Below, one piece after another: positions 1-64,000 of a DNA stretch of 64,000 nucleotides. Each line of letters starts with the position of its first letter. The stretch's first letter is position 1. The notes under the pieces are model-generated. The model was not told the origin of the DNA, searched no databases, and worked only from the letters and a program-made list of their open reading frames with translations. The position numbers were made by a program, and so were the translations under genes. The stretch is from Streptomyces lunaelactis (GTDB lineage Bacteria > Actinomycetota > Actinomycetes > Streptomycetales > Streptomycetaceae): assembly GCF_003054555.1 (NCBI RefSeq), contig NZ_CP026304.1:5890001-5954000 (forward strand), written 5' to 3'.

Positions 1-1026
1 CGTGAACGCGACCTCCGGCCAGTGCGCGCGGGCCATCTCGACCGAGTGCTCGGCGAGCGCCGCGATGCGGACCGTCTCCAGGAGCGGCTGCGGCTCCTCG
101 TCCCTGGCGAGTTCGATCAAGTCGTTGACCAGACCGGTGACTTCACGCAGCTGGCGCGTAAGTGCGGCGGACGCGCGCGCACGCTGCGCCTCGCTGAGGC
201 GGTCCGCCCGCGCCAGCAGCTCCGCATTGGTGCGCAGCGCCGTCAGCGGCGTCCGGAGCTCGTGCGACGCGTCCGCCACCAGGCGGCGCTGCGCCGTGAC
301 CGACTGCTCCAGCTCCCCGAGCATCGTGTTGAACGACCCGGCCAGCCGCGTCACCTCGTCCTCCCGGCCCGGCGGACCCGCCGGGAGCTCGATGCGGTGG
401 CGCGGATCGCGGGTCGCAGCGATGTGCTCGGCGGTCGCGGTGAGCCGGGCCACGGGAGCAAGGCCCGTACGGGACACCCAGTACCCCAGCAGGCCCGCGA
501 GCAGCACACCCGCCGCGCCCGCCCCCGCGAGCAGCCAGGCCGCCTGACGTACGCCCTTCTCCACCGTGTCCGCGCGCAGCGCGACCTGGAGCGCCTCGCC
601 CCGGCCGAACGTGGTCGTCAGCATCCGCGCCGGATGCCCGAAGAGGGTGACATTGCTGAAGTACGGGGCCCGTTCCCCGGCGGCGACCTCGCGCACGGGC
701 ACAACTACCGGGAGGAGATAGGGCTCCGCGGGGTCCTGCGCCGGCGCCGCGGGGACGATCTGCGCGCAGGCCGGAGCCGACAGAAAGCGGCACTCGCCCG
801 CCACCATCCCCGGACCCTCGTCCCGGTTCTGCTGGGTGACCAGCGTCGCCGACTGCGTCAGATTCAGATCGAGCTGGTGGTTCAGCTCGTACCGGATCAC
901 GAAGAACGCGGCCGTGCAGATGCCCACCGCGACCAGGGCGACGGCCGCCGACGCGGCGAGGGCCAGTCGCGTACGCAGCGGCCGGTGCCGGCGCCAGCGA
1001 GCGCCCAGCCGGCGCCGGGCGCTCAT
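1..1026 (-). CDS. Two-component sensor histidine kinase, C-terminus beyond window
   Basis: Membrane sensor kinase that would phosphorylate the response regulator encoded just upstream. The visible 342 codons start at ATG 1026, which overlaps the regulator's stop (ATGA). Seen in order: a basic N-terminus with a first membrane segment at about residues 20-40 (ALAASAAVALVAVGIC), an extracellular sensor of about 110 residues, a second membrane segment (LLAGAGAAGVLLAGLLGYWV), a HAMP linker, and the dimerisation/phosphoacceptor helix with H-box DASHELRTPLTALR. The sequence leaves the window soon after this box, so the ATPase domain is not visible. The architecture is that of the OmpR-partner kinases. 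The ligand cannot be told from the sequence. Confidence 0.9.
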   Translation of the reverse strand, partial: MSARRRLGARWRRHRPLRTRLALAASAAVALVAVGICTAAFFVIRYELNHQLDLNLTQSATLVTQQNRDEGPGMVAGECRFLSAPACAQIVPAAPAQDPAEPYLLPVVVPVREVAAGERAPYFSNVTLFGHPARMLTTTFGRGEALQVALRADTVEKGVRQAAWLLAGAGAAGVLLAGLLGYWVSRTGLAPVARLTATAEHIAATRDPRHRIELPAGPPGREDEVTRLAGSFNTMLGELEQSVTAQRRLVADASHELRTPLTALRTNAELLARADRLSEAQRARASAALTRQLREVTGLVNDLIELARDEEPQPLLETVRIAALAEHSVEMARAHWPEVAFT

Positions 1027-1703
1027 GACAGGTCCAGCCGGTAGCCGACCCCGTGCACCGTATGGACCAGGCGCGGCTCACCGCCCGCCTCCAGCTTGCG
1101 GCGCAGATAACCGACGTACACGGCAAGGGAGTTGGAGGCGGGGCCGAAGTCCCGTCCCCACACCAGCTCCAGGATCAGCTCGCGGGGGAGCACCTGCCCG
1201 GGATGGCGCAGCAGCAGTTCGAGCAGCGTGAACTCGGTACGGCTGAACTCCAGTGACCGGCCGCCCCGACTGCCCGTGCGCGTGTCGGGGTCCACCGTCA
1301 GACCGGCGAAGGACAGCCCGCCCGACTCCTCGGGCAGGGGAGCGGCGCGTCGCAGCAACGCCCGTACGCGCGCGGTCAGTTCGTCCAGCGCGAAGGGCTT
1401 CACCAGATAGTCGTCGGCGCCCGCGTCCAGGCCGTCGACACGCTCGCTGACCGAGTCCAGCGCGGTCAGTACGAGCACCGGCGTATGGTCCTCCATCGCC
1501 CGCAGCCGACGGCAGAAGCCGAGCCCGTCGAGCACCGGCATCATCACATCGAGGACGATCGCGTCCGGCTGCCACGACGCCACGGCCGAGAGCGCGGCGA
1601 GACCGTCGCCCACGCCGCGCACCTCATAGCCATCGAGGGCCAGTCCGTCCTCGACCGCGGCGCGTACTTCGGGCTCGTCGTCGACAACCAGGATCTTCGT
1701 CAT
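1023..1703 (-). CDS. OmpR/PhoB-family response regulator
   Basis: DNA-binding response regulator of 226 residues. The receiver domain carries the acidic pair DD at residues 8-9, the phosphoacceptor D52 in VLDVMMP and the conserved K102 in LVKPF. A winged-helix effector domain follows (about 130-226), with the family's typical GVGYRLDLS C-terminus. I place the start at ATG 1703; a TTG two codons upstream (1709) is also open. The stop overlaps the kinase start by 4 bases, so the pair is translationally coupled. The next gene (MurG-like) is divergent and shares its 5' region, which contains an AT-rich stretch with TTAGAACCC and TTAAGGGG that could hold the promoters. Confidence 0.95.
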   Translation of the reverse strand: MTKILVVDDEPEVRAAVEDGLALDGYEVRGVGDGLAALSAVASWQPDAIVLDVMMPVLDGLGFCRRLRAMEDHTPVLVLTALDSVSERVDGLDAGADDYLVKPFALDELTARVRALLRRAAPLPEESGGLSFAGLTVDPDTRTGSRGGRSLEFSRTEFTLLELLLRHPGQVLPRELILELVWGRDFGPASNSLAVYVGYLRRKLEAGGEPRLVHTVHGVGYRLDLS

Positions 1704-1757
1704 GGGCAAAGACTGCCAAAGCGTGGTCTTAGAACCCTCTTAAGGGGTTTCGCGAGC

Positions 1758-2945
1758 GTGGCCGCCATGCGCACACCACTGGGCTCTCCGGGCTCTCCAC
1801 CGGGCACACCACTTCGCACACCACTCTCCGTCGTGATCGGTGCGGGCGGCACCGGCGGCCACATCTACCCCGGGCTCGCGCTCGCCGACGCACTGCGCCG
1901 GGCCGCCCCCGACGCGGTGATCTCCTTCGTCGGTACGACGCGCGGCCTGGAGACCGAGCTGATCCCGGCCGCCGGGCACCGCCTCCACACCGTTGACATG
2001 ATCCCCTTCGACCCCGCCCTCGGCGCCAAGCGCTACCTGCTGCCCGCGGCCCTGCTGCGGTCCGGCGCCCAGTGCCGGGCGATCCTGCGTGAGCAGGGCG
2101 CCCAGATCGCCGTCGGCATGGGCGGCTATCCGAGCGCGCCCGTCATACTCGGCGCGCGGATGGCCGGGCTGCCGAGCGTGATCCACGAGTCCAACGCCGT
2201 ACCGGGCCGGGCCAACCAGTTCGCCGCCCGCCTCACCCCGCACATGGCCGTCGCCTTCGACCGCAGCCGCGCCCACCTCGCGGGCGGCCAGAACGCCATC
2301 ACCACCGGAATGCCGATCGCCGAGCCCATCGCCCGCCTGGACCGGCGAGGGATGCGCGCGGAGGCCCGCAGAGCCCTCTCCGTACCGCAGGACGCCAGGC
2401 TCGTCCTGGTCAACGGCGGCAGCCTGGGCGCGACCCGGCTCACCGAGGCGGCGGTCGGGCTCGCGGACCGCTGGCGGGAGCGCCCCGGCGTACAGCTGCT
2501 GATCAAGACCGGACCCGCGGCACTGGACGGGACCCGGCGGCGGCTCGGCGACTCGCCCGTCGCGCGCGCCGTCCCCTACCTGGACCGGATGGACCTCGCG
2601 TACGCCGCCGCCGACCTGGTGGTCTGCCGGGCCGGTTCGTCGACCGTCGCGGAACTGGCCACGGTCGGCGTGCCCGCCGTCCTCGTCCCGTATCCGCACG
2701 CCCCCGGCGACCACCAGACCCACAACGCCCGGGTCCTCTCCGACGCGGGCGCCGGCCTCCTGCTCCCCGACGCGGAGACCACCGCCGACCGGCTCGCCGC
2801 CCTCGTCGAGCCGCTCCTCGCCGACCCGGCACGGCTCGCCGCGATGAGCGGCGCCGCCGACCCGGGCCCGCACGCCCACGCCGCCGACCTGCTGGCGGCC
2901 CGGGTCCTCCAACTCGCCCACCGCACCGAGGAGTACGCAGCATGA
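1758..2945 (+). CDS. MurG-like UDP-GlcNAc glycosyltransferase paralogue
   Basis: GT28/MurG-type glycosyltransferase of about 395 residues. The glycine loop GGTGGHIYPGLALADAL that begins MurG, the acceptor-side motif HESNAVPGRANQ, GGSLGA in the nucleotide-sugar half, and AELATVGVPAVLVPYPHAPGDHQTHNA (split over the sugar-donor site) are all present. MurG makes lipid II from lipid I, but the housekeeping murG sits in the division cluster, so this is a second copy with an unknown acceptor. A low-complexity Gly/Ser/Pro/Thr lead of about 20 residues precedes the core. A good AAGGGG at 1742-1747 points to GTG 1758; ATG 1767 is the alternative. Its last codons overlap the downstream dehydratase (ATGA at 2942-2945), so the two are probably made together. 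Confidence 0.85.
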   Translation: MAAMRTPLGSPGSPPGTPLRTPLSVVIGAGGTGGHIYPGLALADALRRAAPDAVISFVGTTRGLETELIPAAGHRLHTVDMIPFDPALGAKRYLLPAALLRSGAQCRAILREQGAQIAVGMGGYPSAPVILGARMAGLPSVIHESNAVPGRANQFAARLTPHMAVAFDRSRAHLAGGQNAITTGMPIAEPIARLDRRGMRAEARRALSVPQDARLVLVNGGSLGATRLTEAAVGLADRWRERPGVQLLIKTGPAALDGTRRRLGDSPVARAVPYLDRMDLAYAAADLVVCRAGSSTVAELATVGVPAVLVPYPHAPGDHQTHNARVLSDAGAGLLLPDAETTADRLAALVEPLLADPARLAAMSGAADPGPHAHAADLLAARVLQLAHRTEEYAA

Positions 2946-3961
2946 GCACGCGAGTACCCAGCACGAGCACGCACCTGAACTGGACCGGCCGCACCGTCCT
3001 GGTCACCGGCGCCGAGGGCTTCATCGGCTCGACCCTCGTCGACCTGCTCGCCGAGCGCGGTGCGAAGGTCCGCGCCTTCGTCCACTACAAGCCGTACGCC
3101 GAGAAGGGCCACCTCGCGCACCATCTGCGCGGCGGCGACGTCGAGATGATCGCGGGCGACATACGCGACGCGGGCCGCGTCATGGACGCCGTCGCCGGCT
3201 GTGACACCGTCTTCCATCTCGCCGCGCTGATCGGCATCCCGTACAGCTACGACTCGCCGGGCGCGTACGTGCAGACGAATGTCGTCGGCACCGAGAACAT
3301 CGCGGAGGCCTGCCGCCGCCACTGCGTACGCCGCCTTGTCCACACCTCGACGAGCGAGGTGTACGGAACCGCCCTCACCGCCCCCATCGGCGAGGACCAC
3401 CCGCTGCAGCCGCAGTCCCCGTACTCGGCGTCGAAGATCGGCGCGGACATGATGGCGCTCTCGCACTGGCACGCCTTCGAGCTGCCGGTGACGGTCGTAC
3501 GCCCCTTCAACACGTACGGGCCCAGGCAGTCCGCGCGGGCCGTGATCCCGGCGATCCTGGCCCAACTCCACGCGGGGGCACGGGAGATCAAGCTCGGTTC
3601 GCTCACCCCGACCCGCGACTTCACCTATGTCACGGACACCGCCCGCGGCTTCCTGGCGCTGGCGGAGTGCGACCGTGCGGTGGGTGAGGCGGTCAACCTC
3701 GGGACGGGGCAGGAGATTTCCATCGGCGCACTGGCCGAGGCGCTCATCGCCGCGTCGGGGCGGTCCGCGCAGGTGGTCGTCGACCCGGCGAGGCTGCGGC
3801 CGGCGGGCAGCGAGGTGGAGCGGCTGCTGTCGGACAACACGCGGGCGCGCGAGTGGGCGGGCTGGCGGCCCGAGGTCTCGCTGGAGGAGGGCCTGAAGCA
3901 GACGTCGGAGTGGATCGCCGAGCATCTGGACCTGTTCGCGACGGACCGCTACCAGGTCTGA
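2942..3961 (+). CDS. LegB-like NAD-dependent nucleotide-sugar 4,6-dehydratase (extended SDR)
   Basis: Extended short-chain dehydrogenase/reductase of 339 residues. Rossmann motif TGAEGFIG is at about residue 21. The catalytic region has STSEVYG and a YSASK motif (YxxxK). RPFNTYGPRQSARAVIP and the later LGTGQEISIG are typical of the LegB branch, which makes 4-keto-6-deoxy intermediates from UDP-HexNAc. The likely job is to make a modified HexNAc donor; an epimerase role cannot be excluded. It starts inside the MurG-like gene (ATGA), which argues for one pathway: sugar made here, transferred by the neighbour. No aminotransferase or NeuB-like gene is next to it, so a full legionaminic-type route is not evident. 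Confidence 0.85.
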   Translation: MSTRVPSTSTHLNWTGRTVLVTGAEGFIGSTLVDLLAERGAKVRAFVHYKPYAEKGHLAHHLRGGDVEMIAGDIRDAGRVMDAVAGCDTVFHLAALIGIPYSYDSPGAYVQTNVVGTENIAEACRRHCVRRLVHTSTSEVYGTALTAPIGEDHPLQPQSPYSASKIGADMMALSHWHAFELPVTVVRPFNTYGPRQSARAVIPAILAQLHAGAREIKLGSLTPTRDFTYVTDTARGFLALAECDRAVGEAVNLGTGQEISIGALAEALIAASGRSAQVVVDPARLRPAGSEVERLLSDNTRAREWAGWRPEVSLEEGLKQTSEWIAEHLDLFATDRYQV

Positions 3962-3971
3962 CCCACGACCT

Positions 3972-4019
3972 CTTCAGCCCCGTCTTCAGCCCTGTCTTCA
4001 GCTCTGCGTTCAGTTCTGC
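3972..4019. repeat. Four tandem 12-bp units
   Basis: Four imperfect copies of CTTCAGCCCYGT (3972, 3984, 3996, 4008) fill the space between the convergent dehydratase and TetR stop codons and run over the last codons of the TetR gene. No strong terminator hairpin is visible in this gap. Confidence 0.7.
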
Positions 4020-4645
4020 AGGGAGCCGATCCCCGACACCAGCAGCAGGGTGAAGCGGCGGGCCCACTCATCGTCCACCGGTTCGGCGCTTACCAGCGCC
4101 CGGTGCACCACCGCGCCCGCCACCACGTCGAAGATCAGGTCCGTGTTGCGGGCTGCCGCCCCGGGGTCCTCCTCGTACGGCAGCTCGCCACGGGCCTGGG
4201 CGCGCTCCCGGCCCTGAACGACCAGCCGCTTCTGCCGGTCGACGATCGCCGAGCGGATACGGACCCGCAGCGCGTCGTCACACGTCGACTCCGCCACCAC
4301 CGCCATCAGCGCGGTCCTGGCCTCGGGCCGGGCCAGCAGCGCCGCGAACTGCAGCACCACGCCCTCCACATCGGCGACCAGACTTCCGCGGTCGGGCAGC
4401 TCGAGCTCGTCGAAGAGGACCGCGACGGCGTCCACGACCAGCTCGTTCTTGTTCGTCCAGCGGCGGTAGAGCGTGGTCTTGGCGACCCCGGCCCGGGTGG
4501 CGACGTCTCCCATCGTCAGCTTCGACCAGCCCAGCTCCACGAGCGCCGCACGGGTCGCCTCGAGGATCGCGGCATCGGCCTCGACGCTGCGAGGACGTCC
4601 CGTACGACCGGTACGTGCGGATTTGGGGCGGGTGTGGCTGCACAT
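4010..4645 (-). CDS. TetR/AcrR-family transcriptional regulator
   Basis: Repressor-type regulator of 211 residues. The N-terminal helix-turn-helix is clear: ILEATRAALVELGW, then MGDVATRAGVAKTTLYRRW. The C-terminal ligand domain is helical and of the common actinobacterial type with C-terminal EEDPGAAARNTDLIFDVVAGAVVHRALV. I take ATG 4645 as start, because the upstream in-frame extension lacks the family pattern. It is divergent from the co-chaperone gene; a perfect inverted repeat in the shared region (4731-4747) is a plausible operator. Ligand and targets are unknown. Confidence 0.9.
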   Translation of the reverse strand: MCSHTRPKSARTGRTGRPRSVEADAAILEATRAALVELGWSKLTMGDVATRAGVAKTTLYRRWTNKNELVVDAVAVLFDELELPDRGSLVADVEGVVLQFAALLARPEARTALMAVVAESTCDDALRVRIRSAIVDRQKRLVVQGRERAQARGELPYEEDPGAAARNTDLIFDVVAGAVVHRALVSAEPVDDEWARRFTLLLVSGIGSLQN

Positions 4646-4730
4646 GACGGCGACCATACCGGCGGGTAGGCGATCTGCTGTGAGCCAGTTCACCGGAGGA
4701 ATCTCACACGCGGGAGAGCTGGTGCAGATA

Positions 4731-4747
4731 CGCTACGGCTCGTAGCG
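4731..4747. promoter_or_regulatory. Inverted repeat CGCTACG-N3-CGTAGCG, possible TetR operator
   Basis: Perfect 7-bp arms with a 3-bp centre in the 231-bp divergent region between the TetR gene and the thioredoxin/TPR gene. The size and position fit a TetR-family operator. That the neighbouring repressor binds it is inference. Confidence 0.5.
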
Positions 4748-4876
4748 AAAGCTTTGACCGGCTCGAGCGACGACCACAGGCGCCAGGTGGGGACCCGGTG
4801 TCGAACATTCTGTCCAGTACGGCGGTCTGTCGGCCGCACTTTTCACATGCGTGCGCGGAGGGGGGAGGATGTACTC

Positions 4877-5863
4877 ATGCAGCCTAGGAACATGTCCATG
4901 AGCGGCGTCGTCGACCTCGCCGCGGTGAAGGCGGCCGGTGAGGCCAAGGTGAAGGCGGAGCAGGCGCGCGCCGAAGCCGCCCGCCAAGGTGGCGGCGGTG
5001 CCGTACCCCCTTCCAGTCTTGTGATCGATGTCGATGAGGCGGGCTTCGAGCGCGATGTCCTGCAGCGCTCCGCCGAGGTCCCGGTCGTCATCGACTTCTG
5101 GGCCGAGTGGTGCGAGCCGTGCAAGCAGCTCAGCCCGCTGCTGGAGCGGCTGACGCAGGAGTACGGCGGCCGGTTCGTCCTCGCCAAGATCGACGTCGAC
5201 GCCAACCAGATGCTGATGCAGCAGTTCGGGGTCCAGGGCATCCCGGCGGTCTTCGCGGTGGTGGCCGGCCAGGCCCTGCCCCTCTTCCAGGGCGCGGCGC
5301 CCGAGGCCCAGATCCGCGCCACCCTCGACCAGCTGATCCAGGTGGCCGAGGAGCGCTTCGGCCTGACCGGCGTCGCGGTCGACGCGGAAGGCGCGGAAGG
5401 CGCCGGCGCCGAGGCGGACGCGGCCCCTGCCGCGGTGCCCGTCGGTCCGTACGACGCCCTGCTGGAAGCCGCCGTACAGGCGCTCGACGCGGGCGACTTC
5501 GGTGGCGCGGTCCAGGCGTACAAGAACGTCCTCTCCGACGATCCGGGTAATACGGAGGCGAAGCTGGGCCTCGCCCAGGCCGAACTTCTCGCCCGGGTGC
5601 AGGACATGGACCCGGCCAAGGTCCGCCAGGACGCGGCCGAGAACCAGAGCGATGTGCGGGCCCAGATCGCGGCGGCCGACCTGGAGCTGGTCGGCGGTCA
5701 TGTGGAGGACGCGTTCGGCCGGCTCGTCGACACCGTGCGGCGCACGGCGGGCGAGGACCGCGACGCGGCGCGGGTGCGGCTGCTCGAACTCTTCGAGGTG
5801 GTCGGTCCGGACGATCCGCGGGTGACTGCGGCGCGTTCGGCGCTGGCGCGCGTGCTCTTCTGA
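4877..5863 (+). CDS. Thioredoxin-fold/TPR co-chaperone (CnoX/YbbN family)
   Basis: 328-residue protein joining a thioredoxin domain to a TPR-like helical domain, the plan of CnoX (YbbN), a chaperedoxin that holds oxidatively damaged clients for GroEL/DnaK. An Ala/Lys-rich helix (about 12-40) precedes the thioredoxin fold. The redox motif is FWAEWCEPC, so both cysteines are kept (E. coli YbbN has lost the first). The C-terminal half has repeats such as AVQALDAGDFGGAVQAYKNVL. Start ATG 4877 has GGGGGGAGG 8 bases upstream. Cytoplasmic. A hairpin with a T-run (5943-5973) ends the transcript. Confidence 0.9.
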   Translation: MQPRNMSMSGVVDLAAVKAAGEAKVKAEQARAEAARQGGGGAVPPSSLVIDVDEAGFERDVLQRSAEVPVVIDFWAEWCEPCKQLSPLLERLTQEYGGRFVLAKIDVDANQMLMQQFGVQGIPAVFAVVAGQALPLFQGAAPEAQIRATLDQLIQVAEERFGLTGVAVDAEGAEGAGAEADAAPAAVPVGPYDALLEAAVQALDAGDFGGAVQAYKNVLSDDPGNTEAKLGLAQAELLARVQDMDPAKVRQDAAENQSDVRAQIAAADLELVGGHVEDAFGRLVDTVRRTAGEDRDAARVRLLELFEVVGPDDPRVTAARSALARVLF

Positions 5864-5942
5864 TTCTGCTGATCCGACTCTGCTGAGTCATGTTTGAAAG
5901 ACCTGTACCGAACGCTCTGTTCAGCCAGGTCTGACGGGTTTG

Positions 5943-5973
5943 CGGCGGTGGCGTCCGGGGGGCGCCGCCGCCG
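5943..5973 (+). terminator. Hairpin terminator after the co-chaperone gene
   Basis: An 11-bp stem (CGGCGGTGGCG pairing with CGCCGCCGCCG, one wobble) is followed by GTTTT, 80 bases after the stop codon. Confidence 0.75.
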
Positions 5974-6540
5974 TTTTGGCGACAGAGTGACAAAGCACGG
6001 CCGTACTTTGCCAAAACTTGGCAATTGAGGGTGCTGTTACTCGCAGTAAATCAACTCGCTTGTTCTGTCCGCTTATTAGCGGCAATCACCCCTTCTGTTG
6101 GGTCGCTCGACGGCACCCTGTGTGGCTGCCCGACATCAGGCCGTCGTGGCGTGGTTATCAGCCCGTTACTAGTGAGTAACGAACCCCCTTGTGTCGCGGC
6201 CGGGAATGGACCACGATCGGCGACGCTCGGTCCAATACACACCAGCTCGGCCCCCAGCCGTGCCACGGAACTTTTGGGTCCCCACCGGGTGGACCGGCGG
6301 CAGTGGCGCCGGTCGTGGACAGGGGGGTTCCTGCCGAACGGCGGGGCCTGTCCAGCAGGTTGTGCGTGATAAGCGTCAGGCGCGACCAGTGGTTGTCGCT
6401 CGGGGGTGATCGCCGGTGTTTCGGACGCAGTTCGCGCCTGAAGAACGGGCGCTCTCCTTCCCGAGGACGTAGCACTTCTCCCATCCCAGGACGGACCCAC
6501 GGTCCGGACCGGAGATGTACGTCCGAGAAGGAGGAAAGTC
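5974..6540 (+). promoter_or_regulatory. Long leader upstream of the DUF6230 gene, with three inverted repeats
   Basis: About 570 bases without a convincing gene; a 114-codon open frame at 6025-6369 has no family match or ribosome site that I trust. The left part is unusually AT-rich and contains TTGCCAA-AAC-TTGGCAA (6008-6024, perfect 7-bp arms), TTACT-CGC-AGTAA (6037-6049) and GTTACT-AGTG-AGTAAC (6165-6180). The latter two share the TTACT/AGTAA half-site and could bind one dimeric regulator. The right part ends in the strong ribosome site GAAGGAGG before ATG 6541. I do not recognise a riboswitch class in it. Confidence 0.5.
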
Positions 6541-7197
6541 ATGGAGTCTTTGGCTCGTGGCGGAACCAGATGGAAGCGGTTCGCCCTAGTCATGGTGCCG
6601 AGTGTGGCCGCAACGGCTGCGATAGGCATCGGTCTGGCACAGGGGGCGCTCGCCGCGTCCTTCGCCGTGTCCGGCCAGGAGTTCAAGGTCACGGCCGGTC
6701 ATCTCGACGGTCGCGGCTTCGCCCAGTACGGCGGCGTCGACATGGGATACGCGGACCTGAAGGGTGACGCGAAGACTGCGCACCCGGTCGCGATCTCGAC
6801 CTTCAAGAACGCCACGATCAACAACATGTGCCAGTCGGTCGTCACCGACGTGCCGTTCGTTGGCAAGATCACCCTGAAGCTGAAGGCCGGCGAGGGAAAG
6901 ACTCCGGTATCCGCGGAGAACCTTTACCTCGACGTGTCCCAGCTGGACGCGGACGCCACGTTCGAGAACATCGACATCGGCGTCGCGGCCAAGGACACGG
7001 ACAACCCGGGCACGGGCAAGGGTCCGGCCGTCAAGGACAAGTCGATCCTTGAGAACGGGTTCGCGCAGCAGGCCGACCGCGCCATCCTCGACAACGTCGA
7101 GCAGAAGGCGTGGGCGACGACTGCCGGCACGTTCAAGCTGAGCGGTCTGAAGATGCGTCTGCTCAAGGGCTCCGGCGACGGGGTCGAGTGTTTCTGA
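6541..7197 (+). CDS. DUF6230 family exported protein
   Basis: 218-residue protein with an N-terminal hydrophobic segment (VMVPSVAATAAIGIGLAQGALA, split at the centre; about 17-39) that looks like a signal peptide or anchor. The rest is a soluble beta-rich domain beginning SFAVSGQEFKVTAGHLDG and containing only two cysteines, CQS near residue 98 and the penultimate residue (VECF), which may form a disulphide. I recognise this as the Streptomyces family annotated DUF6230; no function is known to me. It leads a three-gene set with DUF6114 and a Pro/Ser/Glu-rich exported protein, likely acting at the cell surface. A hairpin separates it from the next gene, so its transcript could be the most abundant. 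Confidence 0.8.
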   Translation: MESLARGGTRWKRFALVMVPSVAATAAIGIGLAQGALAASFAVSGQEFKVTAGHLDGRGFAQYGGVDMGYADLKGDAKTAHPVAISTFKNATINNMCQSVVTDVPFVGKITLKLKAGEGKTPVSAENLYLDVSQLDADATFENIDIGVAAKDTDNPGTGKGPAVKDKSILENGFAQQADRAILDNVEQKAWATTAGTFKLSGLKMRLLKGSGDGVECF

Positions 7198-7211
7198 CGG
7201 TCATCCCGTCC

Positions 7212-7252
7212 GGGCGGGCGGGGAAAGCATTCGCAGCTTCGCCCGCCCGCCC
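7212..7252 (+). terminator. Hairpin between DUF6230 and DUF6114 genes
   Basis: An 11-bp GC stem (GGGCGGGCGGG / CCCGCCCGCCC) with a 19-base loop, in the 97-bp gap. With the next two genes in the same direction it may act as a partial terminator or as an mRNA 3'-end stabiliser. Confidence 0.55.
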
Positions 7253-7294
7253 AATTCTTCACACAGCAACGCCAGTTCCAGGGAGCTGTTTTCC

Positions 7295-7852
7295 ATGAGC
7301 GCCGAGTCTTCAGTGTCACCGGGGCGGGACGAGCACTACCTCCGCGTCTTTCGGCGGTTCTTCCGCACCTGGCGGGGGCAGCGGCCCTTCTGGGCGGGTC
7401 TGTTCACCCTGCTCGGCGGAATCCCCATCGCCTATCTCCCGTACGCGAGCCTCAAGCTCGGCCACATGACGCTCTCGATGTCGACCACCGCGGGCGCGGG
7501 CTCGCTCATCATCGGCGTATTGCTGATCACGCTCGGCCTGACGATGTGGTTCCACGCCATCGTCCGGGTGTTCGCGGGTGTCGCCACGATTCTGCTGGCG
7601 CTGATCTCCATCCCGGTCGCCAATCTGGGCGGCTTCATCGTCGGCTTCCTGCTCGCGCTCACGGGTGGTGCGCTCGCACTGTCGTGGGGGCCCGGCAAGC
7701 CTGCGGCCGCAGCAGAGCCGGCTGTGACTCCCGAGCCGAAGTCCGAGCCCGATCCGGCGGGAGCACCCGTACCGGAGCAGTGGGACGGCCACGGCACGGA
7801 CGCGCACGAGACAACCATCGAAGCCAACGGCGGGAGGAACAGTGCCGGGTGA
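7295..7852 (+). CDS. DUF6114 family membrane protein
   Basis: 185-residue integral membrane protein with four predicted membrane spans between about residues 27 and 130 (for example FWAGLFTLLGGIPIAYLPYA and IIGVLLITLGLTMWF), then a soluble Pro/Glu/Ala-rich cytoplasmic or surface tail of about 55 residues. I recognise the core as DUF6114, which occurs next to DUF6230 in Streptomyces. The start ATG 7295 lies 11 bases behind GGGAGC. The next gene starts inside its last codons (GTG 7842 before the stop at 7850-7852), so they are translationally coupled. It may anchor or export its two neighbours; that is inference. Confidence 0.8.
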   Translation: MSAESSVSPGRDEHYLRVFRRFFRTWRGQRPFWAGLFTLLGGIPIAYLPYASLKLGHMTLSMSTTAGAGSLIIGVLLITLGLTMWFHAIVRVFAGVATILLALISIPVANLGGFIVGFLLALTGGALALSWGPGKPAAAAEPAVTPEPKSEPDPAGAPVPEQWDGHGTDAHETTIEANGGRNSAG

Positions 7853-9137
7853 CGTCACATCGCTGACCACGGCTGGAGGCGACGGGGCGGAGGTCAGAAA
7901 GGGGCCGCGCCACGCGGCCCCCAGGAAGTCGCTGCTGACCAAGCTGCAGAGGCCCGCGGGCAAGGCGATAGCCCTGGCCGCGATGCCGACCGCCGTCTTC
8001 GTGGGCATGAGTCTCACCCCCAAGCTGGCATTGGCCGAGGACAAGGACATTCCGTTCGCGCCGGGTCCGTGCGTGACCCGCTCGGACGAGCCGGTGGAGT
8101 CGGAGTCGCCGTCTCCCTCGGAATCGGCGAAGCCGTCCGAGTCCCCGTCGGAGAAGCCCGAACCGAGCCCGAGCGCTTCGGAGGGCGACAAGCCCGCCGA
8201 TGAGCCGACGCCGGGCACGACCCCGTCCGCGTCCGAGTCTGCGGACCCGAGGACAGCTGCGACTCCGGCTCCGACCCCGAGCGAGACGAAGACGACGAAC
8301 CCGCTGGACCCGTTGGGTGTGGGCGACGCGATCAAGGACCTGCTGGACGGCCCCGACAGCGAGCCGACGGCGAGCCCGACGCCGACCGCCTCCGCGACCA
8401 GCAAGCCGTCCGAGGAGCCGTCCGAGGAGCCGTCGGCGACGCCTTCCACCGAGCCGTCCGAGAAGCCGACCACGAAGCCCACCGACACGGTGGACGACGC
8501 GGCGGGCGACACGGCGGACAAGACCAAGGACGCCATCAAGGACGCGGCGGACAAGGCCGGTGCGACGACGGAGGAGCTGGACGAGGCGGTCAAGAGTCTC
8601 GACCCCAAGCTGGACGTCGACGTTCCGGACGGGGCCAAGCCGCCCTTCCCGTGCCCGACCGCGGATCCGAAGGCCCTTGCCGAAGCCGATCTGGAACAGG
8701 GCCGCCCCCTGCTCCCGGACGACCCGTGGATCCTGGAGAGCTCGCTGCTCACCCTGAAGGGCCTGGACTACCACGGCATCGTCGAGGTGAAGACGGGCAG
8801 CGGCAAGATCAAGAAGGTCCTGAAGTTCACTGCATCGAGCGTGGACATCAAGGACCTCCACCAGCTGGTGGTCGGCCCGAAGGGCACCACGGCGCACGTC
8901 GAGGCGGACAAGGGCTCCACCTCGACGATTCGCAACGGCGAGGTGACCATGTACACGGAGGAGCTGAAGGGCAACCTCTTCGGCCTCATCCCGATCACGT
9001 TCAGCCCGGAGACGCCTCCGCCGCTGAATGTTCCCTTCGCCTTCTTCACCAACGTGAAGGTGACGCAGGCGGGCCAGTTCGGCGGGACGCTGACGGTTCC
9101 CGGCCTGAGCAACTACTTCACCGGCGGCAACAACTAA
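7842..9137 (+). CDS. Exported protein with Pro/Ser/Glu-rich stalk, unknown function
   Basis: 431 residues. A basic N-terminus and hydrophobic stretch (about 42-64, IALAAMPTAVFVGMSLTPKLALA split across the cleavage region) suggest secretion. Residues 85-215 are a long disordered stalk of SPSESAKPSE-like Ser/Pro/Glu repeats, followed by a short helical segment (DDAAGDTADKTKDAIKDAA) and a conserved-looking beta-rich domain of about 165 residues at the C-terminus. There is one cysteine before the stalk (GPCVT) and one before the C-terminal domain (PFPCPT). GTG 7842 has GGGAGGA 4-10 bases upstream and overlaps the DUF6114 gene by 11 bases. It resembles a surface-display protein lifted through the cell wall by a stalk. 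No enzymatic motif is seen. Confidence 0.75.
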   Translation: MPGDVTSLTTAGGDGAEVRKGPRHAAPRKSLLTKLQRPAGKAIALAAMPTAVFVGMSLTPKLALAEDKDIPFAPGPCVTRSDEPVESESPSPSESAKPSESPSEKPEPSPSASEGDKPADEPTPGTTPSASESADPRTAATPAPTPSETKTTNPLDPLGVGDAIKDLLDGPDSEPTASPTPTASATSKPSEEPSEEPSATPSTEPSEKPTTKPTDTVDDAAGDTADKTKDAIKDAADKAGATTEELDEAVKSLDPKLDVDVPDGAKPPFPCPTADPKALAEADLEQGRPLLPDDPWILESSLLTLKGLDYHGIVEVKTGSGKIKKVLKFTASSVDIKDLHQLVVGPKGTTAHVEADKGSTSTIRNGEVTMYTEELKGNLFGLIPITFSPETPPPLNVPFAFFTNVKVTQAGQFGGTLTVPGLSNYFTGGNN

Positions 9138-9162
9138 GACCTTTCCGGGAGCCGCACAAAGG

Positions 9163-9200
9163 CTGTGGGCCGCACCCCTTGTCGGGGGTGCGGCCCACAG
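9163..9200 (+). terminator. Strong terminator after the surface-protein operon
   Basis: Perfect 16-bp stem (CTGTGGGCCGCACCCC / GGGGTGCGGCCCACAG) with a 6-base loop, 25 bases after the stop at 9137. Confidence 0.85.
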
Positions 9201-9544
9201 TCGTTGTCCCGGTTGCTCTATGAACCGGCCGAGTCGCCTCCCAACCACTCGCCCTGTCAGGGCCGTTGACAAATCTCATAACTACTAGAAACCTGTCACT
9301 CGCGTACCGCAAAACATTGACTGATTCGCTCAATTTTGTAAGCAAGCTCTGCGATTTCCCGGCAGGTGCCCTGCTCACTCGCCTGCTGCCGTTCCACGCT
9401 CGCCCTCCACCGGCGCACCGGCAGCCCGCCGCCCGTCGGTATCCGCGGGACGCAAAGCGCAACGCGCCCCCACGGGTACCGGCGCGTCGCACCGCTGTCC
9501 CGGTTCCGCCGCCCCACGGCACCCCACGGAACAAAGAGGACATC
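9201..9544 (+). promoter_or_regulatory. AT-rich promoter region of the GH87 gene
   Basis: Roughly 340 bases without a gene. The middle (about 9266-9350) is strikingly AT-rich for this genome and contains a consensus -35 TTGACA at 9266-9271 followed by CATAACTACTAG, and a second TTGACT near 9317. The remainder is a GC-rich leader ending in AAAGAGGA before ATG 9545. Which hexamers are used cannot be decided by eye. Confidence 0.4.
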
Positions 9545-12500
9545 ATGAGATGGACGCAACTCGGACGGCGGCTCATCGCCGGCCTTGGGCTCGCCGGATT
9601 GATCGTCGTCGGGCTTCTGCCCGTCACCGCCGCTGCGGGGACCTTCCCTGACGCCCCCAACGCCCTCAACGCCTCCGCCGCGGAAGGACCCAACCTCGCC
9701 CTGGGCAAGGCCGCCACGGCCAGTGGATCGCACAGGGAGTATTCGGCTGCCAACGTCACCGACGGCAGTCAGCAGAGCTACTGGGAAGGCCCTGCCGGTG
9801 CCTTTCCGCAGTGGGTTCAGGTCGACCTCGGGAGCAGCGTCGGCGTCAATGAAGTGGTGCTGAAGCTGCCGTCCTCCTGGGAGGCGCGCACCCAGAACCT
9901 CAGCGTGCAGGGGAGCACGGACGGGAGCGGATTCAGCACTCTCTCCGCCCCGGCCGCCCGGGTGTTCAACCCGGCCGCGGCCGCGGCCAACACCGTCAGC
10001 GTCGCCTTCACCGCCACGAACGTCCGCTACGTACGCGTGCATGTGACCGCCAACACCGGGTGGAACGCGGCGCAGCTCTCCGAGCTGGAGATATACGGCG
10101 AGGATTCCGGCAACCCGCCCCCGGCCGGCACCAACCTGGCCCGTAACAAGCCGATCGAAGCGTCCTCGACCACTCAGACCTACGTCGCGGCCAACGCCAA
10201 CGACGACAGCGTGAACACGTACTGGGAGTCCAGCGGCTTCCCGTCGACGCTGACCGTGAAGCTCGGTGCCAACGCGGACCTCGAGGCAGTCGTCATCAAG
10301 CTCAACCCCGACGGGGCATGGGGCACACGGACGCAGAGTGTGCAGGTGCTCGGCCGTGAGCAGTCCGGCACCGGGTTCACTTCGCTCAAGGACCGGGCCG
10401 ACTACAGCTTCAATCCGTCCGGGAACCAGAACACCGTGACGATCCCGGTCAGCGGTGGCTACGCCGATGTGCAGTTGAAGTTCTTCAGCAACAACGGCGC
10501 GACCGGCGGGCAGGCCGCCGAGATGCAGGTCATCGGAACCGCCGCACCCAACCCGGACCTGACCGTCACGGAGCTGGCGTGGACTCCCGCGTCGCCGTCC
10601 GAGAGCGACTCGGTCACGGTGAACGCCACGGTGCGCAACGCGGGTACGGCCGCCGCCGGTGCGACCACCGTGAACGTCAGTCTGGCGGGCGTCGTCGCGG
10701 GCAGTGCCCCCGTCAGCGCGCTCGCCTCCGGCGCGTCGGCGACCGTCCCGGTCGTGGTCGGCAAGCGGCCGATGGGCAGCTACACCGTCACGGCAGTGGT
10801 CGACCCGACCGACACGATCCCTGAGCAGGACAACAGCAACAACAGCCGTACGGCAGCGACCAATCTGGTCGTCGGACAGAGCCCCGGCCCCGACCTCGAG
10901 GTCACCGGAATCACCTCCAACCCCCCGAACCCGGCCGTCGGAGCAGCGGTGACGTTCACCGTCGCGGTGCACAACCGCGGGACCGCCGCGGTGAGCGCGG
11001 GCTCGGTCACCCGCCTGGCCGTGGGGAGCACCACGCTCAACGGCACGACCGGCGCGATCCCCGCCGGCGGCACCGTCAACGCGGCCATCAGCGGCAGCTG
11101 GACTGCCACCAGCGGCGGAGCGACCCTCACCGCCACGGCCGACGCGACCGGCGTCGTCGCCGAGACCAACGAGAACAACAACGTGTTCGCCCGCTCCGTC
11201 GTGGTCGGGCGCGGGGCCGCCGTGCCGTATGCCGAGTACGAGGCGGAGGACGCCCAGTACCAGGGCACGCTCCTGCATGCCGACCAGAAGCGCACCTTCG
11301 GTCACACCAACTTCGCCACCGAGTCGTCCGGACGCGAGTCGGTACGGCTGAACTCCTCGGGCCAGTACGTGGAGTTCACCTCCACCGGCGCGGCGAACTC
11401 CATCGTCGTGCGCAACTCCATCCCGGACGCACCGGGCGGCGGCGGCAACGAGGCCACCATCAGCCTCTACGTCAACAACACCTTCGTACGGAAGCTGAAC
11501 CTCTCCTCCAAGCACAGCTGGCTGTACGGCAACACCGACCAGCCCGAGGGGCTGACGAACAACCCGGGGGCCGACGCCCGGCGGCTGTTCGACGAGTCGC
11601 ACGCACTGCTCGCGCAGACCTATCCGGAGGGCACGAAGTTCCGGCTGCAGCGGGACGCCACCGACTCGGCGCCCTTCTACATCATCGACCTCATCGACCT
11701 GGAGCAGGTGGCGCCGGCGGCGAGCCAGCCCGCCGGATGCACCTCGATCACGTCGTACGGAGCCGTGCCCAACGACGGCATCGACGACACGGACGCCATC
11801 CAGCGCGCGGTGACGGCGGACCAGAACGGTGAGATCGGCTGCGTGTGGATCCCGGCCGGGCAGTGGCGGCAGGAGCAGAAGATCCTGACCGACGACCCGC
11901 TCAACCGGGGCGAGTTCAACCAGGTGGGCATCAGGGATGTCACGGTCCGCGGCGCGGGAATGTGGCACTCGCAGCTCTACACGCTCACCCCGCCGCACCA
12001 GGCGGGCGGCATCAACCACCCGCACGAGGGCAACTTCGGCTTCGACATCGACGACAACACCAAGATCTCCGACATCGCCATCTTCGGTTCCGGCACCATC
12101 CGCGGTGGAGACGGCAACCACGAGGGCGGCGTCGGCCTGAACGGGCGGTTCGGCAAGAACACCAAGATCACCAACGTCTGGATCGAGCACGCCAACGTCG
12201 GCGCCTGGGTCGGCCGCGACTTCTCCAACATCCCGGAGCTGTGGGGACCCGGTGACGGGCTCGAGTTCAGCGGCATGCGGATCCGCAACACCTATGCCGA
12301 CGGCGTCAACTTCGCCAACGGCACACGGAACTCGACGGTGTTCAATTCCCACTTCCGCAATACCGGCGACGACGCGCTGGCAGTGTGGGCCAGCCGTTAT
12401 GTGAAGGATCCGTCGGTGGACATCGGGCACGACAACCACTTCCGCAACAACACGATCCAACTGCCCTGGCGCGCCAATGGCATTGCCGTGTACGGCGGCT

Positions 12501-13033
12501 ACGGCAACACGATCGAGAACAACCTGATCTACGACACGATGAACTACCCCGGCATCATGCTGGCCACGGACCACGACCCGCTGCCCTTCTCCGGGCAGAC
12601 GCTGATCGCCAACAACGCGCTGCACCGCACGGGAGGCGCGTTCTGGAACGAGGACCAGGAGTTCGGGGCCATCACGCTCTTCGCGGCCGGCCAGGACATC
12701 CCGGGTGTCACCATCCGCGACACCGAGATCCACGACTCGACGTACGACGGCATCCAGTTCAAGACGGGAGGCGGATCGGTGCCGGGCGTCGCGATCAACA
12801 ACGTCCGGATCGACAAGTCCAACAACGGGTCCGGGATCCTGGCCATGGGAGGCGCCCGCGGCAGCGCGACGCTGACCAACGTGACCATCACCAACTCGGC
12901 GGACGGCAACGTACTGATCGAGCCGGGATCGCAGTTCGTGATCAATGGCGCTGCCGGAGGGGCCAAGGCGCCGAAACCGGCGGGACCGGCCGCGGGTGTG
13001 CGAGTGCCCCATCCGGCCACACGACAGCCGTGA
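9545..13033 (+). CDS. Secreted multidomain alpha-1,3-glucanase/mycodextranase (GH87-like)
   Basis: 1162-residue exported enzyme. Order: signal peptide (1-31, ending VTAAAG); two discoidin/F5-8C carbohydrate-binding domains (about 48-187 and 195-335, starting NLALGKAATASG and NLARNKPIEASS); two CARDB Ig-like domains (about 337-445 and 448-557); a CBM35/CBM6-like domain starting YAEYEAEDAQYQG (about 560-722); and a right-handed beta-helix catalytic domain starting SITSYGAVPNDGIDD (about 735-1133). The catalytic domain has the Asp-rich pattern (NTGDDALAVWASRY) of GH87, whose members cut alpha-1,3-glucan of fungal walls or mutan. A gene-internal start is chosen at ATG 9545 because AAAGAGGA precedes it and the signal peptide begins there. 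It stands alone between two terminators. Confidence 0.85.
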   Translation: MRWTQLGRRLIAGLGLAGLIVVGLLPVTAAAGTFPDAPNALNASAAEGPNLALGKAATASGSHREYSAANVTDGSQQSYWEGPAGAFPQWVQVDLGSSVGVNEVVLKLPSSWEARTQNLSVQGSTDGSGFSTLSAPAARVFNPAAAAANTVSVAFTATNVRYVRVHVTANTGWNAAQLSELEIYGEDSGNPPPAGTNLARNKPIEASSTTQTYVAANANDDSVNTYWESSGFPSTLTVKLGANADLEAVVIKLNPDGAWGTRTQSVQVLGREQSGTGFTSLKDRADYSFNPSGNQNTVTIPVSGGYADVQLKFFSNNGATGGQAAEMQVIGTAAPNPDLTVTELAWTPASPSESDSVTVNATVRNAGTAAAGATTVNVSLAGVVAGSAPVSALASGASATVPVVVGKRPMGSYTVTAVVDPTDTIPEQDNSNNSRTAATNLVVGQSPGPDLEVTGITSNPPNPAVGAAVTFTVAVHNRGTAAVSAGSVTRLAVGSTTLNGTTGAIPAGGTVNAAISGSWTATSGGATLTATADATGVVAETNENNNVFARSVVVGRGAAVPYAEYEAEDAQYQGTLLHADQKRTFGHTNFATESSGRESVRLNSSGQYVEFTSTGAANSIVVRNSIPDAPGGGGNEATISLYVNNTFVRKLNLSSKHSWLYGNTDQPEGLTNNPGADARRLFDESHALLAQTYPEGTKFRLQRDATDSAPFYIIDLIDLEQVAPAASQPAGCTSITSYGAVPNDGIDDTDAIQRAVTADQNGEIGCVWIPAGQWRQEQKILTDDPLNRGEFNQVGIRDVTVRGAGMWHSQLYTLTPPHQAGGINHPHEGNFGFDIDDNTKISDIAIFGSGTIRGGDGNHEGGVGLNGRFGKNTKITNVWIEHANVGAWVGRDFSNIPELWGPGDGLEFSGMRIRNTYADGVNFANGTRNSTVFNSHFRNTGDDALAVWASRYVKDPSVDIGHDNHFRNNTIQLPWRANGIAVYGGYGNTIENNLIYDTMNYPGIMLATDHDPLPFSGQTLIANNALHRTGGAFWNEDQEFGAITLFAAGQDIPGVTIRDTEIHDSTYDGIQFKTGGGSVPGVAINNVRIDKSNNGSGILAMGGARGSATLTNVTITNSADGNVLIEPGSQFVINGAAGGAKAPKPAGPAAGVRVPHPATRQP

Positions 13034-13070
13034 TCAGCGGCAGCTCTGAGGCACGCGCCTGAGACGCGAC

Positions 13071-13103
13071 GGTGCCCCGGCCTCCACCAGAGGCCGGGGC
13101 ACC
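13071..13103. terminator. Bidirectional terminator between the GH87 gene and pyk
   Basis: Perfect 14-bp stem GGTGCCCCGGCCTC / GAGGCCGGGGCACC with a 5-base loop between convergent genes. Confidence 0.85.
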
Positions 13104-13137
13104 ACCCGCGTCAGACCGGGACACCACCCGCGTCAGA
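13100..13137. repeat. Two 16-bp direct repeats
   Basis: CACCACCCGCGTCAGA occurs at 13100-13115 and 13122-13137, a period of 22 bp, overlapping the 3' arm of the terminator. Probably a slippage duplication. Confidence 0.7.
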
Positions 13138-13144
13138 AGGGACG

Positions 13145-14575
13145 TCAGCCCCGCGACTCTCCGCCCAAGTGGTGCACCCGCACCATGTTCGTCGTGCCCG
13201 GCACCCCGGGAGGGGACCCCGCCGTGATGATCATGACGTCGCCCTCGTTGTAGCGCTGGAGCTTCAGCAGTTCCGCGTCCACCAGGTCCACCATCGCGTC
13301 CGTGTTGTCCACGTGCGGAACCACGTACGACTCCACGCCCCAGCTCAGCGCCAGCTGGTTGCGGGTCGCCGGGTCCGTCGTGAAGGCCAGGATCGGCTGC
13401 TGGGTGCGGTAGCGGGACAGGCGGCGGGCCGTGTCGCCGGACTGGGTGAAGGCGACCAGCGCCTTGCCGTCCAGGAAGTCCGCGATCTCGCAGGCCGCGC
13501 GGGCCACCGAGCCGCCCTGGGTGCGCGGCTTCTTGCCCGGGACCAGGGGCTGGAGGCCCTTGGAGAGCAGCTCCTCCTCCGCCGCGACCACGATCTTCGA
13601 CATCGTCTTGACCGTCTCGATCGGGTACGCGCCGACGGAGGACTCCGCGGAGAGCATCACCGCGTCGGCGCCGTCGAGGATCGCGTTGGCGACATCGGAC
13701 GCCTCGGCGCGTGTCGGGCGGGAGTTGGTGATCATCGACTCCATCATCTGGGTCGCCACGATCACCGGCTTGGCGTTGCGGCGGCACAGCTCGATGAGCC
13801 GCTTCTGCACCATCGGGACCTTCTCGAGCGGGTACTCGACGGCCAGGTCGCCGCGCGCCACCATCACGCTGTCGAACGCCATCACGACGTCCTGCATGTT
13901 CTCGACGGCCTGCGGCTTCTCCACCTTGGCGATGACGGGGACGCGGCGGCCCTCCTCGTCCATCACCTTGTGGACGTCCTTGATGTCGCTCGCGTCCCGT
14001 ACGAAGGAGAGCGCGACCAGGTCGCAGCCCATACGGAGCGCGAAGCGGAGGTCCTCGACGTCCTTCTCGGACAGGGCGGGGACGTTGACCGCCGTGCCGG
14101 GCAGGTTGATGCCCTTGTGGTCGGAGATCACACCGCCCTCGACGACGATCGACTTCACCCGCTGGCCCTCGACCGCGACGACCCGCAGTTCGACATTGCC
14201 GTCGTTGATGAGGATCTGGTCGCCCTTGGAGACATCCCCGGGCAGACCCTTGTACGTGGTGCCGCAGATCGACTTGTCGCCGGCGACATCCTCGGTGGTG
14301 ATGGTGAACTCGTCGCCACGGACCAGTTCGACCGGTCCCTCGGCAAAGGTTTCCAGACGGATCTTGGGACCCTGGAGGTCCGCCAGCACGCCCACGGCGC
14401 GGCCGGTGTCCACGGACGCCTTGCGCACGCGGTGGTACCGCTCCTCGTGCTCAGCGTGGGTTCCGTGGCTCATATTGAATCGGGCCACGTTCATGCCGGC
14501 CTCGATGAGCGCTTTCAGCTGCTCGTAGGAGTCGACGGCGGGGCCCAGTGTGCAAACGATTTTGGAACGGCGCAT
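13145..14575 (-). CDS. pyk: Pyruvate kinase
   Basis: 476-residue pyruvate kinase, converting PEP + ADP to pyruvate + ATP. The N-terminal SKIVCTLGPA and MNVARFNMSHG, the B domain (about 70-165), the metal/PEP site motif IAKVEKPQAVENM (Lys and Glu of the active site), MVARGDLAVEYPLEKVP and the signature ATQMMESMITNSRPTRAEASDVANA are all present, as is the C-terminal allosteric domain. Length is normal. It starts with ATG 14575 and ends 41 bases from the terminator shared with the GH87 gene. Streptomyces usually have two pyk genes; this one, beside ackA-pta and near pfkA, matches the context of the copy in the acetate cluster. Confidence 0.97.
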   Translation of the reverse strand: MRRSKIVCTLGPAVDSYEQLKALIEAGMNVARFNMSHGTHAEHEERYHRVRKASVDTGRAVGVLADLQGPKIRLETFAEGPVELVRGDEFTITTEDVAGDKSICGTTYKGLPGDVSKGDQILINDGNVELRVVAVEGQRVKSIVVEGGVISDHKGINLPGTAVNVPALSEKDVEDLRFALRMGCDLVALSFVRDASDIKDVHKVMDEEGRRVPVIAKVEKPQAVENMQDVVMAFDSVMVARGDLAVEYPLEKVPMVQKRLIELCRRNAKPVIVATQMMESMITNSRPTRAEASDVANAILDGADAVMLSAESSVGAYPIETVKTMSKIVVAAEEELLSKGLQPLVPGKKPRTQGGSVARAACEIADFLDGKALVAFTQSGDTARRLSRYRTQQPILAFTTDPATRNQLALSWGVESYVVPHVDNTDAMVDLVDAELLKLQRYNEGDVMIITAGSPPGVPGTTNMVRVHHLGGESRG

Positions 14576-14649
14576 AAGGCGGATCCTATCGGTTTGTTTC
14601 GACGCGGAATATTCCGTCTGGTGGAAAGTACAAATGGGCGGTGTTCCGC

Positions 14650-15939
14650 TCAGGCGTTGCCCGCCTCGGAAGCGCCCGTGACCAGGGCGAATGTCTGCTG
14701 GGCGATCTCCAGCTCCTCATCGGTCGGGACCACGGCCACCGCAATTCGGGCATACGGCGCCGAAATAATCCGCGCCTCGTCGGACCGTACGGCGTTCAGC
14801 TCGGCGTCCAGCGCCAGACCGAGCTCCTCCAGCCCCGCCACGGCAGCCTCCCGCACCGGCGCCGCGTTCTCACCGACCCCGGCCGTGAACACCACCGCAT
14901 CCACCCGGCCGAGCACCGCGTAGTACGCGCCGATGTACTTCTTCAGCCGGTGGATGTAGATGTCGAAGGCGAGCCGCGCGCGCTCGTCGCCCTCCTCGAT
15001 CCGGCGGCTGATCTCCCGCATGTCGTTGTCGCCGCACAGACCGACCAGACCGCTCTTCTTGTTGAGCAGTTCGTCGATCTCGTCCACCGACATTCCCGCG
15101 ACCCGCTTGAGATGGAACGTGACCGCGGGGTCGATGTCACCGGAGCGGGTGCCCATCACCAGACCCTCCAGCGGCGTCAGCCCCATCGAGGTGTCCACGC
15201 AGCGGCCGCCCGCGACGGCCGAGGCGGAGGCGCCGTTGCCGAGGTGCAGCACGATCACGTTCACCTCGGACGGGTCCTTGCCCAGCAGGGCAGCCGTCCT
15301 GCGGGAGACGTACGCGTGCGAGGTGCCGTGGAAGCCGTAGCGGCGGATCCGGTGGGTGTCCGCGGTCTCGACGTCGATCGCGTAGCGCGCCGCCGCCTCC
15401 GGCATCGTCGTGTGGAAGGCGGTGTCGAAGACCGCGACCTGCGGGAGGTCGGGGCGCATGGCCCGGGCGGTACGGATGCCGGTGACGTTCGCCGGGTTGT
15501 GCAGCGGGGCGACGGGGATCAGCCGCTCCACCTCGGCGAGCACCTCCTCGGTGATCACGGTCGGCTCGGTGAACCGCAGCCCGCCGTGCACCACCCGGTG
15601 GCCGATCGCCGCCAGCTCGGGGGAGTCCAGGCCGAGCCCGTCGTGCGCCAGTTCCTCGGCGACCGCCTTCAGGGCCGTGCTGTGGTCGGCGATCGGGCCG
15701 GTGCGCTCGCGCTTCTCGGCGCCGTCGCCGGTCAGCGGGGTGTGCACGAGCCGGGACGTCTCCTCGCCGATCCGCTCGACGAGACCGACCGCCAGCCGCG
15801 AACTGTCGCGCATGTCGAGAAGCTGGTACTTCACCGACGAGGAGCCGGAGTTGAGGACGAGGACGCGAGTGGCGGCACGGGCAGCGGCACGGGCAGCGGG
15901 AGGGGTGGCGGGAGGGGTGGCGGCGGGGATGGCGGTCAT
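14650..15939 (-). CDS. ackA: Acetate kinase
   Basis: 429-residue acetate kinase, interconverting acetyl phosphate + ADP and acetate + ATP. Family motifs: VLNSGSSSVKYQLLD near the N-terminus, GHRVVHGG, the phosphate-binding FDTAFHTTMP, HLGNGASASAVAGG and VFTAGVGENA. ATG 15939 overlaps the pta stop (ATGA), so the two are coupled in the order pta-ackA. Odd: before the conserved core there is an Ala/Pro/Thr tail of about 22 residues (PAATPPATPPAARAAARAA) encoded by a short-period GC repeat, absent from usual AckA proteins. An internal start is not obvious, so I keep the coupled ATG. Confidence 0.95.
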   Translation of the reverse strand: MTAIPAATPPATPPAARAAARAATRVLVLNSGSSSVKYQLLDMRDSSRLAVGLVERIGEETSRLVHTPLTGDGAEKRERTGPIADHSTALKAVAEELAHDGLGLDSPELAAIGHRVVHGGLRFTEPTVITEEVLAEVERLIPVAPLHNPANVTGIRTARAMRPDLPQVAVFDTAFHTTMPEAAARYAIDVETADTHRIRRYGFHGTSHAYVSRRTAALLGKDPSEVNVIVLHLGNGASASAVAGGRCVDTSMGLTPLEGLVMGTRSGDIDPAVTFHLKRVAGMSVDEIDELLNKKSGLVGLCGDNDMREISRRIEEGDERARLAFDIYIHRLKKYIGAYYAVLGRVDAVVFTAGVGENAAPVREAAVAGLEELGLALDAELNAVRSDEARIISAPYARIAVAVVPTDEELEIAQQTFALVTGASEAGNA

Positions 15940-18017
15940 GCGGGGAGCTCCTCACCCTGGGACTGGATCGCGGTGATCGCGACCGTGTTCACGATGTCGC
16001 TGACCAGCGCGCCCCGCGACAGGTCGTTGACCGGCTTGCGCAGACCCTGCATCACCGGCCCGACGGCGACGGCGCCGGCCGAGCGCTGCACGGCCTTGTA
16101 GGTGTTGTTGCCGGTGTTGAGGTCCGGGAAGATCAGCACCGTCGCCCGGCCCGCCACCTCCGAGTCCGGCAGCTTCGTCGCCGCGACGGACGGCGCGACC
16201 GCCGCGTCGTACTGGATGGGGCCCTCGATCCGCAGATCCGGACGTGACTCCCGCACCAGCTTGGTCGCCTCGCGCACCTTGTCGACGTCCGCGCCGGAGC
16301 CCGAGGTGCCCGTGGAGTACGAGAGCATCGCGATCCGCGGCTCCACACCGAAGCGGGCCGCCGTCACCGCCGACTGGACCGCGATGTCCGCGAGCTGCTC
16401 GGCGTTCGGGTCCGGGTTGACCGCGCAGTCGCCGTACACCAGCACCTTGTCGGCGAGGCACATGAAGAAGACCGAGGACACGATCGACGTGTCCGGCCTG
16501 GTCTTGATGATCTCGAAGGCGGGGCGGATCGTCGCGGCCGTGGAGTGAACCGCGCCCGAGACCATGCCGTCGGCCAGGCCCTCCTGGACCATCAGCGTGC
16601 CGAAGTAGTTCACGTCGGCGACGACGTCGTACGCGAGCTCCACCGACACGCCCTTGTGGGCGCGCAGCCGCGCGTACAGCTCGGCGAAGCCCTGGCGCAG
16701 CTCGGAGTTCACCGGGTCGATCAGCTGGGTGGAGCTCAGGTCGATGCCGAGGTCCGCGGCCTTCCTGCGGATGACCTCGGTGTCGCCGAGCAGGGTCAGA
16801 TCGCAGACGTCGCGGCGCAGCAGTACGTCGGCGGCGCGCAGCACCCGCTCCTCCGTGCCCTCGGGCAGCACGACCCGGCGCCGGTCGGCGCGGGCCTGCT
16901 CAAGGAGATCGTGCTCGAACATCATCGGGGTGACCCGGCTGCTGCGGGCCAGCGCGATCCGGGCCAGCAGGTCTCCGGTGTCGACATGGCGCTCGAAGAG
17001 GCCGAGCGCGGTCTCCGCCTTGCGCGGCGTGGAGGCGTTCAACTTGCCTTCCAGCCCGAAGAGTTCGGCCGCGGTGGGGAAGCTGTTGCCGGCGACGGAG
17101 ATCACCGGGGTGCCGGGCGCGAGCCGGCACGCCAGAGTGAGGATCCCCTCGCTCGGCCGCTCGTTCAGCGTCAGCAGTATGCCCGCGATGGGCGGCGTGC
17201 CCGCGGAGTGCGCGGCGAGCGCGCCCACCACCAGATCGGCGCGGTCGCCGGGGGTGACCACCATGCAGCCGGGGGTCAGGGCGTTCAGGAAGTTCGGCAG
17301 CATCGCACCGCCGAAGACGAAGTCCAGCGCGTCCCGGGCCAGGCCCGCGTCGTCGCCGAGCAGCACCGTGCCGCCCAGGGCATGGGTGATCTGGGCGACC
17401 GTGGGCGCGGCGAGCGCCGGGTCGTCGGGGAGCGCGTAGCAGGGCACGGGGACGCGGGCCGCCAGCCGCTCGGCTATGGACGCGCGCTCCTCGGCGGCGA
17501 CCCGGTTGACGACCATGGCGAGGACATTGCAGCCCAGCGCCTCGTACGCGCGATAGGCGTTACGGGTCTCCGCCCGCACCGACTCGGCGGTCCGGCCCTT
17601 GCCGCCCACCACCGGGATCACCGAGGCGCCGAACTCATTGGCCAGGCGGGCGTTGAGCGCCAGCTCGTCGGGGAGCTGGGTGCCGGAGTAGTCCGTACCG
17701 AGGACGAGCACGACCTCGTACTCCCGCGCCACCCGCAGGAAGCGCTCGACGAGCTGGGAGACCAGCTCGTCGGTACCCTTCTCCGCCTGGAGCGCCGATG
17801 CCTCGTGGTAGTCCATGCCGTACACCGTCGCCGGATCCTGGGAGAGCCGGTAGCGCGCACGCAGCAGGTCGAAGAGCCGGTCGGGGCCGTCGTGCACGAG
17901 CGGGCGGAACACTCCCACCCGGTCCACCTGGCGGGTCAGGAGCTCCATGACTCCCAGCTCGACGACCTGGCGGCCGTCTCCGCGGTCGATCCCGGTCACG
18001 TACACGCTGCGCGTCAC
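15936..18017 (-). CDS. pta: Phosphate acetyltransferase, long form
   Basis: 693-residue phosphotransacetylase, making acetyl phosphate from acetyl-CoA. It is the long type: an N-terminal dethiobiotin-synthetase-like P-loop-type domain (about 1-200, TRSVYVTGIDRGDG), a DRTGG regulatory domain (about 215-330), and a C-terminal PTA catalytic domain (from about 370, ending VNTVAITAIQSQGEE) with YSTGTSGSGADV and VLIFPDLNTGNNTYKAVQRS. I place the start at GTG 18017, with GGGAGAG 6 bases upstream; ATG 18035 is an alternative. It leads the pta-ackA operon, with pyk behind. Confidence 0.95.
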   Translation of the reverse strand: MTRSVYVTGIDRGDGRQVVELGVMELLTRQVDRVGVFRPLVHDGPDRLFDLLRARYRLSQDPATVYGMDYHEASALQAEKGTDELVSQLVERFLRVAREYEVVLVLGTDYSGTQLPDELALNARLANEFGASVIPVVGGKGRTAESVRAETRNAYRAYEALGCNVLAMVVNRVAAEERASIAERLAARVPVPCYALPDDPALAAPTVAQITHALGGTVLLGDDAGLARDALDFVFGGAMLPNFLNALTPGCMVVTPGDRADLVVGALAAHSAGTPPIAGILLTLNERPSEGILTLACRLAPGTPVISVAGNSFPTAAELFGLEGKLNASTPRKAETALGLFERHVDTGDLLARIALARSSRVTPMMFEHDLLEQARADRRRVVLPEGTEERVLRAADVLLRRDVCDLTLLGDTEVIRRKAADLGIDLSSTQLIDPVNSELRQGFAELYARLRAHKGVSVELAYDVVADVNYFGTLMVQEGLADGMVSGAVHSTAATIRPAFEIIKTRPDTSIVSSVFFMCLADKVLVYGDCAVNPDPNAEQLADIAVQSAVTAARFGVEPRIAMLSYSTGTSGSGADVDKVREATKLVRESRPDLRIEGPIQYDAAVAPSVAATKLPDSEVAGRATVLIFPDLNTGNNTYKAVQRSAGAVAVGPVMQGLRKPVNDLSRGALVSDIVNTVAITAIQSQGEELPA

Positions 18018-18479
18018 GCGTGCTCTCCCGTCCATGGTGTGGCGTACGCCCACGCTGTGGCGTACATATCGGGCTGAATCCGGCAAATCGTGGCCGGTTC
18101 CGGGGCGTGCGAAAGAGCCGCTCGGGGGCGGCATGGCCCTCTTGACAATACCTCCGCGGGTAGCTAAGCGGTGTCGGGGAAGTCCGGGTGGGTGAAGGAG
18201 CGGGTCGAGGGCCGAGTCTGGCAAGGCGGAGGAAGGAGTCCACGCGGAGCGTCGGCGACTGACGACAACGCAGCCAGGCGACAGCCATCGGCCCGCGACG
18301 CCGCCCGGACTTCCCCGGGGCCGCTCAGAGCGCCCGCCGGCCGGGCCCCGGTCCAAGGGCGCGCGAGCAGGGTCCAAGTGCCATCCGGCGGAGTAGCTGA
18401 CAGCGCGGGGTCCCGCAACTCCGTGGAACAATCGAACGTGGGCTCACGTGTACCACTGACGAGCAGGAGACACAGCACG
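18018..18479. promoter_or_regulatory. Divergent control region of pta-ackA and pfkA
   Basis: 462 bases with no gene. A consensus -35 TTGACA at 18142-18147 is followed 17 bases later by TAAGCG (also TAGCTA at 13), a plausible plus-strand promoter for pfkA. This implies a GC-rich leader of about 300 bases in which I see no known riboswitch. A frame open through it upstream of pfkA lacks any domain and is treated as leader. Confidence 0.45.
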
Positions 18480-19505
18480 ATGCGCATCGGAGTTCTCACC
18501 GCAGGCGGCGACTGCCCCGGCCTGAACGCAGTGATCCGGTCGGTCGTGCATCGCGCCCTGACCGGGCACGGCGATGAAGTCATCGGTTTCGAGGACGGGT
18601 TCAAGGGGCTTCTCGACGGCCACTACCGTCCCCTCGACCTCAACGCGGTCAGCGGCATTCTCGCGCGCGGCGGTACGGTCCTGGGCTCCGCGCGCCTGGA
18701 GCGCGGCCGGCTGCGCGAAGCCGCCGAGACCGCCGCGGAGTTGGCGCAGCAGTACGGCATCGACGCGCTGATCCCGATCGGCGGCGAGGGCACGCTCACC
18801 GCGTCCCGGATGCTGGCGGACGCCGGGATGCCCGTCGTCGGCGTACCGAAGACCATCGACAACGACATCTCCGCCACCGACCGCACCTTCGGCTTCGACA
18901 CCGCCGTCACGGTCGCCACCGAGGCCATCGACCGTCTGAAGACGACCGCCGAGTCGCACCAGCGCGTCATGGTCGTCGAGGTCATGGGCCGGCACGCGGG
19001 ATGGATCGCGCTGGAGTCCGGCATGGCGGGCGGCGCGCACGGTATCTGTCTGCCCGAGCGGCCCTTCCAGGTCGAGGACGTGGTCAAGATGGTCGAGGAG
19101 CGCTTCTCGCGCGGCAAGAAGTTCGCGGTCATCTGCGTCGCCGAGGGCGCGCACCCGGCGGAGGGCTCGATGGACTACCAGAAGGGCGTGATCGACCAGT
19201 TCGGTCATGAGCGCTTCCTGGGCATCGGCAACCGCCTCGCCGCGGAGCTGGAGCAGCGACTCGGCAAGGAGGCGCGGCCGGTCATTCTCGGGCATGTGCA
19301 GCGTGGCGGCACGCCGACCGCGTACGACCGGGTGCTGGCGACGCGTTTCGGCTGGCACGCGGTGGAGGCGGTGCACCGCGGTGAGTTCGGGATGATGACG
19401 GCGCTGCGCGGTACGGACGTCACGATGGTGCCGCTGGCCGAGGCGGTCACCCAGCTGAAGCGGGTGCCGACGGACCGGATGCACGAGGCCGAGTCGGTCT
19501 TCTGA
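18480..19505 (+). CDS. pfkA: ATP-dependent 6-phosphofructokinase
   Basis: 341-residue phosphofructokinase, phosphorylating fructose-6-phosphate. It has LTAGGDCPGLNAVIR at the nucleotide site, GGEGTL where E. coli Pfk has GGDGS, the catalytic PKTIDNDI (family signature), EVMGRHAGWIAL and HVQRGGTPTAYDR. The GGEGT/PKTIDND form is the actinobacterial branch that also contains PPi enzymes; the Streptomyces coelicolor homologue is known to use ATP. ATG 18480 is where homology begins (MRIGVLTAGG). Divergent from pta, so glycolytic entry and acetate overflow share a control region. Confidence 0.96.
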   Translation: MRIGVLTAGGDCPGLNAVIRSVVHRALTGHGDEVIGFEDGFKGLLDGHYRPLDLNAVSGILARGGTVLGSARLERGRLREAAETAAELAQQYGIDALIPIGGEGTLTASRMLADAGMPVVGVPKTIDNDISATDRTFGFDTAVTVATEAIDRLKTTAESHQRVMVVEVMGRHAGWIALESGMAGGAHGICLPERPFQVEDVVKMVEERFSRGKKFAVICVAEGAHPAEGSMDYQKGVIDQFGHERFLGIGNRLAAELEQRLGKEARPVILGHVQRGGTPTAYDRVLATRFGWHAVEAVHRGEFGMMTALRGTDVTMVPLAEAVTQLKRVPTDRMHEAESVF

Positions 19506-19526
19506 CCCGGCCTTCCCCGGGGCCGC

Positions 19527-20210
19527 CTAGCCCTGCGCCACGTCCCAGAAGTGCTCGAGTATCCGCTCCAGGAACTCCCGGCCCGCCTCGCCCGTGTCCT
19601 GCGACGCCGAGCCCCAGCTCAGCGTCGCCACCATCCGGGACTGGTAGTCGGCGTGCAGCTGCTGCAGTACGTGCTCCAGGTCGTTCCGGTCCATCGGAAG
19701 CAACTTCGCGACCGGGCGCACATACGCCTGCCAGCGCGCCTTCACCGCGTCCCGCAGCAGGCCCGCCAGCTCGTCGTCCTGGCCGGTCGCCGTCAGCAGC
19801 TCGCGGGGCGTCAGGTACAGCACCTCGGCGAGCGCCGCGGTCTGCCGCTCGTTGCCCCGCCAGCGGCCCGACTCCTCCATCCGGACATACGCGGAGGCGT
19901 CCACGCCCACCCGCCGCGCCAGTTCGTCGGGGGCCATGTCCTGCGCCATCCGGTGCTCGCGCAGGCTGCTCGCCGCGGCGAGCAGCTCGCTCTGCGCGCA
20001 CCACAGAACCCCCGCGAGCGCGGTGAGTTCATGGGAGGTGGGCGCGCGGAGCCCGCGCTCCCAGGTGAGCACCGTGTCCGGGGTGATCTGGAGCCCGTAC
20101 TGGGCGCGGAGGCCGTACGCGACATGGCCTGGCGCCATACCCAGGGCTTCGCGCAGGCGGCGCGCGGCGAGGGCGTTGAAGCGTGGAGTAGGGGTGTGGT
20201 GCACGCGCAC
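19527..20210 (-). CDS. XRE-family regulator with two helix-turn-helix segments
   Basis: 227-residue cytoplasmic protein. An N-terminal HTH-like part (FNALAARRLREALGMAPGHVAYGL ... TPDTVLTWERGLRAP, residues about 10-58, split here) is followed by a second XRE domain (MAPDELARRVGVDASAYVRMEESGRWRG, about 92-120) and a helical C-terminal part. Duplicate XRE domains of this type occur in Streptomyces developmental-type regulators, but no target is known to me. GTG 20210 or 20204 can be the start; there is no Shine-Dalgarno sequence close by, so the mRNA may be leaderless. The two palindromes at 20289-20315 lie in its upstream region. Confidence 0.75.
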   Translation of the reverse strand: MRVHHTPTPRFNALAARRLREALGMAPGHVAYGLRAQYGLQITPDTVLTWERGLRAPTSHELTALAGVLWCAQSELLAAASSLREHRMAQDMAPDELARRVGVDASAYVRMEESGRWRGNERQTAALAEVLYLTPRELLTATGQDDELAGLLRDAVKARWQAYVRPVAKLLPMDRNDLEHVLQQLHADYQSRMVATLSWGSASQDTGEAGREFLERILEHFWDVAQG

Positions 20211-20288
20211 ACGCTAGGGGGCGGAAGGGGGCGGCGACTACGGTGCGTTCCCCCAGAGCGACTTATCGTAGGAACCTCTGAGCTGATC

Positions 20289-20315
20289 GTTACCACTTGG
20301 TAACGTCACGTGACG
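20289..20315. promoter_or_regulatory. Two adjoining palindromes: GTTACCA-CT-TGGTAAC and CGTCACGTGACG
   Basis: A 16-bp inverted repeat (20289-20304, 7-bp arms) abuts a perfect 12-bp palindrome (20304-20315). They sit between the XRE gene's 5' end and the 3' end of the ABC permease gene, about 80 bases upstream of the XRE start. Likely protein-binding sites for control of the XRE gene. Confidence 0.5.
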
Positions 20316-20330
20316 ATACAGGTTGGCCGA

Positions 20331-21155
20331 TCACCCCTTGACCGCGCCGCCCAGTGCGAACCCGCCCCCCAGCCTCCGTGAGATCAGCACGTACAGCACC
20401 AGCACCGGCGCCGAGTACAGGATCGAGAACGCCGCCAGCTGCCCGTAGATCACCGAACCGTAGTTCCCGAAGAAGGTGAAGATCGAGACCGACGCCGGCA
20501 GCTGTTCGGGGGACAGGATCAGCATGAACGGGACGAAGAAGTTCCCCCAGAGCTGGATGAAGGTGTAGATCGTCACCACCGTCACGCCCGGCCCCATCAG
20601 CGGCAGTACGACCCTGGCCAGCGTCTGCAGATTCGACGCGCCGTCCGTCCAGGCCGCCTCCTCCAGGACCACCGGGACGCCGTCCATGAAATTCTTCATC
20701 AGCCAGATGGAGAACGGCAGTTGGGACGTGGCAAGGAAGAGCCCCGTGCCGTACATCGTGTCGATCAGATTGACCTGCACGAACAGTCCGTACACCGGAA
20801 CCATGATCGCGGTGATCGGCAGACACGTCGTGAACAGGATCGTCAGCAGGTACGGCCGGCCCCAGCGCGAGCGGTGCCGCGAGAGCGGGTACGCCGCCAG
20901 CGCCGCGCACACCACCGTCAGCAGCGTCGCCCCGCCGCACAGCACCAGGCTGTTCAGCATCGGCGTGAACGTGATCTCGTCCGTGAGCACCGCGTCGAAG
21001 TTGTCCGCGGTGACGGACGAAGGGATCCGCACCCGCAGGTCCGCCTCCGCGTTCACCGACGCCAGCAGCAGCCAGGCCAGCGGGATCGCGAACGCCGCCG
21101 CGGTCAGCAGCAGGGCACCGTTGGCGGCGAGCCGGGCGCGGGTGGTCCGGCGCAT
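20331..21155 (-). CDS. Sugar ABC transporter permease (MalG type)
   Basis: 274-residue inner-membrane permease with six spans. The cytoplasmic coupling loop EEAAWTDGASNLQTLARVVLPLMGP (EAA motif, split) contacts the ATPase. It belongs to the CUT1 carbohydrate uptake family. ATG 21155 shares one base with the stop of the upstream permease gene (TGATG). Together with the second permease and binding protein it makes an importer; no ATPase gene is in the operon, as is usual in Streptomyces, where the shared MsiK ATPase serves many CUT1 systems (inference). Confidence 0.93.
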   Translation of the reverse strand: MRRTTRARLAANGALLLTAAAFAIPLAWLLLASVNAEADLRVRIPSSVTADNFDAVLTDEITFTPMLNSLVLCGGATLLTVVCAALAAYPLSRHRSRWGRPYLLTILFTTCLPITAIMVPVYGLFVQVNLIDTMYGTGLFLATSQLPFSIWLMKNFMDGVPVVLEEAAWTDGASNLQTLARVVLPLMGPGVTVVTIYTFIQLWGNFFVPFMLILSPEQLPASVSIFTFFGNYGSVIYGQLAAFSILYSAPVLVLYVLISRRLGGGFALGGAVKG

Positions 21156-22021
21156 CACACCTCCACCTTCATCAGGCGCAGATACACGATCGAGAACAGC
21201 GAGCCCACCAGCAGGAGCAGCAGCGCCACCGCCGTGCCGTAGCCGATCAGGCTCTTCAGGAACGCCTGGTCGTACATGAACACCGGCAGGGTCTGGCTGC
21301 GGTTGCCCGGACCGCCGCGCGTCATCGCCCAGATCAGGCCGAAGACCGAGAGGGTGGAGAGCGTGTTCAGCATCAGATTCGTACCGATGGAGCGGCGGAT
21401 CATCGGCAGTGTGATGTGCCAGACCCGGCGCGGCCCGCTCGCGCCGTCGACCTCCGCTGCCTCCGTGATGTCGCGGGGGATCTCGGCGAGCGCGGCGGAG
21501 TAGATCAGCATCGAGAAGGCTGTGCCGCGCCAGACGTTGGCGAAGGACACCGCCAGGATCGGCAGCGTGAACAGCCAGTTCTGGCCCGGCAGATGGAGCC
21601 AGTCCAGCAGCGCGTTCAGCGTCCCCTCCCGGCGGAAGAACGTGTACAGCAGAAACGCCGCGACGATCTCCGGCAGGACCCATGCGGTGATCACGAGCGT
21701 GCCGGTGACGGTGCGTACGGGACGGGACGCGGCCCGCATCAGTCCCGCCAGCGCGAGCCCCAGCGTGTTCTGGCCGATGACCGCCGAGATGAACGTGAAG
21801 ACGAGCGTGAGCCGGACGGCGTTACGGAAGTTGTCGTCGGCGAAGGCCCGGCGGAAGTTGTCCAGGCCGACGAAGTCGGAGCCCGACGCCCCCGTCAGCT
21901 GGGTGTTGGTGAAGGCGATCCAGACGCAGTAGCCGATGGGTCCGGCCAGGAAGAGCAGCAGCAGGGCGGTGGCGGGGGCGATCGGCGCCCACCGCCACAA
22001 CCCCGTTCGTTTTGCGCTCAC
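21155..22021 (-). CDS. Sugar ABC transporter permease (MalF type)
   Basis: 288-residue membrane permease, partner of the MalG-type protein. Six spans, beginning PIAPATALLLLFLAGPIGYCVW, and the EAA loop ITEAAEVDGASGPRRVWHITLP (split) are visible. GTG 22021 overlaps the binding-protein stop by 4 bases. CUT1 family; the substrate is probably a mono- or oligosaccharide but cannot be named from sequence. Confidence 0.93.
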   Translation of the reverse strand: MSAKRTGLWRWAPIAPATALLLLFLAGPIGYCVWIAFTNTQLTGASGSDFVGLDNFRRAFADDNFRNAVRLTLVFTFISAVIGQNTLGLALAGLMRAASRPVRTVTGTLVITAWVLPEIVAAFLLYTFFRREGTLNALLDWLHLPGQNWLFTLPILAVSFANVWRGTAFSMLIYSAALAEIPRDITEAAEVDGASGPRRVWHITLPMIRRSIGTNLMLNTLSTLSVFGLIWAMTRGGPGNRSQTLPVFMYDQAFLKSLIGYGTAVALLLLLVGSLFSIVYLRLMKVEV

Positions 22022-23379
22022 TTGGAGACGACCGCGCCGTCGGCGATGGTCCTCAGCTGGTCGTTGTACGCCTTCGCCGCGTCAGCCGCCGAGGCGTCAC
22101 CCGTGGTCACCTTCTCCATCGCCTCGCCGATCGCCGTCGACACCTGCGGATAGACCGGCAGCGCGGGCCGGTAGTGCGTGTACTGGACGAGCCCGGTGAA
22201 GAAGTCGATGCCCGGCATGGACTTCAGATATCCCGGGTCCGCCGCCACGTCCTTGCGTACCGCGATCTGCGCGGCGACCACGCACCACCGCGTCGCGTTC
22301 TCCTTGGTCTGCAGCGTCTTGACGAAGTCGAAGGCCAGGTCGGGGTTCTTGGCCTTCTGTGGAACCGACCAGGCCCAGCCGCCGGACATGGACACCTTGC
22401 CGGGCGCCTGGCCGTTCTGGGTCGGCATCGGGGTCTGGGCGAGCTCCTTGCTCCACTCCGGCCACTCCTTGGGACCCTTGTTGATCCAGTTCTGGCCCAT
22501 CCAGGAGCCGTCCAGGGAGATCGCCAGCTTGCCCTCGGGGAACCACTCGGTGGCGACCCGGGTGCCGACATTGGGGTCGAGCGCGTCGGTGACGTCCGGG
22601 CCGAGTTTCTCCGCGTACACCGTCCGCACGAAGTCGAGCGAGTCCTGGAAGCCCTTGCCCGCGCTGACCCACTTCTTGGCGGACGGGTCGTAGAGCGGAT
22701 CGGCCCCGGTGCCGTACAGCAGCATCTCGAAGCCCTGCATCACGGCCGCCTCGCCTGGGCCCTTGCCGGTGTAGACATTGAGCGGAATGGCGCCGGGGAC
22801 CTTCCGCTTGACGGTACGGGCCGCCTGCAGGATCTCCGCCCAGTTCCTGGGCTGCCAGTCGGCTGGCAGACCGGCCTCGGCGAAGATCGCCTTGTTGAAC
22901 CAGAGGCCGCGGGTGTCCGTGCCGTCCGGGATGCCGTACGTCTTGCCGTCCTCCGCCTTGGCGGCCGCCTTCGCCGTGTCGACGAACTGGCTCCACTGGT
23001 CCCACTCGGGGAGATAGCCGTCCAGCGACTTCAAGTACCCCGCTTTGATGTCGGAGTTGATACGGAAGGTGTCCTCGTAGACCAGATCGGGGGCGGTCTT
23101 CGGGGAGCGCATCATCTGCTGCGCCTTGGTGGCGTAGTCGTTGTCCGGGGCCTGGACCGGGATCAGCTTGATCTTCTTGCCCGGGTGGTCCTTCTCGAAC
23201 TGCTTCTTCGCGGCTTCGAGGTGGGCGTCCTTGAAGCGGATCTTGTTGTCGGTGGACCGGTTGTAGACGACCTTGACGGTGTCGCGGTCGCCGCCGGAGC
23301 CGCCGCCGCAGGCGGTGAGCGTTCCTGCGGCGAGCGCGGTGACGGCGGTGATGAGGATGAGTGGGGCGGTGGGGCGCAC
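22018..23379 (-). CDS. Sugar-binding lipoprotein of the ABC importer
   Basis: 453-residue extracellular solute-binding protein. A lipoprotein signal ends LAAGTLTACGGGSGG with the lipobox LTAC, so the mature protein is lipid-anchored through that cysteine. The rest is a two-lobe CUT1 binding protein (family 1 type), for example TDTRGLWFNKAIFAEAGLP and MSGGWAWSVPQKAKNPD. Start GTG 23379 is set by AGGAGG 8 bases upstream. It is first in the operon with both permeases. No local LacI regulator is present; the XRE gene downstream and the TCS upstream are the nearest regulators. Confidence 0.93.
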   Translation of the reverse strand: MRPTAPLILITAVTALAAGTLTACGGGSGGDRDTVKVVYNRSTDNKIRFKDAHLEAAKKQFEKDHPGKKIKLIPVQAPDNDYATKAQQMMRSPKTAPDLVYEDTFRINSDIKAGYLKSLDGYLPEWDQWSQFVDTAKAAAKAEDGKTYGIPDGTDTRGLWFNKAIFAEAGLPADWQPRNWAEILQAARTVKRKVPGAIPLNVYTGKGPGEAAVMQGFEMLLYGTGADPLYDPSAKKWVSAGKGFQDSLDFVRTVYAEKLGPDVTDALDPNVGTRVATEWFPEGKLAISLDGSWMGQNWINKGPKEWPEWSKELAQTPMPTQNGQAPGKVSMSGGWAWSVPQKAKNPDLAFDFVKTLQTKENATRWCVVAAQIAVRKDVAADPGYLKSMPGIDFFTGLVQYTHYRPALPVYPQVSTAIGEAMEKVTTGDASAADAAKAYNDQLRTIADGAVVSK

Positions 23380-23497
23380 GAGCACGACCTCCTCTGAGCC
23401 GGGGGCTCCGAGGCGGGCCTCGGGCCACGGGGGCTGCCCGGTGACCGTAGGACCGGCCCATTCACAAGGCAATCCCCGTGCAGGGCAAGGTCGTTGA

Positions 23498-23520
23498 GCG
23501 GCACACGCAATATGTGCCGC
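23498..23520 (-). terminator. Hairpin after the response-regulator gene
   Basis: GCGGCACA / TGTGCCGC, 8-bp arms with a 7-base loop, 18 bases past the regulator stop. It could instead be an operator of the binding-protein gene, whose start is 119 bases further on. Confidence 0.5.
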
Positions 23521-23538
23521 CCGCCGTTCGTCGCTCGT

Positions 23539-24240
23539 TCAGCGGGTGGCCGGTTTCCAGCGGTACTGGAGCTCGGGGCGCCCGATCTGCCCGTACTGCG
23601 GACTGCGCGCCGCCCGCCCCTCCATGACCAGGTGCTCGAGGTAGCGGCGCGCGGTGATCCGCGAGATGCCGACGGCCGCGCCGGCCTCGGCAGCGGTGAG
23701 CCCGGCGGCGGACCCGCGCAGGGTACGGGTGACCGCCTCCAGCGTGGGGGCGCTGAGCCCCTTGGGCAGACCGGCACTGCCGTCGGCATGGGGCGCGCGG
23801 AGGGCGGCGAGTGCCCGGTCCACCTCGTCCTGGCCGCTGGCCTCACCGGCGGTGGCGCGGAACTCGGCGTAGCGGGTGAGCCTGTCGCGGAGGGTGGCGA
23901 AGGTGAAGGGCTTCAGGACGTACTGGACGACCCCGAGGGACACGCCCTCGCGCACGATCGCGAGGTCGCGGGCGGAGGTGACGGCGATGACGTCGGCGGA
24001 GTGCCCGGCGGCACGGAGGGAACGGACGAGGTGGAGCCCGTGCCCGTCGGGGAGGTACAGATCGAGGAGGAGGAGATCGACCCCGGTGCGCTCCAGTACG
24101 CGGACGGCTTCGGCGCGCGAGTGCGCGACCCCGGCGACGGCGAAGCCGGTGACGCGGCCGACGTAGAGCGCGTGCGCGTCGGCGGCGACGGGGTCGTCTT
24201 CGACGACGAGAACCCGGATGGGGGTGGGGGCGGCGGTCAT
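23539..24240 (-). CDS. CitB/DcuR-type response regulator
   Basis: 233-residue response regulator. The receiver has VVEDDPVAADAH, phosphoacceptor D in LLLLDLYLPDG and K in YVLKPFTF. The C-terminal output domain is the small HTH of the CitB/DcuR group (LTAAEAGAAVGISRITARRYLEHLV). ATG 24240 follows GGAGG at 7 bases. Downstream of the DcuS-like kinase and beside the dicarboxylate symporter gene, it most likely activates dctA in response to C4-dicarboxylates or citrate. The gap to the kinase gene holds a dispersed repeat, so the two are not translationally coupled. Confidence 0.93.
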   Translation of the reverse strand: MTAAPTPIRVLVVEDDPVAADAHALYVGRVTGFAVAGVAHSRAEAVRVLERTGVDLLLLDLYLPDGHGLHLVRSLRAAGHSADVIAVTSARDLAIVREGVSLGVVQYVLKPFTFATLRDRLTRYAEFRATAGEASGQDEVDRALAALRAPHADGSAGLPKGLSAPTLEAVTRTLRGSAAGLTAAEAGAAVGISRITARRYLEHLVMEGRAARSPQYGQIGRPELQYRWKPATR

Positions 24241-24263
24241 GGGGCGACCTCCAGGCCCGAAAC

Positions 24264-24311
24264 TGGGGCTCCGCCCCAGACCCCGCGCCTCAATCGCCGG
24301 CGGGGCTGGAT
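24264..24311. repeat. Dispersed Streptomyces intergenic repeat
   Basis: GC-rich element with the small palindrome TGGGGC-TCC-GCCCCA followed by GACCCCGCGCCTCAATCGCC. I know this kind of sequence from many Streptomyces intergenic regions. A 14-bp part (GCCTCAATCGCCGG) recurs in inverse at 41722-41735. It lies between the kinase and regulator genes. Confidence 0.6.
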
Positions 24312-24325
24312 TTGCGCACCCTGAC

Positions 24326-25966
24326 TCATGCGCGGACCTCCGCCGGTCGCAGTGGCAGCCGGACCGTGAACTCCGCGCCGCCGTCCGGGCCCTCGGACAG
24401 CCGCACCGTGCCGCGGCTGCGGTGCGCCGCCTGCCTGACCAGCGCCAGGCCGAGACCGCGCCCGGCGCCGTGCGTGGACCAGCCGCGCCGGAACACCTCG
24501 TCCGCGTCCGCCGGGTCGACGCCCGCGCCCGTGTCGGCGACCCGCAGCAGCAGCTCGTCGTGGTCCGCGCGCGCGGTGACGACAACCCGGGCGCGCCGCG
24601 GGCGTACGGCCGTCGGCCCGGGCGCGTCGCCGCCCCGGCCCGTCGCCGCCTCCGCCGCCGCGTCGACCGCGTTGTCGATCAGATTGCCCAGGATCGTCAC
24701 CAGGTCCCGCGCCGGCAGCGACCGCGGCAGGACCCCGTCGTCGATACGGCTGTCCGCCGCGAGCACCAGCTCCACACCGCTCTCGTTCGCCTGGGCCGCC
24801 TTGCCCAGCAGCAGCGCGGCCAGCACCGGCTCGCCGACCGCGCCGACGACCCGGTCGGTCAGGACCTGGGCCAGTTCCAGCTCGGCCGTTGCGAAGTCGA
24901 CCGCCTCGTCCGCGCGGCCGAGCTCGATCAGCGAGACGACCGTGTGGAGGCGGTTGGCGGCCTCGTGCGCCTGGGAGCGCAGGGCCTGGGTGAAGCCGCG
25001 CTCGGAGTCCAACTCCCCCGAGAGTGCCTGGAGTTCGGTGTGGTCCCGGAGCGTGACCACGGTTCCGCGCTGCTCGCCGCCGACGACCGGGCTGGTGTTC
25101 ACGACGATGACGCGGTCCGGGGTCAGATGCACCTCGTCGACCCGCGGCTCGGACGCCAGCAGCGCGCCGGTGAGCGGGGCCGGCAGGCCGAGGCTGTCCA
25201 CCGGGCGGCCGACCACGTCGTCGCCGAGACCCAGCAGCTCCCTGGCTCCGTCATTGACCAGGGCGATCCGCCGCCTGCCGTCGAGCATCAGCAGCCCCTC
25301 GCGCACGGCGTGCAGCGCGGCCTCGTGGTAGTCGTGCAGCCGGCTCAGCTCGGCCGCGTTCATGCCGTGCGTATGCCGCCGCAGCCGCGCGTTGATCACG
25401 TACGTGCCGGTGCCGCCCAGCGCGAGTGCCGCGCCCGCGACCCCGAGCAGCCCGGCGACCTGCTTGCTCACCTGCTCGCTGATCTTCTGGATGGTGATGC
25501 CCGAGCTGACGAGCCCGATGATCTTCCCGTTGTCGTGTACGGGTGCCACCGTCCGTACCGAGGGGCCGAGCGTGCCCAGGTGCTTCTCGCTGTGGATCTT
25601 GCCCCTCAGCGCCTCGTCGATGCTCCCCAGATACTTCTTGCCGATATTGCCCGGCTCCGGATGCGTCCACCGCGTACCGTCCGGCGCCATGATCACGATG
25701 AAGGCGACGCCCGCGTCCTTGCGCAGCCCCTCCGCGTACGGCTGAAGGAGCTCGGTCGGATTCGCCGAGCGCGCCGCCGCGATGACCGAAGGCGAGCGCG
25801 CGACGGCGGTCGCGGTGGCCCTGGACTGCAGGCGCGCGGTCTCCTCGGCCTGGGAGCGGTCGGTGAGGTACGCGAAGAGGGCGCAGCCCGCCACGATCGC
25901 GGCGACCAGCACGACCTGCATCGCGAAGAGCTGGCCGGCGAGGCTGCGGGGGCGGGGTATGCGCAT
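24326..25966 (-). CDS. DcuS/CitA-type sensor histidine kinase
   Basis: 546-residue membrane kinase. Membrane segment 1 (about 12-33), an extracytoplasmic PAS (sCache) sensor of about 130 residues (FIVIMAPDGTRWTHPEPGNIGKKYLG, split), membrane segment 2 (about 168-187), a cytoplasmic PAS domain, the phosphoacceptor helix with RSQAHEAANRLHTVVSLIELG (split; H in AHE) and a C-terminal ATPase with N-box NLIDNAVDAA and G-box GRGLGLALV. This is the plan of the fumarate/citrate sensors. The divergent neighbour is a dicarboxylate symporter, which fits a role in C4-dicarboxylate or citrate sensing. Confidence 0.94.
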   Translation of the reverse strand: MRIPRPRSLAGQLFAMQVVLVAAIVAGCALFAYLTDRSQAEETARLQSRATATAVARSPSVIAAARSANPTELLQPYAEGLRKDAGVAFIVIMAPDGTRWTHPEPGNIGKKYLGSIDEALRGKIHSEKHLGTLGPSVRTVAPVHDNGKIIGLVSSGITIQKISEQVSKQVAGLLGVAGAALALGGTGTYVINARLRRHTHGMNAAELSRLHDYHEAALHAVREGLLMLDGRRRIALVNDGARELLGLGDDVVGRPVDSLGLPAPLTGALLASEPRVDEVHLTPDRVIVVNTSPVVGGEQRGTVVTLRDHTELQALSGELDSERGFTQALRSQAHEAANRLHTVVSLIELGRADEAVDFATAELELAQVLTDRVVGAVGEPVLAALLLGKAAQANESGVELVLAADSRIDDGVLPRSLPARDLVTILGNLIDNAVDAAAEAATGRGGDAPGPTAVRPRRARVVVTARADHDELLLRVADTGAGVDPADADEVFRRGWSTHGAGRGLGLALVRQAAHRSRGTVRLSEGPDGGAEFTVRLPLRPAEVRA

Positions 25967-26088
25967 GGAGTAAGTCTGCCTGGCCGATTTCGTGTGAACG
26001 AAAAGAACGTAAGGGTGACCGGGGTCACAGGGTGGGCGATAGTCACGGCATCCATAGGGACATGGACAAACCGAACGAGGAGGACCCC

Positions 26089-27480
26089 GTGGCCACTGGA
26101 GCCGTCAGGCGGGACCGTACCCACTATCTCTATATCGCCGTGATCATCGCTGTCGCGGCAGGCATCGCCGTGGGTCTGGCCGCCCCCGACTTCGCCACGG
26201 AGCTCAAACCGCTCGGTACCGGCTTCGTGAACCTGATCAAGATGATGATCTCGCCGATCATCTTCTGCACGATCGTGCTGGGCATCGGCTCCGTACGCAA
26301 GGCCGCCAAGGTCGGCGCGGTCGGCGGCATAGCGCTCGGCTACTTCCTGGTGATGTCGATGGTGGCCCTCGGCATCGGCCTGGTCGTCGGCAACATCCTG
26401 CAGCCCGGGGACGGCCTCGCGCTGACCGACGCCGTCAAGGACGCGGGCCAGGGCCAGGTATCGGCCGAGGCCAAGGACACGACCGAATTCCTGCTCGGGA
26501 TCATCCCGACCACGATCGTCTCCGCCTTCACCACCGGCGAGGTCCTTCAGACCCTCCTCGTCGCACTGCTCGCCGGCTTCGCGCTGCAGGCGATGGGCCC
26601 GGCGGGCCAGCCGGTGCTGCGCGGTGTCGAGCACATCCAGCGGCTCGTCTTCCGCATCCTCGCCATGGTGATGTGGGCCGCGCCGATCGGTGCTTTCGGC
26701 GCGATCGCCGCTGTCACCGGGTCGGCCGGACTGGACGCGCTGAAGAGCCTCGCCGTGCTGATGCTCGGCTTCTACGTGACCTGCTTCCTCTTCGTCTTCA
26801 TCGTGCTCGGAGCGCTGCTGCGGTTTGTCGCGGGCCTCAACATCCTCACGCTCTTCAAGTACCTGGGGCGTGAGTTCCTGCTGATCCTGTCCACCTCCTC
26901 GTCCGAGTCCGCCCTCCCGCGGCTCATCGCGAAGATGGAGCACCTGGGCGTGAGCAAGCCGGTGGTCGGCATCACGGTCCCGACCGGCTACTCCTTCAAC
27001 CTTGACGGCACCATGATCTACATGACCATGGCCTCGCTCTTCATCGCCGACGCGATGGGCGACCCGATGTCGATCGGGGAGCAGATCTCGCTGCTGCTCT
27101 TCCTCTTCGTGGCGTCCAAGGGCGCGGCGGGTGTCACCGGGGCCGGCCTGGCCACGCTGGCGGGCGGCCTGCAGTCGCACCGTCCCGAACTGGTCGACGG
27201 TGTCGGCCTGATCGTCGGCATCGACCGCTTCATGAGCGAGGCGCGCGCCCTGACGAACTTCGCCGGCAACGCGGTGGCGACCGTGCTGGTCGGGACCTGG
27301 ACGAAGGAGATCGACAAGGTACAGGTCGGTGAGGTGCTGGCCGGGCGGCTCCCGTTCGACGAGAAGACGCTGCTCGACGACGGCCGCGACCACCCGGCTA
27401 CGACGCCGGAAGCGGACTCGGGCACGGAGGCCGAGGTCCCGGAGCCGCGGGACGAGGACGAGCTGCGCGTGAAGGTCTGA
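26089..27480 (+). CDS. dctA: C4-dicarboxylate:cation symporter
   Basis: 463-residue secondary transporter of the DAACS family, importing succinate, fumarate or malate (or acidic amino acids) with protons or sodium. About eight spans and two re-entrant loops; signatures include MMISPIIFCTIVLGIG, the Ser-rich loop LSTSSSESALPRL, and TVPTGYSFNLDGTMIYM. I set the start at GTG 26089, behind GAGGAGG; the in-frame ATG at 26062 has a poorer site. Glu/Asp-rich cytoplasmic tail of about 35 residues. The divergent kinase-regulator pair is its likely controller. Two hairpins terminate the transcript. Confidence 0.93.
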   Translation: MATGAVRRDRTHYLYIAVIIAVAAGIAVGLAAPDFATELKPLGTGFVNLIKMMISPIIFCTIVLGIGSVRKAAKVGAVGGIALGYFLVMSMVALGIGLVVGNILQPGDGLALTDAVKDAGQGQVSAEAKDTTEFLLGIIPTTIVSAFTTGEVLQTLLVALLAGFALQAMGPAGQPVLRGVEHIQRLVFRILAMVMWAAPIGAFGAIAAVTGSAGLDALKSLAVLMLGFYVTCFLFVFIVLGALLRFVAGLNILTLFKYLGREFLLILSTSSSESALPRLIAKMEHLGVSKPVVGITVPTGYSFNLDGTMIYMTMASLFIADAMGDPMSIGEQISLLLFLFVASKGAAGVTGAGLATLAGGLQSHRPELVDGVGLIVGIDRFMSEARALTNFAGNAVATVLVGTWTKEIDKVQVGEVLAGRLPFDEKTLLDDGRDHPATTPEADSGTEAEVPEPRDEDELRVKV

Positions 27481-27538
27481 CGCCCGGCCTGCTCCGGCAC
27501 TCCGCCGCCCGCCGCGTGGGCCGCGCCCACCTCGATCT

Positions 27539-27576
27539 GCCCCGCCCTCTGCCCTCCCCCTGGCAGAGGGCGGGGC
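27539..27576. terminator. Terminator between dctA and the DUF1996 gene
   Basis: Perfect 15-bp stem GCCCCGCCCTCTGCC / GGCAGAGGGCGGGGC with an 8-base loop, between convergent genes. Confidence 0.85.
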
Positions 27577-27578
27577 TG

Positions 27579-27634
27579 CGTGACGGGCCGGGGCGCCCAC
27601 GCCCGAAGGCTGCTGGGTGTCCCGGCCCGTCACG
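27579..27634. terminator. Second large hairpin, same intergenic region
   Basis: Perfect 14-bp arms CGTGACGGGCCGGG / CCCGGCCCGTCACG with a 28-base loop. It probably ends minus-strand transcription from the DUF1996 gene. Confidence 0.65.
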
Positions 27635-27662
27635 TCCCGGCCGGAGAACGCGAACGGAATGG

Positions 27663-28619
27663 TCACTGCTGGATCGGGTTGCCGTCCGTCCCGCAGATGT
27701 ATCCGGCCACGATGCAGTTCGCCACCCGCCGCTTCAGCTCACCGTCGTCCCAGGCGTTGAAGAAGTCGCCGTGGAAGGTGTAGCCGGGCTGGTCGGTGAC
27801 ATTGGCGCCGTTCCTGGTGCCGGCGAGTGTGAGCCCGCCGCCGTTGACCGGCCAGGTGATCAGCAGCTCCAGCCGCGGTACGACCACCGGGTGCGACGCG
27901 GGACAGGTCTGCCCCGCCGCGTAGGTCATATGGTCCCGGTGGTTGGCGCTGTCCAGATTCTTCCCGTCCCAGCAGGTGGGGAAGTCCAGATAGTTCTCCA
28001 GCTTCGTGCCGGGCGGGCAGTTGATGAAGTCCCGGCTGGACTCGGGCCTGCCCACGCACGACCAGCGCGCGGCCGGGTTCTGGTCGGGGGAGCTTGCCAG
28101 GGCGTTGCCCACGACGTACCGCAGGCCGCGCGGATGGGCCACGGCCCTGGTCCGGTCGGTGATGCCCTGGTAGTAGACGGTGACCCGCTCGGGGGCCACC
28201 GGGGCTCCGTTCTTGTAGAGGGTGGGGGTCCAGTACGAGGAAAGGTCCACCGTGGGCGTGCAGTTGGTGGTGCCTGAGGCCAGCGACTGGAGCGTCGAGG
28301 ACGCGTTCGCGGTCCTGTTCCCGTAGAACTCATGGATGTGCGAGCGGCCTGCCTGGCCGGGGAAGACGATCGGGTCGTCGCCCTTGCGGTGGCTGGAGAA
28401 GCAGTCCGCGCGGAACTCGCTGCCGCGCAGCGGGGCCGCCGCCTGCGCGACGATCGCGGCCGCCTGGGCGGCGGTGAAGGTGTACGCGTGGCCTGCGTGG
28501 CCCGACGCCGCGTGGCGCGAGGCAGCATGAGGGGCTGGTGCGTCGTTCCTCGCGGTGACCCATCCCGCCGTGACCAGGAAGATCACGGCGGCGGTGCTCG
28601 CGAGCAGTCGGTGGAGCAT
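27663..28619 (-). CDS. Secreted DUF1996 protein
   Basis: 318 residues, with an N-terminal signal peptide (LLASTAAVIFLVTAGWVTA) and a single DUF1996 domain from about residue 55 to 315. The domain shows its usual His/Cys-rich pattern: FRADCFSSHRKGDDPIVFPGQ, SHIHEFYGN, and NCTPTVDLSSYWTPTLY. Fungal and actinobacterial relatives are extracellular and of unknown function, often near polysaccharide-active enzymes. ATG 28619 has AGGAGG upstream. Only 21 bases separate it from the GH16 gene upstream, so both are likely one transcript. Confidence 0.9.
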   Translation of the reverse strand: MLHRLLASTAAVIFLVTAGWVTARNDAPAPHAASRHAASGHAGHAYTFTAAQAAAIVAQAAAPLRGSEFRADCFSSHRKGDDPIVFPGQAGRSHIHEFYGNRTANASSTLQSLASGTTNCTPTVDLSSYWTPTLYKNGAPVAPERVTVYYQGITDRTRAVAHPRGLRYVVGNALASSPDQNPAARWSCVGRPESSRDFINCPPGTKLENYLDFPTCWDGKNLDSANHRDHMTYAAGQTCPASHPVVVPRLELLITWPVNGGGLTLAGTRNGANVTDQPGYTFHGDFFNAWDDGELKRRVANCIVAGYICGTDGNPIQQ

Positions 28620-28640
28620 GAGGTCGTCCTCCTGGCAGGT

Positions 28641-30110
28641 TCAGTCGAAGGGGATGCGTACGACGGACTGGTTGCCGACACCGACCGTGCTGGACCCGCC
28701 GCCGATGGCGTTCCAGACCTCGATCCGCACCTTGCCGTTCGTCAGATCGCCGAGCGCCCCGGTCGACGACTTGAGCCCCTTGGCCTGCGTGTAGTGCTCC
28801 CAGCCCGCAACGGGATCGGTGGCGAAGTAGTGGTACGTCTCCGTCCGGTCCCAGCTGCCGTCGCCCGTACGGTCGTAACTCACCCTGACCTGCTGGCCGT
28901 TGGCGACCGTGGTGCCCGCGTCGACGAAGAGGTCGAACTGGGTGGAGCCGCCGTTGTACCTGCGGGTGATCCCGGACGAGGTGAAGACCTGCGGGTTATG
29001 CGGGGTGCCGTCGTAGTTGGCGCCGCCCGCCGATGCGAGGCTCACCGTCGCCGCCGATCCCGCCGCGTCGCCCGCGCCGCCTCCCGTGCGCAGATACAGC
29101 TGGGAGGAGCCGGACGGCGGCGGGGTCGTCGGCGGGTCGGTGGGGGGCGGGGTCGTCGGGTCGCCGGCGCCCTTGGTCCAGACGGCGACGTAGTCGACGA
29201 GCATGGGCCGGCCGGGGACGGTCGCGGGCGTCGGCGTCTTGCCGGCCAGCGCGTCGGGGAACGCGCCGCCGATCGCGACATTGAGCAGGATGAAGTAGCC
29301 CGCGTGGTTGGTCATGTTCGCCCAAGTCCCGGCGTCCATCCGGTTCTCGGCGACGCTGTGGAAGAGCTGGCCGTCCACGTACCAGCGCAGCTCGTTGGGG
29401 GAGGTGGAACGGTCCCACTCGAAGCGGTACGTGTGGAAGGCGGACTGGCAACTGGCTCCGGGGCAGGCGCGGTTGTTGGCGATGCCGCTGGTCTCGTTGC
29501 AGGGGCCGCCGGGATTGACCCCGCAGTGCAGCACGCCCCAGACGGAGTTGATGCCGTTGACGTTCTCCATGATGTCGAACTCGCCGATGGACGGCCAGTT
29601 CCAGAAATTTCCGCGGTACGGGGCGCCGAGGGCCCAGAACGCGGGCCAGTAGCCGAGCGCGGCCTGTCCGGTCACATTCGGCATCTGGATGCGGCCCTCG
29701 ATGCGGAGCGTGCCGCCGGCCGGGGCCTTGAAGTTGGCGCGCTGGGTCTCGATACGGCCGGAGGTCCAGTTGCCCGCGCCGTCCCGGAGCGGGGTGATGC
29801 GCAGATTGCCGTTGCCGTCGTGGCTGAGGTTGTCGGGGTTGTTGGTGAAGTTCTGGATCTCACCCGTGCCCCAGTTGCCGGGCCCGCCGGGGTAGGCGTG
29901 CCCGAGGTCGATCTGCCAGTCGGCGGACGAGGGCAGGGTTCTGTTGGCGCCGTTGAAGTCGTCGCTCCACTGGAGGCTCCAGCCGGGCGTGGGCGGTACG
30001 TCGCCGCGCGCGGATCCTGCGCCGGTGACGGCGATGAAGCCGGCGAGGGCGACGGCCAGGGCGACGACGATGGTGAGGAAGGGGGTCCGTTTGATGCGGC
30101 TCGTGCTCAA
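28641..30110 (-). CDS. Secreted GH16 beta-glucanase with C-terminal accessory domain
   Basis: 489-residue exported glycoside hydrolase. Signal peptide: IKRTPFLTIVVALAVALAG, ending GSARG. GH16 catalytic domain (about 38-300) carries the hallmark EFDIMEN (nucleophile E and acid/base E), and WPAFWALG. A Pro/Thr linker (DPTTPPPTDPPTTPPPSGS) leads to a beta-sandwich module of about 140 residues (QLYLRTGGGAGDAAGS...), probably carbohydrate-binding. Likely target: beta-1,3- or mixed-linkage glucan. TTG 30110 is chosen because GGAGG lies 6 bases upstream; translation upstream of it has no family likeness. A CebR-like palindrome (30157-30172) sits 47 bases ahead of the start. Confidence 0.92.
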   Translation of the reverse strand: MSTSRIKRTPFLTIVVALAVALAGFIAVTGAGSARGDVPPTPGWSLQWSDDFNGANRTLPSSADWQIDLGHAYPGGPGNWGTGEIQNFTNNPDNLSHDGNGNLRITPLRDGAGNWTSGRIETQRANFKAPAGGTLRIEGRIQMPNVTGQAALGYWPAFWALGAPYRGNFWNWPSIGEFDIMENVNGINSVWGVLHCGVNPGGPCNETSGIANNRACPGASCQSAFHTYRFEWDRSTSPNELRWYVDGQLFHSVAENRMDAGTWANMTNHAGYFILLNVAIGGAFPDALAGKTPTPATVPGRPMLVDYVAVWTKGAGDPTTPPPTDPPTTPPPSGSSQLYLRTGGGAGDAAGSAATVSLASAGGANYDGTPHNPQVFTSSGITRRYNGGSTQFDLFVDAGTTVANGQQVRVSYDRTGDGSWDRTETYHYFATDPVAGWEHYTQAKGLKSSTGALGDLTNGKVRIEVWNAIGGGSSTVGVGNQSVVRIPFD

Positions 30111-30156
30111 GGAACACCTCCGGGAGGGGTGGTGCCGAGGGTGGTGCCAAGGAGGG

Positions 30157-30172
30157 GTGAGAGCGCTCTCAC
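30157..30172. promoter_or_regulatory. LacI/CebR-type operator GTGAGAGCGCTCTCAC
   Basis: Perfect 16-bp palindrome centred on GCGC, 47 bases upstream of the GH16 start. The known Streptomyces CebR box is TGGGAGCGCTCCCA; this site keeps the GAGCGCTC centre. LacI-family control by a sugar signal is inferred. Confidence 0.7.
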
Positions 30173-30300
30173 ACAGTTTTGTAGATGTAGACAGTGCGGC
30201 CGTCAATGGCTCCGCTCCCTTAACTTCCTGAATGCAACAGGGAGTTGGGCCGAATCGCTGGTCAGGAGCGGGGCGCGACCGGGCGGTGACCGGAAGCTGT

Positions 30301-31200
30301 TCATCCGGTGAGTTGGCTGCCCGAGGCGTCGAGCTCCGCCAGGTCCGACTCGCTCAGTACGAGATCCGCAGCGGCCGCCGAGTCGCGGATGCTCCGGGGG
30401 CGGCTCGACCCTGGGATCGGGATCACCGTGGGGGACTGGGCCAGCAGCCAGGCGAGGGCGACCTGCTGAGGGCTCGCGCCGTGACTGCGTGCCACCTGGT
30501 GGAAGGCGGCGCAGGGTCCGGGCACGGACGGTCCGGACGGTCCGTCCAGGGAGCTGCGGGAGATGCCGCCGAGTGGGCTCCACGGCAGGAAGGCGATTCC
30601 CAGCTCCGCGCAGAGCCGCAGTTCCGCCTCGCTGTCCCGCACTGCCGGGGAGTAGCGGTTCTGGACCGAGACAAGGCGGTCGCCCAACATTCGGCGGGCC
30701 AGCCGGATCTGATCCGTGTTCACATTGGAGATCCCCGCCAGCCGGATCGTGCCCTCCTTCAGGAGGTCGTGGAGCGCTCCCAGTGAGTCGGCGAAGGGGA
30801 CGGAAGGGTCCGGCTTGTGCAGTTGATAGAGACCGATCGCCTCGGTGCCCAGCCTGGACAGCGAGTCTCTCGCGGACCGCTTCAGATGCCGGGGGTCGCC
30901 GTTGACCGTCCAGTCGCCGTCGGGCGTCCGGCCTCGGCCGCCCTTCGTGGCGACCAGAACCTCGTCCGTGTCGCCGCGGTACGCCGTGAGCGCGCGGGCG
31001 ACGAGGGACTCGCCCGGGCCCGGCTCGGCGCCCGGGGCGTAGTACGAATCGGCCGTGTCGATCAGCGTCACGCCCGCGTCGAGGGCGGCATGGACCGTGG
31101 CCCTGGCCTGTCGCTCGTCGGGGTGCCCTTCGATGGACAGCGGCATGGCGCCGAGCCCGATCGCACCCACCTGGAGATCACCGAGCCGCCGGTATCGCAT
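30301..31200 (-). CDS. Aldo/keto reductase
   Basis: 299-residue NADPH-type aldo/keto reductase. It starts RYRRLGDLQVGAIGLGAM and carries the catalytic set: D and Y in DTADSYYAPG, K in VLVATKGGRG, and H in LYQLHKPDP; the cofactor region ends PIPGSSRPRSI. TIM-barrel length is normal. ATG 31200 shares one base with the upstream epimerase stop (TAATG), so these two are co-translated. Substrate unknown; sugar or aldehyde reduction is possible. Confidence 0.93.
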   Translation of the reverse strand: MRYRRLGDLQVGAIGLGAMPLSIEGHPDERQARATVHAALDAGVTLIDTADSYYAPGAEPGPGESLVARALTAYRGDTDEVLVATKGGRGRTPDGDWTVNGDPRHLKRSARDSLSRLGTEAIGLYQLHKPDPSVPFADSLGALHDLLKEGTIRLAGISNVNTDQIRLARRMLGDRLVSVQNRYSPAVRDSEAELRLCAELGIAFLPWSPLGGISRSSLDGPSGPSVPGPCAAFHQVARSHGASPQQVALAWLLAQSPTVIPIPGSSRPRSIRDSAAAADLVLSESDLAELDASGSQLTG

Positions 31201-32108
31201 TACCGGTTCTCCTCGCCCGAGCCGAGAGTCTCCGCGACGGCCTGCCGCAGCCATTCCGCCGAGTGCCGGAATGTGTATCCCAGCTCCGCAGCACACGCGT
31301 TGTCCATTCCATAGGAACGCGCAAAGGAGAACGGCGAAATCTCACCCACCTCCACCGGAAGGAATTCCGCCTTTCCGCCCACTTCGCGCTCGATCGCCGC
31401 GCAGATGTCGTCCGTCGTGAGTGTCCCGTACGCATTCGCGTTCACCGGACCGGTGAATTCCTGGCCGGCCGTCCACGCCAGAAAATCGGCGATCTCCTCG
31501 ACGTACACATAGGTGGCCGGGTGGTTCTCGGCGGGCACGGCGATCGGCTCGCCCGCCCGGATCCGGCGGGCATAGTGGTCCACGCGGCCGGTGAAGTCGT
31601 CGTCCCCGCCCAGCACATGGGCGACGCGCACCGCCACATAACCGAATGCCGGATCCCGCGCGAGAACCGCCTCCGCCTGCCGCTTTCCCTCGCCGTAGTG
31701 CTCCTCGCGGTAGCTGGCGTCGTCCCATGGCGCCGCCAGATCGACCTGCACCGTCAGCGGGTCGACAGCCTCCTCGAGCACAGGAGCGGTGGAGTGTTCG
31801 TACTCGTACACCTCGACCGTCGACGTCATCACATAGCGCCGGGTGCGTCCCGCGAACACCCGCCGGGCGATGTCCGCCTGGCGCGGCGTATAGCAGACCT
31901 GGTCAAAGACCACATCGAAGGTGAGCGAACCGAGCGCCCCCCTCAGCGAATCCTCGTCATCGCGATCCGCGACAAGATGAGTCACTCCCGCAGGCGGAGC
32001 GGAGGACCCGCGATTGATGACGGTGACTCGGTCTCCCAAATCCAGCAACCGCTCTATGAGTCGCTTTCCGAAATACCGGTTCCCGCCGATGACGCATATC
32101 TCGCGCAT
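31200..32108 (-). CDS. NAD-dependent epimerase/dehydratase (atypical SDR)
   Basis: 302-residue Rossmann protein starting MREICVIGGNRYFGKRLIE. The GGNRYFG glycine motif is of the atypical GGxxxxG type; STVEVYEYE and YREEHYGEGKRQAE (YxxxK-like) mark the active region. Similar to RNA-binding/isoflavone-type SDRs in general fold. ATG 32108 follows GGGAG. It is co-translated with the aldo/keto reductase and divergent from the Lrp-type regulator, which is its probable controller. Confidence 0.88.
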   Translation of the reverse strand: MREICVIGGNRYFGKRLIERLLDLGDRVTVINRGSSAPPAGVTHLVADRDDEDSLRGALGSLTFDVVFDQVCYTPRQADIARRVFAGRTRRYVMTSTVEVYEYEHSTAPVLEEAVDPLTVQVDLAAPWDDASYREEHYGEGKRQAEAVLARDPAFGYVAVRVAHVLGGDDDFTGRVDHYARRIRAGEPIAVPAENHPATYVYVEEIADFLAWTAGQEFTGPVNANAYGTLTTDDICAAIEREVGGKAEFLPVEVGEISPFSFARSYGMDNACAAELGYTFRHSAEWLRQAVAETLGSGEENR

Positions 32109-32172
32109 TCCCAACTCCCTCTCGTCGTAGGTCAAGTGTTACGTTTATGGACCACAGCCTGAAGGGGGAGTC

Positions 32173-32691
32173 ATGGGAGATCCGGCCGTCCAGCCGAAGG
32201 AACCACGGCAACTGCGTCCCGCCACCGGCGAAACCTCGGCGGCCGCCTTCGACCCCGTCGACCGCCACATCTTGGAGCTCGTCCAGCGGGACGGCCGCAT
32301 CAAACTCAGCGAACTCGGCCGCCGCGTACGGCTGAGCCCGGCGGCGGTGACGGAACGGGTCCGCCGGCTGGAGGCCTGCGGCGCGATCACCGGATACGGC
32401 GCGCATGTCTCACCGGCCCGCCTCGGCTACGGCATCCAGGCCTTCATCCGCGTCAACCCGCACGGTGGCTACAACTTCAAGCACCCCAGAACGCTGGAGC
32501 TGCTCGCCCGCCCCGAGGTGATCGAGGCGCACCATGTCGTCGGCGAGGACTGCTGGATCATCAAGGTCGCGGTGGCCGACACGGTCCATCTCGAGGACGT
32601 ACTGGAGCAGACCTCGGCGCTCGGCCGTACGACCACGTCGATCGTGCTGACCTCGCCGCTGGAGCGAAAGCCGCTGCTGCCACCGCAGTGA
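32173..32691 (+). CDS. Lrp/AsnC-family regulator
   Basis: 172 residues. An unstructured N-terminus of about 25 residues precedes the winged HTH (DPVDRHILELVQRDGRIKL then SELGRRVRLSPAAVTERVRRLEA, split) and the RAM ligand domain (ARPEVIEAHHVVGEDCWIIKV). ATG 32173 has GGGGGAG upstream. It shares a 64-bp divergent region with the epimerase gene. Effector is likely an amino acid by family rule. Confidence 0.93.
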   Translation: MGDPAVQPKEPRQLRPATGETSAAAFDPVDRHILELVQRDGRIKLSELGRRVRLSPAAVTERVRRLEACGAITGYGAHVSPARLGYGIQAFIRVNPHGGYNFKHPRTLELLARPEVIEAHHVVGEDCWIIKVAVADTVHLEDVLEQTSALGRTTTSIVLTSPLERKPLLPPQ

Positions 32692-32773
32692 CCTCGATGT
32701 TTACCCTTTGGTGGGTACCTGACTTATTTGTAGGTACTTGTACGGCGGTGCGCTGCGCAGAAGCATGGCGGCC

Positions 32774-33498
32774 ATGTCCACCACGAACGCCCCACTCACC
32801 TCTGTCACCGTCATCGGCCTCGGCGCGATGGGCCGGGCCCTCGCCGGTGCCCTCCTCGACGCGGGCCACCCCACCACCGTCTGGAATCGCTCTCAGGACA
32901 AGGGCGAAGAGCTCGTCGCTCGTGGCGCGGTCCGTGCCGCGAGCACCGAAGTTGCCGTACGCGCAAGCGAGTTGACCGTCGTCTGCGTGGTCGACCACGA
33001 CGCGTCGGCCGCGATCCTCGCGCCGCCGCCCTCGCGGACCGCGTCCTGGTCAACCTCACCTCGGACACCCCGGAGCGCTCCCGCGAGGCGGCCGCCTGGG
33101 CGGACGCTCACGGCATCGCCTACCTCGACGGCGCGGTCATGGTGCCGACCCCGCTCGTCTTCTACGGCAGCATCTCGGGCCTGGTGCACGCATACGCGCC
33201 GGCCACGGCCGACGGGGTCAAGGCCGTCGACATCGCCCCGTATCTGAACACCATCGTCCGGATCCTGCCGCCCATCGCGGAGTACACGGCGGCCAACATC
33301 GACGTGGGCAGCTATCCGGGTGCGCAGGCCAATCTGGGCATGATGGCGGCCGGCGTCGAGCACATCCTGCATGCGGCGCGCGCCCGTGGGCTCGACGTCT
33401 CTCAGCTGGAGTCGGTCAAGTCCGTCGCCGACCGGGCGATCGCGAAGGGCCATGGGGCGGACGACTGGGCGAGCACGTACGAGGCGGTCACCGGGTAA
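32774..33498 (+). pseudogene. Broken NAD(P)-dependent oxidoreductase (imine-reductase-like)
   Basis: Reads MSTTNAPLTSVTVIGLGAMGRALAGALL..., a clear 6PGDH-like Rossmann start, up to VVCVVDHDASAAIL near 33019. The frame is then lost inside a GCCGCCGCC run; from 33025 the protein goes on one frame over as ALADRVLVNLTSDTPERSREAAAWADAHGIAYLDG. A single missing base near 33020-33030 explains it. A second lesion: MVPTPLV runs straight into FYGSISGLVHAYAPATADG, skipping about 55 residues that intact imine-reductase-like proteins have at this point (my recollection of the family). The summed length is about 241 instead of about 290. The frameshift alone could be a sequence error; the inner deletion is not. 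Confidence 0.75.
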
Positions 33499-33615
33499 CC
33501 GCTTACGCCGGATGGCCTCCCCGGTTGCCCGCTCCGCGGCCCCGCCGCAGTGTTGCAGGCGTACCGCCCCCGCCCGGCCCAGGGCTCTCGGCGAGGACTG
33601 ATCAGAGGACTGATC

Positions 33616-35238
33616 ATGCGAGGACGCGTGGCGCTGCACCCGGTACTGGAGCCCGTCCGGGACACGCCTCGAAGGACGACGGGTGGCCGTCCGCTCCTGT
33701 GGCTGCTGGCAGTTGCGGGGGTTTTCACCGCCACCCAGCTGATCCTCGTGGTCCCCGGCTCCGGGCTCGGCTGGGACGAGACCGTCTACGTCAGCCAGGT
33801 CGGAGGGAACGCCCCGCCCGCGTACTTCAGCGCGCCCCGCGCGCGGGGGATCTCCTACCTCGTCGCTCCGGTTGCCTCCCTGACGGCATCCACCACCGCG
33901 ATCCGGGTCTGGCTGGCCCTGCTGTCCGGCGGCGGGCTGTTCGCCTGCTTGTGGATCTGGCGCAGGCTGCTGCCCGGCCCGGTGCTCGGCTGCGCGGGTG
34001 CGCTGTTCGCCTCTCTGTGGATCACCCTGTTCTACGGCCCCCGGGCCATGCCCAATCTGTGGTGTGCGCTCGGGGCCCTGGCAGCCGTCGGCTGGTTCCT
34101 GCGCGCCGTGCCCCGTCCCGGGGAACGCCGGGCGGTCATCGGTGTCGGGTCCGCTGTCGCCTTCGTTGTCCTCATGCGCCCTTCCGACGGGCTGTGGCTG
34201 ACCCTGCCGATGGTCGCGTCGGCCCTGCTGGTTCCGGGGTGGCGCCGTCCGGCGGTGCTCGCCGCGGTCGTGGGCGGGTTCCTGATCGGGGCCGCGCCCT
34301 GGGTCGTCGAGGCGTACGCGCACTACGGCGGTCCGAGCGCCCGGCTCCATCGGGCCGACGAGATCCAAGGCGGACTTGGCTGGCACATGGCCGTGGACGA
34401 CCAGGTGCGGGCCCTGGACGGGCGTTCGCTGTGCCGCCCGTGCGACGTGCCCTGGAAGTACCCGGTCGCCGCGGCATGGTGGTTCGCGCTGCCGGTACTC
34501 ACGGCGGGAGGCATCGCGGCGGTGTTCCGCGCGCGCCTCGGCTCACGCATGCATCTGGGCTCACGCATGCATCTGGGCTCACGCACGCATCTGGGCTCAG
34601 GGCGGCGCCTCGGCTCACGCACGCATCTCGGCTCACGAACGCACCGAGGATCAGCCGCCCTGCTGGCGACCTTCGCCGCGGCAGCGCTCGCGCTGCCGTA
34701 CCTCTTCCTCATCGACTACGCCGCGCCCCGTTTTCTCCTGCCCGCCTACGCGCTCCTGGCCCTGCCGGTGGCCGAGTGCCTCGTGTTCCTGGCCGCATTC
34801 GTGGCCACCGGCATCCGGCCGTCCCTCCGGCCGATCGGCGCCGGAGTCCTCGCCCTGACCCTCACCGGCCACCTCGCGATCCAGTACTGGATGCTCAGCC
34901 ACATGGTGGGCGTCGGCCATTCCCTGCGTGCCCATTACTCGACGATCGCGGCCGGGCTGCACCGGCTGGGCGTACGTCCGCCCTGCATGGTCAGCGGCCA
35001 CCATGCCGTCCCCATCGCCTACTACGCGGGATGCACCTCACGCCAGCCCAGCGGCCACGACGCCAGCATCACGCCCGACGGCATCGAAGCCGCCGCACGC
35101 CGCATGCCGGTGGCAGTCGTCGTGGTCGGCGGCAATGCTCCTCCGCCCTACGCGCGCACCTGGCGTGCCTCCGCCCTGCCTCACGTACGCGGCCTCGAAA
35201 CGTACCGTGTCTACCTGCCGCCAACTCGCTTGCCTTGA
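33616..35238 (+). CDS. GT39-like multispanning membrane glycosyltransferase/hypothetical
   Basis: 540-residue integral membrane protein with about ten spans. An acidic pair after the first span (PGSGLGWDETVY) recalls the catalytic DE of GT39/PMT-type mannosyltransferases and ArnT-like enzymes. A large extracytoplasmic C-terminal part follows (about 430-540, HSLRAHYSTIAAGLHRLG, CTSRQPSGHDA). Lipid-linked sugar transfer is possible; I cannot name donor or acceptor. A loop near residues 307-343 consists of six 6-residue repeats (LGSRMH-like) from an 18-bp tandem array. The start is put at ATG 33616. Its stop lies inside the MerR promoter. Confidence 0.7.
   Translation: MRGRVALHPVLEPVRDTPRRTTGGRPLLWLLAVAGVFTATQLILVVPGSGLGWDETVYVSQVGGNAPPAYFSAPRARGISYLVAPVASLTASTTAIRVWLALLSGGGLFACLWIWRRLLPGPVLGCAGALFASLWITLFYGPRAMPNLWCALGALAAVGWFLRAVPRPGERRAVIGVGSAVAFVVLMRPSDGLWLTLPMVASALLVPGWRRPAVLAAVVGGFLIGAAPWVVEAYAHYGGPSARLHRADEIQGGLGWHMAVDDQVRALDGRSLCRPCDVPWKYPVAAAWWFALPVLTAGGIAAVFRARLGSRMHLGSRMHLGSRTHLGSGRRLGSRTHLGSRTHRGSAALLATFAAAALALPYLFLIDYAAPRFLLPAYALLALPVAECLVFLAAFVATGIRPSLRPIGAGVLALTLTGHLAIQYWMLSHMVGVGHSLRAHYSTIAAGLHRLGVRPPCMVSGHHAVPIAYYAGCTSRQPSGHDASITPDGIEAAARRMPVAVVVVGGNAPPPYARTWRASALPHVRGLETYRVYLPPTRLP
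34537..34644 (+). repeat. Six 18-bp tandem repeats inside the membrane-protein gene
   Basis: Units CTSGGCTCACGCAYGCAT at 34537, 34555, 34573, 34591 (diverged), 34609 and 34627. Multiple of three, so the frame stays open and adds LGSRMH/LGSRTH units. Likely variable in copy number among strains. Confidence 0.85.
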
Positions 35239-35265
35239 CCTCGGCGTCAAGGATTACCGTCCTGA
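35233..35265 (+). promoter_or_regulatory. MerR-type promoter with dyad between -35 and -10
   Basis: Perfect 7-bp arms CCTTGAC-CTCGGC-GTCAAGG (35233-35252). The -35 TTGACC (35235-35240) is part of the left arm, the classic layout of MerR-family promoters. The -10 is less clear (TACCGT at 35255 or the bases around 35260). Only about 3-15 bases lie between it and ATG 35268, so the transcript may be leaderless. The site overlaps the stop of the membrane-protein gene. Confidence 0.65.
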
Positions 35266-35267
35266 AC

Positions 35268-35675
35268 ATGCGAATCGGCGAGCTCGCGGAGCGGGCGGGG
35301 ACCACCACCCGCACCCTGCGCTACTACGAGTCCCGCGGGCTCCTGCCCGCGCGGCGCGCGGTGAACGGCTACCGCACGTACGACGAGGACGATCTGCGGC
35401 TGCTCCAGCAGATCAGGACCCTGCAGGACTTCGGGTTCGACTTGGAGGAGACCAGACCGTTCGTCGAGTGCCTGCGCGCCGGGCACCCGGCGGGGGACTC
35501 CTGTCCCGCCTCGATCGCGGTGTACCGCTCCAAGCTCGGCGAGCTCGATGCGCTCATCGAACAGCTCCAGTCGGTACGGGCCCAGGTCGGCGCGCAGCTC
35601 GCGCGCGCCGAGGCGGAACTGCCGGGCGGGCCCGAGCCGCTGTGCGAGCTGACCTACGGAGGGGAACCCGAATGA
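35268..35675 (+). CDS. MerR-family regulator
   Basis: 135 residues: N-terminal HTH MRIGELAERAGTTTRTLRYYESRGLLPARR, then the linking helices and a coiled coil (LDALIEQLQSVRAQVGAQLARAEAEL, split). One cysteine in CLRAGHPAGDSCPAS makes a pair with the first (C-x9-C), suggestive of metal or redox sensing in the way of SoxR-like proteins, though spacing differs. It is co-translated with the thioredoxin gene (ATGA). Together with the autoregulatory-looking promoter, the pair may form a small stress module. Confidence 0.92.
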   Translation: MRIGELAERAGTTTRTLRYYESRGLLPARRAVNGYRTYDEDDLRLLQQIRTLQDFGFDLEETRPFVECLRAGHPAGDSCPASIAVYRSKLGELDALIEQLQSVRAQVGAQLARAEAELPGGPEPLCELTYGGEPE

Positions 35676-36019
35676 TCCACGCAGCAGGCGTCGACGAGGT
35701 GACGGACGCCGACTTCGACGACGAGGTCCTCAGGGCCGACCGCCCGGTCCTGGTGGAGTTCACGGCCGACTGGTGCGGCCCGTGCCGCCAGCTCGCGCCC
35801 GTGCTGAGCGCGCTGGCGAGCGAGGAGGCCGACCGGCTCAAGGTGGTCCAGCTCGATGTGGACACCAACCCGGAGATCACGACGCGGTACGCGGTGCTGT
35901 CAATGCCGACGCTGATGGTTTTCCGCGAGGGGGAGCCGGTGAAGTCGATGGTGGGCGCCCGCCCCAAGCGCCGACTGCTCCAGGAGCTGGACGACGTGAT
36001 CCAGGGGCGATCTAGCTAG
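35672..36019 (+). CDS. Thioredoxin
   Basis: 115-residue cytoplasmic thioredoxin. Active site FTADWCGPCRQLAPVL, cis-proline in VLSMPTLMVF, standard length and order. ATG 35672 overlaps the MerR stop. The main housekeeping trxA is normally next to trxB near the origin, so this is an additional copy tied to MerR control; substrate reduction with thioredoxin reductase is the known family role. Confidence 0.95.
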   Translation: MIHAAGVDEVTDADFDDEVLRADRPVLVEFTADWCGPCRQLAPVLSALASEEADRLKVVQLDVDTNPEITTRYAVLSMPTLMVFREGEPVKSMVGARPKRRLLQELDDVIQGRSS

Positions 36020-36162
36020 GGGCTGTCCGGTGGGTCCGCCTCGCGCTGGATCTGGTCGGAGCGGATCGGTCACCGGATCTGTCACGGACGGCGGAGAACC
36101 GTATCCGGATCCGGCCGCCGCCACCGGGCCACCTGTCTCACGCCTCAGCCGTGGCGCCAGGG

Positions 36163-37047
36163 CTACTGGCCGGCGTCGTGGGCGGCGGCTGCGATGGCCT
36201 GGATGCCGATGGTCGAGAGCAGCGCGAACTGCTCGCTGGTCGAGGTGCCCGAAGGCGCGGAGAAGACCGCGATACGCAGGTCGCTCCCGGGGACGGTGAG
36301 GGTGTCGCAGTCCACGGTGACGGGGCCGAGTTCGGGATGGTGGATGGTTTTGCTGTCGGCGGTGTGGAAGCCCACGCTGTGGGAGCGCCACAGCTCGTCG
36401 AAGCGCCTGCTCTCATGCCGTAGGTCGGCGATCAGCGATCGGAGCTCCGTGTCCGCGGGGTAGCGGGCGCTGGATGTGCGCAGGTCGGAGACGAGGGCGG
36501 TCTCGAACCGGGCCTCCTCATCGGGGGTGTGGCTGACGCGGGTGGGCAGGTGGGTGAAGTGGCGCCACGCGACGTTGCGCTCCCTGCCGCGCGAGGCTGA
36601 CGGGTCACCGATCAGCGCCGCCCACAGTGCGTTCCACGAGATCAGGTTCCACGCCGCGTCGTGAACGCTGAACGGGGTGCCGCGCAGTTGGTCCAGCAGC
36701 CGCTGGACACCGGGCCCGACATGCTGGGAGACCTGCCCTGTCGAGGGAACGGCCTGCCCACCGAGGAGGAAGAGGTGGTCCCGCTCGGCCTGCGACAGTC
36801 GCAGGGCGCGGGAGAGCGCGGCGAGGACCTGGGGAGAAGGTGAGGTGGCGCGGCCCCGTTCCAGGCGCACGACGTAGTCGACGGAGAGCCCCGCGAGCTG
36901 GGCCAGTTCCTCGCGGCGCAGTCCCGGAGCGCGCCTGACGCCGTTGACCGGGAGCCCCGCGTCCTGGGGGCTGGTCCGGTCGCGCCATTGGCGCAGAGCT
37001 GTGCCGAGTGCCGTGCTGTCCTGAGTCACCCCCCTATTGTCCGCCAT
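36163..37047 (-). CDS. XRE regulator with MmyB-like ligand domain
   Basis: 294 residues. N-terminal HTH (GLRREELAQLAGLSVDYVVRLERGRATSPS, split), then the MmyB/PAS-like domain with VHDAAWNLISWNALWAALIGDP and DLRHESRRFDELW. This common actinobacterial family regulates divergent oxidoreductase-type genes and is thought to bind a hydrophobic ligand. Start ATG 37047 without obvious ribosome site; probably leaderless. Divergent from the SnoaL-like gene, its most likely target. Confidence 0.92.
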   Translation of the reverse strand: MADNRGVTQDSTALGTALRQWRDRTSPQDAGLPVNGVRRAPGLRREELAQLAGLSVDYVVRLERGRATSPSPQVLAALSRALRLSQAERDHLFLLGGQAVPSTGQVSQHVGPGVQRLLDQLRGTPFSVHDAAWNLISWNALWAALIGDPSASRGRERNVAWRHFTHLPTRVSHTPDEEARFETALVSDLRTSSARYPADTELRSLIADLRHESRRFDELWRSHSVGFHTADSKTIHHPELGPVTVDCDTLTVPGSDLRIAVFSAPSGTSTSEQFALLSTIGIQAIAAAAHDAGQ

Positions 37048-37288
37048 CGGCCCGGCCGCAGCCTGGTACTGCCAGACCCCCCGCCGGCCGGGGCTCTCCC
37101 TCGATCAGTGCCGGTCAGCAAAGGTTGAGGACATCGCCACCGCAGTGATGACGGAGACGAACAAGGGCTCGTATGCGAAGCGGCGTGCCGCTTCGTCGAG
37201 CGGGACCACGCCCGTGGCCCCATCCCCCGGTGACAACGCGCACCACCCCCCGTCGGCCCTCTGGGCCGCCGACCTACGGAGCATGACG

Positions 37289-37741
37289 ATGACCACGAAC
37301 CACGAGACCGCCCTGGACACCGCAAAGGCCCTTTTCGCCGCCTTCGAGGGACGCGACCCGCAGGGCGTGCGCGCCCTCCTCGTGCCCCACGCCAACATCA
37401 CCATCCCGCTCTCCATCGAGGGCACGCCCGACCCCTGGTACGTCTTCGACGGCATCGAGCACGTGATGGGCTACATCGAGTCCGTCGCCGCGAAGTTCGA
37501 CCACGTCGCCTTCCTCGACAAGGTCTACACCGTCAGCGAGGACGCCAAGTCGGTCTTCCTGCAGGCCAACGGCGACATCCTGTCCACCGCCGAACAGCTC
37601 GTCTACCGCAACGTGTACGTCTTCCGTCTCGACATCCAGGACGCCAAGGTTGCCAAGGTCTGGGAGTACGCCAACCCCGTCGCCTACGCCAACCTCGGCA
37701 TCAAGAACTCCGACGCCGAAGCAGCCGCCCAGGCCCGCTGA
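37289..37741 (+). CDS. SnoaL/NTF2-like protein
   Basis: 150-residue single-domain protein of the cone-shaped NTF2/SnoaL fold (DTAKALFAAFEGRDPQGVRALL, PWYVFDGIEHVMGYIES, VYVFRLDIQDAKVAKVWEYANP; split). Members are ketosteroid-isomerase-like enzymes or ligand carriers; catalytic residues cannot be assigned here. ATG 37289 lies 7 bases behind ACGGAG (another ATG is at 37283). A perfect 12-bp hairpin ends the transcript. Confidence 0.85.
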   Translation: MTTNHETALDTAKALFAAFEGRDPQGVRALLVPHANITIPLSIEGTPDPWYVFDGIEHVMGYIESVAAKFDHVAFLDKVYTVSEDAKSVFLQANGDILSTAEQLVYRNVYVFRLDIQDAKVAKVWEYANPVAYANLGIKNSDAEAAAQAR

Positions 37742-37752
37742 ACACGATGTGC

Positions 37753-37780
37753 TGTGCCCGGAGCTTCTGCTCCGGGCACA
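37753..37780 (+). terminator. Terminator after the SnoaL-like gene
   Basis: TGTGCCCGGAGC / GCTCCGGGCACA, perfect 12-bp stem with a TTCT loop, 11 bases past the stop. Confidence 0.85.
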
Positions 37781-38035
37781 CACCCGCAGAACGCCGGTCG
37801 GGTCGGATGTCGCCTGTCCAGCACAGCACCCCGGCCGGCCGTGGACAGCGTCGAGAGATGGTGTGTTCTCCTCACAGTCCGGCCGCCATCGCTGACGTGG
37901 ACCGCATGGCATTGGCGTACGCGTGCTGAACAGCGGCCCCCAGATGCCGCACAACTTCAGCGCGCGCGGTCGGCGGGGCGATCACGGCCATGCATGGCAT
38001 TTGACAGCTCGAACGCAGCACGTCAAAGTCCCGGC
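37781..38035. other. Non-coding stretch before the truncated membrane protein
   Basis: About 255 bases. A frame is open through it into the next gene but has no recognisable protein; I see no hairpin or clear promoter. Confidence 0.4.
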
Positions 38036-38650
38036 GTGAGCGAGACCAACGATCTGACGCCGGCCGAGGCGCGTGTATGGCGGGCCTTTCCGCGAGGCGA
38101 GTCCGTGGACTTCCGCGCCGCCGAGAACGAGGATCCGGCGCTCGGCAACACCTGGGGCGCCGAGCGCCGCATTCCGATGCTGGAGCGGGACGGCGACCGG
38201 TATGAGCCGTACGGCTACGAGCAGTTGATGGCGGCCTACCGCCACGTCGGTGACGACGACGCGGCCCGGCTCGTCCAACTCGCCAAGCAGCGCCGCCGAC
38301 GCACCACGCTCACCTGGTACGGACGGCTGTGGGGGTACGTCCAGGACGCCACCGTCGGCTACGGCTTCCGCCCGTTGCGCGCGGCCGTCTGGCTGCTGTC
38401 CCTCATGACCATCGGATCGATCGCGTACGGCCTGGACCACCCACGCCCCATCAAGGCGGACGAGGCCCCTGACCTCAACCCCGTCTTCTACACACTCGAC
38501 CTGCTCCTGCCCGTCATCAACTTCGGCCAGGAGTCAGCGTTCGCCCCTGACGGCTGGCACCAGTGGCTGTCGTACGCCCTGATCATCACTGGCTGGATAC
38601 TGGCGACGACGATCGTCGCGGGCGTGACCCGTACGGTCAGCCGCCAATGA
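38036..38650 (+). CDS. Internally deleted 'membrane-associated oxidoreductase' family protein
   Basis: 204 residues from GTG 38036. The N-terminus (NDLTPAEARVWRAFPRGESVDFR) and the C-terminus (YEPYGYEQLMAAYRHVGDDDAAR, then two spans AVWLLSLMTIGSIAYGL and ALIITGWILATTIVAGVTR) are the two ends of a Streptomyces family that is usually far longer, with a pentapeptide-like repeat region in between. Here WGAERR joins directly to IPMLERDGD, so some 250-300 residues are gone, in frame. The two-TM end resembles an ion-channel-type fold. It may be a relic or a working mini-version. Family length is from memory. Confidence 0.65.
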   Translation: MSETNDLTPAEARVWRAFPRGESVDFRAAENEDPALGNTWGAERRIPMLERDGDRYEPYGYEQLMAAYRHVGDDDAARLVQLAKQRRRRTTLTWYGRLWGYVQDATVGYGFRPLRAAVWLLSLMTIGSIAYGLDHPRPIKADEAPDLNPVFYTLDLLLPVINFGQESAFAPDGWHQWLSYALIITGWILATTIVAGVTRTVSRQ

Positions 38651-38743
38651 CCCCCTCCAGAACCCGCGAAAACCTCGCAGAACGCCCTCTGAGAGGGACG
38701 CGGGGAGAGCGGACGCGGCGACGGTGCGAATCCGCAGCGACCG

Positions 38744-39313
38744 TTACGACAGTCCGAGTTCCTTGCCGCGCGGGACCAGTACGTCACGCACATCGGCCCA
38801 TGCGGCGTCGCTCAGCAGCGGGCGCCACTGCGTGAACAGCCGCAGCAGCGAGGCGCCGTGCCGAGTCCGGAAGGCCCCGTCCGCCCGTGCCAGGTCGAGT
38901 TCATTGACCGCCGTCAGCTCGGCGAAGTCCCGGCGCCGGGCGCGCGAAGGCGGGTACGTCCCGCCCGTGAAGCGGTCCCGGAACGCCGCGTCCTCGTCCG
39001 CGAGCGTCGCGTACGACGCCCTGCGGTCGCAGCTCGCGTAGAAGTACACGAGCTCCTCCGCCTCCGTCCCGATCACCGCCGCCAGCTCGGAGCGCCGGTC
39101 CAGTGGCAGCAGGGCGTGCGCGAACCCGTCCGTGCCGTAGAACGCGTGGCACAGCCCGGCCAGTTGGAGTTCCGGCCGCGCGCCCCACTGGGACAGGCGC
39201 TGCCGGACCCGGTCCAGGTGGGCGAGCAGCGTCCCGCCCGGATGCGGCATCCCCTCGGCGCCGTGCTCCCGCAGCAGCGCGACCGCTTCCTTCGTGCTCC
39301 CTGATATGTCCAC
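38744..39313 (-). CDS. DUF6817 family protein
   Basis: 189-residue soluble protein. It contains the His-rich segment GGTLLAHLDRVRQRLSQWG then LQLAGLCHAFYGTDGF, spaced like an HD-type metal phosphohydrolase start, and ELVYFYASCDRR. I recognise DUF6817; no function known to me. GTG 39313 is read as start; ribosome site weak. Divergent from helD with 133 bases between. Confidence 0.75.
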   Translation of the reverse strand: MDISGSTKEAVALLREHGAEGMPHPGGTLLAHLDRVRQRLSQWGARPELQLAGLCHAFYGTDGFAHALLPLDRRSELAAVIGTEAEELVYFYASCDRRASYATLADEDAAFRDRFTGGTYPPSRARRRDFAELTAVNELDLARADGAFRTRHGASLLRLFTQWRPLLSDAAWADVRDVLVPRGKELGLS

Positions 39314-39325
39314 GCACAGAAAAAT

Positions 39326-39353
39326 ACCCCGGAACCGAATTGGCGGCCGGGGT
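39326..39353 (+). terminator. Hairpin in the helD leader
   Basis: ACCCCGG / CCGGGGT with a 14-base loop, then CTTTCTT. It lies 93 bases ahead of the helD start, so it could be an attenuator if transcription begins upstream of it, or simply end minus-strand noise. Confidence 0.4.
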
Positions 39354-39446
39354 CTTTCTTCGCGTATATTAAGTGTTTACGTATGCGTGTGCGCTAAAGC
39401 ATGCAGGGAAGTTCAATAAAGGCACTGTATCGCGTCAGGAGCTGAA

Positions 39447-41732
39447 TTGTCAACCGAGGAAATGCGGCAGGAACAACAATTCGTCTCTCTCGCCCACGAG
39501 CGGCTCGACCAGCTCAGGGCCGAGGCCGAAGCCGCCATGCTCTTCACGATCGCGCAGGTCAGCACCGGTCTTCAGGCGCGAGTGGAGCGCGATGTCGGCG
39601 TGGCCGAGCACTCCGCCTCCCTCGCCGCGCTGAATGCCGCCGACTCCGGGCTCTGTTTCGGGCGTATCGACCGGCGCGACGGAGTCACGCACCACATCGG
39701 GCGTACGGGAATCCGGCGGGACGACCTGGAGCGGACTCCGCTGCTGATCGACTGGAGGGCTCCCGCCGCGCGGCCGTTTTATCTCGCGACCGGATATGAG
39801 CCGATGGGTTTGCGCCGGCGGAGGCACATCACCACCCAGGGGCGCACCGTCACCGCGCTGCACGACGAGATCATGGATCTCGCCGACACCAACCGCACCG
39901 GATACGAGTCGCACGACGCCGACGAGGTGCTGCTCGCCGCGCTGAACAGCGCCCGTACCGGTCGGATGGGCGACATCGTGTCGACCATCCAGGCCGAGCA
40001 GGACCGCATCATCCGCGCCCCGCGGCGCGGAGTGCTCGTCGTCGAGGGCGGGCCGGGGACCGGGAAGACCGCGGTCGCTCTGCACCGGGCCGCGTATCTG
40101 CTGTACGCGAACCGGGAGCAGTTGGCCAAGCGTGCCGTGCTGATCGTCGGACCCAACCCTGCCTTCCTGGGCTACATCGGCGAGGTGCTGCCCTCACTCG
40201 GTGAGACGGGCGTGCTGCTGGCGACGGTCGGCGAGCTGTTCCCCGGCGTTACGGCCACGGGCACGGACAGCCCCGCCGCCGCGGCCGTCAAGGGCCGGGC
40301 GGACATGGCCGGCGTACTGGCCGAGGCGGTACGGGACCGGCAGGAGGTGCCCGAGAAGGACGCGCCGATCGTCATCCGGCACGACGACGGGGAGCTGCTG
40401 CTCGACTGGGACATGGCCGTCGAGGCCCGGCACAAGGCCCGCGAGACCGGCCTGCCGCACAACCTGGCCCGCCCGCACTTCGTCTTCCGGATCATCGACG
40501 ACCTGACCACCCAGCTCGCCGACCGGATCGGCGCGGACCCGTACGGCGGCCCGAACTTCCTCGGCCCCGACGACATCGCCCAGCTCGGCAAGGGCATCGC
40601 CGCGAGCGCCGAGGTGCACGCCGCGATCGCGTCGCTGTGGCCCCCGCTCACCCCGCAGGGGTTCCTCGCCGGGTACCTGGAAGACCCCACCCATCTGCCC
40701 GAGCACGAAGCCGAGTTGATCCGGCGCACCGCCACCGCCTGGACTGGCACCGCCTGGACCGGCACCGCGTGGACCGCCGCCGACGTGCCCCTCCTCGACG
40801 AGGCCGCCGAGCTCCTCGGCGAGGACGACTCCGCCGCCCTGGCCGCCGCCGAGGCCGAGCAGGCGCGGCAGATCGCCTACGCACAGGGCGTCCTCGACGT
40901 CTCGTACGCCTCCCGTACATACGAGTTCGAGGACAAGCACGACGACGATTCCGAGGTCCTCGCCGCGCACGACATCATCGACGCCGAGCGCATGGCCGAG
41001 CGGCAGGAGGAGGCCGACCACCGCAGCGCCGCCGAGCGTGCCGCCGCCGACCGGACGTGGGCCTTCGGGCACATCGTCGTCGACGAGGCGCAGGAGCTGT
41101 CGGCCATGGCCTGGCGGCTGCTGATGCGCCGCAGTCCGACCCGCTCGATGACCCTGGTCGGCGACCCGGCGCAGACCGGCGACCTGGCCGGGTGCGATTC
41201 CTGGCAGGAGATCCTCGCTCCGTACGTCGGCGACCGCTGGGAACTGGCCCGGCTCGGCGTCAACTACCGTACGCCTGCCGAGATCATGGAGTACGCGTCC
41301 CGGCGGCGCCGGATCACCGACCCCGCCTTCGAGCCGCCGCGCTCCATCCGGTCGACGGGGGTACGGCCCTGGGAGCTCACGATGCCGCTCGGAGAGGTGG
41401 CCCGGCTCGCCGCCGCCGAGACCCCGGACGAGGGCAGGCTCGCGGTGATCGCCCCGCGCGAGCTGCACGCCGAGCTCGCAGGGCTGGGACAGGGCGACGG
41501 TCCGCTGGATCTGTCCCGGCCCGTCGTCCTCATCGACCCCCGCCAGGCGAAGGGCCTCGAGTTCGACACCGTCCTCGTCGTCGACCCCGGCCGGATGAGC
41601 GCCAACGATCTCTATGTGGCGCTCACCCGGGCCACGCAGCGGCTCGGGGTGGTGCATCCGGGCCGGGGCCGTCCGGCAGCCGGTTCGTCCTCAAGCACCG
41701 GACGGGTCCGGCCGAGCCTGCCCGGCGATTGA
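39447..41732 (+). CDS. helD: HelD-family RNA-polymerase-recycling ATPase
   Basis: 761-residue superfamily 1 helicase-like motor. HelD proteins enter the RNA polymerase channels and eject nucleic acid from stalled enzyme; HelR relatives protect from rifamycins. N-terminal coiled-coil arm (EEMRQEQQFVSLAHERLDQLR, split), Walker A GGPGTGKTAVALHRAAYLLY, Walker B HIVVDEAQELSAMAW, GDPAQTGDLAG, NYRTPAEIMEY and the last motif DLYVALTRATQRL are seen. A short GTAWTGTAWT repeat lies in the middle. TTG 39447 has AGGAG 5 bases upstream. The C-terminal tail and stop codon are read into a dispersed intergenic repeat. Confidence 0.92.
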   Translation: MSTEEMRQEQQFVSLAHERLDQLRAEAEAAMLFTIAQVSTGLQARVERDVGVAEHSASLAALNAADSGLCFGRIDRRDGVTHHIGRTGIRRDDLERTPLLIDWRAPAARPFYLATGYEPMGLRRRRHITTQGRTVTALHDEIMDLADTNRTGYESHDADEVLLAALNSARTGRMGDIVSTIQAEQDRIIRAPRRGVLVVEGGPGTGKTAVALHRAAYLLYANREQLAKRAVLIVGPNPAFLGYIGEVLPSLGETGVLLATVGELFPGVTATGTDSPAAAAVKGRADMAGVLAEAVRDRQEVPEKDAPIVIRHDDGELLLDWDMAVEARHKARETGLPHNLARPHFVFRIIDDLTTQLADRIGADPYGGPNFLGPDDIAQLGKGIAASAEVHAAIASLWPPLTPQGFLAGYLEDPTHLPEHEAELIRRTATAWTGTAWTGTAWTAADVPLLDEAAELLGEDDSAALAAAEAEQARQIAYAQGVLDVSYASRTYEFEDKHDDDSEVLAAHDIIDAERMAERQEEADHRSAAERAAADRTWAFGHIVVDEAQELSAMAWRLLMRRSPTRSMTLVGDPAQTGDLAGCDSWQEILAPYVGDRWELARLGVNYRTPAEIMEYASRRRRITDPAFEPPRSIRSTGVRPWELTMPLGEVARLAAAETPDEGRLAVIAPRELHAELAGLGQGDGPLDLSRPVVLIDPRQAKGLEFDTVLVVDPGRMSANDLYVALTRATQRLGVVHPGRGRPAAGSSSSTGRVRPSLPGD

Positions 41733-41735
41733 GGC
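41722..41735. repeat. Partial dispersed repeat CCGGCGATTGAGGC
   Basis: Inverse copy of 14 bp of the element at 24264-24311. It supplies the stop codon of helD. Confidence 0.6.
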
Positions 41736-41768
41736 CAGAGCACAGCAAGCCCGTCCGGGCGTGGCGGC

Positions 41769-44150
41769 CTACGCGGGCCGCAGCCAGAGCGTCGCCAGCG
41801 GTGGCAGCGTCAGCTGGATGCTCGCCCGGCGGCCGTGCGAGGGGACCGATTCCGGCTTCAGCGGGTCCGGGTTGAGAACATCGCTGCCGCCGTAGCGTGC
41901 CGCGTCCGTGTTCAGGACCTCGGTCCAGGCCTGGACCGAGTCCGGTACACCGAGGCGGTACTCGTGGCGGACCACCGGCGAGAAGTGGCTGATGGCGAGC
42001 AGCGGCGTGCCCGAGGCGTCGTAGCGGAGGAAGGCGAAGACATTGTCCTCGGCCGCGTCGCCGTCCACCCATGCGAAGCCCTCGGGCTCGGTGTCCCGCT
42101 GCCAGAGGGCCGGGGTCGCGCCGTACACCGCGTTCAGATCGCCGACCAGATGCCGCACCCCGCGGTGGTCCGCCTCCGCCGAGTACGACGGATCCAGCAG
42201 CCACCAGTCCGGGCCGTGGCCCTCCGACCACTCGGCGCCCTGGGCGAACTCCTGGCCCATGAAGAGCAGCTGCTTGCCCGGGTGCGCCCACATGAAGCCG
42301 AGATACGCGCGGTGGTTGGCGCGCTGCTGCCACCAGTCGCCCGGCATCTTGCTGACCAGCGCCTGCTTGCCGTGCACCACCTCGTCGTGCGAGATCGGCA
42401 GGACATAGTTCTCGCTGTACGCGTACACCATCGAGAACGTCATCTCGTTGTGGTGGAACTTGCGGTGCACCGGCTCGTGCGAGACATAGCCCAGCGAGTC
42501 GTGCATCCAGCCCATGTTCCACTTCAGGCCGAACCCGAGACCGCCGAAGCCGCCGGGGCCGACATGGTGGGTGGCCCGGGTGACGCCGTCCCAGGCCGTG
42601 GACTCCTCGGCGACCGTGATGACACCGGGGCACCGCCGGTAGACCGTGGCGTTCATCTCCTGGAGGAAGGCGACGGCGTCCAGGTTCTCCCGGCCGCCGT
42701 GTTCGTTCGGCGTCCACTCGCCGTGTTCGCGGGAGTAGTCGAGGTAGAGCATCGAGGCGACGGCGTCCACCCGCAGGCCGTCGATATGGAACTCCTCGCA
42801 CCAGTACGTGGCGTTGGCGACCAGGAAGTTGCGCACCTCCTTGCGGCCGTAGTCGAACTCGAGCGTGCCCCAGTCGGGATGCGCGGCCCTGGCCGGGTCC
42901 TCGTGCTCGTACAGCGAACGGCCGTCGAACTCCGCCAGCGCCCAGTCGTCCTTCGGGAAGTGCGCAGGCACCCAGTCCACCAGCACCCCGATGCCCGCCC
43001 GGTGCAGGGCGTCGACGAGGAAGCGGAAGTCGTCGGGGGTGCCCATCCGGGAGGTCGGGGCGTAGAAGCCGGTGACCTGATAGCCCCAGGAGCCGCCGAA
43101 GGGATGCTCGGCGACCGGCATCAGCTCGACATGGGTGAAGCCCAGGTCCTTGACGTACGCCGGTAGTTGGACGGCCAGCTGGCGGTAGGTCAGTCCCGGC
43201 CGCCAGGACGCGAGGTGCACCTCGTAGACGGAGAAGGGCGACTCGTGCACGGGCACGTCGCCGCGGTGTGCCATCCACTCCTCGTCGTGCCACACATGGT
43301 GGGACTCGGTCACGATCGAGGCGTTGGCGGGCGGCACCTCGGTGCGCCGCGCCATCGGGTCGGCGCGCATAGTGTGCGAGCCGTCGGGGCGGGTGATGTC
43401 GAACTTGTAGAGCGCGCCCTCGCTCACCCCCGGGAGGAACAGCTCCCAGACGCCCGTCGAGCCGAGCGAGCGCATCGGATACCCGGTGCCGTCCCAGTAG
43501 TTGAAGTCGCCGGCGACCCGCACCCCGCGGGCGTTGGGCGCCCAGACGGTGAACCGGGTGCCGGTGACGCCCTGGTGCGCCATCGGCTGGGCACCGAGCG
43601 CGTTCCACAGCTCCTCGTGCCGGCCCTCGCCGATCAGGTGCAGATCGAGCTCGCCGAGAGAGGGCAGGAAGCGGTACGGGTCCTGCACCTCGATCTCGTG
43701 CGTGCCCTCGGCCTCGGCCTCGGACTCACTGTCGGCCACGGTCTCGTCAACGTCGCCGTCGCTGCCGTAGGCGACCAGCAGCTGGTACTCCGGGGCCGTA
43801 CGCAGCGGCAGCACCCCCGAGAAGAACCCGTCGCCGTCCTCGTGCAGCTCGGCCCGCAGCCCCTTGGAGAGCACGGTCACCGCCCGCGCGTACGGGCGCA
43901 GCACGCGCAGCTCGAGGCCGCCCCGCACCGAGTGCGCGCCGAGCAGCCCGTGCGGATCGTGGTGGGCGCCGCTCAGCAGCCGCTCCCTGTCCCCGTCCGC
44001 GAGCGGGTGCGCCGCCCGTACGCCATGACTGCCGCCGGCGCGCGGCCGGGGCGCGGCGGGCGCGGGCTGCTCGTGGCGCGGTTCGGTGTCGGCCGGCCGC
44101 TTCGGTACATCGGGGTCGGACGAATTGCGGGACGAGGGTCGGGCGGTCAC
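41769..44150 (-). CDS. glgB: 1,4-alpha-glucan branching enzyme
   Basis: 793-residue GH13 enzyme making alpha-1,6 branches in glycogen-type glucan. Two N-terminal beta modules (CBM48 at about 185-275) precede the barrel. Catalytic pieces: [18 protein letters not shown] (nucleophile Asp), [11 protein letters not shown] (acid/base Glu) and the third Asp in [11 protein letters not shown] Glu/Ala/Asp-rich insert ([14 protein letters not shown]) and a long Pro-rich N-terminus make it longer than enteric GlgB. GTG 44150 is the start, 56 bases after the pep2 stop. In Streptomyces it serves the GlgE pathway, branching linear maltosyl polymers. Confidence 0.96.
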
Positions 44151-44206
44151 GGGGGGTCGGCCTCCTTGGGCGGCGGGTGGATCTGTGGATCAGGCGAGGG
44201 CGGCGA

Positions 44207-45589
<1,383 letters not shown>

Positions 45590-45693
45590 GGCATCGCGTC
45601 CTTTCCCCGGGTACACCACGAATGCGCAGAGTGTCCCGGATTACAGCTGTGGCTGTCCGGCGGCGCGCGGGGATGAGGGGGAGAGTGCCCAGG

Positions 45694-45717
45694 GCGGGGC
45701 GGCGGAAACCGCCCCGC
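45694..45717 (-). terminator. Hairpin between treS and pep2
   Basis: GCGGGGCGG / CCGCCCCGC, 9-bp stem, loop CGGAAA, 27 bases after the treS stop. Both neighbours are on the minus strand, so it probably lowers read-through from treS into pep2. Confidence 0.65.
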
Positions 45718-45743
45718 GTGACATACCTCTCCCCATCCGTGCC

Positions 45744-47450
45744 TCAGGTCGGGGCCTGGTCCTTCCTGAGCCGGAACCAGTAGAAGCCGTGCCCGGCGAG
45801 AGTCAGCAGGTAGGGCCACTGGCCGATGGGGGGGAACCGCACCCCGCCGATCAGCTCCACCGGATGCCGGCCGCCGAAGGCCCGCAGATCGAGCTCGGTG
45901 GGCTGCGCGAAACGCGAGAAATTGTTGACGCAGAGCACGAGATCGTCCTTGTACTCGCGAAGGAAGGCGAGCACGGCCGGATTCGACGAGGGCAGTTCGG
46001 TGTACGAACCGAGGCCGAAGGCGTGGTTCTGCTTGCGGATCTCGATCATCCGCCGGGTCCAGTGCAGCAGCGATGACGGCGAGGCCATCGCCGCCTCGAC
46101 ATTGGTGACCTGGTAGCCGTAGACCGGATCCATGATCGTGGGGAGATAGAGCCGGCCGGGGTCGCAGGAGGAGAAGCCCGCGTTCCGGTCGGGCGTCCAC
46201 TGCATCGGGGTCCGTACGGCGTCCCGGTCGCCCAGCCAGATGTTGTCGCCCATCCCGATCTCGTCGCCGTAGTACAGGATCGGCGATCCCGGCAGCGACA
46301 GCAGCAGCGCGGTGAACAGCTCGATCTGGTTGCGGTCGTTGTCGAGCAGGGGCGCGAGCCGCCGGCGGATGCCGATATTGGCACGCATCCGCGGGTCCTT
46401 GGCGTACTCCGCGTACATGTAGTCGCGCTCTTCGTCCGTGACCATCTCGAGCGTGAGCTCGTCGTGGTTGCGCAGGAAGATGCCCCACTGGCAGTTCTTC
46501 GGGATCGCCGGGGTCTTGGCGAGGATTTCCGAGACCGGATAGCGCGACTCGCGCCGCACCGCCATGAAGATCCGCGGCATCACGGGGAAGTGGAACGCCA
46601 TGTGGCATTCGTCGCCGCCGGCCGGGAAGTCGCCGAAGTAGTCGACGACGTCCTCCGGCCACTGATTGGCCTCGGCGAGGAGCACGGTGTCCGGGTAGTG
46701 GGCGTCGATCACCTTCCGTACGTGCTTGAGGAAGGTGTGGGCGGCGGGGAGGTTCTCGCAGTTGGTGCCCTCCTCCTTGTACAGATACGGCACGGCGTCC
46801 AGCCGGAAGCCGTCGATGCCCAGGTCCAGCCAGAAGCGCAGCGCCGAGATGATCTCCTCCTGCACCGCCGGGTTCTCGTAGTTGAGATCGGGCTGGTGCG
46901 AGAAGAAACGGTGGAAGTAGTACTGCTTGCGGACCGGGTCGAAGGTCCAGTTGGACGTCTCGGTGTCGACGAAGATGATCCGGGCGTCCTCGAACTGTTT
47001 GTCGTCGTCGGCCCAGACGTAGTAGTCGGCGAACGGCCCTTCCGGGTCGTTGCGGGACTCCTGGAACCACGGGTGCTGATCGCTCGTGTGGTTCATGACG
47101 AAGTCGATGATGACGCGCATACCGCGCTGGTGGGCGGCGTCGACGAACTCCACGAAGTCGGCGAGATCGCCGAATTCGGGCAGCACGGCGGTGTAGTCGG
47201 AGACGTCGTAACCGCCGTCCCTCAGTGGTGACTTGAAGAACGGCGGCAGCCAGAGGCAGTCGACCCCCAGCCACTGCAGATAGTCAAGTTTGGCGGTGAT
47301 GCCCTTGAGGTCGCCGATGCCGTCGCCGTTGCTGTCCTGGAAGGACCGCACGAGGACTTCGTAGAAGACGGCCCGCTTGAACCAGTCGGGATCGCGGTCC
47401 TTGGCGGGGGTGTCCTCGAACAGGTCGTGGACGGGCTCATTGACGATCAT
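45744..47450 (-). CDS. treS: Trehalose synthase (maltose alpha-D-glucosyltransferase)
   Basis: 568-residue GH13 enzyme interconverting trehalose and maltose. Starts [25 protein letters not shown]; nucleophile Asp in [12 protein letters not shown], acid/base Glu in [12 protein letters not shown], and third Asp in [10 protein letters not shown]. Length is that of the single-domain form without fused kinase. ATG 47450 overlaps the glgE stop (ATGA), so GlgE and TreS are made together. It links trehalose to maltose for Pep2. Confidence 0.96.
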
Positions 47451-49558
47451 GATGTGGGTGACCCTCCGATCGGCGGGGACGGTCGCAGAACGACGATGTG
47501 CGCGGGCGTGATGCCCGGCTCGAGGCGCACATAGTTGGCCCTGCCCCAGTGATAGGTCTCGCCGGTGAGCTCGTCGCGCACCGGTGCGCTCTCGTGCCAT
47601 TCGAGGCCGAGGTGCGGCATGTCCAACGAGACCGTGGCCTCCTGGGTGTGGTGGGGGTCGAGGTTGGCGACCACGACGACGGTGTTCGAACCGGAAGCGC
47701 CGTCGGCGGATTTCGAGTACGCGATGACCGCGTCGTTGTCGGTCGGGTGGAAGTGGATGTCACGCAGCTGCTGGAGGGCGGGATTGCGGCGTCTGATCCG
47801 GTTGAGAGTGGTGATCAGCGGGGCGATGGTGCGGCCTTCACGCTCCGCCGACTCCCAGTCGCGCGGGCGCAGTTGGTACTTCTCCGAGTGAAGGTACTCC
47901 TCGCTGCCGTCCCGCAGCGGGGTGTTCTCACAGAGCTCGTAACCGGCGTAGACCCCCCAGGAGGGGGCCATCGTCGCGGCGAGCACCGCCCGTACCTCGA
48001 ACGCGGGCCGGCCGCCCCGCTGGAGGTAGGCGTGCAGGATGTCGGGGGTGTTGACAAAGAAATTGGGCCGCATGTAGGAGGCCGCCTCGCCGGACAGCTC
48101 GGTGAGGTACTCGGTGAGCTCCTGCTTGGTGTTGCGCCAGGTGAAGTACGTGTACGACTGCTGGAACCCGATCGCGGCCAGGGTGTGCATCATCGCCGGA
48201 CGGGTGAACGCCTCGGCCAGGAAGACCACGTCGGGATGGCTGCGGTTGATGTCCGCGATCACCTTCTCCCAGAAGACGACGGGCTTGGTGTGCGGATTGT
48301 CGACGCGGAAGATCCGTACACCGTGGTCCATCCAGAAACGCAGCACCCGCAGCGTCTCGCGGACCAGACCGCGCATGTCCGCCTCGAAGGCGATCGGGTA
48401 GATGTCCTGGTACTTCTTGGGCGGGTTCTCGGCGTACGCGATGGAGCCGTCGGCACGGTGGTGGAACCACTCGGGGTGCTCGGTCACCCAGGGGTGGTCG
48501 GGGGAGCACTGGAGCGCGAAGTCCAGCGCGACCTCCATGCGCAGGGCGCCCGCCGTCTCGACGAAGTGGTCGAAGTCCTCCATGGTCCCGAGACCGGGGT
48601 GGAGCGCGTCATGGCCGCCGTCGGGGGAGCCGATCGCCCAGGGCACCCCGACATCGTCCGCGCCGGGGGAGAGGCTGTTGTCGGGGCCCTTGCGGTGGGT
48701 CGTGCCGATGGGGTGGACCGGCGGCAGATAGACGACGTCGAAGCCCATCGCGGCGACGGCCGGGAGCCGCTCGGCGGCGGTGCGCAAGGTGCCGGGGACG
48801 GGCGGTGCGCCCTCCCTCACGACCGCGCCCTCGGAGCGCGGGAAGAGCTCGTACCAGGAGCCGTACAGCGCGCGCTGCCGCTCGACGAGGAGGGGCAAGG
48901 GGCGGGAGGCGGTGACCAGTTCGCGCAGCGGGTGGCGGTTGAGCGCGGCGGCGGCGTCCGGGGCGAGGGCGGCGGCGAGCCGGGCGGCTGCCGAACGGGT
49001 CTCGTCGCGCAGGGCGTCGACCGCGGCGAGCACGGCCTCCCGCCCGTCGCTCTTGGGCACCCCGGCGGCGGCCCGCTCGTAGAGCTGGGCGCCCTCCGCC
49101 AGGACGAGCGCGGTGTCGATACCGGCGGGGATCTTGATCTGGGCGTGGTGCCGCCAGGTGGCGACGGGGTCGCTCCACCCTTCGACGGCGTACGTCCAGC
49201 GCCCCTCGGCACCGGGAGTGACGTCGGCGCCCCACCGGTCGGTGCCGGGGGTGAGCTCGCGCATGGGGGTCCAGGGGCCGGGGCGGCCGCTGGGATCACG
49301 CAGTACGACATTGGCGGCGACGGCGTCATGACCCTCGCGGAAGACGGTGGCGGTGACCTGGAAGGTCTCACCGGCCACTGCTTTCGCTGGTCTTCTTCCG
49401 CAGTCGACGAGGGGGCGGACGTCCAGGACGGGAATGCGACCGATCATGGGATCACCTGAGGGCTGTGCGGGCAGGGCGGATTGAGCGTGTTGAGTCTTTT
49501 TACGCGGTTTGGGTGTTCTTTGTAGCTGCTCAGTCGACGACTGGCGGGCTGCGGGCAT
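47447..49558 (-). CDS. glgE: Maltosyltransferase GlgE (alpha-1,4-glucan:maltose-1-P)
   Basis: 703-residue GH13_3 enzyme extending alpha-1,4-glucan with maltose from maltose-1-phosphate. An N-terminal region of about 38 residues varies, then the N domain ([22 protein letters not shown], split), the barrel with [13 protein letters not shown] (nucleophile Asp), [12 protein letters not shown] (acid/base Glu), and C-terminal beta domain. ATG 49558 has AGGAG upstream. First gene of glgE-treS, with pep2 and glgB following. A 30-bp internal stretch at 49264-49293 is duplicated upstream of the gene. Confidence 0.96.
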
Positions 49559-49697
49559 GGCCGCTCCTGTCCGCGTTCACTCGGGTGGGCGGAAAGAATG
49601 CTGTGAGAGGTGTGCGATCGCATGCGTACCGGAGGAGCCTTCCCACGCTCCTCGGGTGGGCAATCCGGTGGTTTGTTAACTACTAGGGCGTAGGTGT

Positions 49698-49797
49698 CTG
49701 CACAAGAACCTGGCGGGTCCGATCGGGGTTCTGCTGGGGGTCCAGGGGCCGGGGCGGCCGCTGGTGGCTGCACAAGAACCTGGCGGGTCCGATCGGG
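49698..49797. repeat. Two 30-bp direct repeats around a copied glgE segment
   Basis: The same 30 bases (beginning CTGCACAAGAACCTGGCGGG) lie at 49698-49727 and 49768-49797. Between them, 49735-49764 is identical to 49264-49293 inside glgE and in the same orientation. No open frame uses them. This looks like the product of replication slippage or illegitimate recombination. Confidence 0.85.
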
Positions 49798-49812
49798 TCT
49801 GCGACACGCAAA

Positions 49813-49847
49813 GAGACCGGGCCCGTCGTGATGACGGAACCGGTCTC
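49813..49847 (-). terminator. Terminator of the NmrA-like gene
   Basis: GAGACCGG / CCGGTCTC, perfect 8-bp stem with a 19-base loop that may pair further, 64 bases past the stop. Confidence 0.7.
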
Positions 49848-49910
49848 CTCTCCGTGGGCGGCTCGCAGGGACTGTCTACGCGCCCCAGCTCGGCTCGGGC
49901 CTCGGCTTCC

Positions 49911-50840
49911 TCATGACTCCTCACCCGACCACATCTGCCACGGCTGCCTGGCCACCCACTCGTCCACCGGCGCCGGCTTCAGCGAGAGCGCCTCCGCCGA
50001 GACACCGTTGTCACCCGACAGCAGGCCGGGCTCCGCGCCGCTCGCCATGTAGTGGTAGATCCCCGCCACCCCGGCCGCCGACTCCGCGCCCAGGATGTGT
50101 GCGAGCCCCTGCTGGAAGACCGTCGGCTGCAGCTCTACGTAACGGATCTCGCGCCCGAGACCCTGCCCGAACGCCGTCGCCAGCTCCTGGCCCGTCAGCG
50201 TCTGCGCGCCGCCGATGTCGAAGGTGCGGCCTGCCACGCCCTCCACCGTGAGCGCCGCGTACACCGCCTCCGCCAGGTCCCGGTGCGAGATCCAGGCGGT
50301 CGGCACCTCGGCGGGCAGCGGGTAGGCGAGCACGCCCTCGTTCACCAGCGCCGGGCCGTTCCACGGGCTGAAGAGGTTGTCGAGATAGACCGGCGGGCGT
50401 ACGACCACCACCTCCACACCGCTGTGGGCGAGGCTCTCCCGGACCACCGTCTCGGCCAGCCGGCGCGTCTCGAAGGCCGCGACATTCGTGGACCGCTCCG
50501 GGACACGGGTGTTGGAGTTGTAGACCAGCCGCCGCAGCCCGGCCTCACGGGCCGCCTTGGCGATGTGCTGCGCGTACGTCATGACCTTCTCGGCCTGGTA
50601 CACCAGCGGTATCACCACCGCGGCGTGCGTGGCTCCCTCGAAGAGCCGGCGAACGTCCTCGTAGCGCCCGAGGTCACCCCCGGCGACGGAGATGCCGGGG
50701 AGCTCCGGCCGGTCCGCCTCGGGCCTGCGGCTCAGCGTGCGGACCCGGTGTTTCCGCTCGGCCAGCAGACGGGCCGTCGCGCCCCCCTGGAAGCCGGTCG
50801 CCCCCACAACCGCGATGCGCATCGGAATGTGATCGGACAT
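49911..50840 (-). CDS. NmrA-family NAD(P)-binding reductase
   Basis: 309 residues, atypical SDR. N-terminal VVGATGFQGGATARLLAERKHRVRTLSR (split) has the GATGFQG cofactor loop of NmrA/HSCARG-type proteins. Later AAVVIPLVYQAEKVM, YNSNTRVPERSTN and VVVVRPPVYLDNL follow. Members are redox sensors or quinone/aldehyde reductases. ATG 50840 chosen; ATG 50822 also open. Divergent from the AraC gene, with a possible binding repeat between them. Confidence 0.88.
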   Translation of the reverse strand: MSDHIPMRIAVVGATGFQGGATARLLAERKHRVRTLSRRPEADRPELPGISVAGGDLGRYEDVRRLFEGATHAAVVIPLVYQAEKVMTYAQHIAKAAREAGLRRLVYNSNTRVPERSTNVAAFETRRLAETVVRESLAHSGVEVVVVRPPVYLDNLFSPWNGPALVNEGVLAYPLPAEVPTAWISHRDLAEAVYAALTVEGVAGRTFDIGGAQTLTGQELATAFGQGLGREIRYVELQPTVFQQGLAHILGAESAAGVAGIYHYMASGAEPGLLSGDNGVSAEALSLKPAPVDEWVARQPWQMWSGEES

Positions 50841-50846
50841 GAGTCT

Positions 50847-50892
50847 GAAGAGCCCTTCGATAGGGTGTGGCTGCTGCCGTGAACGGCTCTTC
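50847..50892. promoter_or_regulatory. Inverted half-sites GAAGAGCC / GGCTCTTC
   Basis: Perfect 8-bp arms, 30 bp apart, in the 118-bp divergent region of the NmrA and AraC genes. Spacing of about three helical turns would suit two AraC monomers or a looped dimer. Confidence 0.45.
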
Positions 50893-50958
50893 CAGGCTCG
50901 CGTCGGCGGCTTCGGCCAATCAATTAACAAACCGGGGCGGAGGTTGAAGGATCGTCCA

Positions 50959-51912
50959 ATGGAACCTACGGACCGCGAAGGCGACGATCTCCTCAGTGAA
51001 CTGCTGAAACCCCTCCGTCTCACAGGGGTCTTCGACAGCCGGTGGCATGTCCGCGCTCCCTGGGCCATCGAGGGTGACGCGGAACAGAGCTGCGCCGTAC
51101 TGCACTTCATCACCGAGGGCGGCTGCTGGATCACCGGCGCGGACCAGACCCCGCTCGAACTGCACGCGGGAGACCTCGCCCTGTTCCCCACCGGCACCGC
51201 CCACCGGCTCTCCGACCGGCCCGACAGGCGCGGCGTGGCGCTCGCCGCCGTACTGCCCGAGCGCGAGCCCGGCACCTCCGGCGAGATCAGGATCGAGGGC
51301 GAGGGACCCGTGAGCCGGCTTCTCTGCGCCGGGCTGCACTACGACGCGAGCGCCGCCACGCACCTCTACAAGGCGCTGCCCTGGGCCCTGGTGCTCGACG
51401 GCTCCCAGGTGGACAAGGAGCCCCTGCTGCGCGACACCCTGCGGCTGCTCGCCACCACGGACCGCCCAGTAGGACCGGGCGACCGGCTGATCACTCTACG
51501 CGCGTTCGAGATGGCGCTGGTGCTCGCGCTGCGGCCGCTGCTGTGCGAGCTGGCCGACAATCCCTCGTCGCTGCCCGTGCTGCGCCACCCCGGCATCAGC
51601 AAGGCGATGGTGATGATGGCGACCCGGTTCGCCGAGCCCTGGACCGTCGAGTCGCTCGCCCGTGAGGTGGGCATGTCGCGCTCCGCCTTCACCGCCGCCT
51701 TCCGTGACCTGGTGGGCGAGGCGCCCGCACGGCATCTGACGGGCCGGCGGATGCAGGAGGCGGCCCGGCTGCTCGGCGAGACCTCGCTGCCCCAGTCCGC
51801 GGTGCCGGAGCGCGTCGGGTACCAGAGCGCCGTCGGTTTCCACCTCGCCTTTCGCAAGTGGTACGGGAAGACGCCGGGAGAGTACCGATCAGGAAGCTCC
51901 TCAGCTGCATGA
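50959..51912 (+). CDS. AraC-family regulator with cupin domain
   Basis: 317 residues. N-terminal cupin-type sensor (ITEGGCWITGADQTPLELHAGDLALFPTG, split) and a C-terminal pair of HTHs (SLAREVGMSRSAFTAAFRDLVGEAPARHL and ERVGYQSAVGFHLAFRKWYGKTPGEYR, split). ATG 50959 has AAGGA 7 bases upstream. It is immediately ahead of the monooxygenase-exporter set in the same direction (103-bp gap) and divergent from the NmrA gene, so it is the probable pathway switch. Confidence 0.93.
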   Translation: MEPTDREGDDLLSELLKPLRLTGVFDSRWHVRAPWAIEGDAEQSCAVLHFITEGGCWITGADQTPLELHAGDLALFPTGTAHRLSDRPDRRGVALAAVLPEREPGTSGEIRIEGEGPVSRLLCAGLHYDASAATHLYKALPWALVLDGSQVDKEPLLRDTLRLLATTDRPVGPGDRLITLRAFEMALVLALRPLLCELADNPSSLPVLRHPGISKAMVMMATRFAEPWTVESLAREVGMSRSAFTAAFRDLVGEAPARHLTGRRMQEAARLLGETSLPQSAVPERVGYQSAVGFHLAFRKWYGKTPGEYRSGSSSAA

Positions 51913-52015
51913 CTGGCTGGTTCTTAATCACCGCTGGACGGTCGTTCATTGCCGACTGTCCCTGGCTGGAGCGAGGCTCGGCTATGTCGGGGGACGTTCC
52001 GTTTGAGGAGAGACG

Positions 52016-53467
52016 TTGACCAGGTCCGGCCAGGAATACCTCGATTCGCTCCGGGACGGGCGCGAGGTGTGGCTCGACGGCGAACGGGTCAAGGACGTCA
52101 CCCGCCATGCCGCCTTCCGCAACACCGCGTCGTCGATCGCACGCCTCTACGACCTGGCGCACGAATCGGAGCACCGTGAAGTGCTCACCTCCGGCGGTGT
52201 CCACCGCGCCTTCGCCGTACCGCGCTCGTACGAGGACCTGGTCGCGCGGCGCAAGGCGTACAAGGTGTGGGCGGAATCGAGCTTTGGCTTCCTGGGCCGT
52301 TCGCCCGACTACATGGCGGGCGGTGCGGCCGGATTCGCCGCCGTGCCGCAGCTGTTCACCACCGACTCCTTCGACGGCGCCGACAACGCCCTCGCCTACC
52401 ACCGCAGGCTCGCCGAGGGTGATCTGTACTCGGCCTTCACCATCACCAACCCGCACTCCGGCGAGGGGGAGGACGACCTGGTGGTGCGGGTCGTCGCCGA
52501 GAAGGACGGCGGCATCGTGGTGAGCGGCGCCAAGACGGTCGGCACCGGTGCGGTCTTCGCCGACGAGGTGATCGTCGGCACGATCGAGCCGCTGGCCCCG
52601 GGGGACGTGGAGCACGCGCTGTGCTTCTCGGTGCCCATCGGCACACCCGGCCTGCGGTTCGTCTCGCGCACCTCGTACGAGGCACAGGCCCGCAGCGTCT
52701 TCGACAACCCGCTCTCCTCCCGTTTCGACGAGAACGACGCGCTGCTCGTGTGCGAGGACGTCTTCGTGCCGTGGGAACGGGTGCTGACGTACCGCAACGT
52801 CGAGGCGACCGGCGCGATGTGGTGGCAGACCCCCGCCTATCTCAACTTCGGGCACCAGGCGGCCACCCGCTTCTGGACCAAGCTCGAATTCCTCACCGGC
52901 CTCGCGATCCTGCTGACCCGCACCAACAAGACGTACCAACTCCCCGCCGTCACCCAGTCGGTCGGCCGGCTGCTCGGCATGGTCGCCCAGGCCAAGGCCT
53001 TCGTGCTCGCCGCGGAGGCGAGCTACGAACAGGTCGACGGCGGCCGCGGGGGCGTCAGGCCGGGCCAGGAGATCTCCTTCGCCCAGCGCATCATGGCCGG
53101 TGAGCTCTACCCGCGCGCCGTCCAGGAGATCAAGCTGCTCGCGGGCGGCGGCGTCATCCAACTGCCCGCGTCCGCCGAGGATCTGCTCCACCCGCAGCTC
53201 GGTCCCGTCGTCAGGAAGTATCTGCGTGCGCCGGGGAGTTCGGCCGAGGACCGGATCAAGCTGCTCAAGCTGGTCTGGGACGCGCTCGGTTCGGAGTTCG
53301 CCGGCCGCCATGAGCAGTACGAGCGCTTCTACCACGGCGCCCCGCACGTCTATCTGACCATGCAGACGTGGGCCGGTGGCGCCGAGAACTGCGAGGAGCT
53401 GGCCCGGGCCTGTCTCGACGGCTACGGTCTCCCTCCGGCCGGACAGGACCTGGGGACCGACAAGTGA
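52016..53467 (+). CDS. HpaB-type FADH2-dependent monooxygenase
   Basis: 483 residues, of the 4-hydroxyphenylacetate 3-hydroxylase oxygenase family (acyl-CoA-dehydrogenase fold). It begins SGQEYLDSLRDGREVWLDGERV, with YSAFTITNPHSGEGEDD and FVPWERVLTYRNVEAT in the body and GRHEQYERFYHGAP near the end. Such enzymes ortho-hydroxylate phenols or related aromatics with FADH2 from a separate reductase, which is not encoded here. TTG 52016 has GAGGAGAG upstream. Its stop overlaps the exporter start (GTGA), so they are coupled. Confidence 0.92.
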   Translation: MTRSGQEYLDSLRDGREVWLDGERVKDVTRHAAFRNTASSIARLYDLAHESEHREVLTSGGVHRAFAVPRSYEDLVARRKAYKVWAESSFGFLGRSPDYMAGGAAGFAAVPQLFTTDSFDGADNALAYHRRLAEGDLYSAFTITNPHSGEGEDDLVVRVVAEKDGGIVVSGAKTVGTGAVFADEVIVGTIEPLAPGDVEHALCFSVPIGTPGLRFVSRTSYEAQARSVFDNPLSSRFDENDALLVCEDVFVPWERVLTYRNVEATGAMWWQTPAYLNFGHQAATRFWTKLEFLTGLAILLTRTNKTYQLPAVTQSVGRLLGMVAQAKAFVLAAEASYEQVDGGRGGVRPGQEISFAQRIMAGELYPRAVQEIKLLAGGGVIQLPASAEDLLHPQLGPVVRKYLRAPGSSAEDRIKLLKLVWDALGSEFAGRHEQYERFYHGAPHVYLTMQTWAGGAENCEELARACLDGYGLPPAGQDLGTDK

Positions 53468-54879
53468 CCTCGGCCCGCAAGGGGGCCGCGCTCGCACTGC
53501 TCGCCGCCACCCAGCTGCTGCTGATCATGGACACCGCGATCATCAATGTCGCGCTGCCCTCGGTCGGCGACGATCTCGGCTCGGGCTCGGCAGGTCTGTC
53601 CTGGGTGGCCAACGCGTATCTGATCACCTTCGGCGGGCTGCTGCTCCTCGGCGGCCGCACCGCCGATCTGCTGGGCCACCGGCGGCTCTACCTCACCGGA
53701 CTCGGCCTGCTCGCCGCCGCATCCGCGGCCGGAGGCATCGCGGGGACCGCGGGCGAGCTGATCGCGGCGCGGGCGGTGCAGGGCGTGGGGGCCGCACTCG
53801 CCGCCGCCGCGGCCTTCGCCCTGTTGCTCAACCTCTTCCCCGACGGGCCGGACCGGCACAGGGCGCTCGGCGCGTTCGCCGCGATGGGCGGGCTCGGCGG
53901 GGTGACGGGCACCGTGCTCGGCGGGGTGCTCACCGATCTGCTCGGCTGGCGCTCCACGTTCTGGCTCAATGTGCTCCTCGCCCTGGTGCTCGGGCTGCTC
54001 GCACTGCGCGTTCTCGACGGGGGGACGCGCAGCGCACAGTCCGGCTTCGACCTCGGCGGCGCGCTCACCGCGACGGGCGGACTCGGCCTGGTGGCGTACG
54101 CACTCGTCGGCGCGGGCGAGGCGGGCTGGACCTCCCCGCGCACCCTCGCCGCAGGCGGCGCAGGACTCCTCCTGCTGGCGGCGTTCGCGGTGGTGGAGTC
54201 GCGGGTCGCCCGCCCGCTGGTGCCGCCCGCCGTACTGCGACGGCCCGCGCTGCGCGACGCCAACATCCTCAGTGCGCTGGCCCAGATGGCGCTGTTCCCG
54301 ATGTTCTTCCTGGTCAGCCTCTATCTGCAGAGCGTGCTCGGACAGTCCCCGCTGACCGGCGGGCTCGGCCTGCTGCCGCTGTCGCTGGCCGTTGTCGCCG
54401 TCGCGCCGCAGACCGGCCGTCTCATCTTCCGTATCGGGCTCGGGTCCACCATGACGCTCGGCTTCGGACTGCTGTTCGTGGGCATGGTCTGGCTGGCGCT
54501 CGCTCTCGCCGCCGACGGCACCTTCCTCAGCACCGTTCTCGCGCCCAGCCTGGTCCTCGGCGTCGCCCTGCCGCTGGTCATGGTCACCACCAATGTGGCC
54601 GCGACCGCGGAGGCCGCGCCCGAGGAGACCGGGCTCGCCTCCGGACTCATCAACACCAGCCAGCAGTTCGGCTCGGTGCTCGGACTCGCCGTGCTGGTGG
54701 GCGTCGCCACCGCCGCAGGCGGCTCGTCGGCCGCCGCCCAGACCGCGGGTTTCCGGTCCGCGCTGCTGGCCGGCGCCGCCTTCGCGGCCCTGGCCACCCT
54801 GCTCTCCGTACGACTGCGGCTGCCCGTGCCCGCGATGGCGTCGCCACGCCAGGACCGGACAGGCGGCGCCGTGGAGTGA
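53464..54879 (+). CDS. MFS exporter, DHA2 (14-TM) type
   Basis: 471-residue major facilitator with 14 predicted spans. DHA2 landmarks: LLLIMDTAIINVALPSVGDDL in TM1, GGRTADLLGHRRLYLTG in the first loop, and motif C-like GLGGVTGTVLGGVLTD. Drug or metabolite efflux with protons is the family role. GTG 53464 overlaps the monooxygenase stop. Its place inside the enzyme set suggests it exports the product and gives self-protection (inference). Confidence 0.93.
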   Translation: MTSARKGAALALLAATQLLLIMDTAIINVALPSVGDDLGSGSAGLSWVANAYLITFGGLLLLGGRTADLLGHRRLYLTGLGLLAAASAAGGIAGTAGELIAARAVQGVGAALAAAAAFALLLNLFPDGPDRHRALGAFAAMGGLGGVTGTVLGGVLTDLLGWRSTFWLNVLLALVLGLLALRVLDGGTRSAQSGFDLGGALTATGGLGLVAYALVGAGEAGWTSPRTLAAGGAGLLLLAAFAVVESRVARPLVPPAVLRRPALRDANILSALAQMALFPMFFLVSLYLQSVLGQSPLTGGLGLLPLSLAVVAVAPQTGRLIFRIGLGSTMTLGFGLLFVGMVWLALALAADGTFLSTVLAPSLVLGVALPLVMVTTNVAATAEAAPEETGLASGLINTSQQFGSVLGLAVLVGVATAAGGSSAAAQTAGFRSALLAGAAFAALATLLSVRLRLPVPAMASPRQDRTGGAVE

Positions 54880-54998
54880 CCGTGTGCGGCGCGCAAGCGT
54901 GCGGAGTACGCATGCGGCTTCAGCGTCCGGTGACCGCGTGACGCGAGCCGCTCCGCATCCCACCCACTGAACCGATGTTGCCCAAGGGGGGCATTCCG

Positions 54999-56114
54999 TT
55001 GACCCTGTACGACCTTGTCGCGCCCGGTCTCGATCTGCGCGGCGAACCGCGCTACCGGATAGCCGAGATACGCGCGGCCGATCCGCTCGGCGCCGACGCA
55101 ATGCTGGCCGCACTGCCCGCGATGAACGCCGCCGCCGATGTGCCCGCGCTCACCGTCGCCCTGCGCGCCCTGGTGCCCGATCCCGACCGGGTCGCCGCAC
55201 TCAGCGTCGTCGACGCGCTCGCCGCCATGCGCGACCTCGGCATCCTCCTCGGCTCCCTCAAACGCCACGGTACCGAGCCCGTCCCGGCCGTGCCCGAAGT
55301 CCTGCCGGTGCTCGAGGAGCTGGGGCGGCGCACCGACATGGTGCCGCGCGACACCGTGCACCACTACACGACCTGGAACCCTCTCGGCGCCAGGCAGCGG
55401 ATGTACACCGGCGACAGGATGGAGGCCAGTCTCCAGGACGCGGTCCGGATGGTCTTCCCCAGCCTGGTCGCCGCGCTCGGCACCTGCGCGGAGCTCGCCC
55501 GCCTGGAACCCTACGACCCCGGCTTCGCACTCTGCCTCGACCGCACCGCCCAGCATGTGCAGGCCATGGTGGACTCCATCGACTTCACCGTCGCCAACGT
55601 CTCGCCGGTCTTCTTCGCGCAGGAGATGCGCTCCTACTTCGAGGAGATCGACGTCGCGGGCCACGAGTACCTGGGCCCGGCCGCCGCCCAGGTGCCGCTC
55701 TGGCTGGTCGATCTGACCCTGTGGCAGTGCGACCGCAGCAACCCGAAGTACGACGCGTTCCTGCGCGAGTCGGTGCAGTACAGCCTCCCGTCCTGGCGCG
55801 ACCACTACGCCAGGCACCAGGGCGGCACCTCCGCCGTCTCCAAGCTCTCCGCGGCCATCAGCTGGGAGGCGGTCGACCGGCTGCCGCAGCAACTCGCCGC
55901 CTCCGCGGTCTCCCTCGCCCGGGTGCTGCGCATCCTCAAGACCTTCCGCGCCCGCCATATGACCATCGCCCGCAAGGCGTACAGCGAGGACGTGCGGCTC
56001 TACGACATGGGCAGCGGCGGGGCCCCCATCGAACTGCTGCGCTCGGTACTCGATCTGACCCGGGACAACGAAACCCTCGTACGCCGCTCCGTCGAACGGC
56101 CGAACACCCCCTGA
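54999..56114 (+). CDS. PrnB-like haem enzyme (DUF1864 family)
   Basis: 371 residues from TTG 54999, set by AAGGGGGG 7 bases upstream. It resembles PrnB, the pyrrolnitrin enzyme that rearranges 7-chlorotryptophan to monodechloroaminopyrrolnitrin and is a haem protein related to indoleamine/tryptophan dioxygenases. Points of likeness: GILLGSLKRHGTEPVP, TWNPLGARQRMYTG, EYLGPAAAQVPLWLVDLTLW and FRARHMTIARKAY. H320 in the last is the best candidate for the axial haem ligand. No halogenase (PrnA), PrnC or PrnD lies nearby, so the substrate may be plain tryptophan or another indole. Identification is from remembered family sequence. Confidence 0.8.
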   Translation: MTLYDLVAPGLDLRGEPRYRIAEIRAADPLGADAMLAALPAMNAAADVPALTVALRALVPDPDRVAALSVVDALAAMRDLGILLGSLKRHGTEPVPAVPEVLPVLEELGRRTDMVPRDTVHHYTTWNPLGARQRMYTGDRMEASLQDAVRMVFPSLVAALGTCAELARLEPYDPGFALCLDRTAQHVQAMVDSIDFTVANVSPVFFAQEMRSYFEEIDVAGHEYLGPAAAQVPLWLVDLTLWQCDRSNPKYDAFLRESVQYSLPSWRDHYARHQGGTSAVSKLSAAISWEAVDRLPQQLAASAVSLARVLRILKTFRARHMTIARKAYSEDVRLYDMGSGGAPIELLRSVLDLTRDNETLVRRSVERPNTP

Positions 56115-56145
56115 CCGTCCCGACCGCCGAAGGAAGTCCGACCCC

Positions 56146-57432
56146 ATGACCCACATAATGATCGCCGGCGGTGGAATCGCGGGGCTCACCGCGGCACTCG
56201 CCCTGCACACCGCCGGATTCGAGCGGATCACCGTCGTCGAGACGGCCCCCGAGATCCACCCGGTCGGCGCCGGACTCAACATCATGCCCAACGCGGTACG
56301 CGAACTCGACGCGCTCGGGCTGCTCGACCGTCTCGAGGAGCGAGCCGTACGCACCCATGAGCTGCGCTACTACCACCGCAGCGGCGGACTCATCTCCCGC
56401 GAGCCGCGCGGCCTCGGCGCCGGATACCACTGGCCCCAGCTCTCCATCCAGCGCGGCGATCTCCAACTGGTGCTCGCCGACGCGGTACGGACAAGGCTCG
56501 GCGCGGGCGCCCTGGTGGGCGGGGTGCGCGTCATCGGCGTGGAGCCGATGCCGGACGGGCGCCCACGCGTCCAGCTGGAGCACCGCGACGGTGCCCGGCG
56601 CGGCAAGGCCTCCCTCGAACCGGACCTCCTCATCGGCGCCGACGGCATCCGCTCGGCGGTCCGGGCCGCGCTCAACCCCGGCGAGGGCGAGCCGCCGTGG
56701 AACGGCATGCTGGTGTGGCGCGGCGTCTCCAGGATGGCCGCCCACCGGATCGGCACGTTCATGTTCATCGCGGGCGACGACCGGCAGAAGGCCGTGGTCT
56801 ACCCGATGACCTCGCCTGACAAGGACACCGGTGAGGTCCTCGTCAACTGGGCGCTCGCGATGCCCGCCGACGCCGTCGACGACGCTACGCGCGGAGACTG
56901 GAACCGGCAGGTGCCCGTCGAGAAGTTCCTCCACCACTACGAGGGCTGGGACTTCGACGGCGTCAGCGTCACCGAGGTCCTCCGCGCCGCCGACACGGCC
57001 TTCGAGTACCCGATGGTGGACCGCGAGCCCCTGGAGCGCTGGTCCCACGGCCGTACGACGCTGATCGGCGACGCGGCCCACGCGATGTACCCGATCGGCT
57101 CCAACGGCGCGACCCAGTCCATCGTCGACGGCCGCGCACTCGCCCACGCCATGGCCCGGTACTCCGAGCCGGCCCACGCGCTGGCCGCGTACGAGGCGGA
57201 GCGCCGGCCGGCCATGACCGAGCTCCAGCGGGCGAACCGGCAGCTCGGCCCCGAGGTCGTCATCAACCTCGCCCACGAACGGGCACCCGGCGGCTTCACC
57301 GACATCGAGGAGGTGATTCCGGCGCGGGAACGCGCCGAGATCGCAGCCCGTTACGCGGCGACCGGGGCCTTCGACCCGGCGAGGGTCAACCAGGGTTCCC
57401 CGTACGGCCTTTCGGTGCGTTCGCTGCGCTGA
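56146..57432 (+). CDS. PhzS-like FAD-dependent aromatic monooxygenase
   Basis: 428 residues, class A flavin hydroxylase. FAD motif IAGGGIAGLTAALALHTAGF, DG motif LLIGADGIRSAVRAAL, and GD motif TTLIGDAAHAMYPIGSNGATQ. The segments THELRYYHRSGGLISREPRG and EYPMVDREPLERWSHGR are close to PhzS, which turns 5-methylphenazine-1-carboxylate into pyocyanin; salicylate-hydroxylase-like chemistry (oxidative decarboxylation) is possible. It uses NAD(P)H itself. Start ATG 56146, 31 bases behind the PrnB-like gene, the end of the set. Confidence 0.9.
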   Translation: MTHIMIAGGGIAGLTAALALHTAGFERITVVETAPEIHPVGAGLNIMPNAVRELDALGLLDRLEERAVRTHELRYYHRSGGLISREPRGLGAGYHWPQLSIQRGDLQLVLADAVRTRLGAGALVGGVRVIGVEPMPDGRPRVQLEHRDGARRGKASLEPDLLIGADGIRSAVRAALNPGEGEPPWNGMLVWRGVSRMAAHRIGTFMFIAGDDRQKAVVYPMTSPDKDTGEVLVNWALAMPADAVDDATRGDWNRQVPVEKFLHHYEGWDFDGVSVTEVLRAADTAFEYPMVDREPLERWSHGRTTLIGDAAHAMYPIGSNGATQSIVDGRALAHAMARYSEPAHALAAYEAERRPAMTELQRANRQLGPEVVINLAHERAPGGFTDIEEVIPARERAEIAARYAATGAFDPARVNQGSPYGLSVRSLR

Positions 57433-57570
57433 GTGCCCCGGCGGACGCCCGCCCGAGGGGCGTACGCCGTGGTTGCGGAGGGCGGGCTGGCACTAACGTC
57501 GTCGGTGACGGAGAGGCGCACACCGTCGTGCGTCCCCTCGGATGCGTACCTCCCCTTGAAGGTGGGACCC
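57433..57570 (+). promoter_or_regulatory. Gap between the accessory set and glgP
   Basis: 138 bases with no gene or strong hairpin. GAAGGTGGG ahead of GTG 57571 is the glgP ribosome site. I do not see a copy of the glgE-side direct repeat here. Confidence 0.4.
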
Positions 57571-60231
57571 GTGAAGGCCATTCGTCGATTCACCGTCCGC
57601 CCCGTCCTCCCCGGACCTCTCAGCCCGCTCAGCGACCTCGCGCGCAATCTGCGCTGGTCCTGGCACACCGAAACCCGAGACCTCTTCCAGTCCGTCGACC
57701 CCGAGGGGTGGCAGGCCGCCGGGGGCGATCCTGTGCGGCTGCTCGGGGCCGTCTCCGCCGCTCGACTGGCCGAGCTGGCCGGGGACCGGCGCTTTCTGCG
57801 CAGACTGACCGCCGCGGCCGACGACCTGGACGACTATCTGCACGGCCGCAGGTGGTACCAGGCCAACAGCGGCGCCCCCGGGGACACCGACCCCGAGGCG
57901 CCGGAGTTCCCGGCCGCGGTGGCCTACTTCTCACCCGAGTTCGGCGTCACCGCCGCACTCCCGCAGTACTCCGGCGGCCTCGGCATCCTCGCCGGAGACC
58001 ATCTCAAGGCCGCCAGCGACCTCGGCGTACCGCTCATCGGGGTCGGCCTGCTCTACCGGCACGGCTACTTCCGCCAGTCCCTGTCCCGCGACGGCTGGCA
58101 GCAGGAGCACTATCCGCTGCTCGACCCGAACGAGCTGCCGCTGAGCCTGCTGCGGGAGGGCGACGGGACACCCTGCCGGGTCTCCCTCGCACTGCCCGGC
58201 GGGCGCTCGCTGCGCGCCCATATCTGGGTCGCGCGGGTCGGCCGTGTACCGCTGCTGATGCTCGACTCGGACGTCGAGGAGAACGGCCCCGGCGAGCGCG
58301 AGGTCACCGACCGGCTGTACGGCGGCGGCAGCGAGCACCGGCTGCTGCAGGAGATGCTGCTGGGGATCGGGGGAGTGCGGGCGGTACGGGCGTACTGCCG
58401 GCTGACCGGACACCCCGCGCCCGAGGTGTTCCACACCAACGAGGGCCACGCCGGTTTCCTCGGCCTGGAGCGCATCCGCGAACTGGGTGACACGGGTCTG
58501 GACTTCGACGCGGCCCTGGAGGCGGTGCGGGCGGGCACCGTCTTCACCACGCACACCCCCGTGGCCGCCGGCATCGACCGCTTCGACCGCGAGCTCGTCG
58601 CCCGGCACTTCGGCGAGCGCGGGGAGCTGGCGGGAGTGCCGGTCGAGAAGGTGCTCCAGCTCGGCATGGAGACCTATCCGGGCGGCGAGCCCAATCTCTT
58701 CAACATGGCGGTGATGGGGCTGCGGCTGGCCCAGCGCGCCAACGGGGTCTCCACGCTCCACGGGGCCGTGAGCCGCGGCATGTTCGCCGGTCTGTGGCCG
58801 GGCTTCGACGCCGAGGAGGTGCCGATCACCTCCGTCACCAACGGGGTGCACGCGCCCACCTGGGTGGCGCCCGAGGTGTTCCGCCTCGGGGTGCGCCAGA
58901 TCGGGGTGAGCCGGGCCGAGGACGCCCTGTCCGTGGGCGGCTCCGAACGCTGGGACGCCGTGGCCGACATCGCGGACGCCGACATCTGGGAGCTGCGGCG
59001 CGCGCTGCGCGAGCAGCTGGTCCTGGAGGTGCGGTCGCGGCTGAACGCCTCCTGGCGGCAGCGCGGCGCCGGCGCGGCCGAACTGGGCTGGATCGACGGG
59101 GTCCTGGACCCGGACGTGCTCACCATCGGCTTCGCCCGCAGGGTCCCCTCGTACAAACGGCTCACGCTGATGCTGCGCGACCGCGACCGGCTGATGGAAC
59201 TGCTGCTGCACCCGACCCGCCCGGTCCAGATCGTCGTCGCGGGCAAGGCGCATCCGGCGGACGACAGCGGGAAGCGGCTGGTCCAGGAGCTGGTGCGATT
59301 CGCGGACGATCCGCGCGTCCGTCATCGCATCGTCTTCCTGCCCGACTACGGCATGGCGATGGCGCAGAAGCTCTACCCGGGCTGCGATGTGTGGCTGAAC
59401 AATCCGCTGCGGCCGCTGGAGGCGTGCGGGACGAGCGGGATGAAGGCGGCGCTGAACGGCTGCCTCAATCTGTCGGTGCTGGACGGCTGGTGGGACGAGT
59501 GGTTCGAGCCGGACTTCGGCTGGGCCATCCCGACCGCGGACGGCTCGGCGACCGACGACGACCGGCGCGACGATCTGGAGGCGGCCGCGCTGTACGAGCT
59601 GATCGAGGAGCGGGTGGCCCCCCGCTTCTACGACCGCAACGGCAGTGGACTGCCCGGACGCTGGATCGAAATGGTCCGCCGTACGCTGACGACGCTCGGC
59701 CCCAAGGTGCTCGCGGGCCGCATGGTGCGCGAGTACGTGGAGCGTCTGTACGCCCCCGCGGCCCGGGCCCACCGTTCCCTGAACGCCGATACGGCAAGGG
59801 AGCTTGCGGCCTGGAAGTCCCGGGTGCGCGCCGCCTGGCCGTGGGTGGCCGTCGACCATGTGGAGGCGCTGGAACAGGCGGCCGCGGCGGGCGGCACGGC
59901 GGAGCTCGGCTCAACCCTCGCCCTGCGGGTGCGGGTCGCCCTCGGCGAACTCCAGCCGGACGATGTGGAGGTACAGGCGGTGGCGGGCCGCGTCGACTCC
60001 GACGACGCGATCGCCGGCGCCCAGAACTTCCCGCTGAAGCCGACGGGCGGTCCCGACCTGGAGGGCCGCTGGGTCTACGAGGGGCCGCTCGCCCTCGACA
60101 GCACGGGCCCCTTCGGCTACACGGTGCGCATCCTCCCGGCCCACCGACTGCTCGCCGCCAGCGCGGACCTGGGTCTGGTGGCGTTGCCGACGGAGGCGAC
60201 GGGGGAGGGCGCGGGAGTGCTGATGCGCTGA
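57571..60231 (+). CDS. glgP: Alpha-glucan phosphorylase
   Basis: 886-residue phosphorylase (GT35), degrading alpha-1,4-glucan with phosphate to glucose-1-phosphate; also able to use phosphate to trim GlgE polymer. It is the archaeal/actinobacterial type with N-terminal DUF3417 (MKAIRRFTVRPVLP ... LARNLRWSW). YFSPEFGVTAALPQYSGGLG, FHTNEGHAGFLGLER, TTHTPVAAGIDRF, and the PLP-site part ACGTSGMKAALNG, where K holds the cofactor, are visible. Start GTG 57571. It is on the strand opposite to glgE, 8 kb away. Confidence 0.96.
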   Translation: MKAIRRFTVRPVLPGPLSPLSDLARNLRWSWHTETRDLFQSVDPEGWQAAGGDPVRLLGAVSAARLAELAGDRRFLRRLTAAADDLDDYLHGRRWYQANSGAPGDTDPEAPEFPAAVAYFSPEFGVTAALPQYSGGLGILAGDHLKAASDLGVPLIGVGLLYRHGYFRQSLSRDGWQQEHYPLLDPNELPLSLLREGDGTPCRVSLALPGGRSLRAHIWVARVGRVPLLMLDSDVEENGPGEREVTDRLYGGGSEHRLLQEMLLGIGGVRAVRAYCRLTGHPAPEVFHTNEGHAGFLGLERIRELGDTGLDFDAALEAVRAGTVFTTHTPVAAGIDRFDRELVARHFGERGELAGVPVEKVLQLGMETYPGGEPNLFNMAVMGLRLAQRANGVSTLHGAVSRGMFAGLWPGFDAEEVPITSVTNGVHAPTWVAPEVFRLGVRQIGVSRAEDALSVGGSERWDAVADIADADIWELRRALREQLVLEVRSRLNASWRQRGAGAAELGWIDGVLDPDVLTIGFARRVPSYKRLTLMLRDRDRLMELLLHPTRPVQIVVAGKAHPADDSGKRLVQELVRFADDPRVRHRIVFLPDYGMAMAQKLYPGCDVWLNNPLRPLEACGTSGMKAALNGCLNLSVLDGWWDEWFEPDFGWAIPTADGSATDDDRRDDLEAAALYELIEERVAPRFYDRNGSGLPGRWIEMVRRTLTTLGPKVLAGRMVREYVERLYAPAARAHRSLNADTARELAAWKSRVRAAWPWVAVDHVEALEQAAAAGGTAELGSTLALRVRVALGELQPDDVEVQAVAGRVDSDDAIAGAQNFPLKPTGGPDLEGRWVYEGPLALDSTGPFGYTVRILPAHRLLAASADLGLVALPTEATGEGAGVLMR

Positions 60232-60261
60232 CGCACCGGACCGCGGTGTGGTGAGGCGCCG

Positions 60262-60292
60262 GGCGGGCGCGGGCCAATGGCCCGCGCCCGCC
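60262..60292 (+). terminator. glgP terminator
   Basis: Perfect 14-bp stem GGCGGGCGCGGGCC / GGCCCGCGCCCGCC with an AAT loop, 30 bases after the stop. Downstream to 60482 there is only a leader for the lyase gene. Confidence 0.85.
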
Positions 60293-60482
60293 TCGCCGTT
60301 CGCCCCTCCGGCCGCGACTTTGCCCACGGCCTTCCTCGCGACTTTCTTCATGTCCTGAAGTCAAGCCTTGACGTGCTCATGGGATGCCCCTAACTTCCAG
60401 ATCCACGCTTCAGTTCACTCTCACATCCAGCGTTCATGTGAGTGAACCTCGTTGGATGGCCCCCACCCGGAAGGCAACCCCC

Positions 60483-61721
60483 ATGCGTACCGGATCCACC
60501 ACGCACGCCCTGCGCAGACCCAAACTGCTGATGACGGCTCTCGCCACCGTCCTGGCCTCAGTGCTCGCCGCGGTGCTGACAGCCCCGGCCTCGGCCGTGA
60601 AAGAGACGCCCGCCCACGCCCAACTCGCCGCCGCCCCCGTGAACTTCACCCACCCCGGCGTACTCGTCAGCCGTCCCCAGCTCGACTTCGTGAAGGCCAA
60701 GGTCCAGGCCGGCGCCCAGCCCTGGAAGGGCGCCTACGACCAGATGCTCGGCAGCAAGTACGCCTCGCTCACCCGTACCGCCAAGCCGCGCGCGATCGTC
60801 GAGTGCGGCTCGTACTCCAACCCCAACAACGGCTGCACGGACGAGCGCGAGGACGCGATCGCCGCGTACACCCTCTCGCTGGCCTGGTACATCGGCGGAG
60901 ACAGCCGCTACGCCACGAAGTCGATCGAGATCATGGACGCCTGGTCCGCCGTGATCAAGGACCACACCAACAGCAACGCCCCGCTGCAGACCGGCTGGGC
61001 CGGCTCCTCCTGGCCGCGGGCCGCCGAGATCGTCAAGTACACCTACAGCAGCTGGCCGAACTCCGGCCGCTTCGGCACCATGCTGCGCAACGTCTACCTT
61101 CCGAAGGTCATCAACGGCTCGCACTCCAACGGCAACTGGGAGCTGAGCATGGTCGAGGCCGCGATCGGCATCGCGGTCTTCCTGGAGGACCGCGGCGCCT
61201 ACGACAAGGCCGTCACCAAATTCCGCGGCCGCGTCCCCGCGTACATCTACGTGACCTCGGACGGCTCCCTGCCCAAGACCGCGCCCGGCTCCGGTCTCGA
61301 CACCCGCGACGAGATCATCGGGTACTGGCAGGGCCAGTCGACCTTCATGAACGGGCTCAGCCAGGAGACCTGCCGCGATCTCACCCACACCGGATACGGA
61401 CTCTCCGCCATCTCGCACATCGCCGAGACCAGCCGCATCCAGGGCCAGGACCTCTACCCCGAGGTCGCCGAACGGCTCCGTCACGCGCTGGGCCTGCACG
61501 CCAAGTACCAGCTCGGCGAGCCCGTGCCCGGCAATCTCTGCAACGGCAGCCTCAAGGACAAGCTCGGCCCCATCACCGAGGTCGGCTTCAACGCCCTGCA
61601 CAACCGCATGGGCATCGGCATGACCAACACCCAGCGCCTCACCGAGCAGCAGCGACCGGCCGGGTCCAACAACCTGTTCGTCGCCTGGGAAACGCTCACC
61701 CACGCGGGCAACACGGCATAG
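60483..61721 (+). CDS. Secreted alginate-lyase-family enzyme
   Basis: 412 residues, with signal peptide ending TAPASA (about residue 38) and an (alpha/alpha) toroid lyase domain. Starts FTHPGVLVSRPQLDFVKAKV; then GSYSNPNNGCTDEREDAIAAYTLSLAWYI (split), LQTGWAGSSWPRAAEI, and NGNWELSMVEAAIGIAVFL (split), with N and H residues characteristic of the PF05426 fold, and YGLSAISHIAETSRIQGQDLY. Substrate in Streptomyces is not proven; alginate or other uronate polymer is possible. ATG 60483 follows GGAAGG; ATG 60456 is also open. Confidence 0.9.
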   Translation: MRTGSTTHALRRPKLLMTALATVLASVLAAVLTAPASAVKETPAHAQLAAAPVNFTHPGVLVSRPQLDFVKAKVQAGAQPWKGAYDQMLGSKYASLTRTAKPRAIVECGSYSNPNNGCTDEREDAIAAYTLSLAWYIGGDSRYATKSIEIMDAWSAVIKDHTNSNAPLQTGWAGSSWPRAAEIVKYTYSSWPNSGRFGTMLRNVYLPKVINGSHSNGNWELSMVEAAIGIAVFLEDRGAYDKAVTKFRGRVPAYIYVTSDGSLPKTAPGSGLDTRDEIIGYWQGQSTFMNGLSQETCRDLTHTGYGLSAISHIAETSRIQGQDLYPEVAERLRHALGLHAKYQLGEPVPGNLCNGSLKDKLGPITEVGFNALHNRMGIGMTNTQRLTEQQRPAGSNNLFVAWETLTHAGNTA

Positions 61722-61750
61722 GCCGGCCCGACCGCTGCGGCACGGAACGC

Positions 61751-61787
61751 GGAAGCTGCCCGGGGCCATGGGCCCCGGGCAGCTTCC
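61751..61787. terminator. Bidirectional terminator between lyase and M4 peptidase genes
   Basis: Perfect 17-bp stem (GGAAGCTGCCCGGGGCC and its complement) with an ATG loop between convergent genes; the strongest hairpin in the window. Confidence 0.9.
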
Positions 61788-61806
61788 TCACTGTTTACGG
61801 CAAGGC

Positions 61807-63843
61807 TCAGAAGGTGAGCTTGACGCTGTTGATGTAGCCGACGTCCAGCGCCGCCTTGTCCTGGACCCGCAGCTTCCAGGCACCGTTCGCGACCTCGGAC
61901 GAGGCGTTGACCGTGTACGTCGCCTGGACGTTGTCCGCCGAGTCGGACGAGCTGAACGGCTTCAGCGGGTACACCGTGCCGTCCGGGGCGAGCAGGTCGA
62001 CGACCAGGTCACCGCGCCAGGTGTGGATGATGTCCACGGCCACCTTGAGCGTGCTCGGGGCGTTGCCCGTGCGGCCGGAGACCGTGACCGTCGAGGTGAC
62101 CGCACCGGCGTTGTCCGGGATGGAGACGTCGGTGGTGTTCTCGAAGACGGTGCCCGGGTCGGGGTCGCCGCCGCCGGGGCGGCCGCCGACGTTGATGCCG
62201 GCCCACGCGTCGGTCACGGCCTTGACCTCGGCGCTGGTGGCTCCGTACAGCTCCGTCGCGACCGCGATGGTGCCGGTGCGGGCGGCCGCGTAGTTGGTCG
62301 TGGAGTTGAACTTCGTGGTGAGCGCCTTGAACCAGATCAGCGAGGCCTTGTCGCGGCCGATGCCGGTCACGGGCAGACCGTCGGAGGTCGGCGAGTCGTA
62401 GCTGACGTCGTTGATGGTCTTGGCGCCGCTGCCCTCGGAGAGCAGGTAGTACCAGTGGTTCGCCGGGCCCGAGGAGTAGTGGACGTCGATCCCGCCGATG
62501 CCCGAGTACCAGGCGTCTTTGGACGCGCCGTCCTTGCTCGGCTTGTCCATGTAGCGCAGCGGGGTGCCGTCGCCGTTGATGTCGATCTTCTCGCCGACCA
62601 GGTAGTCACCCTTGTCCTGGGCGCTGTTGGCGTAGAACTCGACGGCCGCGGCGAAGATGTCGGAGGTCGCCTCGTTGAGACCACCGGACTCGCCGCTGTA
62701 GACGAGCTTCGCGGTGGCGGCGGTGACGCCGTGCGTCATCTCGTGCGCGGCCACGTCGATCGAGGTGAGCGGCTTGGCGTTGCCCGAGCCGTCGCCGTAC
62801 GTCATGCAGAAGCAGCTGTCCTGCCAGAACGCGTTGACGTAGTTGTTGCCGTAGTGGACCCGGGAGTACGCGCCGACGCCGTCACCGCGGATGCCGGAGC
62901 GGCCGTGGACGTTCTTGTAGTAGTCCCAGGTGATCCCGGCGCCGAACGCGGCGTCGGCACCCGCGGTCTCCAAGTTGGAGGCCTGGCCGTTGCCCCAGAT
63001 GTCGTCGGGGCCCGAGAACAGCGTCCCGGTGCCGGAGGTGCCGCGGTTGAGGTTGTACGTCTTGGTGCTGCCGCGGCCGGCGTCGGTCAGGTTGTAGGTC
63101 GAGCCCGATTGGGTCGAGCCGAGGGTGACCTGGCCGCTGTACTGGGTGTTGCCGGTGCCGTTCTCGACCGCCTGCCACTCGAAGAGCTTCGCCCCGGTGG
63201 TGGCGTCGGTGACGACGTGCAGCTCGTTCGGGGTGCCGTCGTGCTGGATGCCGCCGACGACGGTCTCGTACGCGAGGGCCGGCGTGCCCTTCGCCATCCA
63301 GACCACCTTGCGCGGCGCGCGGTCGGCCTTGGTCTTCGCCGAACCCTCCGCCTTGGCCGCACCCAGCGCCTGCTTCTCGGCGGTGGCCGGGGCGACGTCG
63401 GCGCTGGTGTCCACGTTCTTGAGGACGGCCGCCGACGCCTTGGTGACCGACTCGGTGGCGCCCGCCTTGGTCTCGGCGACCACGAGGTCGCCGCCGAGGA
63501 CCGGGAGTCCGGCGTAGGTGCGCTCGTAGCGGGTGTGCGTGGTGCCGTCGCGGTCCTGCGTGACGTCCCGGACGACGAGCTTCTCCTGGGCGGTGAGGCC
63601 CAGTTCCTTGGCGGTGGCCGCCGTGGTGGCGCTCTGCTTGCGTATCAGCTCCGCGCGCTGGGCGGGGGAGAGGGTCAGCGGCAGGGCGCCGGGGTCGGCC
63701 TTCCCCGCTTTCGCCGCCGCCGGCACGGCGGTTGACGCCGGGTCGGCCGAGGAGGTGCCGGTCTGGAAGCCGACCGCGAGGAGGGCTGCGGTGGCTATGA
63801 GAGCTCCGGTCGCTGTGGCGCGCCGGCGAGGCGTGGGTCTCAC
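61807..63843 (-). CDS. Secreted M4 (thermolysin-like) metallopeptidase with P domain
   Basis: 678-residue exported zinc protease. Signal peptide (ATATGALIATAALLAVGFQ), propeptide with FTP/PepSY-like parts (about 45-200), catalytic domain with the zinc motif HEMTH and downstream Glu in SGGLNEATSDIF, then a C-terminal P (proprotein convertase) domain after a Gly/Pro/Asp linker (GGRPGGGDPDPG), ending WKLRVQDKAALDVGYINS. P domains help fold or bind substrate. GTG 63843 has AAGGAG 5 bases upstream. Upstream to 64000 there is only its 5' region. Confidence 0.95.
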   Translation of the reverse strand: MRPTPRRRATATGALIATAALLAVGFQTGTSSADPASTAVPAAAKAGKADPGALPLTLSPAQRAELIRKQSATTAATAKELGLTAQEKLVVRDVTQDRDGTTHTRYERTYAGLPVLGGDLVVAETKAGATESVTKASAAVLKNVDTSADVAPATAEKQALGAAKAEGSAKTKADRAPRKVVWMAKGTPALAYETVVGGIQHDGTPNELHVVTDATTGAKLFEWQAVENGTGNTQYSGQVTLGSTQSGSTYNLTDAGRGSTKTYNLNRGTSGTGTLFSGPDDIWGNGQASNLETAGADAAFGAGITWDYYKNVHGRSGIRGDGVGAYSRVHYGNNYVNAFWQDSCFCMTYGDGSGNAKPLTSIDVAAHEMTHGVTAATAKLVYSGESGGLNEATSDIFAAAVEFYANSAQDKGDYLVGEKIDINGDGTPLRYMDKPSKDGASKDAWYSGIGGIDVHYSSGPANHWYYLLSEGSGAKTINDVSYDSPTSDGLPVTGIGRDKASLIWFKALTTKFNSTTNYAAARTGTIAVATELYGATSAEVKAVTDAWAGINVGGRPGGGDPDPGTVFENTTDVSIPDNAGAVTSTVTVSGRTGNAPSTLKVAVDIIHTWRGDLVVDLLAPDGTVYPLKPFSSSDSADNVQATYTVNASSEVANGAWKLRVQDKAALDVGYINSVKLTF

Positions 63844-64000
63844 GCGAACTCCTTCTGCGAGGGGGGTACCGGTCGGCTGGGTGGGGCCGGCCGGGCAGAG
63901 CATGCGGAGCACATGTGGAGCGTGGATCGCAGGAAGAGTGGCAGCAGTGAACGGTTGCTGTCAGGACCGCGTCAACAAGTTGGCCGGAAATCGTCCGCTG

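Follow-up and report, generated by a model that had tools for sequence, protein, structure and literature searches.

Gene organization between glgE and glgP

The window analysed here comprises 64,000 nucleotides of Streptomyces lunaelactis DNA. Four of its ORFs lie on the plus strand within 52016..57432, in agreement with an initial annotation of two flavin hydroxylases, a PrnB-like enzyme and a 14-TM exporter encoded on one strand. The first codes for the oxygenase part of an HpaB-like two-component FAD monooxygenase (52016..53467, 483 aa, TTG start; HpaB_N 6e-81, HpaB 8.2e-54). It is followed by a DHA2-like MFS exporter with 14 hydropathy peaks (53464..54879, 471 aa, GTG start; MFS_1 2e-44), a PrnB-type haem enzyme (54999..56114, 371 aa; PrnB Pfam match 6e-36) and a PhzS-like single-component FAD monooxygenase (56146..57432, 428 aa; FAD_binding_3 8.5e-24, NF005720). 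The annotated stop-start overlap is formed by the HpaB stop codon (53465-53467) and the MFS GTG (53464-53466), the MFS start being 53464 and not the mechanical ORF start. The exporter scores 193.9 against TIGR00711, below the cut-off of 230.2, which leaves its subfamily unsettled. As judged from the sequence, the probable start codon of PrnB is TTG 54999, which follows AAGGGGGG, and not the mechanical ATG 54975; several close homologues are 373 aa long.

The four genes had been placed behind an AraC regulator. This gene set is real, but the unit is larger, since both the AraC-family regulator with its Cupin_6 domain (50959..51912, plus strand, 317 aa; PF12852 1.8e-37, PF12833 1.6e-19) and a divergent gene for an NmrA-like NAD(P)-binding protein (49911..50840, minus strand, 309 aa; PF05368 9.3e-29) belong to it. 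All six genes, NmrA included, constitute one cassette, which is probably controlled by AraC. It is flanked, outside the cassette itself, by the maltosyltransferase gene glgE (47447..49558, minus strand; PF11896, PF21702) and the alpha-glucan phosphorylase gene glgP (57571..60231, plus strand; PF11897, PF00343). As annotated, no NRPS, PKS, halogenase, methyltransferase or flavin reductase occurs among the six proteins encoded between glgE and glgP; the rest of the window was sampled through nine further ORFs.

A 14-base element has two matches in the window, where 0.06 would be expected. One copy, the candidate operator TGAAGGATCGTCCA (50945..50958, plus strand), lies immediately 5' of the AraC start codon and overlaps the ribosome-binding stretch of this gene. 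The second (51935..51948, minus strand) is located upstream of HpaB and is surrounded by a conserved block. The form TGAANGANCGTCCA is shared by 30 of 32 NmrA/AraC gaps and by only 11 of 32 AraC/HpaB gaps, and all eight loci from sister clusters or the second genus lack the element. As an AraC site, it is no more than suggestive.

Conservation of the cassette and its sister clusters

The annotated pathway had been made to depend on joint conservation of its genes. They are conserved together: the same order recurs in tens of genomes, which rules out a chance grouping. Nor was a matching characterised cluster, or any description of the cassette, among the open-access papers listed, judged mostly by titles and beginnings of abstracts. 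The cassette was detected in 33 of 392 sampled Streptomyces genomes (about one in 12) and is an old chromosomal locus with a fixed site between two genes of glycogen metabolism, glgE and glgP. NmrA adjoins AraC in cassette loci and lies within the operon in the sister locus. The PhzS-like enzyme is a near-constant neighbour of PrnB. HpaB is missing from the examined stretches of six loci (L020, L021, L057, L066, L067 and L114) and is thus not required everywhere PrnB-PhzS occurs. Some genomes display loss or decay of the cassette (L109, L120, L071). With the exception of AraC, which has the smallest mean distance among the six cassette proteins, the pN/pS of cassette genes is above that of glgE (0.29) and glgP (0.33).

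Sister loci contain, by Pfam and NCBIfam, the same six gene families together with trp supply genes of their own, a ketosynthase and other tailoring enzymes; a berberine-bridge oxidase and a DsbA-like protein are among the additions. The genes named by Pfam and NCBIfam in these clusters gave no match to a known compound, and a PDB search with the GHMP-kinase-like protein of one locus (L063) returned no match. In Glycomyces, a halogenase-family gene adjoins PrnB-PhzS. Tryptophan, one of the annotated precursors, is likely in view of the trp-type genes and this halogenase-family gene, but the support comes from sister loci and not from the window. The trpE-like protein of the sister locus scores 334.7 against an NCBIfam cut-off of 517.7, the trpG-like protein is not separable from an aminodeoxychorismate subunit, and the Glycomyces halogenase falls short of every NCBIfam cut-off.

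The PrnB-type enzyme and the two monooxygenases

The identity of the PrnB-type protein is genuine. PrnB is its best PDB match by sequence (3.9e-62), and it passes PF08933, the monodechloroaminopyrrolnitrin synthase type, with 124.5 bits against a curated cut-off of 27; the NCBIfam search gave no match. Details of the modelled fold are those of PrnB rather than IDO, and the window protein and the crystallised FbPrnB are equally close to PfPrnB. Conservation was counted over 62 near-type rows, nine of which each repeat a locus already counted; eight distant rows were counted apart. H328 (ATG numbering) occupies the position of PfPrnB His313, the proximal haem ligand, and is kept in 61 of the 62. 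S347 corresponds to PfPrnB Ser332 and to the loop serine Ser319 of FbPrnB (PMC11791213), again in 61 of 62. Pocket residues His116 and FbPrnB Tyr104 are present in all 62 and Ser332 in 61. The AGGGQ stretch of FbPrnB with its carboxylate-binding Gly210-Gly211 is replaced by PAAA in 62 of 62, the PfPrnB counterpart being PGAVE. One PF08933 protein (G344, L059), which was without a tblastn hit, was left out of the counts; despite its top Pfam score, it shares just 19% identity with the window protein and was regarded as a separate branch. PF03301 (TDO) is absent among the families of the window protein at E up to 0.001, so membership among TDO-type Trp hydroxylases was rejected and this chemistry retained as a rival; one PF03301 gene is found elsewhere in the genome.

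The annotation "HpaB-type" holds for both Pfam domains and for the FAD-site Arg, shared with HpaB (4-hydroxyphenylacetate 3-monooxygenase oxygenase), and fails at the histidine base. The best PDB match is 4oo2, labelled chlorophenol-4-monooxygenase, followed by 4-hydroxyphenylacetate 3-monooxygenases, and the HpaB equivalog cut-offs of NCBIfam are missed (296.7 bits for a cut-off of 885.2, and 287.2 bits for one of 480.2). Arg100-Tyr104-His142 is given as the catalytic triad of HpaB (PMC10537072). The window protein keeps R95 and Y99, but has F141 in place of the catalytic His and I190-E191 in place of the carboxylate pair. Across distinct sequences, Arg is kept in 46 of 47 and Tyr in 39 of 47, whereas His is found in none of 46, all of which have Phe. 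Ser197-Thr198 is likewise changed to Ile-Glu in 46 of 46 distinct readable sequences; alone, this change is weak evidence, because these positions vary in ordinary HpaB relatives too. With its altered active site, the enzyme of the cassette defines a subclass of HpaB. No flavin reductase is encoded in the cassette; four are encoded elsewhere in the genome.

The PhzS-like protein matches best 3c96/2rgj (7.5e-87), labelled in the PDB just as "flavin-containing monooxygenase" and known as PhzS, a phenazine enzyme. It passes NF005720 (505.8 bits, cut-off 400), of which PhzS itself is a member. A weak PF04820 match (59 residues, 26.6 bits, cut-off 21) covers its N-terminal FAD-binding part. Unlike PhzS, it has PrnB as its companion, and no phenazine genes are present from glgE to glgP.

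A possible arylpyrrole pathway

Taken together, the six genes look like an old, inherited and undescribed pathway, in which Trp is rearranged and oxidised to a small exported compound. A biosynthetic cassette turning Trp into an oxygenated, non-chlorinated arylpyrrole for export is the reading we prefer, held with somewhat less than even confidence. Computation shows the gene set and its conservation, the identity and modelled fold of PrnB, the changed active site of HpaB and the shared 14-base element; from these we infer the chemical steps and their order, the product, the cargo of the pump and the regulation. In a reaction known from pyrrolnitrin synthesis, but here without prior chlorination, PrnB would rearrange and decarboxylate Trp, giving an aminophenylpyrrole. 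The PhzS-like enzyme would then hydroxylate this product, and the HpaB-like enzyme, with FADH2 from general flavin reductases, would add a second oxygen; its substrate would carry no carboxylate and need no histidine base. The product would leave through the MFS pump. The AraC protein may sense a small molecule and switch on both the HpaB-MFS-PrnB-PhzS operon and the divergent promoter region of its own gene, while NmrA may handle or sense a quinone-like or NAD(P)-linked state.

The closest known system is prnABCD of Pseudomonas, Burkholderia and Serratia, which the cassette resembles in PrnB sequence, haem ligand and modelled fold. A pyrrolnitrin cluster as such was rejected, as none of the eight proteins encoded from glgE through glgP is a halogenase like prnA and prnC or a Rieske enzyme like prnD; the cassette has HpaB-like and PhzS-like monooxygenases, NmrA, AraC and MFS instead. 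Rapidithrix thailandica, a marine gliding bacterium compared here by product and not by genes, is reported to make 3-(2'-aminophenyl)-pyrrole and marinoquinoline A (PMC2630848). An unchlorinated arylpyrrole is thus a known natural product, and the proposed intermediate is realistic.

Several points tell against the arylpyrrole reading. Published descriptions of pyrrolnitrin clusters list nothing beyond prnABCD, and no genes like PhzS, HpaB or NmrA (PMC11791213). Enzymes related to PrnB may also catalyse different reactions, since a Paenibacillus relative has been proposed to hydroxylate Trp residues (PMC13036774). Further, the cassette has no flavin reductase, some PrnB-PhzS loci have no HpaB, and the Trp evidence stems from sister loci with trpE-like, trpG-like and halogenase calls below cut-off or ambiguous. 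Finally, the overlap of the 14-base element with a ribosome-binding stretch, its occurrence in only 11 of 32 HpaB gaps, its absence from the sister and second-genus loci and the raised pN/pS outside AraC also weigh against it.

PrnB is active in cells and inactive when purified, even from other strains; the lack of one or more cellular components is suspected, and the enzyme binds Trp with amine ligation to haem (PMC11791213). The close coupling of PrnB and PhzS may be a sign of some partner or product-trapping step, which would help to account for this inactivity. The many natural PrnB genes tied to a single flavin enzyme, in Streptomyces strains amenable to culture, offer a new way to test this long-standing puzzle. 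It is also conceivable, with less confidence, that this PrnB pathway is native to Streptomycetaceae and predates the split of Streptomyces and the second genus, its unhalogenated Trp rearrangement being followed by oxygenation through the PrnB-linked PhzS-type enzyme and a new His-base-free HpaB subclass acting on a neutral or basic arylpyrrole. If so, a common and overlooked arylpyrrole family would be elaborated in sister clusters and chlorinated in Glycomyces. The cassette points to a metabolite that has been overlooked, in roughly one of every 12 Streptomyces genomes sampled.

Alternatively, the PrnB-family enzyme could be a Trp mono-oxygenase giving hydroxy-Trp or oxindole, with HpaB and PhzS oxidising the intact indole to an exported dihydroxyindole or indolequinone. 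Both flavin enzymes are ring hydroxylases, the eight distant PF08933 places have quite different gene contexts, and oxygenation of Trp is reported for BifE and MarE, two other members of the superfamily of haem aromatic oxygenases. Haem-dependent Trp hydroxylases such as Luz15 and BifE share His-ligated haem and Trp as substrate; the known bacterial ones are described as a TDO subfamily, which is a different Pfam family from that of the window protein. This protein matches PF08933 and not PF03301 and stands no further from PfPrnB than FbPrnB does, and an HpaB devoid of phenol base and carboxylate pair fits a phenolic amino acid poorly, which makes this alternative rather unlikely.

A catabolic or detoxifying role, with AraC and NmrA sensing a foreign aromatic or indole, oxygenases opening or inactivating it and the pump removing it, would suit the Cupin_6 AraC, NmrA and drug-type pump as well as the loss or decay expected of an accessory function. 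We regard it as improbable, as trp supply genes, ketosynthase and tailoring enzymes give sister loci a biosynthetic logic, and neither ring-cleavage dioxygenase nor CoA ligase occurs among the six proteins. A substrate other than Trp, either another amino acid or a compound derived from anthranilate, would agree with the anthranilate and indole precursors supplied by sister clusters and with the replaced carboxylate-binding stretch, although PfPrnB deviates there too. It appears improbable given the halogenase association, the kept pocket residues and the presence in sister loci of trpC (IGPS), a gene required solely for indole synthesis.

Organization and distribution of the gene set

The 8.57 Mb genome of S. 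lunaelactis (window at G000:C1:5890001-5954000) carries a cassette of six genes between glgE (47447-49558, minus strand) and glgP (57571-60231, plus strand). An NmrA gene on the minus strand (49911-50840) is followed on the plus strand by genes for an AraC regulator (50959-51912), an HpaB-like monooxygenase (52016-53467), an MFS protein (53464-54879), PrnB (54999-56114) and a PhzS-like monooxygenase (56146-57432). The last four, proposed in the initial annotation as an aromatic/indole pathway, are indeed present on the same strand, with starts of MFS and PrnB corrected; the stop-start overlap it described is that of HpaB stop and MFS start, and its 14-TM exporter is the MFS protein, which displays 14 hydropathy peaks. 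Elsewhere in the window, an alginate-lyase-family protein is encoded beyond glgP (60384-61721), likewise placed in several relatives, and a big modular protein contains alpha-1,3-glucanase catalytic domains together with CARDB and F5/8 type C domains (9266-13033).

Using PrnB protein as query, a contig scan retrieved 22 loci, 20 of which are from Streptomyces and contain PrnB and PhzS of the cassette together. Contig ends fall inside the cassette in two scan loci (L005, L013), and at locus L015 an MFS match is absent between HpaB and PrnB. The remaining two, from Glycomyces (L020) and Microtetraspora (L021), are PrnB-PhzS pairs in different surroundings. Since the scan is biased to close relatives, a Pfam family search was added. 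Of 392 genomes in the genus, 49 contain PF08933 (50 places), and all 49 places besides that of the window were fetched and sorted. The initial annotation had suggested looking for the four-gene order in other genomes: with the window counted, 33 places are cassettes of its type. Four are sister clusters with trp genes (L053-L056), three are PrnB-PhzS-methyltransferase sets (L057, L066, L067), one is PrnB without PhzS (L058), one is a very distant protein (L059), and eight are distantly related, falling into two further, partly similar contexts (L060, L061, L072, L096; L062-L065). These eight stand at 28-35% to the window PrnB; their gene sets encode a PLP decarboxylase, GHMP-type kinase, methyltransferase and glycosyltransferase-like protein (in L063 phosphotransferases and an amine oxidase as well) and represent a separate PrnB context.

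Both glgE and glgP lie within the stretch at 28 of the 33 cassettes. In three others (L074, L080, L099) the contig stops on the side facing glgE; one has different genes there (L075) and one is without glgP (L100). An MFS match is absent in two cassettes (L071, L093), the former also having truncated HpaB, and AraC with NmrA are absent from the stretch in two (L074, L075). A class-wide search was positive in nine of 394 genomes, six of them of the window's genus.

Second genus, decay and age

A family-wide search with PhzS protein gave matches at 1e-100 or better in 18 of 200 genomes and pointed to five genomes from a second genus of Streptomycetaceae. PF08933 is present in six of 13 genomes tested, namely all five of this genus and one of another. 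The order glgE-NmrA-AraC-HpaB-MFS-PrnB-PhzS-glgP is identical in all four second-genus genomes fetched (of five). At two loci of the window's genus, PhzS with a 432-base PrnB remnant (L109:9048-10831) and PrnB with a PhzS remnant (L120:9229-10613) are what is left at the cassette site; these decaying remains still lie between glgE and glgP.

For a distance test 34 loci were picked, of which L004 and L015 were dropped as incomplete. In the resulting 32 loci, distances of the six cassette proteins track those of glgE+glgP (r 0.82 to 0.93, matched by 0 of 999 permutations), in a test that does not tell descent from transfer among close relatives. pN/pS values range from 0.26 to 0.46 for cassette genes and are 0.29 for glgE and 0.33 for glgP. 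An old, chromosomally inherited locus that was lost in some lineages fits these observations best.

No account of the cassette was found in the open-access literature searched, largely at the level of titles and abstract beginnings. Names on 120 homologues among the matches listed are "monodechloroaminopyrrolnitrin synthase (PrnB family)", DUF1864 and hypothetical protein, so the PrnB family label is already in use. The predicted PrnB chemistry is of a known kind; its setting here is new, widespread and apparently old, and the HpaB is altered.

Sister clusters and PrnB-PhzS coupling

The four sister clusters contain all six protein families of the cassette (HpaB at 64-66%, MFS at 61-63%, NmrA at 51-54%, AraC at 47-50%, PrnB at 56-57% and PhzS at 54-57%), a second PhzS being also present. 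Added genes encode a ketosynthase, a DsbA-like protein, trpC, trpD, a MocR-type regulator and trpG- and trpE-like products, with a berberine-bridge oxidase in three of the four clusters; L056 reaches its contig end ahead of trpG and trpE. Pfam and NCBIfam naming applies to L054 proteins, the other sister clusters being assigned by similarity. In L054, trpC (375.6 vs 329) and trpD (364 vs 199) score above NCBIfam equivalog cut-offs. The trpG-like protein qualifies only for the joint anthranilate/aminodeoxychorismate subfamily; its trpE-like counterpart has trpE as best match, below cut-off (334.7 vs 517.7). Since IGPS and anthranilate phosphoribosyltransferase are used in tryptophan synthesis only, the trp genes represent a tryptophan supply line, in line with tryptophan as the likely precursor of the cassette product. 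In Glycomyces (L020), a Pfam Trp_halogenase protein, which passed no NCBIfam cut-off, lies ahead of PrnB-PhzS, followed by flavin reductase and ketosynthases; a halogenase fragment is found near PrnB in L058. A locus of a further genus (L114) represents a shorter sister that lacks HpaB; its order is AraC-NmrA-KS-PrnB-PhzS-DsbA-BBE, extending to near the contig end.

PhzS follows PrnB at 40 of 41 near-type places of the genus sample (33+4+3 of 33+4+3+1), and both genes share a four-base overlap at 12 distinct loci (13 of 61 rows). Beyond this sample, L121 is without PhzS and the decayed L120 has a PhzS remnant. In L121, from a genome of another family, the PrnB relative (47%) adjoins a protein bearing a cucumopine-synthase C-terminal domain (L121:7429-9539). 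The Microtetraspora locus (L021:7147-14856) encodes in a row adenylation and carrier proteins, PhyH oxygenase, PrnB, PhzS, ketosynthase and a weak P450 match.

HpaB-like active site, putative pathway and regulation

In Thermus HpaB, the phenol is held by Arg100, Tyr104 and His142, the last acting as deprotonating base, and the carboxylate by Ser197-Thr198, as described in PMC10537072 (cf. PMC8342789). Corresponding positions were counted in 47 distinct HpaB sequences from cassette and sister (56 rows, nine of which retrieve a locus a second time). Arg is conserved in 46 and Tyr in 39 (Cys in six, Leu and His in one each); the catalytic His position is Phe in 46, one truncated copy (L071) being unreadable, and the Ser-Thr position is Ile-Glu in 46. 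HpaB-family proteins of Streptomycetaceae served as control (22 places over cut-off, 17 with a locus). One of these (L131) is a second-genus cassette copy and has Phe; the other 16 have His in 14 cases, Tyr in one (L134) and Ser in one (L139). In this sample, Phe at this position is characteristic of the cassette and its sister. The change argues against a 4-hydroxyphenyl acid as substrate of the HpaB-like enzyme and fits, without proving it, a decarboxylated amino-aryl substrate such as the putative PrnB product. The L134 protein (G791:C42:100363), 43% identical to that of the window, may form a link to the altered subclass. A second HpaB-family gene in the window's genome (G000:C1:3047383-3048177, L133) retains the histidine.

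The most likely order of predicted steps is tryptophan, PrnB, PhzS-like enzyme, HpaB-like enzyme and MFS export. PrnB would convert tryptophan to aminophenylpyrrole, the PhzS-like enzyme would perform a first hydroxylation, and the HpaB-like enzyme a second oxygenation with FADH2 from a flavin-reductase-family gene product encoded elsewhere (the window's genome contains four such genes outside the cassette); the MFS protein would export the product. Rapidithrix is known to make unchlorinated 3-(2'-aminophenyl)-pyrrole as a natural product (PMC2630848), and PrnB enzymes are described in PMC11791213 as inactive once purified, with a missing cellular component suspected.

An alignment of at most sixteen loci (ten displayed) reveals strong conservation of the NmrA/AraC gap and of a block 5' of HpaB; the MFS-PrnB gap is not conserved in this way. 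Each conserved region contains one copy of a 14-base element that is absent from the rest of the window (two matches vs 0.06 expected, up to one mismatch allowed). Of 32 gaps per region, 30 (NmrA/AraC) and 11 (AraC/HpaB) contain its TGAANGANCGTCCA form, which is missing from all eight sister or second-genus loci. The first copy spans the AraC ribosome-binding stretch, which may account for part of the conservation. It is reasonable to infer that HpaB to PhzS form one operon controlled by AraC.
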